Below are positions 1 through 64,000 of a DNA stretch of 64,000 bases, piece after piece; position 1 is the first letter of the stretch; each line of letters begins with the position of its first letter. Made by a program: the position numbers and the translations under genes. Below the pieces are notes generated by a model. It searched no databases, was not told the origin of the DNA, and saw only the letters and a list, made by a program, of their open reading frames with translations. Origin of the DNA: Ziziphus jujuba (taxonomy: Eukaryota > Streptophyta > Magnoliopsida > Rosales > Rhamnaceae); NCBI RefSeq assembly GCF_031755915.1, contig NC_083383.1:25460501-25524500 (forward strand). The letters run 5' to 3'.

Positions 1-999
1 CAAATGTAATTAGTAGCATGGTAGTTGATAAATTAGGCTTAAAAACTATTAAACATCCAGAATCATATAGATCACAATGGCTTAATGATAGTGGTGAGAT
101 AAAAGTAAATAAACAAGCCAAAGTAAAATTCAGTATTGATAAATATATGGATGTTGTATTGTGTGATGTTGTTCCTATACATGCGGGTCATATTTTGTTG
201 GGTAGACCATGGCAATTTGATAAGGATGCCATACATTATGGGAGAGAGAATTTCATTGTATTTAAATTCAAATGCAACAAAGGGGGAGGCCAAAAAGCTT
301 AAAGAAAAGGCTAGTATGGCACCCACAGCTTCAACAACTATTCAAGGGAGCAAGACCATGCGAGAACAACCAGGTAAGTGTCCTAAACTGAATGGTGAGG
401 GAAAAAGCAAAGATAAAGCCTAGAGTGAGAAAAAACTTTAAAAAGCCGAGAGTGAGAGAAAACAAATGGAACCTGTGAGTGTGAAAGAAAAAGCGAGGAA
501 AGAAAAGAAAAAGAAAAATTTGTATCTTAGCTTAGGTGAAATTAAAAAGGCATTTGTTAGTAATAAACCTATACTAGTTATAATTTGTAAAAATGCTTAT
601 TTAAAGATGTTTTTATCATATAGAATTTTATCTGTATTGTTGAGAGCTTTACTTAATGAAAATTTGAAAATTTGGAAAGGATTATTTGTTAACTTTAAAA
701 AGTGTGATTTCTATAAAGATAAATTGGTATTTCTAGAATTTTTTATGATAGTGTTTGACCCATGAGATTGGTTATGGTTGCATTTAAAAAAAGAGAGGTT
801 TCCCGAACAAAGAAAGTCCAAGCTTATGCCACATAAGTATGGATCTTTTCAAGTCTTGGAGTGGATTAATGACAATGCTTACAAACTTGACTTACTGGGT
901 GAGTATAATGTTAGTCCTACATTTAATGTTGTTGACTTATCTCCTTTTGTTGCAAGTGATGATTTTGATTTGAGGTCAAATCATTTTTAAGAGGAGGGG
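1..999 (+). pseudogene. Decayed mosaic ORF (protease to integrase tail) of a non-autonomous Ty3 element
   Basis: This is the 3' part of the interior of a Ty3/gypsy element whose 5' part lies outside the window. A protease-like stretch at about 18-302 has the motif [15 protein letters not shown]. After a Lys/Glu-rich linker, 466-765 reads like joined integrase and reverse-transcriptase scraps (LLRAL..NLKIW, then NFKKC-F). From 778 to 990 comes the integrase C-terminal tail ([24 protein letters not shown]). Stops at about 421, 763 and 988 and a frame change break it. The module order matches the better copy at 24924-27986, except that only one copy of the YLSLG module is present. Reverse transcriptase, RNase H and the integrase core are absent, so the element was non-autonomous. 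The family assignment rests on direct comparison within the window. Confidence 0.8.
967..982 (+). other. Pre-polypurine hairpin, old copy
   Basis: GATTTG, loop AGGT, CAAATC: a perfect 6-bp stem kept just before the polypurine tract GAGGAGGGG (about 991-999), although the surrounding ORF is broken. It is the counterpart of the hairpins at 27765-27780 and 40044-40063. Confidence 0.65.
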
Positions 1000-2150
1000 A
1001 ATGATGAGAATTCACTCGTGCCTATACAACCGACAACCCGTTTGGGTGCTGACCCAATACAAATGAAGGCTGAACCAATGGCTCGGGCTTAAGGACAACC
1101 TGGCTAGATTCATATAGAGGGCAATTAATTCCCAAAATGGCTTATCCATACCCGAAGATACAAGACCTTTTCTATGCATTCGAGTGGTGGAAGCTGATAT
1201 AGATCTGGATAGCAGTTTTGGTGCATTTATGGATTCAAAGCAGCATGGAATGGGTTCAAAACTTCTTGATATCATTAAGAAGTCATGGGAAATGGTCAAG
1301 ACCGAAGCTAAGCTGGTCATTTAGGGCTTGTGAGCATAAGAAACATTTTGGCCACAAATTGCCTTGTTTTGGCGCTGAGATTGAAGCCATTTAGTATTTT
1401 AGCATTTTCTCTTTGTTTTGAGCAAGGCCAACATGTAAGACTCATGTCTAATCCTACTTGGCATCCTACATGGCATATTGGTTTTGATTTGGAGCTTTTA
1501 CAAGTTGACAATTGGTCAAAATTAGCTTTGTAGTCAAACTAGTCAAATAGTATCCTAATTTGATTTTAACTCTTTGTTTTAGGAAATTAGTCTTTTATTT
1601 GGTTTTTATTTATTTATTTGATGGACAAATCAACTTAGAAAAGTTACTATTTTATTATTTTCAATGGAAATTAATTAATTCCTAATTCAAAATAAAGGAG
1701 TGAGAATCGACCTACATTAGAATTAGGAAAGGAATGAGAATTGGCCTACATTAGAATTAGGAAAGGAGTGAGAATCGGCCTTCATTATGTTTCCTATTCT
1801 TTGGTGGCCAGTTTCTTCCTATCTTTTTAAGGTTTTTGTTTCATGTCTTGAACCTATTTAAGGGTTATTTTTCAATGATAATGCAGCTTGAATATTTTAC
1901 AGAAAATTAATTGTGAGATTGAATTTCTCATTATTCTCTTTGAACACCTAAAATACTATTTGAGAGTAAGTGTTTTTAGTCTTGGCTTATCAATAGAATA
2001 TCCATCACCTATTGTGGCATCTTCATTATACCAAGGTTTCTAATCACAAGTTGGTTAGGGGTTGAAGTCATTCCATTAAAATCTGAACTTAATTGAGATC
2101 CAGGCTAATATAATACGGGTTTAGGCACATGTCAACCTGGGTTCGTATCA
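1000..2150 (+). repeat. 3' LTR of the non-autonomous Ty3 element
   Basis: The LTR starts AATGATG right after a polypurine tract and ends GTTCGTATCA, the same ends as the LTRs at 22619-23755 and 27798-28934. It is about 1151 bp and clearly diverged from those copies. Its first 500 bp still align with the LTR-encoded tail of the mosaic ORF. Confidence 0.85.
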
Positions 2151-2840
2151 ATACTCTTTCAGGGTATAATACATCTTGGTACTATCAAGATACATACCAT
2201 AATCAGAATTATGGGCTTCTTCTAGTATTTGCCTTTTTAGCTCTTTATTAGCTGGAAAACAATGCCTAGAACCAATTACCAAGGCTACAGTGCCTCTAAT
2301 AGCGAAATCTGGCTTCCCTTTTGTTTAACTTTACTTCTCATGCTTATCAAGTAAGTGTCTTCAAATTGAGCCTCAAGAACACAATCCGTAAGTATCAGTC
2401 ATAGTCAGAAGCTAGTAAAAAGGTGCTCCTGAAGTATGCATCCACAAATTAACATCTAACTTTCATAACTCAATCATCGAAGGAAGCTGTATTGTCTCCA
2501 CATAAGCCAGTGAGCCTGTAGACTTCCTATTTAATGCATCAGCCACCACATTTGGCTTGCTTGAATTATAATCAATTTGCAATCATAATCTTTGAGCTAT
2601 TCTATTTATCTCCTTTGCCATAGGTTCAACTCTTTCTCAGCAAAGAAATACTTCAAGCTCTTATGATCAGTTAAAATCTGACAAGTAGCTCCATACAAGT
2701 AGTGCCTCCAAGTCTTCAATACAAAGATCATTGCAGCAAGCTCTAAATTTTGAGTCAGATAATTTAGCTCATGCTTCTTCAACTGTCTAGAAGCATAAGT
2801 AACAACTCATAATTTTCTAAAAAGAAAAATCCATCCATCA
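2151..2840 (-). pseudogene. RNase H region fragment of a minus-strand Ty3 element
   Basis: On the minus strand, 2510-2820 reads as decayed RNase H: a YASRQLKKHELNY-like stretch, then [10 protein letters not shown] and TDHKSLKYF, then an NVVADAL-like end. It lines up with residues 908-1000 of the intact polyprotein at 35462-40036. Many stops and frameshifts are present. Positions 2151-2500 are probably the following linker and integrase start, but no motif there is certain. The fragment probably belongs to the same old element as the gag at 3770-4970 and the LTR at 5174-8031, with most of the reverse transcriptase missing. Confidence 0.7.
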
Positions 2841-3769
2841 AATCAAAAAGAAAGATTAGAACTTAAATCTAATTTCCTCAAACCAATACTACTGTCACAA
2901 AGTTAAAACTGAGATTGTTCTTTTTACTTCCGATTACACTCCCGGTACTTGCAATTGTAAGATCCATGTTGCTCATTAATTATCCAAATTTTCTTAACCT
3001 AGAAAAACATCTTTCTTTTAACCAATTTCATCGAAGTCATAAAACAAAACATCTTGTATTTATTTCAATGGAGGGCCTTAGAATTATTATAAAGCCTAAC
3101 AAAATCCTCAATATTGTCAATACCAAGGAATATGAAAACAAAAGATCAAGTCCGAGTCCTCTCGTCATCTTAAATATTATTTTTGAAGAAACTTCAAATT
3201 CTTCCAATTTCAAACAAACTCCAAGAATACATACCTCGAGCAATAAAAAAACTAAAATCTTAATTCTAATATCACAACCAAGTACTAAGAACTAGTTATT
3301 AGATCTTCAAACTATAAGGAAAAATTCATCACTTTTTTATATTATAGCTATGCCCCAAAAATCATATTCCTTAAGAGATTAAGCTATCATCAAGAATATC
3401 AACCACCTTATATTCATAAAACATCGTTCATAATAAAACACTCAATCTCTAAGGAAACAAAATATCAAAACCAATATATAAAACTATCACCCAAAAGAAG
3501 ATGCCACAAAACCAACTTATAAAATTTACAGCTTAGTTCTTAACAAGCTGTCCAATATCAGATCACCAAAATGCAGCAGCCAAACTTTATTTGCACCAGA
3601 TTCTAATATTAAAATCTTAATTTCCATGAAACGAAAACAACTACACTTGAACAACTAACTAGGTCAAATAAACTCTCTTGTGGAGGTTGAAATTTCCGAG
3701 TAACATCCCAAAGGAACTCAAGTCATCCTAATCTGTGCAACATATTCATGTAAAACAAAAGAGCGCATG
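2841..3769. other. AT-rich stretch, nothing assigned
   Basis: It lies between the RNase H and gag-protease fragments of the old minus-strand element. It carries a few open frames of up to 126 codons but no recognisable motif. It may be fully decayed pol or an unrelated insertion. Confidence 0.4.
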
Positions 3770-4781
3770 GTCTTTGAGCCAATAAAATATATCCATCACT
3801 ACCAAGCATAAATAATATACTTGTCACAACATCAGGGTGACATGTGCCTCCTATCTGATCATAGCATATATCTTGTCTTTGGTAAATGATCGCCCCTTTT
3901 AGCCTCCATCTCTGGCTGTGAATGCATACCGCTGTCTAGTGATGGTAGAACCTCCTGAAGTCTGGCCTGTCTATATATCATGTACTTTGTACCTACCAGC
4001 CTACTAAAATTGTGCACCCGATAATAAGTCTCTAGCCTAACCATGTCCTCGATAGAAGCAATCATTTTTAAAGTATTCCAATTGCTTATAATGAAATCAT
4101 TATCCGTCCCACTAACATTGCTCATCATGAAACTTACCATATAAGCTATCTCAAATTGCAAATCTCTGAAAATGGTAGCTACTGTTATTCACTATCCATT
4201 GTCCTGAATCTTGAGTGGGTCATTTCTTTGGGATCTGCTATCCCTAGGCTATGTCTGCCTCATTTAAATTTTCACCATCCAATGATCTTGAACTAAAGCT
4301 GTTTCTTTCAGACGATCACTGGCTATGGGTCTCCAAAGACATGCCATCCAAAACATCGGTGCTTAGATTTGTGTACCAAGGTCTGTTCCTCTACCTCCAA
4401 GGCAACATTTCTCATAGATTGATTCATGGGGTGAATGGCATCTGATATGCTTAGCGCTATAGGCTCACTCAAACCATCTAGAAACCTCTTCTTCATCCTG
4501 TTCTCATCGGCAATCAAGTTGAGACATAACTCTAATAGCTCCCTGAATCTTCGCTCATACTCAGAAACTATCATGCTATTCGGAGTGAGTGTCCAACTTT
4601 AACCTCTTAATCTTAACAAAGTTTGGAGGTCAAAACTAGGTGTGAAATGCAATCTTGAACTATGTCCAAGTGTGATGTCTCCTAGTTCTTGCATATATCC
4701 ACCACTTTCTTGCGTTTCCCTCTAGCATAAAGCTAGTAATCCTAACTTTATTCTCGTCCAGACATTGTATACCTTTATCCT

Positions 4782-4815
<34 letters not shown>

Positions 4816-4970
4816 TTCCATATCAACTAGCCAAGATAAAGTTGCAATAGGGTCCATGGAGCCATCAAACCCACTACTCCAAGTTTTCAAGCCTGATTAA
4901 CAGAATATCTAATAAACCCACTCCTCTAGAGTGATCGAGCTAGGTGCTCGACAAGATACTCCAAATAAAA
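3770..4970 (-). pseudogene. gag-protease fragment of a minus-strand Ty3 (Tekay-like) element
   Basis: Read on the minus strand from 4970 down, there is a GFDGSMDPIA-like start, a FMLEGNARKWW-like stretch near 4725, and [19 protein letters not shown] at 4574-4500. A Gag-protease junction (DKIYAM, PDVVTS) lies near 3900-3800. These align in order with residues 53-400 of the intact polyprotein at 35462-40036 ([35 protein letters not shown]). Frameshifts and stops are frequent, so nothing is expressed as a full protein. The start of gag lies close to the primer-binding site at 5159-5171, as expected for a 5' end. Confidence 0.8.
4782..4815. repeat. (CA)n-(TA)n microsatellite
   Basis: A run of about ten CA units passes directly into about seven TA units, inside the decayed gag. 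Confidence 0.9.
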
Positions 4971-5158
4971 GGACATATCTACACTTTCAACTAAGCTTGC
5001 TGGAAACTACGTCTACCCCTCGCAACATTATGAAAAAGCTCTATATGAAAGAATCAATTAAAATATAAGTAACACCTAACAAAAGGGTAGGTATGAAAGA
5101 TAAAACACAGGATGAGTCATACAGCAATGCACAACCTCAAGGAAATTTAGAACCTAAT

Positions 5159-5171
5159 GCTTTGATACCAA
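5159..5171 (-). other. Primer-binding site, initiator tRNA-Met type
   Basis: The minus strand reads TTGGTATCAAAGC three bases after the LTR end. This differs by one base from the TTGGTATCAGAGC of the younger elements. It fixes the orientation of the old element as minus and 5174 as the inner LTR edge. Confidence 0.75.
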
Positions 5172-5173
5172 GC

Positions 5174-8031
5174 TAACAAGATCTGCCCCAAGAACCCTCC
5201 CAGGATCTCCCGGTCGTTCTGCCTAATGAAGTCCTACTGGACAATCCTTAGAGGATATCCAATGGAACCTCACTTAAAACGTGGACAACCAAGCACAAGC
5301 ATTATCAATAATACCTCAATATATAGATAAAAACTACAACAGCATAACTATACATACGGTCAAAACTATGTTCAAAATTATATCAGAACATTGTAAAAGT
5401 ATTTGTAAAATGTAAAAGAACAACTGATACAAATAAGTCACAAATGATAAAGATAAATAGAGAAAGACAAATACTGCTGCTGCAGTGGAGAGTATACAAT
5501 AACAAGCAATGCGCAAGGTAGACTACCAGCTAACTGCCCAGGCCTAGGGGAACGAATTTAAAACAAATAGCATGTGAGATAAAGAAATATAGGTGAGCGG
5601 CATAGTATAATAGAATATTAATAATGTATTTCTATAAAACTTTCTCTCAAGACCTCTCGTTTCACTCTCTTGCAAGGTTTTCCTTTTTAAAATCATTTCA
5701 CAAAACCTAAACTTATACCCCAATTCATTATCATAAAATCGATGCTCAAAGATATAATGTGAACGATCATTGTAACATTATAAAATGTCTTAATCAAGAT
5801 ATAAATATTGAGCATAAAATATTATAAACACAGTTTCACAAAATAATTATGAAAGTGCAGTAATAACCACAATATTTGAAAACCAACAATGTATTCAAAA
5901 CCACAATGTACCATTCGATATACCAAACTGTAAACCGTGGGATATACCCACCTCACGATCCTTAATATACAAAAGGTATCGTGGAAATAGTAAATCGTCA
6001 GGACTTACCCAACCTCATGGTTCGTGGTAATAAATAATCTATGGAATGAACCCAATCTCACAGTACCATGGCAATAATAAACCTGTGGGATGAACCTAAC
6101 CTCATAGCCCGTGGCAATAATAATCTGTGGGATGAACCTAACCATACGTACCCCATGGCAATAATAAATCGTCGAGATTAACCCAACCTCAAATCCCGTG
6201 GCAATAACAAACCGTCAGGATGAACCCAATCTTACGGTACTGTGGCAAACTCGCACACTGTAACATAATATTGTATCGAAACACTAATACTATATGGTAC
6301 ATCAATTAAAAATAACCAATATAGTATCATCTCCAAACAATACTGTATCATAAATCATAATTTAATATTCAAATCCAACCTCTTATTTAAATATTTCAAA
6401 ATTTTCAAATCATCATTTCATGCTAAACCAGAAATACCATAGTGAAATATATTCACTATAAATCAATTTTAAGCACATAAAATTATAAATTATTTGATCC
6501 ATGGTTAAAATCATATAATTTCAATCTACGTTCTCAAATCAGTTATTTTTCAAAATGATTTAAATTCTCAATTCAAATTCCAAGATATTTAAATACCATA
6601 AGTCCATTTATGAACTCATTAGAATTGAAAATCATTTAAAATATTGTCAAACATCACATAAAATGATAACACATATATGTAAAATCAAAGATTTATATAT
6701 GCATAAGCCAAACATTTTAAGCAAATGATATGTACGTAAAATATTCGAAGCACATATATATTATACTATATACCCAAAATATTTTTAAATGATATAACCA
6801 CTCACAGTACTGCAGATGCTCACTCCTGCTCCCCTACAAGGCCGCTTCCAGACTCAACATAAGTGTTTGTAGTATAATAAAATATTTTTTAGATTCCAAA
6901 AACTAAATCAAAGACATTTATGAACACTAAATGTCTTAAATTAATTAGTACAACTATAAAATTACATAAATTGATCACTGACCGGTCTAATTATACTATA
7001 TACTCTTAGGATCTGGTACCCAAAATTAGAACTTTTCACCCAAAGGCTAATATTTCGAGATTGAACCTTCTACTTGATTCTGGTAATATCTAATTTCACT
7101 AATCTAACTTCAATTTTGTCCAATTTTGTCCAAACACAGTCCTAATTTATCCGTATTTAACTAATTGACACAAAAATGGAAAAATTATCAAATAACCTCC
7201 AAAATTCACAAACTTTATATCAATGGAAAGCCCACGAGATAAGAAATGCAATAGTGTACTCATCTTGGTCCAAAAGTGTCACCAATGGCCTAAAAACTTA
7301 TCGCAAAACTAGACCAAACTCTATGTTGATGTATCTCTCAAACAGTGAGGAATCTTGAAAAATGGACCATGGAAATGAGTTCAGAGAGTCGAAAAATGGT
7401 GGAAAGGGTGTATGGGTTAACCCGAAACAGCTAAAAAAGGGCCAAACAGACTGAAAATGTCAAACGGCTACTACCGGATTCAAACGGTCAATCCCCGCAC
7501 ATCGGCTAGCAATTTGACCTGAACTTTGGCCAACGACATCGTCTCAAGGTGGGTAACAAGGGTGGCTTGCAAGTGCATCAAGGTGGTGGTCGGATTTAGA
7601 CAAAACGGCAATGATTCAATTGGGCGTAAAATGGGTTCGAAATGACCCGGTTCAGATCCGTGAGTCTGAAGAGAAAGTTCTTAGGTTTAGGGGATAAAAT
7701 GGATATTTTGGAACTTTTTTCCTATTGGGAATGCTTTCCAACATTTATATAGAGCCTTAGATCACTAACAGACGAAAATCTTGGACTGGTTTGGCCACTA
7801 TTATAAAACTGATATTTGAAACTTTACAGAACCATAACTTTTTATCCGTAACTTAGAATTTAGTGTGCTGCTAGTCTATGAACTCATATCGACGAGCTCT
7901 ACACAATGGTACATCGTTCAAACCAAAAATCTTAATCATAGAAAAAGTCAACTTTGAATCCATATACTGTTCACTTGGTCAAACCTGATCAAACTTGTTC
8001 AATAGGGGTATTTTGGATATGGGTTGTTATA
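5174..8031 (-). repeat. 5' LTR of the old minus-strand Ty3 element
   Basis: On the minus strand the LTR starts TATAACAACCC at 8031 and ends CTTGTTA at 5174, about 2858 bp. Its length and its ends (compare TGTAACACCCC and CCTGACA) make it a distant relative of the 3-kb LTRs at 29-53 kb. The first 900 bp align with the remnant at 21440-22347. It contains a 43-bp minisatellite (5931-6250). Confidence 0.75.
5931..6250. repeat. Minisatellite of about seven 43-bp units
   Basis: The unit contains AACCGTGGGATGAACCCA, then ACCTCA and CCGTGGCAATAAT. Units begin near 5933, 5993, 6037, 6080, 6123, 6167 and 6210; the first is longer. The array lies within the old LTR, at about the relative place where the younger LTRs carry a GC-rich block with similar short motifs. 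Confidence 0.8.
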
Positions 8032-8465
8032 AGCTGGTGATCATTTTATAATAACTAATTATATTGTTCCTCTCTCATATTAGAAACTCCAATAATATTT
8101 TTCTTCAGTCACACATAGATCATAATATTTTTGTTCTTATATAACCATAAATTAAGATAAACACCTAATTACACTTTAATTTAAAAGGTTTAAATTTAAA
8201 CTTTTGAAATATAATTTGTTGCATTTTGCTTTAATTGGGCTTTTTGCTACATATATTCATTAATAAATTTATAGTTTTATATGTACAATCAAGTCTCTGC
8301 CCGAGACAATAATAGTATTTTAATATATGCTTTGCTTTACCAACTCATCTCTTACTACATGGATAATTTTATTAGGCATTTAAAAGTAAAATAATTCTAC
8401 ACCCATCAAATTTTTTAACCAAATTCTTTTATATCTAATAGTTTGGCATTACTTCATTGGACTTA
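8032..8465. other. AT-rich spacer, nothing seen
   Basis: No ORF, repeat or motif was recognised between the old LTR and the next LTR. Confidence 0.5.
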
Positions 8466-9599
8466 TGATACGAACCTAGGACAACCTGCTCCTAAACCCG
8501 TATTATATTAGTCTGAATCTTAATTAAGTTCAAGTTCTAATGGAATGGACCTCAACCCCTAACTAACCTATGATTAGAAATCTTGGTATAATATAGACGC
8601 TAGAATAGGGGATGGAAGACCTATTGATAAGTCAAGCTAAAACAACCAAATCTCTAATGGTGTTTTAGGTGTTCTCAAAGAACAAAGAGATAATTAATCT
8701 CACAAGTATTTTCTTAATCAAATCAAAGTTGTATTCTTATTGAAAAATAAGCCATTAAATAGGCTACAAAGCCACGAAATAAAATCCTAAAAAAAAGAAA
8801 AAACCGGCCATACAAAGTAGTTTCCTATGGTGGCCGAAATTCTCACTCCTTTCCTAATCTAATTTGGATTAATTAATTCCTTTATTTTGAATTAGGAATT
8901 AATTCATTTACAATGAAAATAATAATATAATAACTTTCCTAAACTTATTGTTCCAGAAAATAAATAAATAAAAACTAAAAAGTATTGGTAATTTCCTAAA
9001 ACAAAAAGTAGAATCAAATTAGGAAACTATAATACTAACTTTTTGACTAAATTGACTTTGACCATTATTTGACCAAATTGAGCTCCAAATCAGCTTCAAT
9101 ATTCTTTTTAGGATGCCAAATAAGCTGAATATGAATTCCCACACGTTGCCCATGCTTGGAAGAAAGAGAAAAAGCCAACGCAGTAAAATACAGTAAAACC
9201 AGTAAGCAATACAACAAATTCGGCCAAATTGTTGATGCTGTCTGTACAAGCCCTTTTTGATTGCATTTGAGGCTACTTTAACTTGATTCCATGACCTCTT
9301 AGGCATATGTATTGAACCCATAAAGCATTGGAACCATTTCATACTTCCCGGACTCCAAAAATGTACCAAAACCGTCACCCGAATCCATACCAGTCTCCAG
9401 CACTTGTATCAGCACAATAGATCTTGGTTCTTTGGTCATGATCATTCCTTCTTGATTATGATTTATCCATTGAATAAACACAGCAAGTTTATCCTTGAAC
9501 TTCTTGGCTTGTGCTCTAGTGATTGGTCCCACCTTCATCAGTAACGGATCGGCATCCCAGTGGGTTGTCGGTTGTACGGGTTCGGGTGGATTCGCATCA
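8466..9599 (-). repeat. LTR of the non-autonomous Ty3 family (solo or truncated)
   Basis: Plus-strand TGATACGAACCTAGG at 8466 is the reverse complement of the LTR end, and CGCATCA at 9593-9599 is the complement of the LTR start. At about 1134 bp it is complete compared with the 1137-bp LTRs at 22619 and 27798. The minus-strand frame 9538-9299 keeps the LTR-encoded tail (PITRAQAKKFKDKL). No target duplication was found. The minus-strand GGGAGG just outside the LTR start could be polypurine-tract remains, so this may be the 3' end of a deleted element rather than a true solo LTR. Confidence 0.8.
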
Positions 9600-10229
9600 A
9601 CCTCCCATGACCTTAAGACAATATGTAATGAGTAATTCTAGAGTTATCAAATTTGGTATTCAATGGGTTAATATTACTTCATTTTGTTGAATTATTTATT
9701 AATTTATCAACCGTCAATAAATTATCATATTATTATATTATTAATTTATCAAATATCAATAAATTATGACATCATTGGATACAAAAAAAATTGCTTAATA
9801 AATTGGGTACCTTGTACAAAAAAAAAAAAAAAATTATACCTATAGCATTGCCTTTATTAATTTATCAACTACTTAAAATGATAGTTCTATTCATAATATG
9901 AAATTTAGTATTCACACTACATTCTACATACACTCATTTTTATTTCACCAATTAAATTATACCTGATTTATTCTTAAACATAATTAAATACATAAACTTT
10001 ATATCAATTCCCTTAACTCCTTTGAAATTAAATACACACACTATATCTACACTACATGCTTGATTCCCAAATTCTTATCTCTTTATTTTCAACAATCGCT
10101 CTTAGTCTATAGCAGTTCATCTACAAAGCAATAATGATGCAAGATGTGAGATAGCCATTTGTACCTATTTTGTTCTTCATCTTCAAATTTTCAACAATCC
10201 ATCCTAACCCAGATTAGTTCATTCAGATG
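9600..10229. other. AT-rich spacer with short direct repeats
   Basis: A stretch of about 50 bp containing AATTTATCAA and AATAAATTAT occurs twice at 9695-9780. Nothing else was recognised. Confidence 0.45.
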
Positions 10230-10760
10230 GATATGTCTGTTATATAGAATTCGGATGGGTTCAAATTGTTCGGGTTATTAATACTGACAACCACTTTGTA
10301 TATAATTCATTTTTTATCCAGATTAATAATCTTGATGAAACAAGATACATTTAGTATACAAGGCCTAGATGGGTTCAAATTGTCCAAGTTATATGTATCG
10401 TACGATTACTTCATGTGTCTTTTACTTTTGATATATTTGATATACAGAATTTGAATAAGTTCAAATCATCTGAATTATAAATATACTGCTTCACATATTG
10501 TTCATTTTTGTTTGAATTACATAATTTAGATAAGACAATATACATCCCGTATATGAAACCCAAACGGTTCAAATTGTCCAAGTTATGTATAACAAAATAT
10601 CACATTACATATTATTTGTTTTCATCCAAATTATTAATCCAAATGAAATAAGATACAACCGGTGTATAAAATCCAAATGAGTTTAAATTAACTGAGTTAT
10701 TTATGTTGGAAGACTACACATATCAATGAAGTAATTATTTTCTCAGGTATATAGAACTCG
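10230..10760. repeat. Degenerate tandem array, unit about 85-115 bp
   Basis: The phrase GGTTCAAATTGTCC, or a variant, recurs near 10256, 10371, 10456, 10564 and 10679. It is followed each time by a related AT-rich stretch containing ATCCAAAT and AGATACA. There are about five imperfect units and no coding potential. Confidence 0.65.
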
Positions 10761-13239
10761 TACCTATTCAAACTGTGTGATGAAGAATAGATATAACAAA
10801 AGGTAAAACAAAAAATAGCTAAAAAGAATAGAAAAAATAAATCATAAAAGAAAGCTAAATACTTATATTAAGGTTTATTATTTTCTAAAACTACATTGTA
10901 AAGTACATAGTAATTTATTTGTATTTTGTTTATCTGTGCTTAAGCATAATTATAACATTTTAACAAGGAATTTTTTTAGAATATTAAGAAATAATTAAAA
11001 ATTTAGTGTGGTAATTAAATTTCATAGTGTGAATAGAATTACCGTATTAAAAAAACTGTCACATTATTGGTTATTATATTGGTTTCAATCTGTTTCGAAT
11101 CTCTATCACCAGTACTATATGAACTTTTTCACTACATAACTAGGTTACACATGCACTTTCAAATCCAAAAAATCATTAATTAGAAAAAACACAACATTCA
11201 TGCTGATATAAATGATGATGATGATAATAAAATAATTATGATAATATAATAAAATGGTATGATAAACTAATTAAACTCTAATGTTTAAGATTATTTTTAA
11301 AGAAAATAGTAGTTAAAAGTATGAATAAATCTATAAATATAAAACATTGGAACCATTTAAAATCCATGTAAAAATATATCAATTAATATTAAAAATCACC
11401 TGATGTACCATACGATATGCCAATGCCACCATAATGTCAACCACTTGTAGATATACTACTACTAGTATGGTTAGAGATTATTGTTTATAATGGCTATCCA
11501 ACCCACCGATCTCGTAGGCAACAAAAATACGATAATAGACCACCACCCATAGCCATAGTCCAAATCCAATCACATTTCAACATAGCTAGGTTACTATCAC
11601 GGTACTATATGATACATTTAATACATAATATATCAAAAATACACCTGATGCACCATATAATATGCCAATGCAACCAAATAATGCTTGGCAACGCAAACAT
11701 TACTTGACAAAATAGGGAAGAAGAGAAGAGCACCTGTATGCGGCCCATTTAGTGTCCCAAATGTGCCGATATTGAATAACTTGTCATCCTACGGCTAAAA
11801 GGAGGTTGGGTAACACCATAACTATAAAATACCTACCTACCTTCACTCACCTTAGCTTCTATAAGAATGGCTAAACATGTCGTCTTTTGGTTGTGAGAGG
11901 AGTGGCCAACCTCATCACTGCAAAATATCTACCTACTTTACTCATCACAACTTACAAAGGAATGGCTAATATAACCTACACGTTGAGATCAATATTATAT
12001 ATTTATCGACAATATCGGTACTATATGGTACATATAAAAACTAAATAATCTCAAATAAATACAATAGTCTAAAAATACAGATTTTTTTTCCACCTTTTAA
12101 TTTTAAAACCATAAATAAATATTATAAATGAATAAATATATAAATGAAAGAAAATCATTTAGAAAGCAGGGTAACTTTTATAAAGAATTGTTACCAGGAA
12201 ATATTTTTTTCCATTTACTCATTCATATATGTATATATATGTGCATAAATTTATACTCGCATAAAATAGATAAGTTGATAAAATACTATAATATAATTAA
12301 ATATAAATAATTAATTTTGCAAAATCATAATTGTATTTACGCTCATGTATACACACACATATATATAATCAAATTAAAACACTGAAACATTTAAAAAGAA
12401 ATTGAATAAATTTTACTTTTTAATTCTAAAATCAACCCAAATAAATAATCTCAACCTTTTCTCACAATCAACTTACGATATCATAGATACACCGAGCAAG
12501 CATGCTAGTATCCCAATTTATTTTTAAATATAGAGCCCATTGTTCCCTGCTCTAATGCCTCTAATTTCCCTTTGCTGACTTTATTGCTAAGGAAGCAATG
12601 GGCCTTTCACCCACTTTCTAGTGACTCCAGGAGCTACATCACAGGCTTTTTTAAAAATATATTGATAAAATAGCTTGGTATCCAAGCAAACAATATCAAT
12701 GATTGTGATCCTTATTGTGTACATGGAAATCTAAGATAATAATAATAACAATAATATATGTATGTATATATATATATATATGTACATATATGTATATATA
12801 TTTGCACATGTAAATATAAGCATGGTTGGGAGAAGTCACATTAAAAATTCAAAGTCAAGTAATAATAATTAAATATTCAATTATACCCAAATTACTTTAG
12901 AAAAACAAAACCACTTTTAAACAACCCTTACAAATCACAATTCCGCATTTAAAATTTAATGAATAAAAAAAAACTAATTAAACAAAAACATATCCATTTG
13001 CAATTTACAAAGATTTATAAAATACATTTGCATAATTTTGCAACATAAATATTAATAATATAAATAACACATTAAATCTAAACTTCTTAAAATAATCACG
13101 ATGAGACATAATAAATACACCTTCAAATAAAAATGCATTTACACATTCTAGTAATATAAACGCCACAATTAATCAAATATTTGTTATAAATATTTTATAA
13201 CTCAAAAACACAAGTTAAAGAAAATACACCACTCATAAT
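10761..13239. other. AT-rich DNA with dispersed repeats, no gene
   Basis: A phrase around CACCTGATGTACCATACGAT occurs at about 11398 and again at 11640. GGTACTATATG-type motifs at 11114, 11600 and 12016 also occur in the old LTR near 6290. The block is probably decayed LTR of the same minus-strand family. A TA microsatellite lies at 12768-12800. Confidence 0.5.
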
Positions 13240-13964
13240 ACTGATGTTGCTTATCCTTGCTCCACTACAGAGTCAAGCACAGGCCTTATTTGGATGCCTA
13301 TAATACACCAAAAAGATTACTTTTGCTTCTACACAAATAATATAAATAATCATAACTATAAATATGTGTTTAATGTCCTAAAATTTGTCACCAGTTGCCT
13401 AACTATGCAGCAAAGCCCAATGGCCTGTAGCCTTAAAATTGGGGTTTTTCTACTTTTATTCAATTTCATGAAAAATTAAACATTCTTTTAGTTTCCCTTA
13501 ATCGCTAATAACCTATATGCATTGAAAATTATCTTGGGAGCCTTCTAGATAAAGTCCAATCACATAGTATTACAAAATTTTGCTCAAAACTGGTGAAATT
13601 TTAAATACCCAACCATAATTGACAATTACAAAACAAATGAAAGCTTAAAAGATAAATATTAAAAATACTTAGCTCAAATTAGCTTATCTCGCAGGCAGTG
13701 GTTGGATTTTCGTCAGAAAACCACGACCAAAGTTCAAGTCTTTGTATCACTAAAATGACAAGGAACTGAGCTAAATGGAATTCAAAATTGAGTTGGCTAG
13801 AGTTGGACGAAATCTAGTAAGATCACCAAAGAACAGAAATTGTCGCTGTCAGCTTTGAAAGGAAAATCTTAGTGTGTCTCAATGGCGGCTTAGCTTGAAT
13901 ATTTGGAGTCCCAGAAACTTCATGGGTAACAAGGGGGTCGGGCGTGTGTAGGTGGTTTTGGCCC

Positions 13965-14009
<45 letters not shown>

Positions 14010-14610
14010 GGGAGGGAGAGAGAGAGAGAGGCTCCGGCTGTTGGGGGAGGAGAAGAGAGAGAAAAAGAAAGAGAAAGGAAAGAAAAAGAAAAAGAAAAAG
14101 AGTTTGGACACATGGTACCTATGGATTAGTGACATATGGCACCCATAAGGGATATATTCAAACATCCATTCACATATTTTTTGATAAAAACTACTTGAAG
14201 ACCAATATCAATAAAACTATTTTAAAATTTTACAAAGCTATAAGTTTCTAATCGTAGCTTTAAATTGAGCGCAATACTAGTTTACAGATTCATATTAATG
14301 GATACTACATAATGATATGCTGGTCCATATCGAACATTGATTGAGTAAAAAGTCAACCTTGATCTCATTTAGTCAATCCAAATCAAACATTATTCTAACC
14401 ATAACTCCATTATCCTAGCTGAGAATTAGTTGTACCATTGGCTATGGACTTGCAGTGATGTATTATTTATAATGATTTGCTGGTCAAAAAGAAACTCTAG
14501 CTATGCCAAAAAGGCAATGTAAGACCCACTCGATTAATCCCCATCAATTTTGGTTAAATCTGATCAAAAAATTCAATTTGGGAGTATTTTCTTAGGTCAA
14601 GCTTGGATTA
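13240..14610 (-). repeat. Decayed partial LTR of the minus-strand Ty3 family
   Basis: The segment near 13250 (TTATCCTTGCTCC) resembles 6810-6840 of the old LTR. The segment near 14545-14600 resembles the LTR start near 7980-8025. Phrases on the scheme of TTGGTCAAA and CATATCGA follow in the same order. It carries a GA microsatellite and looks internally duplicated near 14280-14530. Confidence 0.5.
13966..14101. repeat. GA microsatellite and purine tract
   Basis: GA repeats run over 13966-14031, with an impure GAAA-type purine tract over 14049-14101. The long arginine/glutamate and serine/leucine frames here are by-products of the repeat. Confidence 0.95.
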
Positions 14611-15180
14611 GATCCAATTTTAACCAAATCCAATTCAATTTCCAATGTTTTATTTTTGATAATTTGCGCAAAAACTTTATTATATTTAAACATCTGTTTT
14701 AATAAATGTGTAGATCATAAATAAATAAAGTACTAATTAAATAACATATCAATGATAACATGCATTAAAAAAAAAAAAAAAGTACATAACTTTTTGATTC
14801 AATGTATTAGAAACAAAAACATGTGCTACAACACCAAGGATTTTGTTTCATAAGACAAACTAATAATATGAAAAAGTGTTCAAATGGGATAATCATAGAC
14901 AGCCAACTATTGCATCCAAACTTTACCATGATATGAATTCAAGCTAAAAAAAACTCATATACCTAATTAATTTTTATCATTTTATATACTTACTGGGTTG
15001 TATATGTTTTGATTTTATAACATTAAATTCAATAACCAACCTAGTCCATTATAATTGGATTAGTTCGATAAAATTGCATTGGATTAGATTGAATAGGTTA
15101 TAATTTTGTAGATTTCTAATAGGCATTCACTTTAAAACAATTTTATGGGTCTTATTAGAATGAATGCTTTATTCAAAATA
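14611..15180. other. AT-rich spacer, nothing seen
   Basis: No gene or clear repeat was recognised between the decayed LTR and the foldback element. Confidence 0.45.
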
Positions 15181-17195
15181 AAAAGATAATTATACTTTAA
15201 TATCTTCTAAAATCACTGAATTTTATTTTGGATCTTTAAAATTAATTTTCTCACATTGATATCTTTTATTTTTAAATTGTTTACAAATTAGTTTGATTCG
15301 ATTAAAAATTGACAGAAAGCATTAAATTGGAATCATGTGCAGTGCATATGATCTCCGACTCTTATTTTTTTAAATTTATTTTTTATATTTGACTATTTAA
15401 AAATGCAAAAATATACCAAATGTTCAAAAAAAATTTAAAGTTCAAAAAAGTGCCAGATGGTAAAAAACAATTTCCAAGGGCATGATAAAAAATACTAGAT
15501 GTTCAGAAAAAATTTTGAAAGCCCATAAAAATATCATATGATTAAAGAAAATTCTAAGAGTCAAAAAAAATCCTAGATGGTCGAGGAAAAAAAAAATTTC
15601 TAAGAGCCCAAAACAAAAATACTAGATGTTCGAAAAAATGAGCTAAAAAATAATACCAAATGTTAAAAGAAATTATGAGCACCCAAAAAAATACCGAATG
15701 GTTAAAAATTTCTGAATGCCTAAAAAAAAATTATATGGTAAAAATATTCTGAGAGCTTAAAAAAATATAAAATATTCAAAAAATTCCGTGAGCTTGAAAA
15801 AATGCCTGATGGTCAAAAATATTTTGAATGCCCAAAAAAAAAAAAAAAAAATCGTTCTAAGTGCTTGGAACTTTTTTCTACTATATGTTATTTTGTTGGA
15901 CACTTGAAATTTTTTCAACGATATACTGTTTTTTTCAAGCACTTGTAATATTTTTTACCATATGGTATTTTTATTATGCTCCCAAAAGTTGCTTTATCAT
16001 CTAGTGTTCTTTTTTTTTTTTTTTTTTTTTTGAACCTTTAAGATTTTTTCTAATATCTGGTTTTTTATTTTTTTTAAGGCTCCAATTTTTTTTTAAATAT
16101 TGGGTAATTTTTTTTGAGAACTCATAATTTCTTTTTAATTATTTAGTATTTTTTTAGACTCTCAAAATTGTTTGAATATTTGGTACTTTTATTAGACTAT
16201 CAGAATTTTTTTAACGTTTGGTATTTTTTATCATGCTATTAAATTTTTTGTTTGCAATTTTGTATTTTCTGGGCTCTCAGATTTTTTTTTTTTTTGAACA
16301 TATGATATTTTTTTTGTGGCTTTTGGAATTTTTTTTTTTTTTAGCATCTGATTTTTTTGGTCTTTTAGATTTTTTTTTTTTTAGCATCTGATATTTTTTT
16401 TTGGGACTATTGGGATTTTATTTTTGAATATCTGGTATTCTTTTAAGGCACTCAAATTATTTTTAATGATCTAGTTTTTTTTTGGGCTTTGGAAATTGTT
16501 TGAACATCTAATAATTTTATTAGGCTTTCAGAATTTTTTTGAATATCTGATTTTTTTTTTTTTTATCATGCTTTCGGAACTTTTTTTTGACCAGCTGGTT
16601 TTTTTGGGCTCACACATATTTTTTGAACAACTGGTATGTTTTTGCAGCTATAAAAACTTTTTTTTGTTATCTAGTATTTTTATCACGTTTTCAAAATTTT
16701 TTTTAGCATTTGTTTTTTTCCGAATCCTTAGATTTTGTTAAATATCTAGTATTTTTTAAGACTCTTAGAAACTTTTATGAATATTAGGAATTTTTTTCAA
16801 ACACTCAGAATTTTGTTTAACAATCTAGAATTGTTTTTGGGCTTTGAAATTTTTTTTTTTTGAATATTTGGTATTTTTTATTGTGTTTTGGAATTTTTTT
16901 TACTGTCTAGTGTTTTTTTACACTGTTAGATTTTTTTTAGCATCTAACTGTCTTTTCAAAGCTCCCAAATTTCTTAAAAAAAAATTATGCTTGAAAATGT
17001 CAAAATTAAATTAAAAAAATTAGATTTGAATGTCACATGCTCCACAAATGATCCCAATTTAACAGTTTCTGTCAATTTTAATGAAATTAAATAAATTTTA
17101 AAAATAAAAGATATAAATATGAAAAAATTGATTTTAGAGATACAAAACAAAATTCAATAATTTTAATAAATATTAAAGTGTAATCCTTCCAACTA
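15181..17195. mobile_element. Foldback-type DNA element with inverted arrays of about 40-bp repeats
   Basis: The ends are long inverted repeats of roughly 200 bp. The left end (TTATACTTTAATATC near 15190) matches the complement of the right end near 17180, and both carry AAAATTGACAGAAA. Inside, degenerate units of about 40 bp with runs of T (GAACATCTGGTATTTTT plus CTCTCAGAATTTTT) fill about 15860-16980. The same units lie in the opposite orientation at about 15400-15855. No transposase ORF is present. The terminal phrase resembles Mutator-like terminal inverted repeats in plants (family knowledge). The exact ends and the target duplication were not settled. Confidence 0.65.
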
Positions 17196-17627
17196 GAATA
17201 GTTGCTGCCAATCATCTCAACTGCACCTGAATCCCTTCAAGAGAAATTAATGGAATTTTAAGTCAGCCCCAAACTCCCAGAAAGATTCTATTTTCAAATA
17301 CACTTCTGGTTTTGACAATCTACGATTCAACGCAGCCTTTCCTTGGGCGCATCAATTTTTGCCATCGGCGTTACATTAATCCAAGTTTTATTTATTTATT
17401 TCTTCAAAATTATTGTTTACGTGGATAAAATTGAAATCCTTCCAATTCAATATATATATATATATATATATTTTTTCTTTTGGGGAAATATAATTGTCAA
17501 TTGTTCGATTTCCATATGATATAAATATTAATAAATTTTATTTAACTAAAAATCTATAGAGAAAAAATATTATCCATAACACTACATATCAATTAGATTA
17601 TAAGATATCCAATCATTGGTAATGTTA
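17196..17627. other. AT-rich spacer
   Basis: It contains a TA microsatellite at about 17449-17470. No gene or other repeat was recognised. Confidence 0.45.
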
Positions 17628-17967
17628 TAGCCCCATTTGATATAATTGATGAAACTAGAGTTTTAGTTTGTAAAATTTTGTATAATAGATCTTTAAAAAA
17701 AAAAAATTATTAAAAAATTAATAAATATTTAATTGTAAATAAAAAAATACATTAAATGCTTATTAAGTTGCATTAAATACTTATTAAGTTTTCATAAAAA
17801 TTAAAAAAAAAACTTTTATAGAAAAGTATGAAAAAGCTAATTTTATTTTTCAACAAATGTTTGTTAACTATTACCAAATATTTTTATTTTTATTTTTTAA
17901 CAAAATAAACTTTTAATTTTTAAGTAAAGCTTTTGATTAAAAAAAAAAATGCCAAATAGGCACTAGT
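17628..17967. mobile_element. MITE-like element, possibly hAT type
   Basis: The left end TAGCCCCATTTGATA and the complement of the right end, TAGTGCCTATTTGGCA, form an imperfect terminal inverted repeat. The interior is AT-rich without an ORF, about 340 bp. The end sequence resembles plant hAT MITEs. No target duplication was established. Confidence 0.45.
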
Positions 17968-18464
17968 TGATGATAAATGACATAAAGTACATAGATACAT
18001 ATATATGTATATTAGATTTTCTATGATATAGATATCCGTAAATTTTTATCATATGAATATTTTTAAATATGATGATTTTTAAAAAAACTATCATTAATAT
18101 TATTATATAAAAACAATAATTTTTTAAAAATCATCACATGTAATAAAAAAACACAAATATCCACATGATAAAATAATACGAAATCCACATCATAAAATTT
18201 TTATATATATTATAGGATTTCTTTATCATGTTTTATTACTTATTACTTCTTCTTCTCGTACACATTTTTTTTTTAATTCTTAGTTTATTTTATTTTTATA
18301 TATTTTCATATGTTCTATGTATCTCATACGCGAATCTGATATTAGCACAGCGTGAATAGAATGACATCATACAATGGCTCAACCATTTCTTTATAAGTTA
18401 GGCTGTTGACTACTTACAAAGGCAGACTACTCTCGCATGCTACAAGTTGACCTAGTCTACCATC
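17968..18464. other. AT-rich spacer, nothing seen
   Basis: No gene or clear repeat was recognised. Confidence 0.4.
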
Positions 18465-19192
18465 TTAGAGCCTCTTTAATGACATACCGACAGCCTTGCC
18501 AAATTAGAGCACCAAGCTGTAAATTTTGCTAATGTTATTTTTTATGTAGAATTTGACACCAAATTTATTATTGATTAAATTTGATATTGTGCCCGGTTAT
18601 GATAAAGTTTGTACAATTTATGTTATTTATTTGCGTGATTTTTCTTTTTCTTTTTATTTTTTTACTTTGTACAAATAAAATTAAAATGAGACCCATTAGC
18701 AATTTTTGGAGTTCTCTCCATCCCATATTAATTTCCATACAATTTTTCATACTATAGAGCACATCCCCCATATTACCAACTGTAGCACTCCCCTAGAACA
18801 GAGCACATTCCTACCCTCTGCCACAGCGCATTCAAAATTGGGATTATACTCTAGTCTTAGAAAGCCAATGGTAAAAGATTATGTCTCATATTGTATGCCT
18901 ACTTTAAAAGCCAACGACAATGATAATAGGTTAATTATAAATTTTGAAAAACAACCGTAATAATATAAATAAATATTTTATAAATTTCAACTTCTATACA
19001 AATAGGATTTATCATGATTGATTAAATAAAATTTATAATTTGGTATGCTAATTTTTAGCATACACTATTAAAGAGAGAATACTAAAATTTGATATTAATT
19101 ATTGCCATTTAGAAAGTTCATGCCAATACTAAATTTTTATTAAAAAAATCAAATGCTAAAATGACCTCGGTCATTGAAGATACTCCTATATA
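18465..19192. mobile_element. Possible non-autonomous DNA element
   Basis: The left side (AGAGCCTCTTTAATGACAT, then TTTGACACCAAATT) and the complement of the right side (AGGAGTATCTTCAATGACC) resemble each other loosely. They also resemble the GAGCATCTTTAATG ends common in plant MITEs. The interior lacks a convincing gene. The reading as one element is tentative. Confidence 0.3.
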
Positions 19193-19989
19193 TCAATTTC
19201 AAATGAAATTTATCCCCCTATTCATAACAAATTTATTTAGAATTTATCAAGGACTAAATTAATTTTACTCGCAAATAAATTGGTTATATCAATATCAAAG
19301 TGGTTTAATGGCATATATAATTTGACTGGAGATAAAAATTTGTTTGAGATTTTGTAAGAGAATTTTTGTTTAAATCACCATTATATTTGTATATATTTAA
19401 CTTTTGCTCCAAAATTAAAAAAATTTATAATAATTATAGATTTTGAGATCATCACCTTCTTTATTAATTTGTTTTTAAATCATTTTAAGAAATAAAATTT
19501 AAAAATATAATTGTAGTTTGAATGGGTCATGTCACTTGGTTTTTAAAAAATTTACTATTTTACTATATTTATGTAGTAAACATATATATTTTTAAATCCT
19601 CAGTTATTAAAATAATACAAAAGCTAATAATAATATAGATCATGATAGTTTCAAAATAATATAAACACTAATAACAGTATAAGTTATGAATGTTTTTCAC
19701 CACGATCTGATAGGAGAACGATTCCTATAATAATACTTAATTCTATAACTAATGTATAACAGTCCCTTTAAGCATAGCCAAGTGGCATTCATTTAAAAGA
19801 AAAAAAAATTACAATCAATGGCAAGGAAGACGCTATTTTCTATAATAAAAAGTCAGATTGTTCAAATCCCTCGTCTCAAATGTATACTAACAATAATAAT
19901 AATAATAATAACAAATAAAAGTAAACTTTTGAAACTTATTTTTTATCCTATTTAATAATAAAGCTTCTATGCATGTTTAAATTTTAACT
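19193..19989. other. AT-rich spacer, nothing seen
   Basis: No gene was recognised. A short ATA-type repeat lies at about 19890-19912. Confidence 0.4.
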
Positions 19990-21435
19990 TTAATAAAGAT
20001 AAAATCTCTATTTTCATATATCGGAAAAACTGTGGGATCCCCACGTTTCATTAAGAAATAAAGAAAAACTTGCATCAAATAAAATAAAAAATAAAAGATC
20101 CCCAAGGACATTTGAGCAACCCTAGGCAAAACTTAAGATTCAACTTCTAAATGGAAATAAGATTGCTTAAAAAAGCCATTAAACTAAAGAACTATATCCT
20201 CAAGCTTGAGATAACTACGAGAGATAACTACTACAAAGAAGACCCAGGCCAAGATAAATAAATAAATAAGTTCACATGGTTTGGAAGCAAGCACAAATTG
20301 TCCCCAAAGTAGAAGCAATTGATGCACAAGCACCACATATCAGGAGCATCATCTTCAAGCCAAAAAGACTAGCGCCCAACTCTTCCAATCATTCAACAAC
20401 GATATAAACTTTTGTATCATGCTCAGAAGCATGGAAATGAGAACAGTCACCCAACCTTGCACTCCCCAACCTTGCACCCCATTCTTGAAGAGTGAACTCC
20501 CAAACAGATCATATGCTATCCCGAAGAGCAACACCCAACACGGGCTTGAAGTAAAAAAAAGCCCCATAAATCAAAGTTGGAGCACTATTAGAAACGACAA
20601 AAACCAATTATATTCTGGTGAGCTAAACTAGTCCAAAGGATCAATAATAGCCAAGTGTCAACCACTTAAAACGCAGCATCACACACGTCTGCCACACAAA
20701 TAGAATTTCTCAGCCGCCGTAATCCGTTAAGCCACCCAAAACCACACTATACACACAGAAAATCCGTCCTAGGGACGTTATGTTCTTAAGATCTACGACT
20801 TACCTTCCAAAATAGAAGTACCATCGCAAAATCTGCAAGAGCAAAGAGAACAGCCGCAACCCACCTTCTTCTATGTAAGGGATGCCAAGACCGAACGACT
20901 CCATAAGCAAAACGTTTGCCGCCGACATTCGTTGCAACATGCATCACCGACTTGACGCCAAAAAACACCAGCAACAAGGCGAATCAGATTGATCAGCAAA
21001 TCAACCAAAACACCATCCATGGAAAACAAAGGCCTTCTGTCCACCATTGATCATCAGTAGCGCTCTGTTCAAAACAGAGCCTGCAGCCAAATTCTTCACT
21101 GCAACACGCAGCGTCAAAAGCCGTTCAATGCCAACGTACACAATCAGATCTGCTAGTCAAATGAAAATCTGATCATCATCGCAGCGACCGAAAAAAAAAA
21201 AAAAAGAAAGGAAACAATAGAAAAAACAAAAGGTTTCGCTATTTATATAAGAAAAGATCAAATAATTTGTTTACATCGTCAAACAATGCACACGAACAAT
21301 CAGATTGCCTCGCTCCACCACAGCAAATGTAATGGGATTGAAAATCCAACCCAGAACAAAATGCCATCGATCAATCCTGCCCAGAACCAATAAAAGATGC
21401 CTACTGGATCAATCCTGCCCAGAACCAAATACCAA
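19990..21435. other. GC-richer block of unknown nature
   Basis: This block stands out from its AT-rich surroundings and interrupts the expected extent of the minus-strand LTR remnant next to it. It has short minus-strand frames (20567-20355 and 20977-20786) without known motifs. Two direct repeats are visible: CAACCTTGCAC near 20454 and 20469, and ATCAATCCTGCCCAGAACCAA near 21369 and 21409. It may be an inserted element fragment. No gene can be supported. Confidence 0.35.
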
Positions 21436-21439
21436 TTTT

Positions 21440-22347
21440 TTGAAATTCAACCTTCTATTTAATCCAAATTAACATCTAATTAAGCAAAATCAATTCCAAG
21501 TTGGTCCTGAATTGTTCAAACATAATCTAATTTTATTTAATATTAAATTAATTGATCCAAAAATGAAAATTTTATCAAATGACATCCAAAATTCATAAAT
21601 TATATATCAATGGAAAGTTTGTAGAATGGATGACAAAATGGTAAGCTCACTTTGGTCCAAAAATATTGATTGGCAGTTGAAAAATACAAGAAAAGTTTTG
21701 GCCAAATATGATATTGATGGATTTCTTAAATCGTGAAAAATTTTGATAGATGAAGGTTGAATTCGAGTTTAGAGGGTTCAAAATAGAAGGTATAGGCTAG
21801 GAATGAAATGATCAAAAAATGGATAAATCGTTCGAAAACTATGAACCACCATTGCAAGCGTTGAAGGTACGATCTCAGTGCATCTAGCAACTGCTAACTA
21901 TGGGATTTTGGTGGCTGCTTAGAAATTCCTTGGTTTTTCCAAGTCTTAGGTGCATATAGCAAAAATTGGCAAGAAAATTAAGGAAAAATGGCAAATCTGA
22001 TCAGCTGGTGGTTAAGTCTGTTCAAAATGGGTCTGTTGAGTTTTAAAGGGTTTTTGGGATAGTTTGGATATTTTTTGACTTGTTTCATGATGGGCACATT
22101 TTTCCATGTCTATATGCGCCTTTGGGTCGCTAATGAACAAAAACTTAGATTGGTTTGGAAATATATAAAAATATTGATAATCAAAATTTTCTAGAGGTAT
22201 AAATATTTAATCGTAATTCGGAATTTAGCATGTGCCAGCTTACAAACTCATTAAATAAGCTTTACGTTATGGTGTGCCGGTCAAACCAAAATCTTTGACC
22301 ATATAAAAGGTCAAAGTTTAAGCGTTTCTTTGGGATGGATTGTTATA
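21440..22347 (-). repeat. LTR remnant of the old nested Ty3 element
   Basis: On the minus strand the LTR starts TATAACAATCC at 22347. The following 900 bp align with 8031-7100 of the other old LTR, with shared phrases such as TATATCAATGGAAAG and TTGGTCCAAAA. It lies immediately 3' of a truncated gag-protease piece, so it is the 3' LTR of an element with an internal deletion. Confidence 0.7.
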
Positions 22348-22618
22348 ATCTACTACCTTTATAGAAATTTCATCTAAAAATTCATACATACCTATCATGA
22401 TATCGAGCATGGCCTAAGACTCTTGCTGGGTCATAACAAATACTCCACTTTGCCTGTTAAATATCCCCTTTAATCTCAACCTCCAGCTGTAGCTATGGAA
22501 TAGATCATCCTACAATCTGGCTTGCTTGTGCATTATATCCGCTGTAACCATCAACCAGCTGATGCTGAGCACCAGGTTTAAAGACTCTTGCCTCACTCTG
22601 TCCTAGACAAGGATAGTC
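22348..22618 (-). pseudogene. Gag-protease junction piece of the old nested element
   Basis: The minus strand reads FNRQSGVFVMTQQES, stop, AMLDIMIG near 22470-22380, the counterpart of [19 protein letters not shown] (residues 375-393) in the intact polyprotein. It is followed directly by the LTR, so the protease core and all of pol are missing. The plus-strand insertion at 22619 cuts it, and the sequence continues at 28935. Confidence 0.7.
22613..22618 (+). other. Target-site duplication ATAGTC (left)
   Basis: ATAGTC occurs here and again at 28935-28940, flanking the element at 22619-28934. Confidence 0.8.
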
Positions 22619-23755
22619 AATGATGTGATTCCGCTCGAGCCCGCTCAACCGATAACCCGCTGGGGTGCTGACTCAACATGGATGAAGACTAGGCCAATCA
22701 CAAGAGCTCAAATTAAGAGATTTAAGGACAACTTGGGAGTATTTATACAGGGGGTAATCAATCTCAACAGAGCTTGTCCATACTTGAAGATACAAAGCCT
22801 ATTCTAAGCATCCAAGTGGTGGAAGCCGATACGGACCCGGGTGACAGTTTTAGTACATTTTTGGAGTCCGGGAAGCATGAAATGGTTCCAATGCTTTATG
22901 GGTTCAATAAATATGCCTAAGAGGTCATGGAATCAAGTTAAAGAAGCCTCAAATGCAATCAAAAAGGGCTTGTACGGACAGCATCAACAATTTGGCTGAA
23001 TTTGCTGTATTGCTTGCTGGCTTTACTGTATTTTATTGTATTAGCCTTTTCTTATTTTTCCAAGCATGGGCAACGTGTGGGACTTCGTATTCAGCTTATT
23101 TGGCATCCTAAAAAGAATCTAGAAGCTGATTTGAAGCTCAAATAGGTCAAAGATTGATCAAAGTCAACTTGATCAAAAGGCTAGCATTTTTAGTTTCCTA
23201 ATTTGTTTTTACTTTTTGTTTTAGGAAACTACCATTACTTTTTGGCTTTTATTTATTTATTTTCTGGAAAAATAACTTTAGGAAGGTTTTTATTTTATTC
23301 TTTCCATTGTAAATTAATTAATTCCTAATTTAATATAAATGAATTAATTAATCAAACTTAGATTAGGAAAGGAAGTATAGTTTCGGCCAACTAGGTTTCT
23401 TTATGTGTGGTGGCCGATTTTCTTTATGTTCTAGGGTTTTATTTCATGGCTTTATAGCCTATTTAAAGACTTATTTTTCAATAAGAATACAACTTTGATT
23501 TGATTGAGAAAATACTTGTGAGATTAATTATCTCTTTGTTCTTTGAGAACACCTAAAACACCATTAGAGAATTGGTTGTTTTAGCTTGACTTATCAATAG
23601 GTTTTCCATCCCCTATTGTGGCGTCTACATTATACCAAGGTTTCTAACCACAGGTTGGTTAGGGGTTGAGGTCCATTCCATTAGAACTTGAACTTAATTG
23701 AGATCCGGGCTAATATAATACGGATTTAGGAGCAGGTCGTCCTAGGTTCGTATCA
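22619..23755 (+). repeat. 5' LTR of the non-autonomous element
   Basis: It starts AATGATGTG and ends GTTCGTATCA, 1137 bp, the same length as the 3' LTR. Its first 190 bp carry the same frame that serves as the C-terminal end of the mosaic ORF in the 3' LTR. Confidence 0.88.
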
Positions 23756-23757
23756 TT

Positions 23758-23770
23758 TAGTATCAGAGCT
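23758..23770 (+). other. Primer-binding site, initiator tRNA-Met type
   Basis: TAGTATCAGAGCT lies two bases after the 5' LTR and differs slightly from the usual TGGTATCAGAGC. Confidence 0.65.
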
Positions 23771-23771
23771 A

Positions 23772-24923
23772 AATTTTATTCAGGTTTGATCTATCTTTAT
23801 TTGCTTTATTTGTTTTTGTGTTATTCTGCAATTTTAACATTAGGTTAAGGTTGCATCTATCCCATACACGTTCAGCATCTCTTTCAAAAAAAAAAAAAAA
23901 AAAAACAAAAACTCATTCCTAGTTGAATTAGGTTTCCTTGTTTTACCATATCTTTGTTTCCTTGTTTGTTGGTTGATTTTTCATATTTGTTCTTGGTAAT
24001 TTTTGTTTTTGTGGATTTTTTCTTTGCTGTTTTAGTCTTAAATATTTGCATTCATACATTTAAACAAAAAAACAAAAAAAAAAAAACAGAAGGTGACTTG
24101 CGGCAACAACTTTAAAAAAAAAAAAAAAAAACTGCACTTTTGTTCTTGTCACGGGTTTGGTGATTATTAGGAGTTGGAATTGCAAGTTTGTTGTTTCTTC
24201 TTGCTACTGCAGTTGTGTTGATATTCAGTGAGTATTTTTTTTTTTTTTTAAAAAAGGAAAGAAGAAACCCGAATTAAAAAAAATAAATAAATAAAAATTC
24301 GGTTGGGTTAAATTTGGTGTTGGGAATTTCTTGTAGCTGCTGATTTGTTGGTCATCTTTTCAATATTTGGAGTTGTTGAAGATTATTATTGTTGCAGAGA
24401 AAAAAAATAAAAAATTGGATTAAAATTGCTAAAGGAATTGATACATAAAAGCTTGGATTACTAAGAACACAACCAACAATCATTCAATATTTTTGTTCTA
24501 CTTGATTCTTGTTGAATTTGACTTTCCTTTGCCATAATTTTATTCTTGGACTCATAAACTACTACCATCTGGTGCAGTTTTCAAAAATTCCAACGTTTTC
24601 CCATTATTTTATGTTTTCTTGTCTAGAAAGCTGAAAAATTAGGATTTGTTGGATTCTTTCGGTATTGCCTACTTTTTGCTACTGTTTTGTTGATAGGTTT
24701 AATTAAAACATACTTGTGATCTAATTGCTATATTTAAGTGTGTTTAACTAGAACTTTGAGATAATTCTTGGAGTGGAAAAAGGCAAGAGAGTACGAGCTT
24801 AAAAGAGGGTAAAAGCCGAAACAAGTGTGCAAACACGAGTGTCGAGTCCTTATTTGAGTGAAACACGTAAGGGAGTGAAATTGGAAAGGTCCTATTTTAT
24901 TTTTATTGCATTATTATACTAAC
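23772..24923 (+). other. 5' untranslated leader of the non-autonomous element
   Basis: About 1.15 kb between primer-binding site and first ATG, T- and A-rich with several homopolymer runs. No ORF was recognised. It probably contains packaging signals, but none can be named from sequence. Confidence 0.55.
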
Positions 24924-27764
24924 ATGATAGAATCAAGAATGAGGAGAGGACTTCCACCTTTGAGGATCAATGAGGAGGAGTCCGTGGCATTCCATGGCGA
25001 TGCCCGAGCTACCGAGAGTGGAGACCAAGTGGACATGAGAGCTATTTTGGAGTCAATACAGCGGGTTAATGCTCAAGTTGAGTATGTGAATCAAAGAATG
25101 GGAAGACTAGAAGCCTCACAAGGAATGCTGAACACAAGAAATAGGTAAGAATTCCATGGAGGACGAGGAGGTCGCGAGAGACCGAGAGAGGAATTTGATG
25201 AGGAGCCATTCGGTGGTGACTTTGAGGAAGGTATGGACGAAACTTTTGCTGTCCAAGATAGAGCTGGCCGTGGAAGATATAGGAGGGAAGAAACAGATGA
25301 TAATCTTAGCAATATCAAGATCAACATCCCACCATTCATGGGAAAAAGTGACCCCGAAGCATATTTGGAGTGGGAAGAAAAGATGGAGATGATATTTGAC
25401 CGCTATAATTATTCGGAGGCTAAGAAGGTGAAATTGGCAGCAATAAAGTTTGGCCATTATGCACTCCAATGGTAGACCAATGAGCAAAACACCCGAAGGA
25501 GAGTTGGTGATGACTTGATTACTACATGGCGACAAATGAAAGGAGCCATAAGGAAGCGATTCGTACAATCACACTATCATAGGTTGCTGCATCAAAGACT
25601 TCAATCTTTATCTCAAGGACATGGATCCGTGGAGGATTATTACAAGGAGATGGAGATGCTTATGATGAGACTGAACTTGAATGAAGATAGGGAAGCAACC
25701 ATGGCAAGGTTTCTTGGTGGTTTGAATCGTGAAATAGCCAATCAACTAGAATTGCAACAATATGTGGAATTGGAGGAGATGTTGCATGTGGCTATTAAAT
25801 TAGAACATAAATTCAAGAGGAGGGGTGTAAGATCATGGTTTGGAGGTGTTTCCAACAGTGAAAGGTCCAATTTAAGTGGCTGGAGGAACAATCCCATCTA
25901 TGAAAGCAAGCCAAAGCCGAAAGTCAAAGAAGAAAGTTCAAACTGGCCAAGGAAGGAGACTAGAATCAAATCTGTCCAAGCACCAAAGAATGAGGTAAAA
26001 TTAGATCCTAAACCTTTTAGAACTCATGATGTTGTGTGTTTTAAGTGCCAGGGAGGAGGACACATTGCTATCCAATGCCCACATAGAAGAATCATGGTGT
26101 TAAAGGGCAATGACGAGCTAGAATCGGAAAGTGAAGAAAGTGAGGATGAAGCCAAGCAAGAGGAGGAGGACTTGGAGGATGAACCCGAAACCTTGCAAGC
26201 ATCCAATGCTGAATTAAACTTGCTTTCTAGGAGAGTACTTGCTGCATACAAAGATGAGGATGAAATTCAAAGAGAGAACATCTTCCACACCCGATGTGAA
26301 ATTCAAGGTAAGATTTGTAGTATGATTATTGATAGTAGAAGTTGTACTAATGTAATAAGTAACCTTGTAGTTGATAAATTGGGTTTAAAAACAATAAAAC
26401 ATCCTGAACCATATAGATTACAATGGCTTAATGATAGTGGTGAGATGAAAGTTAACAAACAAGCCAAAGTAAACTTTAATATAGGTAGATATGAGGATGT
26501 AGTTTTATGTGATATTGTACCCATGATTGCTGGACATATACTATTAGGTAGACCATGGCAATTTGATAAAGATGCTACTCATTTTGGTCGAGAAAATAGT
26601 ATTGTTTTCAGGTTTAAAGGAAAGAAGGTCAAGCTGGAACCATTATCTCCTAAAGAGGTTTACAAAGACCAATTACAAATGCAACAAAGGAGAGAAGCCG
26701 AAAAGCTCAAGGAAAAAGCAAGTATGGCACCAACGGCTTCACCATCCTTTCAAGAAGGTAAGAATGAGGTTGCTGATCAAGGTAAGGTTTCTAAGACTCA
26801 TATTGAGTGGAAAGATCAAGGAAAAACCGAAAGAGAGGGGAAAGAAAGTGGCAAACCCGAGAGCTTGGAGAAGGAAGGGAAATCCGAAGGTTTGCGTCAA
26901 TCCGAGAGAGAAAAAGAAAAAGAAAGAAAAGAAAGGTCAAGTAGCAACTTTTATTTGAGTTTAGGGGATATTAATAAGGTTATTGAGTGTAAGAAACCTT
27001 TGCTGGTCATGATTTATAAAGAAAATTATTTTAATGATCAAACTAACTTTGAAGAACTTGAGTTGCCAAGTTCAATGATTTCTTTTTTGAAGGAATTTGG
27101 AGACGTCTTCCCAAATGAAATTCCAAGTGGACTACCATTCAATCAAGAGGGAAAAGGTGAGCTTGCTGTCCAAGGTAAGTCTTCTAATACTCAGGTTGCG
27201 TGGAAAAATTTTAATAAAACCAAAATTGAGAAATTTGGTGCAAAAGCCGAGAGTGAGGAAGGTGAGATGACCGTGAGTGAGAAAGGAAAAGGAAGACAAG
27301 AAAGGAAAAATATAAATTTTTATCTTAGCTTTGGTGATGTTAATAAAGTAATTATGAATAAGAAATCATTGCTGACCATGAATTTTAAAGATACTTATTT
27401 AAAGATTTCTTTATTGCATAGAACTTTATCTGCATTGTTGAGAGCTTTACGTAGTGGAAATTTGAAAATTTGGGAAATATTGTTTGCTAACTTTAAAAAG
27501 TGTAATTTTTACCATAATGAGCATGTATTTCTAGATTTTGTTGTAATAGTGTTTGACCCAGGAGAATTGGTTTGGTTGCATTTAAGGAAGGAAAGATTTC
27601 CCAAACAAAAGAAATCAAAACTCATGCCGAGAGGTGATGGACCTTTTCAAGTTTGGGAGAGGATAAACGACAATGCCTACAAACTTGATCTACCGGGTGA
27701 GTATAATGTTAGTGCCACCTTCAATGTTGCTGATTTATCTCCTTCTGCTGCAGGTGATGACTTC

Positions 27765-27780
27765 GATTTGAGGACAAATC
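27765..27780 (+). other. Pre-polypurine hairpin with AGGA loop
   Basis: GATTTG, loop AGGA, CAAATC, a perfect 6-bp stem inside the coding frame (residues DLRTN) and 10-20 bp before the polypurine tract. It is the counterpart of the non-coding hairpin at 40044-40063. Confidence 0.7.
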
Positions 27781-27787
27781 CTTTTCA

Positions 27788-27797
27788 AGAGGAGGGG
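27788..27797 (+). other. Polypurine tract
   Basis: AGAGGAGGGG directly precedes the 3' LTR, as expected for the plus-strand primer. It also lies within the mosaic frame. Confidence 0.8.
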
Positions 27798-28934
27798 AAT
27801 GATGTGATTCCGCCCGAGCCCGTTCAACCGATAACCCGCTGGGGTGCTGACTCGACATGGATGAAGACTAGGCCAATCACAAGAGCTCAAATTAAGAGAT
27901 TTAAGGAAAACCTGGGGGTCTTTATACAGGGGGTAATCAATCTCAACAGAGCTTGTCCATACTTGAAGATACAAAGCCTATCCTAAGCATCCAAGTGGTG
28001 GAAGCCGATACGGACCCGGATGACGGTTTTGGTACATTTTTGGAGTTCGAGAAGCATGAAATGGTTCCAATACTTTATGGGTTCAATAAATATGCCTAAG
28101 AGGTCATGGAATCAAGTTAAATCAGCCTCAAATGCAATCAAAAAGGGCTTGTACGGACAACATCAACAATTTGGCCGAATTTGCTGTATTGCTTGCTGGC
28201 TTTACTGTATTTTACTGTATTAGCCTTTTCTTATTTTTCCAAGCATGGGCAACATGTGGGACTTCGTATTCAGCTTATTTGGCATCCTAAAAAGAATCTA
28301 GAAGCTGATTTGAAGCTCAAATAGGTCAAAGATTGATCAAAGTTAACTTGATCAAAAGGCTAGCATTTTTAGTTTCCTAATTTGTTTTTACTTTTTGTTT
28401 TAGGAAACTACCATTACTTTTTGGCTTTTATTTATTTATTTTCTGGACAAATAACTTTAGGAAGGTTTTTATTTTATTCTTTCCATTGTAAATTAATTAA
28501 TTCCTAATTTAATATAAAGGAATTAATTAATCAAACTTAGATTAGAAAAGGAAGTATAGTTTCGGCCAACTAGGTTTCTTTATGTGTGGTGGCCGGTTTT
28601 CTTTATGTTCTAGGGTTTTATTTCGTGGCTTTGTAGCCTATTTAAAGGCTTATTTTTCAATAAGAATACAACTTTGATTTGATTGAGAAAATACTTGTGA
28701 GATTAATTATCTCTTTGTTCTTTGAGAACACCTAAAACACCATTAGAGAATTGGTTGTTTTAGCTTGACTTATCAATAAGTTTTCCATCCCCTATTGTGG
28801 CGTCTACATTATACCAAGGTTTCTAACCACAGGTTGGTTAGGGGTTGAGGTCCATTCCATTAGAACTTGAACTTAATTGAGATCCGGGCTAATATAATAC
28901 GGGTTTAGGAGCAGGTCGTCCTAGGTTCGTATCA
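27798..28934 (+). repeat. 3' LTR of the non-autonomous element
   Basis: 1137 bp, starting AATGATGTG and ending GTTCGTATCA, followed by target duplication ATAGTC. The mosaic ORF reads into it as far as 27986. Confidence 0.88.
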
Positions 28935-29211
28935 ATAGTCTTTCCTTAAGTGTTTCGGCAGTGCCCAAAGGAATCACATTCCATCCCTTTAAATAGCCCA
29001 ATATAATATCAATTACAGAGTCTACAATCAATAAGAAAACTATCTAGGCTTGAAGGTTTTTGGTAATGAATTTTACCATTGCCAACTGTCCACTGTTCAG
29101 AACTCTGAATGTGACAACCTCTCTAGTAATGACCATTGCTACTGCTCACTACCAACTATTCGAGGCCCTAAGTGTGACTATCTTTCTAAGACATATTGTC
29201 TCTAGGACTAT
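28935..29211 (-). pseudogene. Second piece of the old nested element (gag C-terminal part)
   Basis: It continues the piece ending at 22618 across the insertion. On the minus strand near 28990 a zinc-knuckle-like stretch (ECDSFGHCRN) is visible. The rest is the poorly conserved Gag linker. It begins with ATAGTC and ends with ACTAT, the duplications of two different insertions. Confidence 0.55.
29207..29211 (+). other. Target-site duplication ACTAT (left)
   Basis: ACTAT here and at 32203-32207 flanks the solo LTR. Confidence 0.9.
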
Positions 29212-32202
29212 TGTAACACCCCGTCCCAAATCGCACCGGAATCCGTGCACGTTGACCGAGGTTGACCGTTGACCGTTGACCGAAGGGGGTCAAAAGTTGA
29301 CTTTTAGACTCGGTGGGAATTTCGAGATGACTAGGGCACCCTGGCGAAGTGCACGATGCCACGAGTTCGTAGACTGGTAGCACGTCGAAAACGGAGCTAC
29401 GGTTTGAAAGTTATGGACGAAACAAGTTGCGGTCCAAACTGTCCAAGGGGTGCCGGAGTTGACTTTTTGTTTATGGGGAATTGAGCTTTGACTCATGCAT
29501 GGTTGTGAAGTGCTCGTCGATACGAGTTCACAGACTAGCGGCACGCTCAAAAGGGACATCCGGTTAAAAAGTTATGGACGTTTGAAGTTTACCGGATACC
29601 GTATTATTTTAATATTTTTTTTTGGGTCGGTGAACAGTGAAACACCACGTGTCAGTTTCTGATTGGTCCACGTGGCATGAACAGTGTCATGCAGGGGTTT
29701 TATTTGTTAAAACACTCGGGGAAGAGAGAGAAAGAGAGAGAAGAGAGAGAAAGAGAGAGAGGAGAGAGAAAGAGAGAGAGAGAGAGCCACCGCCGGCCAC
29801 CGGATTTTGCCACTGTTCCGGCCGAGTTACTGTACACGCGCCGGACAGAAAGCTTTCCCACCTCATTTCTGGCAAAACCTCCAAATTTCACGGCGAACGG
29901 CCGCCGGACGCGCCCGGATCGGACGTCCGAAGTTTGGCGGCGATTTTTCCCCTCCACCGCCGGCCACCGCGAATCGGCACTGTTCCGGCCATTTTCCGGC
30001 CACACGCGCCTGACAGCCTTGATCCTCTCCTCAAGTCCGGCCTACCCACCAAAAATCACGGCCATCGGACCACCGACGCGCCGGGATCGGAGCGTTTTCC
30101 GGCGAGGGGTCGAAAATCTTCAAACGGTGATTTCTCCGCCGTTCGACCTCCGTTTTGCTCACCGTCGGTCCCGTTGGATTGCTCTCCTCACGATCTACAA
30201 ATCTGCAAAATTTCACAGCAAACGGCCACTGTCGGAAATTACTGTTCCGGCGACGGTTGCCGGTGACGTGGCGGCCCGCCGGAAATTACTGTTCCGGCGA
30301 GTACCCGAAAATTCCGGCCAGCTCCAGTCCGCAGTGTTCGACCTCCTGAACCCAAATCCGACTTCCGTTTCCACCAATTCGCGACGGTTTGGGAGAATTG
30401 CAGAGCCGAAACCCGAAAAGCTTCCCGATAAAATTCCGACCCCGTCGGGTACGATCATCGGAAATTAAGACCGGATCTGTGATTAGCATCACTCGAGCTT
30501 CGATTCGGTATATAATTCGTAAATTTTAGTTATCGTTTGTGTTTTGACCCCCCGGGTACCGGGTATTATTTACCCGAATAAAATATTAATTTATTTGACT
30601 GTCTGTGAATTTTGTTCTAGGAGCACCGGTGAGTCGTAGAATTGATCCCGTAGTGGATCATGGGTTAATTGCGTGCTCCAGGTGAGTGACCCACCTTCAA
30701 ATTAATTTTGGGGAATTTAATTGATGAATATATTATGTGTGAATTAAATATTTGGAATTTAATTTCTATGTGCCAAATATTTATTGGATTTATTGTAGAA
30801 TTATTTATGAATTTATTGGATTTAAGAAAATGCGAATTCTACAAATTTATGCCGTGTGGAATTATTTTATGGTTTTGAGGATTTTGAAATTGGTGTGGTT
30901 TTAATGGTAAATTGGGCACGATTTGATTTTTAAATATTTCAAGGAAAATATTTGGTTATGTTGGTGATTTCAATTTTTATGAAATATGCCCATAAAATAT
31001 TATGGGATTTGATTATGATATTTCGAGAAATTATTTATGCTTGGAAAAAATGTGGATATTTGAATTGATGGATTTGAAAGTTGGTGGATTTGAAAATCAT
31101 GGAATTTATGGCATTGATTACAAAGAAATTGTGGGAAAATTCCCGGTTCAAGCGGATGGATTATGCCCGCTATGCTTATGAAAAATGTGAAATTTGTTTT
31201 ATGATTTAAATTTATGGATTTTATAATTTTTAGATGCACCGTGCACGTACTGGTGTTCTGATTATGTGATATGGTATATGTGATATGGTTAGTGTGCACA
31301 CGGTTATGATTAGCGCGCAGGTGGGTGTGAGTAGCGCGCGGTTGATATTATGAGGGTGTCCTGTGGATGCCATCGGAGAGGGCGGCCACCCCCCTTTGGC
31401 CGGGACACCAGGTTAGCAGCGGCGCTGTGGGACGCCACGCGACCGTATGCCGGTTTCTTTCTATAACCTCCTGTCTGGCGGTACCTTGGGACGCTGGGTA
31501 CTGTTGGCGCCACTGGTATATAGTGGGTGCATCAAATGATTTTCAGAACTGTGTTTTAAAAATAAAATGTTTGGAAACTGAATTGGAATTAAAAATATAA
31601 TTGTTACCGCTTCTGGTATTTAATTGATGTCTTGGTTTTCGGGGAATATGGATAAAGGGTTTTGTGAAATTGTTTTAAAAGGGGAACCTTTCCAACTGAG
31701 AGAATTGTAAGGGTTTTGAGAGAAAATATTATTTCCAAATAATTATTATTTATACTTATTACTGTGATATTATATGGTATAGTAGTAGGGTCGCTCACTG
31801 AGATGATTAGCATCTCACACTTTTAAATTCCGTTCCTCTAGGTACCAGGTTGTCGGTGTTCATTCGGAGCGGACTTGATCTTCCTCGCTGTTTTAGTTCG
31901 GCAGTACCCGTTTATTCTTTTATTGCAGTTGTAATATTTCTTTCACTCTTGTTGTATTTATTATGCACTGGATTACTGTATTTATTTTTTTTAAGTGCTG
32001 CAAGTTGTGGAATCGATTTGTAGTACTGTGGGAGGAATAAGGGGATAATTTTAGAAGTGTGTTTTCAGTGCAGGGAATTTTGTGGTAAGTAAATCTCTTA
32101 GGGGAGGCTCTGCCGGATTTTCCGTTGGAAGATTCGGTAGGGTTTCCCTGGGATCAGGGCTGTCTAGGGTTCCGGGGAAGGAATTCTGGACGGGTCCTGA
32201 CA
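29212..32202 (+). repeat. Solo LTR A of the Tekay-type family
   Basis: It starts TGTAACACCCC and ends GGTCCTGACA, 2991 bp, with perfect ACTAT duplications. An element here was therefore reduced to one LTR by recombination between its LTRs. The first half resembles LTRs B and C, the end resembles D and E, and the 30541-30681 segment matches neither. Regulatory content: W-box cluster 29252-29292, twin G-boxes 29646-29651 and 29669-29674, GA-type purine tract 29721-29786, TATATAA 30509-30515. Confidence 0.93.
30621..30681 (+). other. 61-nt exon-like cassette with nested stems, variant A
   Basis: It is bounded by TTCTAG before and GTGAGT after, like an exon. The outer stem GGAGCAC (30620-30626) pairs with GTGCTCC (30673-30679). 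The inner stem TGATCC (30643-30648) pairs with GGATCA (30655-30660). The sequence differs from the other four LTRs, but length and pairing plan are the same. A third small hairpin, AGGTG with CACCT, follows. Confidence 0.65.
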
Positions 32203-32284
32203 ACTATGGCTGCCTCCTTGGAATCCTTTACTGCTTGATGTCCTTTAGAAAAAAACTATCTCTCTTGTACGACCCCTAACTAGG
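32203..32284 (-). pseudogene. Third piece of the old nested element
   Basis: These 82 bases lie between two insertions, begin with ACTAT and end with CTAGG. They are too short and decayed to show Gag motifs alone. Position between clear Gag pieces assigns them. Confidence 0.5.
32280..32284 (+). other. Target-site duplication CTAGG (left)
   Basis: CTAGG here and at 43113-43117 flanks the complete element. Confidence 0.93.
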
Positions 32285-32324
32285 TGTAACACCCCGTCCC
32301 GAATCGCACCGGAATCCGTGCACG

Positions 32325-32381
32325 TTGACCGAGGTTGACCGTTGACCGTTGACCGAAGGGGTCAAAGTTGACTTTTTGACT
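32325..32381 (+). promoter_or_regulatory. W-box cluster at the LTR start
   Basis: TTGACC at 32325, 32335, 32342 and 32349, GGTCAA (its complement) at 32360, and TTGACT at 32368 and 32376: seven cores in 57 bp. TTGAC[C/T] is the WRKY-factor site. The same cluster begins every LTR of this family here (29252, 40120, 43460 and 50283 regions). Confidence 0.65.
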
Positions 32382-32716
32382 CGGTGGGAATTTCGAGATG
32401 ACTAGGGCACCGTGGCGAAGTGCACGATGCCACGAGTTCGTAGACTGGTAGCACGTCGAAAACGGAGCTACGGTTTGAAAGTTATGGACGAAACAAGTTG
32501 CGGTCCAAACTGTCCAAGGGGTGCCGGAGTTGACTTTTTGTTTATGGGGAATTGAGCTTTGACTCATGCATGGTTGTGAAGTGCTCGTCGATACGAGTTC
32601 ACAGACTAGCGGCACGCTCAAAACGGACATCCGGTTAAAAAGTTATGGACGTTTGAAGTTTACCGGATACCGTATTATTTTAATATTTTTTTTTGGGTCG
32701 GTGAACAGTGAAACAC

Positions 32717-32745
32717 CACGTGTCAGTTTCTGATTGGTCCACGTG
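32717..32745 (+). promoter_or_regulatory. Twin G-boxes with CCAAT-type motif
   Basis: CACGTG at 32717-32722 and 32740-32745, with GATTGG between them. CACGTG is bound by plant bZIP and bHLH factors. The pair is kept in all five LTRs, whereas the GATTGG is changed to GAGTGG in LTRs D and E. Confidence 0.6.
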
Positions 32746-33567
32746 GCATGAACAGTGTCATGCAGGGGTTTTATTTGTTAAAACACTCGGGGAAGAGAGA
32801 GAAAGAGAGAGAAGAGAGAGAAAGAGAGAGAGGAGAGAGAAAGAGCCACCGCCGGCCACCGGATTTTGCCACTGTTCCGGCCGAGTTACTGTACACGCGC
32901 CGGACAGAAAGCTTTCCCACCTCATTTCCGGCAAAACCTCCAAATTTCACGGCGAACGGCCGCCGGACGCGCCCGGATCGGACGTCCGAAGTTTGGCGGC
33001 GATTTTTCCCCTCCACCGCCGGCCACCGCGAATCGGCACTATTCCGGCCGATAAACAGTACACGCGCCTGACAGCCTTGATCCTCTCCTCAAGTCCGGCC
33101 TACCCACCAAAAATCACGACCATCGGACCACCGACGCGCCGGGATCGGAGCGTTTTCCGGCGAGGGGTCAAAAATCTTCAAACGGTGATTTCTCCGCCGT
33201 CCGACCTCCGTTTTGCTCACCGTCGGTCCCGTTGGATTGCTCTCCTCACGATCTACAAATCTGCAAAATTTCACAGCAAACGGCCACCGTCGGAAATTAC
33301 TGTTCCGGCGACGGTTGCCGGTGACGTGGCGGCCCGCCGGAAATCACTGTTCCGGCGAGTACCCCGAAAATTCCGGCCAGCTCCAGTCCGCAGTGTTCGA
33401 CCTCCTGAACCCAAATCCGACTTCCGTTTCCACCAATTCGCGACGGTTTGGGAGAATTGCAAAGCCGAAACCCGAAAAGCTTCCCGATAAAATTCCGACC
33501 CCGTCGGGTACGATCATCGGAAATTAAGACCGGATCTGTGATTAGCATCACTCGAGCTTCGATTCGG

Positions 33568-33574
33568 TATATAA
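33568..33574 (+). promoter_or_regulatory. Likely LTR TATA box
   Basis: TATATAA at the change from GC-rich to AT-rich sequence, in the context CGGTATATAATTCG. It is conserved in all five LTRs and is the best candidate for the U3 promoter. The start site itself cannot be read from sequence. Confidence 0.6.
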
Positions 33575-33680
33575 TTCGTAAATTTTAGTTATCGTTTGGT
33601 GTTCGCTCCTCGGGTACCCATTTGGGGATTACCCGAATAAAATATTAATATTTGTGGTTTTGGTACTGTGGATGTTTTAG

Positions 33681-33741
33681 GTGCACGTGCAAGTAGCGGA
33701 GTCGATCCTGCGGAGGATCTTGATTGAGATACGTGCACAAG
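33681..33741 (+). other. 61-nt exon-like cassette with nested stems, variant B
   Basis: It is bounded by TTTTAG before and GTGAGT after. The outer stem GTGCACGT (33681-33688) pairs with ACGTGCAC (33731-33738). The inner stem GATCCT (33704-33709) pairs with AGGATC (33714-33719) around loop GCGG. A third hairpin, AAGGTG with CACCTT, follows. Function unknown: a small exon, a packaging or dimerisation signal, or a translation control structure are all possible. Confidence 0.65.
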
Positions 33742-34368
33742 GTGAGTGACCCACCTTCAAATTAATTTTGGGGAATTTAATTGATGAATATATTATGTGT
33801 GAATTAAATATTTGGAATTTAATTTCTATGTGCCAAATATTTATTGGATTTATTGTAGAATTATTTATGAATTTATTGGATTTAAGAAAATGCGAATTCT
33901 ACAAATTTATGCCGTGTGGAATTATTTTATGGTTTTGAGGATTTTGAAATTGGTGTGGTTTTAATGGTAAATTGGGCACGATTTGATTTTCAAATATTTC
34001 AAGGAAAATATTTGGTTATGTTGGTGATTTCAATTTTTATGAAATATACCCATAAAATATTATGGGATTTGATTATGATATTTCGAGAAATTATTTATGC
34101 TTGGAAAAAATGTGGATATTTGAATTGATGGATTTGGGAGTTGGTGGATTTGAAAATCATGGGATTTATGGTATTAATTATAAGGAAATTGTGGAGAATT
34201 TCCCGGTTCAAGCGGATGGATTATGCCCGCTATGTTTATGAAAAATGTGAAATTTGTTTTATAATTTAAATTGTGGATTTTATGATTTTTAGATGCACCG
34301 TGCACGTACTGGTGTTCTGATTATGTGATATGGTATATGTGATATGGATATTGTGCACACGGATATGA

Positions 34369-34590
34369 TTAGCGCGCAGGTGGGTGTGAGTAGCGCGCAG
34401 GTGATATTATGAGGGTGTCCTGTGGATGCCATCGGAGAGGGTGGCCACCCCCCATTGGCCGGGACACCAGGTTAGCAGCGGCGCAGTGGGACGCCACGCG
34501 ACCGTATGCCGGTTTCTTTCTATAACCTCCTGTCTGGCGGTACCTTGGGACGCTGGGTACTGTTGGCGCCACTGGTATATAGTGGGTGCA
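34369..34590. other. Conserved GC-rich island in the LTR
   Basis: A GC-rich block within the AT-rich downstream half of the LTR, with a stem GGTGTCC and GGACACC and repeated GCGCGCAG motifs. Both strands show an open frame of 67-77 codons (for example + 34426-34659 and - 34572-34369) that is intact in all five LTRs. High sequence identity alone could explain that. The counterpart in LTR A is about 31310-31530. Confidence 0.5.
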
Positions 34591-35318
34591 TCAAATGATT
34601 TTCAGAACTGTGTTTTAAAAATAAAATGTTTGGAAACTGTATTGGAATTAAAAATATAATATTACTGTTCTGGTATTTAATTGATGTCTTGGTTTTCGGG
34701 AAATATGAATAAAGGGTTTTGTGAAAATGTTTTAAAAGGGGAACCTTTCCAACTGAGAGAATTGTAAGGGTTTTGAGAGACATTATTATTTCCAAATAAT
34801 TATTATTTATATACTTATTACCGTGGTATGATAGTGTAGAGTAGTAGGGTCGCTCACTGAGATGATTAGCATCTCACACTCTTAAATTCCGTTCCTCTAG
34901 GTACCAGGTTGTCGGTGTTCACTCGGAGCGGACTCGATCTTCCTCGCTGTATTTGTTCGTGCAGTACCTTGTTCTTCTTTTACTGCAGTTGTAATATTTC
35001 GTTCACTTTTGCTGTATTCTGTATTTTGTAGTACTTCATAAAGCTCTGTATACTGTATGGGACACTTATGTATTTGTATTGCACTGGATTACTGTATTTT
35101 TATTTTGGAGTGCTGAAATTTGTGGAACCAGTTCGTCGTACTGTGGGAGGAATAAGGGAACAATTATAGAAGTGTGTTTTCAGTGCAGGAAATTTTGTGG
35201 TAAGTCCATCCCTTAGGGGAGGTTCTGCCGGATCTTCCACAGAAGGGTCCGGTAGGGTTTCCCTGGGATCAGGGCTTGTCTAGGGTTCCGGTGGGAAACT
35301 TTGGACGGGTCCTGACAG

Positions 35319-35331
35319 TTGGTATCAGAGC
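35319..35331 (+). other. Primer-binding site, initiator tRNA-Met
   Basis: TTGGTATCAGAGC starts two bases after the 5' LTR, the standard minus-strand primer site of many plant LTR elements. Confidence 0.92.
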
Positions 35332-35461
35332 ATAGGTTCTTGTAATCCTAAGGGACTGTGCATTGCTGTACAACCCATCCGTAAATTCCTTCCTTTTGTA
35401 ATCGTGCTTAAGTGTCCCTGTTTCTAAACTCTTGTTTGTTTCTTCAGTTTAATCGACTACG

Positions 35462-38400
35462 ATGAGTCGGCGGGACACACGTAGAACTCGGGAACGCTCG
35501 GCTGAGAGTTCCGGGAGTCGATCAAGCCTTAGAGATCTGGTCTCTCAGCTAACTAGAGCCTTAGGAGGTTCAAGCTCTAGTAACCGATCCGTGGATCAGG
35601 CTCGACGTTTAGGAGCCGTGGAGTTCGATGGAAGCCAAGGCCCAGCTGCAGCCTTGAAGTGGCTATCCAGCATGGAGAAAATCTTGGAAGAGGGGATGCA
35701 GTGCCCCGATGAGGATATGGTGAGGATTTCTGGGTTCATGTTAGAGGGAGACGCCCGGAAGTGGTGGCAAATGGAGAAGACCCGCAGAAGGCATACGTGG
35801 GACCAGTTCAAGATTGCCTTCTCTACTGAGTTCTGTCCTCCTGCCTACCGTGAGGCGAGAAGGAGAGAGTTCGAGGGACTGCGCCAGGGAAACATGACGG
35901 TGACAGAGTACGAGAGGAGGTTCCGGGAGCTGTCAGAGTTCTGCATGCACTTGATTCCCGACGATCACGCGAAGAAGGTGAGGTTCATAGACGGGTTGAA
36001 CGAGAGCATCGGCTACACCCTTTCTGGGTCAGTACACCCCACCTATCAGTCCGCCAGGGATGCAGCGCTCGAGCTAGAGAGACAGGCGGAGATACACAGA
36101 CCCTCGAGGCGCAGACCGTTCGAAGGTTCGTACAGCGGGGTACCTCGACAGGGGGCATCTAAGAAGAGTCATAGTTCAGGCTCAGACAGTGGTGGGTTCA
36201 GCCCTCGAGGCAGATTTCAGAGGAGAGGCGGCTATCGTATGCCCCAACCAGCGCGCCATTCCATCAGCGGCGGCACGAGCTCATATCAGCACTCTGGGTT
36301 TAGCCCCAAGCCATTCTGCAGACGTTGCAATAGAGCACACCATGGGATTTGCCAGTTTGAGGGTGTGTGCTTTCAGTGTGGACAGGCGGGACATATTAAG
36401 AGAAATTGCCCTTATGGAGAGGCGGGAGTGTTAGGGGTGAGCCCACCATCACATCAGGCCAGTGGATCGCGGGGTCAGAGTTCCCGAGGGAGTTATGCAG
36501 TAGGAGGTTCATCGGGATCAGTCCCACAGCCTGTTGGACCGAGCAGGGGTAGAGGACGGAGGCCCCAGCAGACAGGGCAGGGTCGAGTGTTTGCGATGAC
36601 CCAGCAGGAGGCCCTAGCTACACCGGACGTCGTGGCAGGTACGTTGAATATATTTGGTAATGATGCATTAGTACTTATAGACCCGGGAGCAACACATTCA
36701 TTTATCTCCAAGGAATTCGTCACTCGGGTCGGTATGACCCCTACTTCTTTAGAATGTCTAGTAGAGATAGCCACTCCTGCAGGAGAATCCTTGTGGCCTA
36801 GCCAGTTAATCAAGGAATGTTTCTTCTGCATCGAAGATCAAGTGATGGAGGCGGACTTGATCCTGTTGGATCTGTCCGGACTTGATGTAATTTTGGGCAT
36901 GGATTGGTTGGCAAGGAACCATGCATCTGTAGACTGTTTCAGCAAGGAAGTTACATTCAGGAGGCCAGGGTTGCCAGAAGTAGTATTCCGTGGAGGAGTT
37001 GGAAGGCCCTTACCGAGGTTGATATCTACCCTTACCGCCAAGAAGCTACTGAATAAAGGTTGCCAGGGGTATTTGGCTCATGTGATAGATACCCGAGTAA
37101 GTGGGGTCAGGTTGGAAGACATGCCCGTTGTGAGGGATTTCCCGGACGTGTTTCCTGAGGAGTTACCAGGATTGCCTCCGGAAAGGGAAGTTGACTTTCC
37201 CATTGAATTGATTCCAGGCACCGTGCCTATTTCTCTACCACCGTATCGGATGGCTCCAGCGGAGTTAAGGGAGCTAAAGGTCCAGTTGCAAGATTTGGTA
37301 GATAAGGGGTTTATTAGACCAAGTATATCGCCGTGGGGAGCCCCAGTTTTGTTTGTAAAGAAAAAGGATGGTAGTCTAAGGCTGTGTATAGACTACCGAC
37401 AACTTAATAAGGTCACCATTCCTAATCGCTATCCGTTGCCAAGGATAGATGATCTATTCGACCAACTCCAAGGTGCCAAGGTGTTCTCCAAGATCGACTT
37501 GAGGTCGGGATACCATCAGTTAAGGATCCGAGAGTCGGACATTCCTAAGACTGCCTTTAGGACGAGGTACGGACATTATGAATTCCTAGTGATGTCGTTC
37601 GGACTCACCAATGCCCCAGCAGCTTTCATGGACTTGATGAATAGGGTGTTTCGTCCGTACTTGGATCATTTTGTCATTGTATTTATCGATGACATTCTGA
37701 TCTATTCAAGGAGCCAAGAAGAGCACGTGAGGCATTTGAAGAGAGTGCTCCAAACTCTAAGACAGCATCAGCTATATGCTAAATTCGACAAGTGTGAATT
37801 CTGGTTGAATCAAGTGGGTTTTCTCGGACATATCGTGTCGGCAGAAGGTATCTATGTGGACCCTGATAAGGTAAAGGCAGTGTTGAGTTGGGAGCGCCCT
37901 ACCACTGTGAGGGAGGTACGAAGTTTTCTTGGATTAGCGGGTTACTACCGTCGTTTTATTGAAGGGTTTTCAAGGACTGCCGGGCCGCTTCATAGATTGA
38001 CCCGAAAGAATGTTGAATTTAGTTGGACGGACAGGTGTGAACAGAGTTTTCAGGAGTTGAAGCAAAAGTTGACATCCGCACCTGTTTTAACGTTACCTGA
38101 TGGGAATGAAGGTTTTGAAGTTTATTGTGATGCATCCCATCAAGGGTTGGGTTGCGTGCTAATGCAGAATCAAAGGGTGGTAGCGTATGCATCTCGGCAA
38201 TTGAAGCAGCACGAACAGAATTACCCTACGCACGACTTAGAATTGGCGGCGGTAGTCTTTGCTCTAAAGAAGTGGAGGCACTACTTGTATGGGGCCACGT
38301 GCCAAATCTATACCGACCACAAGAGCCTCAAGTATATTTTCACTCAGAAGGAGTTAAATATGAGGCAAAGGCGATGGATGGAGTTGTTAAAGGATTATGA

Positions 38401-40036
38401 CTGTGTGATTGACTATCACCCGGGTAAGGCGAATGTAGTGGCAGATGCTTTGAGTAGGAAGGCTACTGGATCCCTTGCTCACATCCAAGTCATCCAACTA
38501 CCTCTCATGGTGGAGTTGAAGAAGATGGGGGTGTTAATGCATATGCATCCTTCAGGAGTTCTCATGGCTAGCTTCCAGGTACGACCGGTGTTGGTGGATC
38601 GTATAGTAGAGACCCAAATGGAAGATCCTAAGTTGAGGACAATTAAGGGCAAGGTACAAGAAGGTCTTGATCCGGAATTTTCCATAAGGAGGGATGGAGC
38701 CCTCGTGTATAAAGGACGACTTTGCGTTCCGGATATCCCAGGACTCAAGAAGGAGATTTTGGAGGAGGCGCATAGCTCGATGTATGCGATGCATCCTGGG
38801 AGTACCAAGATGTATCGGACGCTTGTTAAGTATTATTGGTGGATTGGTATGAAGAGAGAAGTGGCAGACTTTGTATCAAAGTGTTTGATTTGTCAACAAG
38901 TGAAAGCAGAAAGACAGAAGCCTTCGGGACTACTCCAACCTTTACCGATTCCCGTGTGGAAGTGGGAAGAACTCAACATGGACTTCGTATTCAAGCTTCC
39001 TTCCACACCTAGAAGGTACGACGGCATTTGGGTAATCATTGATCGTCTCACCAAGTCGGCACACTTCCTACCGGTACGAGAACGTTTTTCGCCCGAGAAG
39101 TTAGCCCAGTTGTTCGTGCAACGCATTGTAAGTCTTCATGGAGTACCGTTAGCCATCGTCTCCGATCGAGATCCGCGCTTTACTTCACGACTATGGCGAA
39201 AGTTGGCTGATGCACTAGGAGCAAGACTTAACTACAGCACCGCTTTTCACCCACAATCTGATGGACAAGCAGAGCGCACAATCCAGACATTAGAAGACAT
39301 GCTAAGGTCTTGCATTATGCAATTTAGCGGTAGCTGGGATGAACAACTGCCACTGATAGAGTTTGTCTACAACAACAGTTATCAAGCGAGTACTGGAATG
39401 TCCCCGTATGAAGCTTTATATGGGAGGCAGTGTCGGACACCTTTGTGTTGGAGTGAGGTAGGAGAAGAGAGGTTCCTTGCAACAACTAATGCGGTCGGAT
39501 CTGAGTATTTAAGGATGACCTTGGACAAGGTGAAGATCATTAGGGATCGATTGAAGGTTGCCCAAGATAGACAGAAGAGTTACGCCGATGTGCGTAGAAA
39601 GGATTTGGAATTCGAGGTAGGAGATTGGGTATTCCTAAAACTATCTCCATGGAAAGGAGTAGTACGTTTTGGACGACGAGGTAAGTTGGGTCCTCGTTAT
39701 ATTGGGCCTTACGAGGTTACGGAGAGGATTGGCCCGGTGGCGTATAGGTTGGTGTTACCGGAAGAGCTAGCTCGAGTACACAACGTGTTTCATGTGTCGA
39801 TGCTACGGAAGTATATTGCAGACCCTTCGCACGTACTCGAGAGTCCGGATATAGAGATAAGGGAAGATCTTTCGTATGTGGAGCAGCCAGTACAGATTTT
39901 GGATCGCGAGGAACGCACGCTACGCAACAAGACTATTCCTCTAGTTAAGGTCTTATGGCGGAACCACTTGGTCGAGGAAGCAACGTGGGAACCCGAAGCA
40001 CAGATGCGTGAGCAGTACCCGTATCTGTTCCAGTGA
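35462..40036 (+). CDS. gag-pol: Gag-Pol polyprotein, Tekay-type chromovirus, intact
   Basis: This 1524-residue polyprotein should make virus-like particles, copy the element's RNA and integrate the DNA. It starts at ATG 35462, 130 bp after the primer-binding site. Gag covers about 50-210 ([11 protein letters not shown] at 92-102). A degenerate C/H motif at 286-297 precedes the zinc knuckle [14 protein letters not shown] (303-316). Protease has [10 protein letters not shown] with Asp407. Reverse transcriptase covers about 560-790 with Asp679 and FIDD (741-744). RNase H has Asp890, Glu927, Asp952 and Asp995. Integrase has a zinc finger (His1104, His1111, Cys1141, Cys1144) and D-D-E at Asp1174, Asp1235 and Glu1271, with the classic 60- and 35-residue gaps. 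A C-terminal chromodomain (about 1471-1523, ending [19 protein letters not shown]) probably guides integration to heterochromatin. No stop or frameshift was found, so it may be active. Confidence 0.97.
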
Positions 40037-40043
40037 CGTGCGG

Positions 40044-40063
40044 AAATTTCGAGGACGAAATTT
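40044..40063 (+). other. Pre-polypurine hairpin with AGGA loop
   Basis: AAATTTCG, loop AGGA, CGAAATTT: a perfect 8-bp stem in the short non-coding gap between the gag-pol stop and the polypurine tract. Copy in the fourth element at 50206-50225. Confidence 0.75.
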
Positions 40064-40067
40064 TTGT

Positions 40068-40079
40068 AAGGGGGGAAGG
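40068..40079 (+). other. Polypurine tract
   Basis: AAGGGGGGAAGG directly before LTR C. Confidence 0.9.
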
Positions 40080-40080
40080 C

Positions 40081-43000
40081 TGTAACACCCCGTCCCGAAT
40101 CGCACCGGAATCCGTGCACGTTGACCGAGGTTGACCGTTGACCGTTGACCGAAGGGGTCAAAGTTGACTTTTTGACTCGGTGGGAATTTTGAGATGACTA
40201 GGGCACCGTGGCGAAGTGCACGATGCCACGAGTTCGTAGACTGGTAGCACGTCGAAAACGGAGCTACGGTTTGAAAGTTATGGACGAAACAAGTTGCGGT
40301 CCAAACTGTCCAAGGGGTGCCGGAGTTGACTTTTTGTTTATGGGGAATTGAGCTTTGACTCATGCATGGTTGTGAAGTGCTCGTCGATACGAGTTCACAG
40401 ACTAGCGGCACGCTCAAAACGGACATCCGGTTAAAAAGTTATGGACGTTTGAAGTTTACCGGATACCGTATTATTTTAATATTTTTTTTGGGTCGGTGAA
40501 CAGTGAAATGCCACGTGTCAGTTTCTGATTGGTCCACGTGGCATGAACAGTGTCATGCAGGGGTTTTATTTGTTAAAACACTCGGGGAAGAGAGAGAAAG
40601 AGAGAGAAGAGAGAGAAAGAGAGAGAGGAGAGAGAAAGAGCCACCGCCGGCCACCGGATTTTGCCACTGTTCCGGCCGAGTTACTGTACACGCGCCGGAC
40701 AGAAAGCTTGCCCACCTCATTTCCGGCAAAACCTCCAAATTTCACGGCGAACGGCCGCCGGACGCGCCCGGATCGGACGTCCGAAGTTTGGCGGCGATTT
40801 TTCCCCTCCACCGCCGGCCACCGCGAATCGGCACTATTCCGGCCGATAAACAGTACACGCGCCTGACAGCCTTGATCCTCTCCTCAAGTCCGGCCTACCC
40901 ACCAAAAATCACGACCATCGGACCACCGACGCGCCGGGATCGGAGCGTTTTCCGGCGAGGGGTCAAAAATCTTCAAACGGTGATTTCTCCGCCGTCCGAC
41001 CTCCGTTTTGCTCACCGTCGGTCCCGTTGGATTGCTCTCCTCACGATCTACAAATCTGCAAAATTTCACAGCAAACGGCCACCGTCGGAAATTACTGTTC
41101 CGGCGACGGTTGCCGGTGACGTGGCGGCCCGCCGGAAATCACTGTTCCGGCGAGTACCCCGAAAATTTCGGCCAGCTCCAGTCCGCAGTGTTCGACCTCC
41201 TGAACCCAAATCCGACTTCCGTTTCCACCAATTCGCGACGGTTTGGGAGAATTGCAAAGCCGAAACCCGAAAAGCTTCCCGATAAAATTCCGACCCCGTC
41301 GGGTACGATCATCGGAAATTAAGACCGGATCTGTGATTAGCATCACTCGAGCTTCGATTCGGTATATAATTCGTAAATTTTAGTTATCGTTTGGTGTTCG
41401 CTCCTCGGGTACCCATTTGGGGATTACCCGAATAAAATATTAATATTTGTGGTTTTGGTACTGTGGATGTTTTAGGTGCACGTGCAAGTAGCGGAGTCGA
41501 TCCTGCGGAGGATCTTGATTGAGATACGTGCACAAGGTGAGTGACCCACCTTCAAATTAATTTTGGGGAATTTAATTGATGAATATATTATGTGTGAATT
41601 AAATATTTGGAATTTAATTTCTATGTGCCAAATATTTATTGGATTTATTGTAGAATTATTTATGAATTTATTGGATTTAAGAAAATGCGAATTCTACAAA
41701 TTTATGCCGTGTGGAATTATTTTATGGTTTTGAGGATTTTGAAATTGGTGTGGTTTTAATGGTAAATTGGGCACGATTTGATTTTCAAATATTTCAAGGA
41801 AAATATTTGGTTATGTTGGTGATTTCAATTTTTATGAAATATACCCATAAAATATTATGGGATTTGATTATGATATTTCGAGAAATTATTTATGCTTGGA
41901 AAAAATGTGGATATTTGAATTGATGGATTTGGGAGTTGGTGGATTTGAAAATCATGGGATTTATGGTATTAATTATAAGGAAATTGTGGAGAATTTCCCG
42001 GTTCAAGCGGATGGATTATGCCCGCTATGTTTATGAAAAATGTGAAATTTGTTTTATAATTTAAATTGTGGATTTTATGATTTTTAGATGCACCGTGCAC
42101 GTACTGGTGTTCTGATTATGTGATATGGTATATGTGATATGGATATTGTGCACACGGATATGATTAGCGCGCAGGTGGGTGTGAGTAGCGCGCAGGTGAT
42201 ATTATGAGGGTGTCCTGTGGATGCCATCGGAGAGGGTGGCCACCCCCCATTGGCCGGGACACCAGGTTAGCAGCGGCGCAGTGGGACGCCACGCGACCGT
42301 ATGCCGGTTTCTTTCTATAACCTCCTGTCTGGCGGTACCTTGGGACGCTGGGTACTGTTGGCGCCACTGGTATATAGTGGGTGCATCAAATGATTTTCAG
42401 AACTGTGTTTTAAAAATAAAATGTTTGGAAACTGTATTGGAATTAAAAATATAATATTACTGTTCTGGTATTTAATTGATGTCTTGGTTTTCGGGAAATA
42501 TGAATAAAGGGTTTTGTGAAAATGTTTTAAAAGGGGAACCTTTCCAACTGAGAGAATTGTAAGGGTTTTGAGAGACATTATTATTTCCAAATAATTATTA
42601 TTTATATACTTATTACCGTGGTATGATAGTGTAGAGTAGTAGGGTCGCTCACTGAGATGATTAGCATCTCACACTCTTAAATTCCGTTCCTCTAGGTACC
42701 AGGTTGTCGGTGTTCACTCGGAGCGGACTCGATCTTCCTCGCTGTATTTGTTCGTGCAGTACCTTGTTCTTCTTTTACTGCAGTTGTAATATTTCGTTCA
42801 CTTTTGCTGTATTCTGTATTTTGTAGTACTTCATAAAGCTCTGTATACTGTATGGGACACTTATGTATTTGTATTGCACTGGATTACTGTATTTTTATTT
42901 TGGAGTGCTGAAATTTGTGGAACCAGTTCGTCGTACTGTGGGAGGAATAAGGGAACAATTATAGAAGTGTGTTTTCAGTGCAGGAAATTTTGTGGTAAGT

Positions 43001-43112
43001 CCATCCCTTAGGGGAGGTTCTGCCGGATCTTCCACAGAAGGGTCCGGTAGGGTTTCCCTGGGATCAGGGCTTGTCTAGGGTTCCGGTGGGAAACTTTGGA
43101 CGGGTCCTGACA
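40081..43112 (+). repeat. 3' LTR C
   Basis: 3032 bp, almost identical to LTR B. Differences seen by eye: TTTCGAG to TTTTGAG near 40189, one T fewer near 40490, ACACC to ATGCC near 40509, CTTTCCC to CTTGCCC near 40709, and ATTCC to ATTTC near 41166. Followed by CTAGG. Confidence 0.95.
41476..41536 (+). other. 61-nt exon-like cassette, LTR C
   Basis: Identical to the 33681-33741 cassette, with the same flanking AG and GTGAGT. Confidence 0.65.
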
Positions 43113-43419
43113 CTAGGGGTGCCAAAAGTGTACATTCGACTTGATATGGGTCATCATCAATGTCTATGCATATCCATATGTGCCTCAAATTTTAAGGCTG
43201 TCTCTCATAGATCCTGATAGGTAGGATGATGAGATCCTAAAATACCTATTATGATATGCTCACTCAATCCATTCAAGAATATTTACTTCTTCGCTTTGTC
43301 ATCCAAAATCATAAAATCACCAAACTGTGACAGCTCCTTAAACTTCTTCTCATATTCAATCATAGACATGGAACCCTGAGTCAACTTTTCAAAAACTCCA
43401 ATATATTGGACTCCTTATA
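43113..43419 (-). pseudogene. Fourth piece of the old nested element (central gag)
   Basis: The minus strand reads SMIEYEKKFKELSQFGDFMI and DDKAKK near 43375-43290. This is the counterpart of [27 protein letters not shown] in the intact Gag. It begins with CTAGG and ends with TTATA, the duplications of two insertions. Confidence 0.8.
43415..43419 (+). other. Target-site duplication TTATA (left)
   Basis: TTATA here and at 53230-53234 flanks the fourth element. Confidence 0.93.
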
Positions 43420-46406
43420 TGTAACACCCCGTCCCGAATCGCACCGGAATCCGTGCACGTTGACCGAGGTTGACCGTTGACCGTTGACCGAAGGGGGTCA
43501 AAAGTTGACTTTTTGACTCGGTGAGAATTTCGAGATGACTAGGGCACCGTGGTGAAGTGCACGATGCCACGAGTTCGTAGACTGGTAGCACGTCGAAAAC
43601 GGAGCTACGGTTTGAAAGTTATGGACGAAACAAGTTGCGGTCCAAACTGTCCAAGGGGTGCCGGAGTTGACTTTTTGTTTATGGGGAATTGAGCTTTGAC
43701 TCATGCATGGTTGTGAAGTGCTCGTCGATACGAGTTCACAGACTAGCGGCACGCTCAAAACGGACATCCGGTTAAAAAGTTATGGACGTTTGAAGTTTAC
43801 CGGATACCGTATTATTTTAATATTTTTTTTGGGTCGGTGAACAGTGAAACGCCACGTGTCAGCTTCTGAGTGGTCCACGTGGCATGAACAGTGTCACACA
43901 GGGTTTTAATTTTGAAAAACTCTCGGGGAAGAGAGAGAAAGAGAGAGAAGAGAGAGAAAGAGAGAGAGGAGAGAGAAAGAGAGAAAGAGGACCCGCCGGC
44001 CGCCGGCCATTTTCACGTTTTTCCGGCCTAGTTACTGTACACGCGCCGGCCAGCCAGATTGCCCACCTCATTTCCGGCAAAACCTCCAAATTTCACGGCG
44101 AACGGCCGCCGGACGCGCCCGGATCGGACGTCCGAAGTTTGGCGGCGATTTTTCCCCTCCACCGCCGGCCACCGCGAATCGGCACTATTCCGGCCGATAA
44201 ACAGTACACGCGCCATACACCCAGCATCCTCTCCTCAAGTCCGGCCTACCCACCAAAAATCACGACCATCGGACCACCGACGCGCCGGGATCGGAGCGTT
44301 TTCCGGCGAGGGGTCGAAAATCTTCAAACGGTGATTTCTCCGCCGTCCGACCTCCGTTTTGCTCACCGTCGGTCCCGTTGGATTGCTCTCCTCACGATCT
44401 ACAAATCTGCAAAATTTCACAGCAAACGGCCACCGTCGGAAATTACTGTTCCGGCGACGGTTGCCGGTGACGTGGCGGCCCGCCGGAAAGTACTGTTCCG
44501 GCGAGTACCCCGAAAATTCCGGCCAGCTCCAGTCCGCAGTGTTCGACCTCCTGAACCCAAATCCGACTTCCGTTTCCACCAATTCGCGACGGTTTGGGAG
44601 AATTGCAAAGCCGAAACCCGAAAAACTTCCCGATAAAATTCCGACCCCGTCGGGTACGATCATCGGAAATTAAGACCGGATCTGTGATTAGCATCACTCG
44701 AGCTTTGATTCGGTATATAATTCGTAAATTTTAGTTATCGTTTGGTGTTCGCTCCCCGGGTACCCATTTGGGGATTACCCGAATAAAATATTAATATTTG
44801 TGGTTTTGGTACTGTGGATGTTTTAGGTGCACGTGCAAGTAGCGGAGTCGATCCTGCGGAGGATCTTGATTGAGATACGTGCACAAGGTGAGTGACCCAC
44901 CTTCAATTTAATTTTGGGAAATTTAATTGGTGAATATATTATGTGTGATTTAAATATTTGGAATTTAAATTCCTATGTGCCAAATATTTATTGGATTTAT
45001 TTTGGAATTATTTATGAATTTATTGGATTTAAGAAAATGCGAATTCTACAAATTTATGCCATGTGAAATTAATTTATGGTTTTGAGGATTTTGAAATTGG
45101 TGTGGTTTTAATATTAAATTGGGCACGATTTGAATTTCAAATATTTCAAGGAAAATATTTGGTTATGTTGGTGATTTCAATTTTTATAAAATATGCCCAT
45201 GGAATATTTTGAGATTTGATTATTATATTCGAGAATTATTTATGCTTGGAAAAAAAATGTGGATATTTGAATTGATGGATTTGGGAGTTGGTGGATTTGA
45301 AAATCATAGAATTTATGGTATGGATTATAAGGAAATTGTGGAGAATTTCCCGGTTCAAGCGGATGGATTATGCCCGCTATGCTTACGAAAAATATGAAAT
45401 TTGTTTTATGATTTAAATTATGGATTTTATGATTTTTAGATGCACCGTGCACGTACTGGTGTTCTGATTATGTGATATGGTATATGTGAGATGGTTAGTG
45501 TGCACACGGTTGTGATTAGCGCGCAGGTGGGTGTGAGTAGCGCGCGGTTGATATTATGAGGGTGTCCTGTGGATGCCATCGGAGAGGGCGGCCACCCCCC
45601 ATTGGCCGGGACACCAGGTTAGCAGCGGCGCAGTGGGACGCCACGCGACCGTATGCCGGTTTCTTTCTATAACCTCCTGTCTGGCGGTACCTTGGGACGC
45701 TGGGTACTGTTGGCGCCACTGGTATATAGTGGGTGCATCAAATGATTTTCAGAACTGTGTTTTAAAAATAAAATGTTTGGAAACTGAATTGGAATTAAAA
45801 ATATGATTGTTACCGCTTCTGGTATTTAATTGATGTCTTGGTTTTCGGGGAATATGGATAAAGGGTTTTGTGAAATTGTTTTAAAAGGGGAACCTTTCCA
45901 ACTGAGTGAATTGTAAGGGTTTTGAGAGAAAATATTATTTCCAAATAATTATTATTTATACTTATTACTGTGATAATATATGGTATAGTAGTAGGGTCGC
46001 TCACTGAGATGATTAGCATCTCACACTCTTAAATTCCGTTCCTCTAGGTACCAGGTTGTCGGTGTTCACTCGGAGCGGACTTGATCTTCCTCGCTGTTTT
46101 AGTTCGGCAGTACCCTGTTATTCTTTTATTGCAGTTGTAACATTTCTTTCACTCTTGTTGTATTTATTTTGTACTGGATTACTGTTTTTAATTTTTTTAA
46201 GTACTGCAATTTGTGGAACCAATTTGTAGTTTGTGGGAGGAATAAGGGGATATTTTTGAAGTGTGTTTTCAGTGCAGGTAAATTTGTGGTAAGTAAATCC
46301 CTTAGGGGAGGTGCTGCCGGATTTTCCGTTGGAAGGTTCGGTGGTATTTCCCTGGGATCAGGGCTGTCTAGGGTTCCGGGGAAGGAATTCTGGACGGGTC
46401 CTGACA
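43420..46406 (+). repeat. 5' LTR D
   Basis: 2987 bp, TGTAACACCCC to CCTGACA. It differs from LTR B/C in the upstream part (ACAGGGTTTTAATTTTGAAA) and in the end, which resembles LTR A. Likely TATA at about 44713-44719. Confidence 0.95.
44827..44887 (+). other. 61-nt exon-like cassette, LTR D
   Basis: Same sequence as in LTR B, with the same AG and GTGAGT borders. Confidence 0.65.
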
Positions 46407-46407
46407 G

Positions 46408-46420
46408 TTGGTATCAGAGC
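46408..46420 (+). other. Primer-binding site, initiator tRNA-Met
   Basis: TTGGTATCAGAGC starts two bases after LTR D. Confidence 0.92.
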
Positions 46421-48301
46421 ATAGGTTCTTGTAATCCTAAGGGACTGTGCATTGTTGTGTGTCCCATCCGTGTCTAATCTCTCGTTTTACCCGCGTGGAA
46501 GCGTTCTTTCTGTTTGTCTCGAAGTAAATTCGTTGCCCGAGTTTGAATAACTCTAATCTTCGAGGGTGTCAATTAGGATCATCTAGCCCAACGGGAAATT
46601 CCTATGGCCTAGTCGATGGTCGAGGATGCCTTTTCTTTTTGAAGGTCAAGCTTATCATCGTGAATGGTATCCGTTTCGTTCATGGAGAAGAATGATGATT
46701 GCCTAAGGATGTGTGTCGATCGATTTCAAGGCGTCAAAATATTTTCCCGATCGATTATCAAAATTTAAATGCTTTTCAAAGTGGTATTTGAAATTAAAGG
46801 TGTTTTATTCAAGTATTTTTGGTTTGTGCTCGTACATGTATCTGTATGTTATATTGTTGATATTATACTGCACCATATGGAGGCGGCGAACCAATGTGGT
46901 CCATGTAGAGCTAGCCCCATGATCATGTTGCCTACGAGCCCGGGGAATTGGACGGCCAATATAGGCAACCACCCTGGTTTGTATTGGTAGCAGAGTGTCG
47001 GCGACAGTTGGAATCATGGATTACGTAACATGTAGAAGGTGTCGTACGTACCTCCATTACAAGCGTGCATATTTTATTTTATGCTATGGATTTTAAGATA
47101 TGAATTTCAATGTGGAGTTTTAACAATTGCCTATGCAAGTTAGGTATATTTGAAAAATATATTTTATTATTTGTGTTATGTTATGGTTTTTCCAAAAGCG
47201 ACTTAAGGTTAAGTATCGCCAATTAAGAATCCAAAGCAGGGTATCGTTGAGTTCAAAAAGGAGATCCTAAAGGAAGCACGTGATTCAATGTATGCGATAC
47301 ACCCCAAGGGTACCAAGACGTATGGAATGCTCACTGGATGACATGGTGGTTTGGCACGATAAAGGAAGTTGCAAGATCCGAATAAAGGTACTTAGGTCAT
47401 CGATAAGTAAAAGTAGGGAGATGTAAATATGGATTTCGTGCTTAAACTATCATTCACAAAGAGAAGGTACGACAGCGTTTAGAGAATCAAGCAAGATCCG
47501 GATAGCGACTAAAGTTCTACTTGGTGGTTGATGAGGTTAATGAGATGAGGATGATTCCTTAGGCATGGTTGGATGTTTAAGCATGGTTATTTTCATTCTA
47601 GAAGCTAAGATCTTGATATCTTATTTCCTTGGAGATTTAAGGTTCGTATTGGTGGTGCTTTATCGATTCAAGGTGGTTGATATTGTTGGTGATAATTTAC
47701 AATGATAAGGAGTATGATTTTTGGGACGGAGTTAGAATTTAAGAAGTGTGGAATACTTTATTGGGTTAAGGATCTAGTGATTTGTTCATAGTATTGGTGG
47801 TGATGCTAGAATTAGGATTTAAATTTCTTATTGCTTGAGGTGTGGATTCATGGAATTTATTTGAAATAAGGGAAACTTAGGGTTTTCAAGAATGATATTT
47901 GGATGTTGAGAATTTTATTCATGACCTTGATGAATTTAGTTAAAAGAAAGATTGATGTTTGTCGAGGTTAAGACTATTGGTTAATCAATGAGGAGCAGGG
48001 GCTTTATAATTGTAAGTACTAGGAGGGTAATCGAAGATAAGTGAATTAATCTCAACCTTAACTTGGTGATACCAGTATTTGAGGAAATTAGACTTAAGTT
48101 CTAATCTAACCTTTTAAAGTGCTGATCGAGTCACGAGAGTTGGTTGTTGGTTTAAGGATGCATGCTTTAGAAGCACCTTATGGTTAGCGTTCGACTATGA
48201 CCAAGACTTGTAGATCGTGTTCTCGTGGACCAATTTGACTATCCTTAATTAGTGGACATGAGAAGGAAAGTTGCACAAGAGGGAAGTTAAAGTCACTATT
48301 A
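46421..48301 (+). pseudogene. Decayed, largely unassignable interior with an integrase-like relic
   Basis: Only 47230-47480 is recognisable. It reads FKKEILKEARDSMYAIHP, then after stops MDFVLKLSFTKRRYDS, a much-mutated integrase zinc finger and core start. Some of 47500-48300 may be degenerate reverse transcriptase. This stretch is far more decayed than its own LTRs, so it was already broken in the parent element. Confidence 0.6.
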
Positions 48302-49236
48302 GGCGAATGTAGTGGCAGATGCTTTGAGTAGGAAGGCTACTGGATCCCTTGCTCACATCCAAGTCATCCAACTACCTCTCATGGTGGAGTTGAAGAAGAT
48401 GGGGGTGTTAATGCATATGCATCCTTCAGGAGTTCTCATGGCTAGCTTCCAGGTACGACCGGTGTTGGTGGATCGTATAGTAGAGACCCAAATGGAAGAT
48501 CCTAAGTTGAGGACAATTAAGGGCAAGGTACAAGAAGGTCTTGATCCGGAATTTTCCATAAGGAGGGATGGAGCCCTCGTGTATAAAGGACGACTTTGTG
48601 TTCCGGATATTCCAGGACTCAAGAAGGAGATTTTAGAGGAGGCGCATAGCTCGATGTATGCGATGCATCCGGGAAGTACCAAGATGTACCGGACGCTTGT
48701 TAAGTATTATTGGTGGATTGGTATGAAGAGAGAAGTGGCAGACTTCGTATTAAAGTGTTTGATTTGTCAACAAGTGAAAGCAGAAAGATAGAAGCCTTCG
48801 GGACTACTCCAACCTTTACCGATTCCCGTGTGGAAGTGGGAAGAACTCAATATGGACTTCGTATTCAAGCTTCCTTCCACACCTAGAAGGTACAACGGCA
48901 TTTGGGTAATCATTGATCGTCTCACCAAGTCGGCACACTTCCTACCGGTACGAGAACATTTTTCACCCGAGAAGTTAGCTTAGTTGTTCGTGCAACGCAT
49001 TGTAAGTCTTCATGGAGTACCGTTAGCCATCGTCTCCGATCGAGATCCGCGCTTTACTTCACGACTATGGCGGAAATTGGCTGATGCACTAGGAGCAAGA
49101 CTTAACTACAGCACCGCTTTTCACCCGCAATCTGATGGACAAGCAGAGTGCACAATTCAGACATTAGAAGACCTGCTAAGGTCTTGCATTATGCAGTTTC
49201 GTGGTAGCTGGGATGAACAACTGCCATTGATAGAGT
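48302..49236 (+). pseudogene. RNase H end and integrase core fragment
   Basis: It corresponds to 38430-39362 of the intact element (residues about 990-1300, [10 protein letters not shown] to LPLIEF) with high identity. Two UAG stops at 48789-48791 and 48981-48983 replace CAG glutamine codons. The D-D-E residues are otherwise present, with Glu at the end changed in context (QAECTIQ instead of QAERTIQ). Confidence 0.88.
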
Positions 49237-50050
49237 TTTGTCCTCCTGCGTACCGTGAGGCGAGAAGGAGAGAGTTCGAGGAACTGCGACAGGGGAACAT
49301 GACAGTGACCGAGTACGAGAGGAGATTCCGAGAACTATCAGGATTCTGCATGCACCTGATTCCCGACGATCACACGAAGAAGGTGAGGTTCATAGACGGA
49401 TTGAAAGAGAGCATCGGTTACACCCTTTCTGGATCAGTACATCCCACCTATCAGTCCGCCAGGGATGCAGCGCTCGAGCTAGAGAGACAGGAGGAGATAC
49501 ACAGACCCTCGAGGCGCAGATCATTCGAAGGATCGTATAGCGGAGTACCTCGACAGGGGGCAGCTAAGAAGAGCCATAGCTCAGGCTCAGACAGTGATGG
49601 GTTAAGCCCACGAGGCAGATTCCAGAGGAGAGATAGTTATCGCATGCCCCAGCCAGCTCGCCATTCGATCATTGTGGATGCAAGCTCGTATCAGCAGTCA
49701 CGCATTGGTTCTCCGCGGATTTGTCCACTTTGTAGGGGGAATCATTCTGGGCAGTGTCAGATGGATGGTTTATGCTTTCGGTGTGGGCAGCCAGGTCACA
49801 TAAGGAGGGATTGCCCTTATGGTAGTGGCAGTGTGCTAGAAGCAGGTCGACGGACACAGCATACAAGGGTATTTCCAGGATAGAGTTCCCAGGGGAGTCA
49901 GCCAGTAGGAGTTTCTTCGGGATCAGTACAGCCGTCTGCAGGATCGAGTCGAGGTAGAGGAAGGAGACCCCAGCAGACAAGTCAAGGCCGGGTGTTTGCT
50001 ATGACGCAGCAGGGAGCCAGGACTACGCCCGACGATTTCACAGATCAAGG
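49237..50050 (+). pseudogene. gag fragment fused in frame behind integrase
   Basis: In one reading frame the integrase end LPLIEF passes into Gag from [16 protein letters not shown]. The parental ends both contain a GAGTT-TGTC stretch, so a microhomology junction is likely. Gag runs through [15 protein letters not shown] to the zinc knuckle CFRCGQPGHIRRDC. A UAG at about 49881 ends the frame. The knuckle region differs clearly from the intact element, so the donor was another family member. Confidence 0.85.
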
Positions 50051-50198
50051 GATGGAAACAGACCTGATCCTGTTGGATCTATCCGGACTTGAAGTAGTGT
50101 TGGGCATGGATTGGTTGGCAAGGAACCACTTGGTCGAGGAAGCAACGTGGGAACCCGAAGCACAGATGCGTGAGCAGTACCCGTATCTGTTCCAGTGA
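50051..50198 (+). pseudogene. Protease end fused to chromodomain end
   Basis: [26 protein letters not shown] (protease C-terminal part; read in two steps, LILLDLSGL and GMDWLARNH) is joined to [13 protein letters not shown] and the normal polyprotein end. The joint falls in a shared GGAACCA. The protease Asp motif and everything between are missing. Confidence 0.88.
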
Positions 50199-50205
50199 CG
50201 TGCGG

Positions 50206-50240
50206 AAATTTCGAGGACGAAATTTTTGTAAGGGGGGAAG
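50206..50240 (+). other. Pre-polypurine hairpin and polypurine tract
   Basis: AAATTTCG (50206-50213), AGGA, CGAAATTT (50218-50225), then AAGGGGGGAAGG before LTR E. Identical to the intact element, although coding parts are scrambled. Confidence 0.8.
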
Positions 50241-50242
50241 GC

Positions 50243-53229
50243 TGTAACACCCCGTCCCGAATCGCACCGGAATCCGTGCACGTTGACCGAGGTTGACCGT
50301 TGACCGTTGACCGAAGGGGGTCAAAAGTTGACTTTTTGACTCGGTGAGAATTTCGAGATGACTAGGGCACCGTGGTGAAGTGCACGATGCCACGAGTTCG
50401 TAGACTGGTAGCACGTCGAAAACGGAGCTACGGTTTGAAAGTTATGGACGAAACAAGTTGCGGTCCAAACTGTCCAAGGGGTGCCGGAGTTGACTTTTTG
50501 TTTATGGGGAATTGAGCTTTGACTCATGCATGGTTGTGAAGTGCTCGTCGATACGAGTTCACAGACTAGCGGCACGCTCAAAACGGACATCCGGTTAAAA
50601 AGTTATGGACGTTTGAAGTTTACCGGATACCGTATTATTTTAATATTTTTTTTGGGTCGGTGAACAGTGAAACGCCACGTGTCAGCTTCTGAGTGGTCCA
50701 CGTGGCATGAACAGTGTCACACAGGGTTTTAATTTTGAAAAACTCTCGGGGAAGAGAGAGAAAGAGAGAGAAGAGAGAGAAAGAGAGAGAGGAGAGAGAA
50801 AGAGAGAAAGAGGACCCGCCGGCCGCCGGCCATTTTCACGTTTTTCCGGCCTAGTTACTGTACACGCGCCGGCCAGCCAGATTGCCCACCTCATTTCCGG
50901 CAAAACCTCCAAATTTCACGGCGAACGGCCGCCGGACGCGCCCGGATCGGACGTCCGAAGTTTGGCGGCGATTTTTCCCCTCCACCGCCGGCCACCGCGA
51001 ATCGGCACTATTCCGGCCGATAAACAGTACACGCGCCATACACCCAGCATCCTCTCCTCAAGTCCGGCCTACCCACCAAAAATCACGACCATCGGACCAC
51101 CGACGCGCCGGGATCGGAGCGTTTTCCGGCGAGGGGTCGAAAATCTTCAAACGGTGATTTCTCCGCCGTCCGACCTCCGTTTTGCTCACCGTCGGTCCCG
51201 TTGGATTGCTCTCCTCACGATCTACAAATCTGCAAAATTTCACAGCAAACGGCCACCGTCGGAAATTACTGTTCCGGCGACGGTTGCCGGTGACGTGGCG
51301 GCCCGCCGGAAAGTACTGTTCCGGCGAGTACCCCGAAAATTCCGGCCAGCTCCAGTCCGCAGTGTTCGACCTCCTGAACCCAAATCCGACTTCCGTTTCC
51401 ACCAATTCGCGACGGTTTGGGAGAATTGCAAAGCCGAAACCCGAAAAACTTCCCGATAAAATTCCGACCCCGTCGGGTACGATCATCGGAAATTAAGACC
51501 GGATCTGTGATTAGCATCACTCGAGCTTTGATTCGGTATATAATTCGTAAATTTTAGTTATCGTTTGGTGTTCGCTCCCCGGGTACCCATTTGGGGATTA
51601 CCCGAATAAAATATTAATATTTGTGGTTTTGGTACTGTGGATGTTTTAGGTGCACGTGCAAGTAGCGGAGTCGATCCTGCGGAGGATCTTGATTGAGATA
51701 CGTGCACAAGGTGAGTGACCCACCTTCAATTTAATTTTGGGAAATTTAATTGGTGAATATATTATGTGTGATTTAAATATTTGGAATTTAAATTCCTATG
51801 TGCCAAATATTTATTGGATTTATTTTGGAATTATTTATGAATTTATTGGATTTAAGAAAATGCGAATTCTACAAATTTATGCCATGTGAAATTAATTTAT
51901 GGTTTTGAGGATTTTGAAATTGGTGTGGTTTTAATATTAAATTGGGCACGATTTGAATTTCAAATATTTCAAGGAAAATATTTGGTTATGTTGGTGATTT
52001 CAATTTTTATAAAATATGCCCATGGAATATTTTGAGATTTGATTATTATATTCGAGAATTATTTATGCTTGGAAAAAAAATGTGGATATTTGAATTGATG
52101 GATTTGGGAGTTGGTGGATTTGAAAATCATAGAATTTATGGTATGGATTATAAGGAAATTGTGGAGAATTTCCCGGTTCAAGCGGATGGATTATGCCCGC
52201 TATGCTTACGAAAAATATGAAATTTGTTTTATGATTTAAATTATGGATTTTATGATTTTTAGATGCACCGTGCACGTACTGGTGTTCTGATTATGTGATA
52301 TGGTATATGTGAGATGGTTAGTGTGCACACGGTTGTGATTAGCGCGCAGGTGGGTGTGAGTAGCGCGCGGTTGATATTATGAGGGTGTCCTGTGGATGCC
52401 ATCGGAGAGGGCGGCCACCCCCCATTGGCCGGGACACCAGGTTAGCAGCGGCGCAGTGGGACGCCACGCGACCGTATGCCGGTTTCTTTCTATAACCTCC
52501 TGTCTGGCGGTACCTTGGGACGCTGGGTACTGTTGGCGCCACTGGTATATAGTGGGTGCATCAAATGATTTTCAGAACTGTGTTTTAAAAATAAAATGTT
52601 TGGAAACTGAATTGGAATTAAAAATATGATTGTTACCGCTTCTGGTATTTAATTGATGTCTTGGTTTTCGGGGAATATGGATAAAGGGTTTTGTGAAATT
52701 GTTTTAAAAGGGGAACCTTTCCAACTGAGTGAATTGTAAGGGTTTTGAGAGAAAATATTATTTCCAAATAATTATTATTTATACTTATTACTGTGATAAT
52801 ATATGGTATAGTAGTAGGGTCGCTCACTGAGATGATTAGCATCTCACACTCTTAAATTCCGTTCCTCTAGGTACCAGGTTGTCGGTGTTCACTCGGAGCG
52901 GACTTGATCTTCCTCGCTGTTTTAGTTCGGCAGTACCCTGTTATTCTTTTATTGCAGTTGTAACATTTCTTTCACTCTTGTTGTATTTATTTTGCACTGG
53001 ATTACTGTTTTTAATTTTTTTAAGTACTGCAATTTGTGGAACCAATTTGTAGTTTGTGGGAGGAATAAGGGGATATTTTTGAAGTGTGTTTTCAGTGCAG
53101 GTAAATTTGTGGTAAGTAAATCCCTTAGGGGAGGTGCTGCCGGATTTTCCGTTGGAAGGTTCGGTGGTATTTCCCTGGGATCAGGGCTGTCTAGGGTTCC
53201 GGGGAAGGAATTCTGGACGGGTCCTGACA
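50243..53229 (+). repeat. 3' LTR E
   Basis: 2987 bp, nearly identical to LTR D, followed by TTATA. Confidence 0.95.
51650..51710 (+). other. 61-nt exon-like cassette, LTR E
   Basis: Same as in LTRs B, C and D, with AG and GTGAGT borders. Confidence 0.65.
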
Positions 53230-53450
53230 TTATAGGTTAGAGTACAAAACTCTGCTTCAAAAGCCTTATTGAACTGATTCCAAGTGTGATCCTGTACTTC
53301 CCACATCCTATATTGCTTGGCTGTGGAGTAATAATGATTCAAATATAAAATAGAGATTCTCTTAACAATTGAGTTTTCAAAGCGATCGGCTCCAAAATTT
53401 GAAAGTATTTAGGAGTTAAGCATGTCTTAGTAAAAGCAATCCTAAAATGG
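53230..53450 (-). pseudogene. Fifth piece of the old nested element (N-terminal gag)
   Basis: The minus strand reads MWEVQDHTWNQFNKAFEAEFC near 53300-53240 (read as MWEVQDHTW and NQFNKAFEAEFC). This is the counterpart of [22 protein letters not shown] in the intact Gag. Joined to 43419 across the insertion, the Gag order is continuous. The start of the element beyond about 53450 is not recognisable. Confidence 0.8.
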
Positions 53451-54800
53451 TTTACCTCTTGGAAAGTTGGAACAAAACTCTATACTGTTTGGAATGCGGT
53501 GAATAAATTGAAGATAATATCGGAAGAGCAAGAAACAGTGGGATATTAGTGGATGAGGCATGACAATAGATATATTTATAACTAGACTCGTATCAAGTCG
53601 AATTGATGGTTTTACCATCAAGACTTTTTTTTTTTTTAATTATTGGATTGTTAAAGTGGTTGAAATTTAGAAATATATTTATGGTTCACTAGCTCCCAAC
53701 AATATTTAGTTTTCTTAAATAGAGTGTTAAGCTGTGACCAATGCACATTTGACAACTAATTGAATTTTCAATTCTAACCTTTGATTTGATTCAAGTGCTA
53801 ATAAAAGAAGACCCAACATTAATACCATAATGTTGACCTAATATTAGTTGACTCTATCTATCTATATATATAAATAAATACAAGAACAAGAAATGATATT
53901 TATCAACATTAGTGATAGAGTAACAATGGAATTTGTGTTATGTGGCAAATCAAACGGCTGGGCTCATTTCTTTTGTTAGGATTTTAATATTTATTATCGT
54001 AATACATAATTAAATGCATTAAATTAGTATTTATCATCTTAATATGGATCTTATCTATGGTAATAAATAGAGAAAATTTCTATATATATATATATATATA
54101 TATCTACATAGATATAGTCATACTCATAGTATGATGATAGTTTTAACATTACATGTTCCTTTCTTAGCAATTGGATCACATTAAAAGGTTAAAATTAAAT
54201 AAATGATTAAATGTGGACTGAATGATATAATACTAAAATTTTATTTAGGGAAAGTGAAATCAGTTGGATCTAATTATTAATAAATATGATTTTAAATTTC
54301 AACTTATAATGTAATGTAATGATTGAAAAAAAAAATCCTTAACATTATTCATAATATTTAGGACATGATTTGAGCTTGGTCATATATAAATATATATCGG
54401 TAAATATCTTGTTAAGGAATTTTTGTCCAGGATCATCATGGTGCATTTTTTATTATTATTATTAATTAAAAATTTAAAACAATTGTAAAAATTATGTGGT
54501 GGATGTTTTTACTATTGTTAAGTAAAAATTATCATATATGGTATATATTTACACCTAAAACAAAAAAGAAGCAAAAAATCAATATTAATAGAGTTATAAT
54601 AATTTTCAGAAAATTAGCCAATAATTAACACTCAATTTAAAACGATTATTATTAATTTTTTTAAGTGAAAACAGTACATGAGTTATAAAATAACCAATCC
54701 TTTCAGGGATGAGACGTGTAGTTGATGATAGCTATCTGTGAATTATAAACTGGCTCTATTTGGATTAAAACTTCCACCAGCAGTACCAATATCTCTGAAT

Positions 54801-54835
<35 letters not shown>

Positions 54836-55264
54836 CAACTTACAGCAGAAGAAGAAATGAATATAATATTTATTAATAATGTAAAAGCGAACGACAAGGA
54901 AGAAGATAGATGATAAAGGGGAAGGGCAAAAACAGGTGAAAGAAGTAAATTTCATTGGGAATAGCTGCAGGCATATTGGGGCTAAGTCAGTTGCCTATAT
55001 TTACTGCTCAGTGGCGATAACAGATGAATTCATTTATTACATTCTCAACCACCATCTTTAATTTAACCCCCTATTCAATTCAGTTTAAATCCCATACCAT
55101 GCACATCTCCTTCTACTTCTACACTCACATAGTTTACAAATTAATATTTATGCTCACCGTCTTTATTTATTTACACACACACACACCCACCGATCCACTC
55201 ACTTCACTTTGCATACCAAGCAAAAGAAGCTAGCCAGCTCTTTTCTATCTCTCAGTTCACCACC
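53451..55264. other. Intergenic DNA upstream of the first GDSL gene
   Basis: AT-rich, with TA microsatellites at about 54080-54103 and 54803-54833 and a CA run at about 55176-55188. No other gene was seen. The promoter of the next gene must lie here, but no single TATA box is convincing. Confidence 0.5.
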
Positions 55265-57857
55265 ATGGCCAAGCTGGGCTCGTCCGCTTTTTTTGTTCTA
55301 CTGTCCATGGTGTTTTTGGAAATAGTTTCAGGGCAACAAGTTATAAACCCATTTCTTCCACCACAGCAAGGTGGTGGTAGTGGTGTAGCTGTTAGTAGGA
55401 AAGAAATGGTGCCTGCCATGTTCATATTTGGAGACTCTCTCATTGACAATGGCAATAACAACAATCTTGCTTCTTTTGCTAAAGCCAATTACTATCCCTA
55501 TGGAATTGACTTCAATGGTGGTCCAACAGGACGCTTTTCCAATGGTTACACCATGGTTGATGAAATAGGTTTGCTCCTTTTCTCTGTCTTCTCTGCTTCT
55601 GAGATCAACAATGTCACCAATGTCTCTCTTTTTGCGTGTATTTCTATATTATATAAAATATAGAAACTAATTAGAAGTGTTTTTTGCATATCCTATTTTT
55701 TCCTCATTTTGCTGCATCTATTGGTTATTTAGATAATTTTATATGGGCAATTTTTGGTTTTGTCATAAATTTGCCGAGTGTAAGGTCCCTCGTTGAAAGG
55801 TCAGTTTTGACATTATAAAACTGAAGTACCCAAAAGCTAGGATGGTGGTGTTACCAAAAAAAGAAGCCAGGTTGTATAGTACTTAGTCCCACTGGTTCGC
55901 GGAAGGGTTTGATTCAATTCCTCAATTGGTCTACCTTATTGAATATTTAGCTTTAAAATGAAAAAGAGCTTCATTTATTTTTTATTTATTTTTATGTTTT
56001 ATTTTTTAAAGTTTCTACTTTCTATTTTCAATTGGTCAATTGTCAAGTAACAATAAATATTCTTTGGAATATATAAAGCAAATTAGTAAAATTTACGTGA
56101 AACTCTTATAGCTGGTTGGCTATATATAAAAATTTTCTATTAATTACCTTGTAACTGGTCTTCATTTGTGAAAATTTATAGAATTAATCTGTAGTAAATT
56201 GATTTCTATTTTTATGGGCAGCTCAACTTCTGGGACTTCCCCTAATTCCCGCATACTCTGAAGCCTCTGGTGAACAATTGCTTCATGGAGTCAACTATGC
56301 GTCAGCCGCAGCCGGAATCCTAGACATTACCGGCAGAAATTTTGTATAAATTAATCACTTTATTATATACTTACATATCCCTGTTTTGTTTAATCATGCA
56401 CATGCATTTTTTGCCCTTTTTGGAATGAATGAATTAAAATAAATAGATGGTCCTTTTGATGAATTTTAGAATGAATTTTCGTTATAACCTACAGGTGGGT
56501 CGTATACCATTCGATGAGCAAATAAACAATTTCCAGACTACATTGGATCAAATAACAGATAATCTTGGTGCAAATGATGTGGCTTCGGCTCTTTCAAAGT
56601 GCATATTTTTTGTGGGAATGGGTAGCAATGACTACCTAAACAATTATCTAATGCCAAACTATCCAACCAGAAATCAGTTCAATGGCCCCCAATATGCTGA
56701 TCTCTTGGTTCAAAAATATACCCAGCAACTTACAGTAAGAACTCATCTCAACTCAAGATTAGTATATTTTTATTTGAATTTTTGCTATAATTATAAAACC
56801 TTTATTATCACATTGAACAATATTAATGTTCTCTGGTATGTATTTTGTCTTTTCTATTTTAAATTTATATTGGAGGCATAAATGTTGGAATCCAGAACCA
56901 TTCTTAAAGAAATACTGGCTTTCTGTTTGGTACTGGAATTTCTTAAAATATAGAATGAGATTTAATTGAAAAGTGGTTTTTTCTTTAGCCTATAAATTGA
57001 ATAGATAAGACCAGATAATCTTACTTTATCATAAAAAATCCAGCAACCATGGGTAAAAAAACCAAGGAAAAACAAACATGGGTAAAACAACATTAATTTA
57101 TCTGTTCATTCACAAAGTTACAATTCTTGTAAGGTTTTGGCCTTATAAACTTATCCTTGAATTTCATAATGACCTAATCAAAGGTGGGAGATTTGGGTTT
57201 ACCTGGATTTTCGGATAGATGGTTTTCAACTCTTAATTTGACTCTGTTTTGTAATTCAATTTGGGTGTTGTTTCAGAAACTTTACAATCTTGGAGCTCGG
57301 AAAGTGGTACTTGCAGGATTAGGGATAATGGGCTGCATTCCGAGCATCTTAGCCCAAAGCCCAACTGGAAGCTGCTCAGAGGAAGTGAATCAACTAGTTC
57401 AACCATTCAATGCAAATGTGAAGACAATGATCAACAACCTCAACACCAATCTACCCGGTGCGAGGTTCACTTATATTGACGTTGCTAGAATGTTCCAAGA
57501 CATCCTCACTAACCACAGAGCTTACGGTAGAAGCATTTTTTTTTCTTTCTCTTTTTTGCTTTTTTGTTGTTGTTGTTTGGAGTTGTTCAATTTTAACTTT
57601 GGAATGTATGTTTTTCTTCTTTCCATGTAGGTTTTAGTGTAATAAACAGAGGTTGCTGCGGCATCGGCCGCAACCGGGGACAAGTTACTTGTCTTCCAAT
57701 GCAAACGCCGTGCCCGAATCGCGATCAGTATGTGTTTTGGGATGCATTCCACCCCACAGAAGCTGTGAACATTTTAATGGGGAGGAAGGCTTTCAATGGT
57801 GACTCTACCCTTGTTTACCCCTTGAACATAGAGCAACTTGCCAATCTTGAGAACTAG
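55265..57857 (+). CDS. GDSL esterase/lipase, secreted, 5 exons
   Basis: Exons 55265-55568, 56222-56343, 56495-56734, 57277-57526 and 57631-57857 have GT-AG borders and join in frame to 380 residues, the usual length of the plant GDSL family. These enzymes are SGNH hydrolases acting on acyl esters, often in the cell wall or apoplast; the substrate cannot be told from sequence. A signal peptide is likely at residues 1-23 (hydrophobic 8-22). Block I is [11 protein letters not shown] with nucleophile Ser58. The oxyanion-hole residues are Gly124 (GVNYAS) and Asn187 (GSNDYLNNY). Block V is DAFHP with Asp343 and His346. No defect was found. The neighbour at 58810-61627 is a convergent paralogue with the same exon plan. 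The start is the first ATG, in the good context CACCATGG. Confidence 0.95.
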
Positions 57858-58809
57858 TGGAGAAGTTTTATGATTTTTATATACCCTTTTGGGGTTTGTC
57901 CATTTGAAACTTTGAATAGTTTGTGTTTAGGAAATATAGAAGCTAGTTTGGCATGTACTGATTCAATTGCAAACTACTTTGGTTTGGGTGTGCCACTTAT
58001 ATATATATTTAGTGAAAGAATTCAATTGTCTCTCTCTTTCTCTAAATCAAAAGAATTGTGTTGCCCAAATAAGGACCCAAGTAGTCAGCTGGTACTTTAT
58101 GCTTACTAGAAAGTTCATCACCCTGCCCATCTAAGCCGCATGGATGAATGATAATTGGTACCCCAAAAAACAAAAAAAAAAATAAAAATAAAAATAAAAA
58201 TAAAAAAGTACCAAGCTAAGTCTAATCTGTTTATTAAGAAGATGCTAGTAATTCTTTTACACTAGTGATCATTTTTGGACTTACGGCTGGCTGCTATGCA
58301 TTGGTTGAATTAAACTATTTGAAATTTCGCCCAACAAAAATTCAAAATGGTTCAAACCAATTCTGTGTAATTCAGCACTACAAATTGGGTCTTTAAAACC
58401 TATTTTAAAGTTTTAATTAGATTGGGCTAAAATTTAAGTCTAAACCTTATCTAATTAAGGTTTAGTCCAGGATTACATTCAGAAGCTAATTCTTTTTTCT
58501 GACAAAATAAAGTATAGTACATAATGTCTACTAGTAACCAAAATTATCATCTGAAAAAGTTTATATGCTCAAAGTTTTTTTTTTTTTTTTGGGGTACAAA
58601 ATATATATGGATGATCAGACAAGATAATATTAATCATAAATTATTTTAACCACTTGAATTATCAAACTCTATGCCATTTCAGGCACGTACGAAAATGCCG
58701 GAAAGACAAATTAACAATATAAAAATTATTAGCAATCTGCACTCTGCAGCTGAAAAGCATGTCCATATATATATATATATGAATCACTTGTAGTCGTGAA
58801 ATATATCCC
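57858..58809. other. Spacer between the convergent GDSL genes
   Basis: It holds both 3' untranslated regions. An A-rich microsatellite lies at 58165-58206, a T run near 58569 and a TA run near 58768. No gene was seen. Confidence 0.6.
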
Positions 58810-59123
58810 TTATAGCATTGCCAGTTGTTTTATATTAATTGGATAGGTATATGATTGGGGAGTGGAATCATATGCTGCTTTGGCAAACAAAATGTTAGCA
58901 GCTTCAGTTGGATGAAAAGCATCCCAGAACAAGTACTTGTTCCGATCTTCACATGGTCTTTGAAGAGGAAGACAAGTTATCTGCCCATTGTTTCTTCCCA
59001 CCCCACAACATCCCTTGTCTATCACTTCAAACCCTGCATTTCAATCATTCAATGTTTGGTAAGGAAGATTTTATTTAAGAAATATTTATAAAAAACTAGC
59101 TTTAATTAATCAAATGGTAAACT

Positions 59124-59157
<34 letters not shown>

Positions 59158-61284
59158 AAAGAAAAAGAAATGTAGCAATAATTACATTTCACCCTCCAAA
59201 CAAGTGAGAATAACCCTCGCATTTGCCCTTCTGAACTATCGTTTTAATGTTGGTTAAATCCAATCATGTATTCAACATATGATTTTGATGAAAATAATCA
59301 GACAAAATTTATGCTATTCTTTTTAGAAACTGTTTTATTGTATTATTGAACTTGACAAATTTTGCTAAGTTTATTAAAGAAAATTGCTATGAGTGGATAA
59401 ATTGATAAGAAAATTATAATTTAGCAAGCAATGTCGTTTTGCGTAAAATTCAGTTTTATTATTTTAACAAAAATAAAAATTTAGATGTATATATGCTAGT
59501 ATATAATAAAGAATAAAGCCCTATACCATTGTTAATAGTTTAATGTTACTTTTGGCATAACTCCCAAATACGTTCATAGAATATAACAATACTAATAGAA
59601 TATTGTACAATTTGTACTTCACGAGGAAGACCATATGTGCATGCAAAATAGTATATAATTAATTACCATTGGCGGTTCCATTCTGATACAGATCGGCGGT
59701 GCTCCGGTATGAATCAAGGTAAACAAACTTAACTCCAGGCAATTGTCCACCATTGAATTGGTCTACCATTTTCCGAAGCCCTGAATTGAAAAGAACGATT
59801 GCCTTGTTTATATTTTCATTACATCTGCTAGTGTTACCATGATAACGTGCTAGCTGATATGGTATGCAACCAATTTGGCCCACTGCTGTCACAATTACCT
59901 TCCGAGCGCCCAATTGATATAATTGCTGAAAATTGAACAAAAAAGTAAGAATTCCCAAAGTAAAAATAAGTGTTAATTTCACTTTAGTACTTTATAGTTT
60001 AGAATATAGTTGTATTTTTTATTTCTTAAATTTAAAATGTTGCAATTTAGTCCCGTAATTTTTAACTTGTAATATTTTGATCTAATAATATTTCTTAGCT
60101 TAATAATGGTTAACCATTTGAGGATACTAAAATGCAAATTTGGCCTAAATTATTAAAAAAATAAAAAAATAAAAAATAAAAAATATAAAAAAACAAAAAA
60201 AAAATAAAAGGCCTAAAAACTGGATGAAATTTAATTTGTACTATGATATTGATCATCATGCACATTTATTAGCCAAAAAATCCAAATGGACCAAACAGCA
60301 ACAACAAATTAAAAGTTAAAGTCTTACATTGCAATATTTTAAATTTAAAAAACTAAAATACAACTGTCACAAACTAAAACGTACTAAAGTGCAATAGTTT
60401 ATAAACCAAATACAAATATTATATAAAAATCATAAATTACAAATACACCCTTTGTATTTTACATTTTGGACAAATTTTTACCATTATTAAATTAAACTAT
60501 CTAATAATTTACTCATCATATGTGAGATTATAATAATGTTAATTTCTAATTATTTTCATAAACACCTAGATAAGTGTCCAAAAAGTAGTGTAAAAAATAA
60601 TAGCTATGGCCTATATGTTGAGAGAGAAGCAGAAACTTACAGTAAGCTGGCGTTTGTAGTCCTGGAGAAGCACAGCAGCATAAGCTTTGACAGTGAAATC
60701 GGAACTAGTAGTGTAGAAGTTGGGCATGAAATAGTTGTTAAGATAATCGTTACTTCCAAGCCCAGAATAGAAGATGCATTTACCTAAATAACTACTCACA
60801 GCATTTGCATCTCGTCTGAAAAACCGTGTCATATCTTGCACTGTCTCAGCAAAGTGTGATACTTGCTGGTTCATTGATGTATGATCTCCCTGCATGTGTA
60901 CACGTACATACGTACAAATTAACAACAAATTTTATCATACTACAGTACCCTTTAAATAAAACCACATGTATATATATACATATATACAATATAACAAGTA
61001 GTCTCTTATAAGGTCGATAATAAGTGAGCACAAATTAATTAAACAAATCTTACTAGATTGCTTCCAGTCTCATCCCGGATGCCAGCTGCCCCAGATGCGT
61101 AGTTCACTCCCCTTAGTAGTGCAGGACCACGGGTTCTCACATAGGGTGGTATGTATGTTGGAAACTCAAGAAGCTGAGCTACGAATCTCAACAAAAACAA
61201 ACAAAATTAATATTTGTATTAATTTGTAACATTAATTTGGTACTACATGTCATCATCAAAATTAAGCGTCAATTTTCTACCAAC

Positions 61285-61333
<49 letters not shown>

Positions 61334-61627
61334 AATAATAATAATAATCAGGTTCGAAGCCATTATACCTAGAACATCAACAAATGTTCGACCATTCGTG
61401 AAACGACCAGTCGTACCCTGTGGGAAGTCGATGCCATAGGGCCTGTAATTAGCCCTGGCAAGAGTAACTATCCTATTGTTGTTTCCATTGTCAACCAATG
61501 AGTCTCCAAAAATGAAGAAGCATGGCACTTGAGCCTGATCACCCGGTAGTCGTGGTTGCGAGCAAGCTTTGGCACACAATAAAAACCAAACAAAAATTAT
61601 TGGTGACACCAAATCGATAAGCCTCAT
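58810..61627 (-). CDS. GDSL esterase/lipase, secreted, 5 exons
   Basis: Minus-strand exons 61627-61369, 61178-61054, 60889-60641, 59925-59667 and 59033-58810 have GT-AG borders and join in frame to 371 residues. It is an SGNH hydrolase of the plant GDSL family with a likely signal peptide (residues 1-22, hydrophobic). Motifs: FGDSLVDNGNN with Ser43, GVNYAS with Gly110, GSNDYLNNY with Asn175, and DAFHP with Asp335 and His338. Exon phases match those of the convergent gene at 55265-57857, so the two share an ancestor. The inverted tail-to-tail layout and moderate protein similarity suggest an old duplication with inversion rather than a fresh tandem copy. Intron 3 carries a MITE and intron 1 a CAA microsatellite. 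The substrate is unknown. Confidence 0.95.
59129..59170. repeat. Poly-A and (AAAAAG)n run in intron 4
   Basis: About 26 A followed by GAAAAA units, within intron 4 of the minus-strand GDSL gene. Confidence 0.9.
59976..60397. mobile_element. MITE with long terminal inverted repeats in intron 3
   Basis: The left end (TTCACTTTAGTACTTTATAG, then GTTGTATTTT and TTAAATTTAAAAT) matches the complement of the right end (TGCACTTTAGTACGTTTTAG and onward) over about 75 bp. No ORF, about 420 bp. The ends resemble Mutator-like MITEs. It lies wholly inside intron 3 of the GDSL gene, away from the splice sites. Target duplication not established. Confidence 0.7.
61286..61350. repeat. (CAA)n-(TAA)n microsatellite in intron 1
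   Basis: About 15 CAA units followed by about six ATA units. The valine run in the minus-strand frame here is intron read-through, not protein. Confidence 0.95.
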
Positions 61628-61679
61628 TTTTATTTTTTTCTATACTAAATATTAGTATTATTGCTTTAGCCTCTCTCAA

Positions 61680-61685
61680 TATATA
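61680..61685 (-). promoter_or_regulatory. Likely TATA box of the minus-strand GDSL gene
   Basis: The minus strand reads ACTATATATTG about 53 bp before the ATG at 61627, followed by a CT-rich stretch (on the plus strand CTCTCTC precedes it). This implies a very short leader. Confidence 0.45.
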
Positions 61686-61877
61686 GTTGTGGCTGAGGGT
61701 TAGGGAGGGATTCAAATTTATAGTGATTCTTGGTTGGTTGGTCTATTGCAATGTAATAATAGGATTCATGTGGTACGGAAGTGGCCCCAAGGCTTTTAGG
61801 TGGGCGTCATGTACTTAAACGTGTTGAAGCTGATTGGCTACTTTTACACCGTAACAGCGGTGATGAAGGAGGGAGTA

Positions 61878-61888
61878 TCACGTGACGT
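61878..61888. promoter_or_regulatory. G-box/ACGT element upstream of the minus-strand GDSL gene
   Basis: TCACGTGACGT lies about 250 bp before the ATG, with a plus-facing TATAAAAG just after it (61889-61896). Two ACGT cores together resemble abscisic-acid or light response elements. Function is inference. Confidence 0.4.
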
Positions 61889-61899
61889 ATAAAAGGTAC

Positions 61900-62445
61900 A
61901 ACATCCTCCATTATATATCCACACACACACATACATACATACTATGTTAAATTCTTATTAAGTGGATTCGATGGCAGTAAAAGTAAGACATTTTTTATTA
62001 ACATTTGAGTGCTTTACTGGACTGATATAAAATATTCATATATATATGTTAGTAGGTTACTACATATATATATGGAATGTATATATAAAAGTGAAGCCTA
62101 AGAACCCCAATGGTTACCAGGCGAGGAAAAGGTGGGAGCACTTTAAGTTACAGTAGGAACGAAAGAAGGCAATAAAGGATGGCATTATTTTTCCACCCCT
62201 ACCAGAGTTGGTTCTTACCTCTGCTTATGATACTATTGATAAAAATCTAGTTGGCAAATTATTTGTAATATTTGATACCAATCCAAGAAATAACGGAAAT
62301 TTTATAATTTTATTTGTAAGGTTAAATATATTTTTATTTGCATATGAATGAAATAAATTTTTTTTTCTTATATCTACCTAAAAATATGATATGTTTTTAA
62401 ATAATAATCTAAAAATTAATGCATTTACAACAACAATATTTATAG
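61900..62445. other. AT-rich spacer
   Basis: CA and CATA microsatellite at 61921-61942. No gene recognised. Confidence 0.45.
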
Positions 62446-63270
62446 GAATATGTGTTGGAGTTTGGTGTGGTTTTGAGTTCACTTGGCCAAGAGTATTGTA
62501 TTTAAGGTGTTAGTCTTATGCAAAACTTTTAATCCTATTTTTGGTTTGATGTTTAGGTGATTCTTGTTTTTATTTTTGATATGGTGATATTGAGGTTTAT
62601 TAAGATTTTTGTTTGGAAGGAAGAAGAAGAAAAGAAGATGTTATGAGTAGGCCACACAAACTAGACAGTACACTAATATTTTTTTTTTTTTCATTTCTTT
62701 GTTGTATTATATTGGTATAACTTGGCTCACACATGTGTAATGTGTGTGAGACCAAATAAAATCGTTAAAATTCAAAAAAATACAAATTTCCCACCTAATA
62801 ATCTGATACAAAACCTTTCAATCGCCACCTCATATGTGACTGTACAAATATGACAAAGGTTGATGAGATTTTGAACTTCAAAAAACGGTCTCAACCAAAT
62901 CAGGTAATGCTATTTTGACCTGATAAAAGGCTGGGATATATTCATCTAAATTATTTGATTTTTGAAATGTGGCATCTTGAAATATTTAGAATGAAATTTG
63001 GAGAAGACCAGATCCAAAAGAATTGGGTAGGGCCTCCAATTCGTCTTAAACCCGTGGACCATAACTGTTGGACATCTCTGTAGTTATGCCAACTTGCAAC
63101 CTGCATATCTTAGGCTTTCCAAGTCCTTTTTTAGTCATTTTTTTTGTTGCTATATTTTCTTTTACAAGTCTATTAAAACATATCAAAAATTCATAATTTG
63201 GTTCAAACATCACAAAATGCGCCAGCCCTCATAATGGACCAATGTGTTGGAAACACAATTTCCAACACAT
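62446..63270. mobile_element. Possible element bounded by TATGTGTTGGA inverted ends
   Basis: GGAATATGTGTTGGAG at 62446 matches the complement of the sequence ending near 63273 (GGATATGTGTTGGAA). The right end also forms a perfect hairpin by itself: ATGTGTTGGAAA (63242-63253), loop CACAA, TTTCCAACACAT (63259-63270). Inside are another hairpin (CTCACACA and TGTGTGAG near 62727-62751) and no ORF. Class uncertain. Confidence 0.35.
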
Positions 63271-63384
63271 ATCCATTTTACAAAACAAAATTAATAACCA
63301 ACAAGAGACAGCTTCTAAGATAAATACAACAAAATTTAGGCATTCAAAAGATATTAAAAAGATCATAAAACATAGATATAAATA

Positions 63385-64000
63385 TTGTTTGAGCATGGAA
63401 AGAATTTTGGCTTGTTTTGCTGTATTTGCCACTAGCTTTGTTGTATTTTGTTGGTTTGGCATTTTCTCTTTGTTCCAATCAAGGGCAACATATGGGAGTC
63501 ATAATTAATCCTATTTGGCATCCTAAATGGCATATGGGAGCTGATTTGGAGACTTTACAAGTTGAAAAATGGTCAAAGATAGTTTTTGGTCAAACAAGTC
63601 AACTAATTTCCTAATTTGAATTTGACTTTTTGTTTTAGGAAACAATCTTTTATTTTGGTTTTTATTTGTTTATTTGCTGGAAAAATCAGCTTAGAGAAGT
63701 TAGAATTTTATTATTTTGATTGTAAATTCATTAATTTTTTTTTCAAAATTAAGGAATTAATTAACACAATTAAATTAGGAAAGGGTGCGAAATTAGGCAA
63801 TTTCTTAATTTGATTCTATGTTGACCAAAATTTTCTAATATTTTTGGGGTTTTATTTTGTTCATTCAAAGCCTATTTAAAAGCTTATTTTCAATGAGAAA
63901 TCAGCTAACATATTTTATAGAAAATTATTTGTGAGAAAGAATTCTCTTTGCTCTCTTTGAACACCTAAAATACCATTAGAGAGTGAGTGTTTTAATTTGA
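63385..64000 (+). repeat. Partial LTR of the non-autonomous Ty3 family
   Basis: It aligns with about 1335-1970 of the LTR at 1000-2150. Shared phrases include TTTTCTCTTTGTT, TTTGGCATCCTA and the leader-type end GAACACCTAAAATACCATTAG. It is cut by the window end, and its first third is missing or unrecognisable. Confidence 0.75.

Follow-up and report, generated by a model that had tools for sequence, protein, structure and literature searches.

A 61-nt LTR segment of an abundant Ziziphus jujuba Ty3/gypsy element as a probable exon of a spliced 5′ leader

In a high-copy Ty3/gypsy element of Ziziphus jujuba, the LTR probably encodes a spliced 5′ leader with a 61-nt segment as its exon 2; the spliced form would be translated and the unspliced form replicated. 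The window analysed is a stretch of 64,000 nucleotides (contig NC_083383.1), and copies of the element were collected throughout the genome. Exons are joined exactly in genomic copies, indicating that spliced RNAs had been reverse-transcribed. The sequence-only reading of this DNA had combined splicing with selection on a covarying RNA structure; the splicing half is strongly supported by the copies of spliced RNA, but the covariation half is not supported.

Elements in the window and exact loss of intron 1

Two insertions with LTR pairs, B/C (TSD CTAGG) and D/E (TSD TTATA), are present in the window in addition to a solo LTR, and the overall identity among the LTRs is 92-94%. The order gag-PR-RT-RH-INT, TG..CA LTRs, 5-bp TSD and PBS are those of a Ty3/gypsy chromovirus; the clade name Tekay was given in the sequence-only reading, and the match of element 1 to the chromodomain PF00385 (E 8.6e-4, 19.6 bits) lies below the cut-off of 25.1. 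The ORFs of 250-263 aa within the LTRs were rejected as protein-coding, as their frames are shifted among A, B and D, and the ORF of B, the one tested, gave no Pfam match. The family is very abundant, with 7234 donor-pattern matches in the genome.

29212..32202, plus strand: LTR A, solo LTR, TSD ACTAT
32285..35317, plus strand: LTR B, 5′ LTR of element 1, TSD CTAGG, followed by TGGTATCAGAGC, which we take to be a PBS of the tRNA-Met type
40081-43112: LTR C, partner of LTR B in element 1
35462..40036, plus strand: gag-pol ORF of element 1, with gag-PR-RT-RH-INT in the Ty3/gypsy order and a weak match to a chromodomain
32791..33566, plus strand: exon 1 of LTR B, no ATG; 3′ border given by spliced copies, putative 5′ end (transcription start) placed from the ATG-free stretch and a GA-rich tract
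33567..33680, plus strand: intron 1 of LTR B, 114 nt, GTATAT..TTTTAG, exactly missing in spliced copies
30508..30620, plus strand: intron 1 of LTR A, 113 nt, GTATATAA..TTCTAG, exactly missing in spliced copies

Intron 1 (111-114 nt, GT..AG) was removed exactly at GATTCG/GTATAT..TAG/G. When the genome was searched for the intron-1-less join with up to two mismatches, 111 places were found, including 45 exact and 28 with one mismatch (among the 27 two-mismatch matches listed, 9 look unspliced), while a control with the reversed pattern gave 0 matches; with the same anchor, intron 1 was found to be kept at 3514 places. The 73 places with at most one mismatch represent 59 clusters on 12 contigs. 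We read 52 distinct places, 39 from these 73 and 13 with two mismatches, and the join was exact in all 52, with both versions of exon 2 represented; the full reading comprised a first set (30/30 exact) and a more diverged set (20/20 exact), plus L135 and L140. Among 90 C1 places picked by the donor pattern alone, three (L033, L135 and L140) lack intron 1. Exact joins are spaced by 6-8 kb in eight candidate pairs and one triple; such spacing is predicted when the two LTRs of one element share an inherited loss, which requires an upstream start of transcription. In a tree built from 61 copies, with spliced ones deliberately making up half, loss-only counting gave 17 losses (12 after collapse of weak branches), and plain parsimony gave 8 changes. 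By splice-site scoring, the donor TCG/GTATAT falls outside the 12 best-scoring donors. An imprecise deletion is also present (L002), and it looks unlike the exact losses of intron 1.

Exon 2, intron 2 and the region before gag

The segments on both sides of the 61-nt exon 2 were then defined as follows.

30621..30681, plus strand: exon 2 (61 nt), LTR A version, both junctions seen in the solo LTR L169
33681..33741, plus strand: exon 2 (61 nt), LTR B version, the same 61 nt in LTRs C, D and E
41476..41536, plus strand: exon 2 in LTR C
44827..44887, plus strand: exon 2 in LTR D
51650..51710, plus strand: exon 2 in LTR E
33742..34900, plus strand: intron 2 of LTR B, 1159 nt, AAG/GTGAGT..CCTCTAG/GTACCAGG, exactly missing in L169
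30682..31841, plus strand: intron 2 of LTR A, 1160 nt, placed by homology to the junctions of L169
34901..35199, plus strand: exon 3 of LTR B, 5′ border given by L169, putative 3′ border GTG/GTAAGT at 35200
35200..35447, plus strand: hypothetical intron 3, GTAAGT..TTTCTTCAG, predicted by splice-site scoring

The loss of intron 2 is documented by one copy, the solo LTR L169 (1581 bp, 5-bp TSD GAGAA), in which both introns are lost and exactly 61 nt lie between exon 1 and exon 3, the removal of intron 2 being exact at AG/GTGAGT..TAG/GTACC. The acceptor TAG of intron 2 is kept in 51 of the 52 rows in which it was found, out of 59 scanned by a search that favours similar acceptors. The borders previously described as exon-like are therefore splice junctions, the upstream one by many intron-1-less copies and the downstream one by L169 as a single copy; as for a spliceosomal exon, GT..AG introns flank exon 2 on both sides and the joins are exact in genomic copies. 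Direct splicing of exon 2 to the acceptor before gag is not seen in L169, the single intron-2-less copy found, which had used the acceptor within the LTR instead; the exon 2/gag join gave 16 matches in the genome, all of which are unspliced acceptors. Skipping of exon 2 was sought as the exon 1/exon 3 join with up to two mismatches among genomic copies of the subfamilies with GTACCAGG at the start of exon 3, and 0 matches were obtained. The donor of exon 3 in LTR B was assigned from splice-site scoring and partial conservation, and the hypothetical intron 3 would take out the LTR end together with the PBS, joining exon 3 to a site 14 nt ahead of gag-pol, which begins at 35462.

Exon 1 has 0 ATG in LTRs A, B and D, whereas shuffled sequences contain about 5 and are as low in 2, 1 and 4 of 1000 cases, and for 59 loci the median is 1.3 ATG per kb in exon 1, the mean at the start of intron 2 being 36; several diverged copies carry 6-12 ATG in exon 1. 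Intron 2 of LTR B holds 39 ATG, but with 41 ATG in 33742-35447 against 49 in shuffles it is not enriched, and thus the informative part is the lack of ATG in exon 1 only. Since one ATG lies in exon 3 of A, two lie in that of B, and exon 2 carries one in version A, the spliced leader is not entirely devoid of ATG. In A and B the U content is 0.37-0.43 for introns 1 and 2 (intron 1 calculated with its border one base off) and 0.19-0.26 for exons 1 and 2; exon 1 is C-rich, and exon 3 is U-rich (0.40-0.42 in A and B).

Two versions of exon 2 and rival explanations

The 61-nt stretch bounded by T-rich ..AG and GTGAGT was found in all five LTRs, as had been noted, but B, C, D and E have identical exon sequences and only two versions are present in the window; because B/C and D/E are LTR pairs with four identical exons, the window offers one comparison, not five. 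The primary sequences, said to be quite different, do differ in the loops but not in the stems: 2 of the 22 paired versus 21 of the 39 unpaired letters are changed between A and B (hypergeometric P 4e-4), and 2-57 is the only one of the 11 pairs common to both versions with a double change (A-T to T-A). Alignment of the LTRs indicated that the divergence is not limited to the 61 nt, as once supposed, but begins about 80 nt farther upstream, within intron 1. For 20 diverged loci, the conservation of exon 2 (0.73) is not above that of intron 2 (0.73), the value for exon 1 being 0.66. In LTR A the two stems of exon 2 are located as below.

30621-30626/30673-30678: outer stem
30644-30648/30655-30659: inner stem

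Both versions can form the described folds as 61 nt alone (z -2.0 and -2.75), but with flanks (141 nt) the z values are -1.25 and 0.0. The small third hairpin, GGTG/CACC, appears in the centroid fold and includes the 5′ splice site, but for this 80-nt stretch the folding does not exceed that of shuffled sequences (z 0.2). With an E value limit of 5, a search of positions 29000-36000 against Rfam gave two matches, neither of which reached the gathering score or overlapped exon 2.

We consider it highly improbable that the intron-1-less copies are deletions, or descendants of a single spreading deleted master, instead of splicing products. Not all of the places are independent, some being members of arrays or of LTR pairs, and the 73 fall into 59 clusters; however, the GT..AG borders are identical, except for a one-letter ambiguity at a shared G, in both exon versions and in many backgrounds, the tree carries 12-17 loss events by loss-only counting, L169 has exactly lost two introns, and the real imprecise deletion looks different. 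It is an even question whether versions A and B are recombinant modules, produced by template switching between subfamilies, in which case a sharp block boundary, and not selection, explains the contrast with the surrounding LTR: the block of about 140 nt has abrupt borders within LTRs of such high overall identity, and each of the two versions is found with several exon 1 backgrounds. Recombination of this kind is compatible with the assignment of the segment as an exon, however, and accounts only for the contrast stressed in the sequence-only reading.

The proposal that exon 2 is an RNA hairpin selected for its structure, serving packaging, dimerisation or translation control with splice-like borders as secondary, appears quite unlikely, as these borders were demonstrated by genomic copies. 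The folding of both versions agrees with it, and RNAalifold recovered both stems for 76 distinct exons, a result equalled by 4 of 200 column shuffles; changes are fewer in paired columns (P 0.004), but this is driven by the inner stem (P 0.001), the outer-stem columns being no slower than the remainder (P 0.31). Two compensations in two steps were found in the outer stem, 2-57 from A-T via T.T to T-A and 5-54 from A-T via A.C to G-C, but in one subfamily, represented by 4 identical copies and several close to them, the pairs 2-57, 4-55 and 5-54 are broken. In a covariation test on the same 76 exons of one genome, performed with our own script (60 simulations, tree-based null) and not with R-scape, no pair was significant, the best structural pair ranking 49th of 1653 with E 52, and inner branches did not show a stronger sparing of stems than end branches (Fisher P 0.23); covariation was for these reasons rejected as the main evidence. 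The share of pairs kept is weakly above the null, 62 of 500 simulations being as good for the outer and 18 of 500 for the inner stem. A plausible alternative, though short of even chances, is that the inner GATCC/GGATC and the adjacent invariant letters are exonic splicing signals acting as sequence, the pairing being incidental. In agreement with this, the inner stem is near-invariant as sequence, several unpaired columns are equally so, and no covariation was detected; against it, pairing of the outer stem is kept at 88%, and one sequence, L056, carries a double change at 4-55. The inner stem itself hardly varies and is thus silent on pairing, for or against.

Proposed leader splicing and known systems

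With the 61-nt segment assigned as exon 2, we propose that the primary LTR RNA would comprise, in order, exon 1, an intron 1 of 111-114 nt, the 61-nt exon 2, a 1.16-kb intron 2 and exon 3. The spliced form, with most upstream AUGs gone, would be the translated mRNA, and the unspliced form would be the usual replication template, which may explain why both introns are kept in most copies; spliced RNAs were occasionally reverse-transcribed and inserted, giving genomic fossils. The primer-binding site may also be excised, by a third splice onto the acceptor immediately ahead of gag. With lesser weight, two hairpins, that of exon 2 and a small one spanning the donor of intron 2, might hold splicing incomplete, and a splicing-tuning hairpin in exon 2 is possible. 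We regard as rather doubtful the fuller scheme of a three-exon LTR leader, in which structured RNA sets the level of splicing, a splice past the PBS gives a translatable mRNA that is never reverse-transcribed, two RNA pools result and the intron-less fossils represent a leak.

The introns of Ogre and EVADE are located in the coding region, whereas those described here occupy the LTR leader, and reverse-transcribed copies of the spliced form can be recognised in the genome. According to a recent review (PMC12786077), plant LTR elements are generally without introns, Ogre and EVADE being notable exceptions with splicing into subgenomic RNAs. For BARE1, a Ty1/copia element of barley, PMC3735527 describes alternative splicing into separate RNAs for translation and replication; its intron is likewise U-richer than the exon flanks, but is 104 nt long and located in the gag ORF, unlike the two introns and mini-exon found here in the LTR of a Ty3/gypsy element, upstream of the PBS. 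A literature search covering titles, the starts of abstracts and passages of PMC12786077, PMC3735527 and PMC12596083 gave no description of introns inside the LTR of any plant Ty3/gypsy element. Separate RNA pools as in BARE1 are suggested for the present element by the ATG distribution and by the retention of introns in most copies.

Among retroviruses, HTLV-1, BLV and foamy viruses have the main splice donor in R. With these viruses and the splice-donor domain of HIV-1 (PMC4974535) the present element shares a splice donor inside the LTR leader or close to it, possibly covered by a small hairpin, and, as proposed here, unspliced RNA in the genomic role. In contrast to retroviruses, a whole intron and a mini-exon lie inside each LTR here, and because a complete intron is within each LTR, splicing leaves a heritable intron loss.

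Against the general lack of introns in plant LTR elements, at least two introns are located in the LTR itself of a very abundant family. LTR-driven transcription into host sequence could carry these splice donors along. The insertions act as a natural reporter, recording the RNA form that had been reverse-transcribed, and the rate at which spliced RNA enters replication is measurable from genome sequence alone, comparable to the intron-marked Ty reporters of the laboratory.

Insertions of one family and the layout of their LTRs

The window carries three insertions of one Ty3/gypsy family (Tekay in the sequence-only reading), arranged together with the parts of LTR B as follows.

Features of the insertions in the window
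29212-32202: solo LTR A, TSD ACTAT; exon 2 at 30621-30681
32285-35317: LTR B of element 1, TSD CTAGG
32791-33566: exon 1 of LTR B, putative 5′ end
33567-33680: intron 1 of LTR B
33681-33741: exon 2 of LTR B, 61 nt
33742-34900: intron 2 of LTR B
34901-35199: exon 3 of LTR B, putative 3′ end
35462-40036: gag-pol ORF of element 1
40081-43112: LTR C of element 1
43420-46406: LTR D of element 2, TSD TTATA
50243-53229: LTR E of element 2

LTR identity is 99.8% for B/C and 99.97% for D/E. Since B, C, D and E share one exon 2 sequence and A has another, the five LTRs provide a single comparison between two versions, A and B. In element 2 only a fragment of gag was detected, and the start of its internal region (46407-50242), without the gag start of element 1, is common to 9 of 20 fetched post-LTR stretches (among L152-L167); element 2 and these nine are apparently a non-autonomous subfamily. 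Regular head-to-tail copies, spaced by about 6.3-6.5 kb (contig C1 at about 44.97-44.99 Mb, contig C3 at 12.18-12.19 Mb, and the copies L072/L073), suggest tandem arrays sharing LTRs. Another repeat is present in the window as inverted copies (8929-9463 with 27935-28469; 8957-9463 with 22756-23262). Open frames of 250-263 aa lie on the plus strand inside every LTR (29677-30468, 32708-33490, 40503-41285, 43884-44636 and 50707-51459), but they overlap the GC-rich exon 1 region and shift between LTRs, and are probably not coding.

Genomic copies of spliced RNA

In L014, a family copy fetched early, the stretch GTATATAA through the AG before exon 2 is exactly lost. Using the 24-letter join pattern from this loss, we obtained 111 matches to the exon 1-exon 2 join in the genome with two mismatches or fewer (control, 0); among the 100 matches listed of the 111, 45 were exact, 28 carried one mismatch and 27 two, 9 of the latter resembling unspliced variants (GGTATAC, GGTACAT, GGTGTAT). 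The 73 places with at most one mismatch form 59 clusters on 12 contigs. A total of 52 distinct places were read (30 exact, 8 with one mismatch, 12 with two, plus L140 with one and L135 with two from the C1 sample), the remaining 34 of the 73 being known by the 24-letter match alone. Intron 1 was exactly gone in all 52, allowing for the shared G, which leaves the usual ambiguity of one letter. Exon 2 at these places is of both versions and of several subfamilies, and one of them (L183) has a 1-nt deletion within exon 2; GTGAGT after exon 2 was kept in 30 of 30 exact and 17 of 20 further places, the other three having ATGAGT. The same anchor followed by intron 1 was detected at 3514 places with two mismatches or fewer, and comparison with the join counts puts copies without intron 1 at about 2-3%; 3 of 90 C1 places picked by the donor pattern alone were of this kind. 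A tree was made of 61 copies, roughly half of which had been selected for being spliced; on it parsimony requires 8 changes and loss-only counting 17 losses, the latter falling to 12 after collapsing branches with support below 0.9. Exact joins 6-8 kb apart make eight pairs and one triple (judged by spacing), as expected if intron 1 lies between the transcription start of the template and the primer-binding site. Unlike these exact joins, L002 (contig C4:25397014-25401598) has an imprecise deletion, which fuses exon 1 with sequence from midway through intron 1.

The join of exon 2 to GTACCAGG was found by pattern search at one place, L169, a solo LTR of 1581 bp (TSD GAGAA) consisting of exon 1, exactly 61 nt and exon 3, with both introns absent. 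In these searches intron 2 is lost far less often than intron 1, the count of one being a lower bound because the pattern misses exon 3 starts such as GTGCAAG and GTCCAGG; skipping of exon 2 was found at 0 places, with a pattern that likewise misses these starts. The intron 2 acceptor was located in 52 of 59 rows, with TAG kept in 51 of the 52 and variable letters after it. Of the 58 best matches for GTAAGT near the LTR end, 39 show it, and the remainder are either truncated stretches or hits at other positions; like the acceptor search, this one is biased towards similar sequences. In L038/L039 (C1:1550222-1550351), exon 2 and the next 50 nt are tandemly duplicated as a 111-nt unit, so that this LTR has exon 2 twice.

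The exon-like borders noticed in the sequence-only reading are thus borne out by the exact absence of intron 1 from 52 of 52 read places and of both introns from L169. These fossils among the DNA copies of one genome show splicing at the borders of exon 2 and reverse transcription of the product.

Pairing within exon 2

The same reading proposed that two nested stems covary between the versions while the surrounding LTR is nearly identical. Versions A and B align without gaps and differ at 23 of 61 positions, with 2 differences in the 22 positions of eleven shared pairs versus 21 in the 39 elsewhere (P 4e-4); 10 of the 11 pairs are identical in letters, the exception being pair 2-57 (exon 2 positions), A-T versus T-A. 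Conservation of the stems with one compensated pair therefore stands, but broad covariation does not, and the divergence extends about 80 nt upstream of the segment.

For the family within this one genome, 150 segments, with two rows dropped as rearranged or spurious, gave 79 distinct exons. Of these, 76 were used; two that contain indels were left out, as was a truncated duplicate. RNAalifold predicted outer pairs 1-58 and 3-56 to 7-52, and inner pairs 24-39 to 28-35, a result equalled by 4 of 200 column shuffles. Column change was low in the inner stem (P 0.001) and not below other columns in the outer stem (P 0.31). The stems, 22 of 61 columns, received 15 of 86 changes on inner branches of the tree, including 1-58 G-C/G-U, 2-57 A-T>T.T>T-A and 5-54 A-T>A.C>G-C as well as pair breaks such as 4-55 C-G>C.T, and 27 of 109 changes on end branches, without difference between the two (P 0.23). 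Pairing was kept at 0.884 versus 0.790 expected in the outer stem (62 of 500 simulations as high) and at 0.982 versus 0.889 in the inner stem (18 of 500). A covariation test of the kind proposed in the sequence-only reading, in which APC-corrected G-test scores for the 76 exons were set against a null from simulating columns along the tree, gave no significant structural pair, the best being 5-54 (rank 49 of 1653, E 52); the top covarying pairs, 43-49 and 34-40 (E 0.12), are non-structural and look like linked subfamily letters. Among 20 diverged loci, conservation was 0.73 for both exon 2 and the intron 2 body and 0.66 for exon 1, the donor stretch being conserved there because it selected most of these loci. 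As for selection on RNA structure, a hairpin in exon 2 would fit these data but is not demonstrated by them.

Leader composition and the predicted role of splicing

Introns 1 and 2, and also exon 3, are U-rich, while exons 1 and 2 are not. LTR B is free of ATG over 32761-33671, with a similar gap in A and D; shuffles of exon 1 (about 780 nt) contain about 5 ATG, and of 1000 shuffles each, 1 for B, 2 for A and 4 for D reached zero, three results that are not independent because the LTRs are related. In B, intron 2 contains 39 ATG and exon 3 two, and the whole stretch from intron 2 to the acceptor before gag contains 41, slightly below shuffles (49), so that the absence of ATG carries information for exon 1 alone. 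Over 59 loci, exon 1 has a median of 1.3 ATG per kb and the start of intron 2 a mean of 36 per kb, some copies having 6-12 ATG in exon 1. A possible promoter lies at 32714-32750, shortly before the ATG-free stretch begins; it includes the G-box-like CCACGTGTC and CCACGTGGC and ATTGG (reverse CCAAT). AATAAA at 33636-33641 within intron 1 is kept in both versions and adjoins ATATTAAT, where the branch point may lie; in RNA that retains intron 1 it might serve as a poly(A) signal.

By a crude splice-site score, the best donor of B is 33742 and the second 35200, the intron 1 donor falling outside the best 12, and the acceptors rank 34988 first, 35447 second and that used in L169 fourth. Acceptor 35447 lies 3′ of the primer-binding site, 14 nt before the gag-pol start. 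Joining donor 35200 to acceptor 35447, a hypothetical splice, would cut out the primer-binding site, and since such RNA could not leave ordinary copies, their absence would not test it; a search for direct joins of exon 2 to gag gave 16 matches, all of them unspliced acceptors.

Speculatively, splicing may be held incomplete by two candidate hairpins, a small one (GGTG/CACC) covering the donor of intron 2 and the one in exon 2. By splicing, a leader laden with ATG would become an ATG-poor one for translation, and the unspliced RNA would be the main template for replication, because most copies keep both introns though the splice sites persist.
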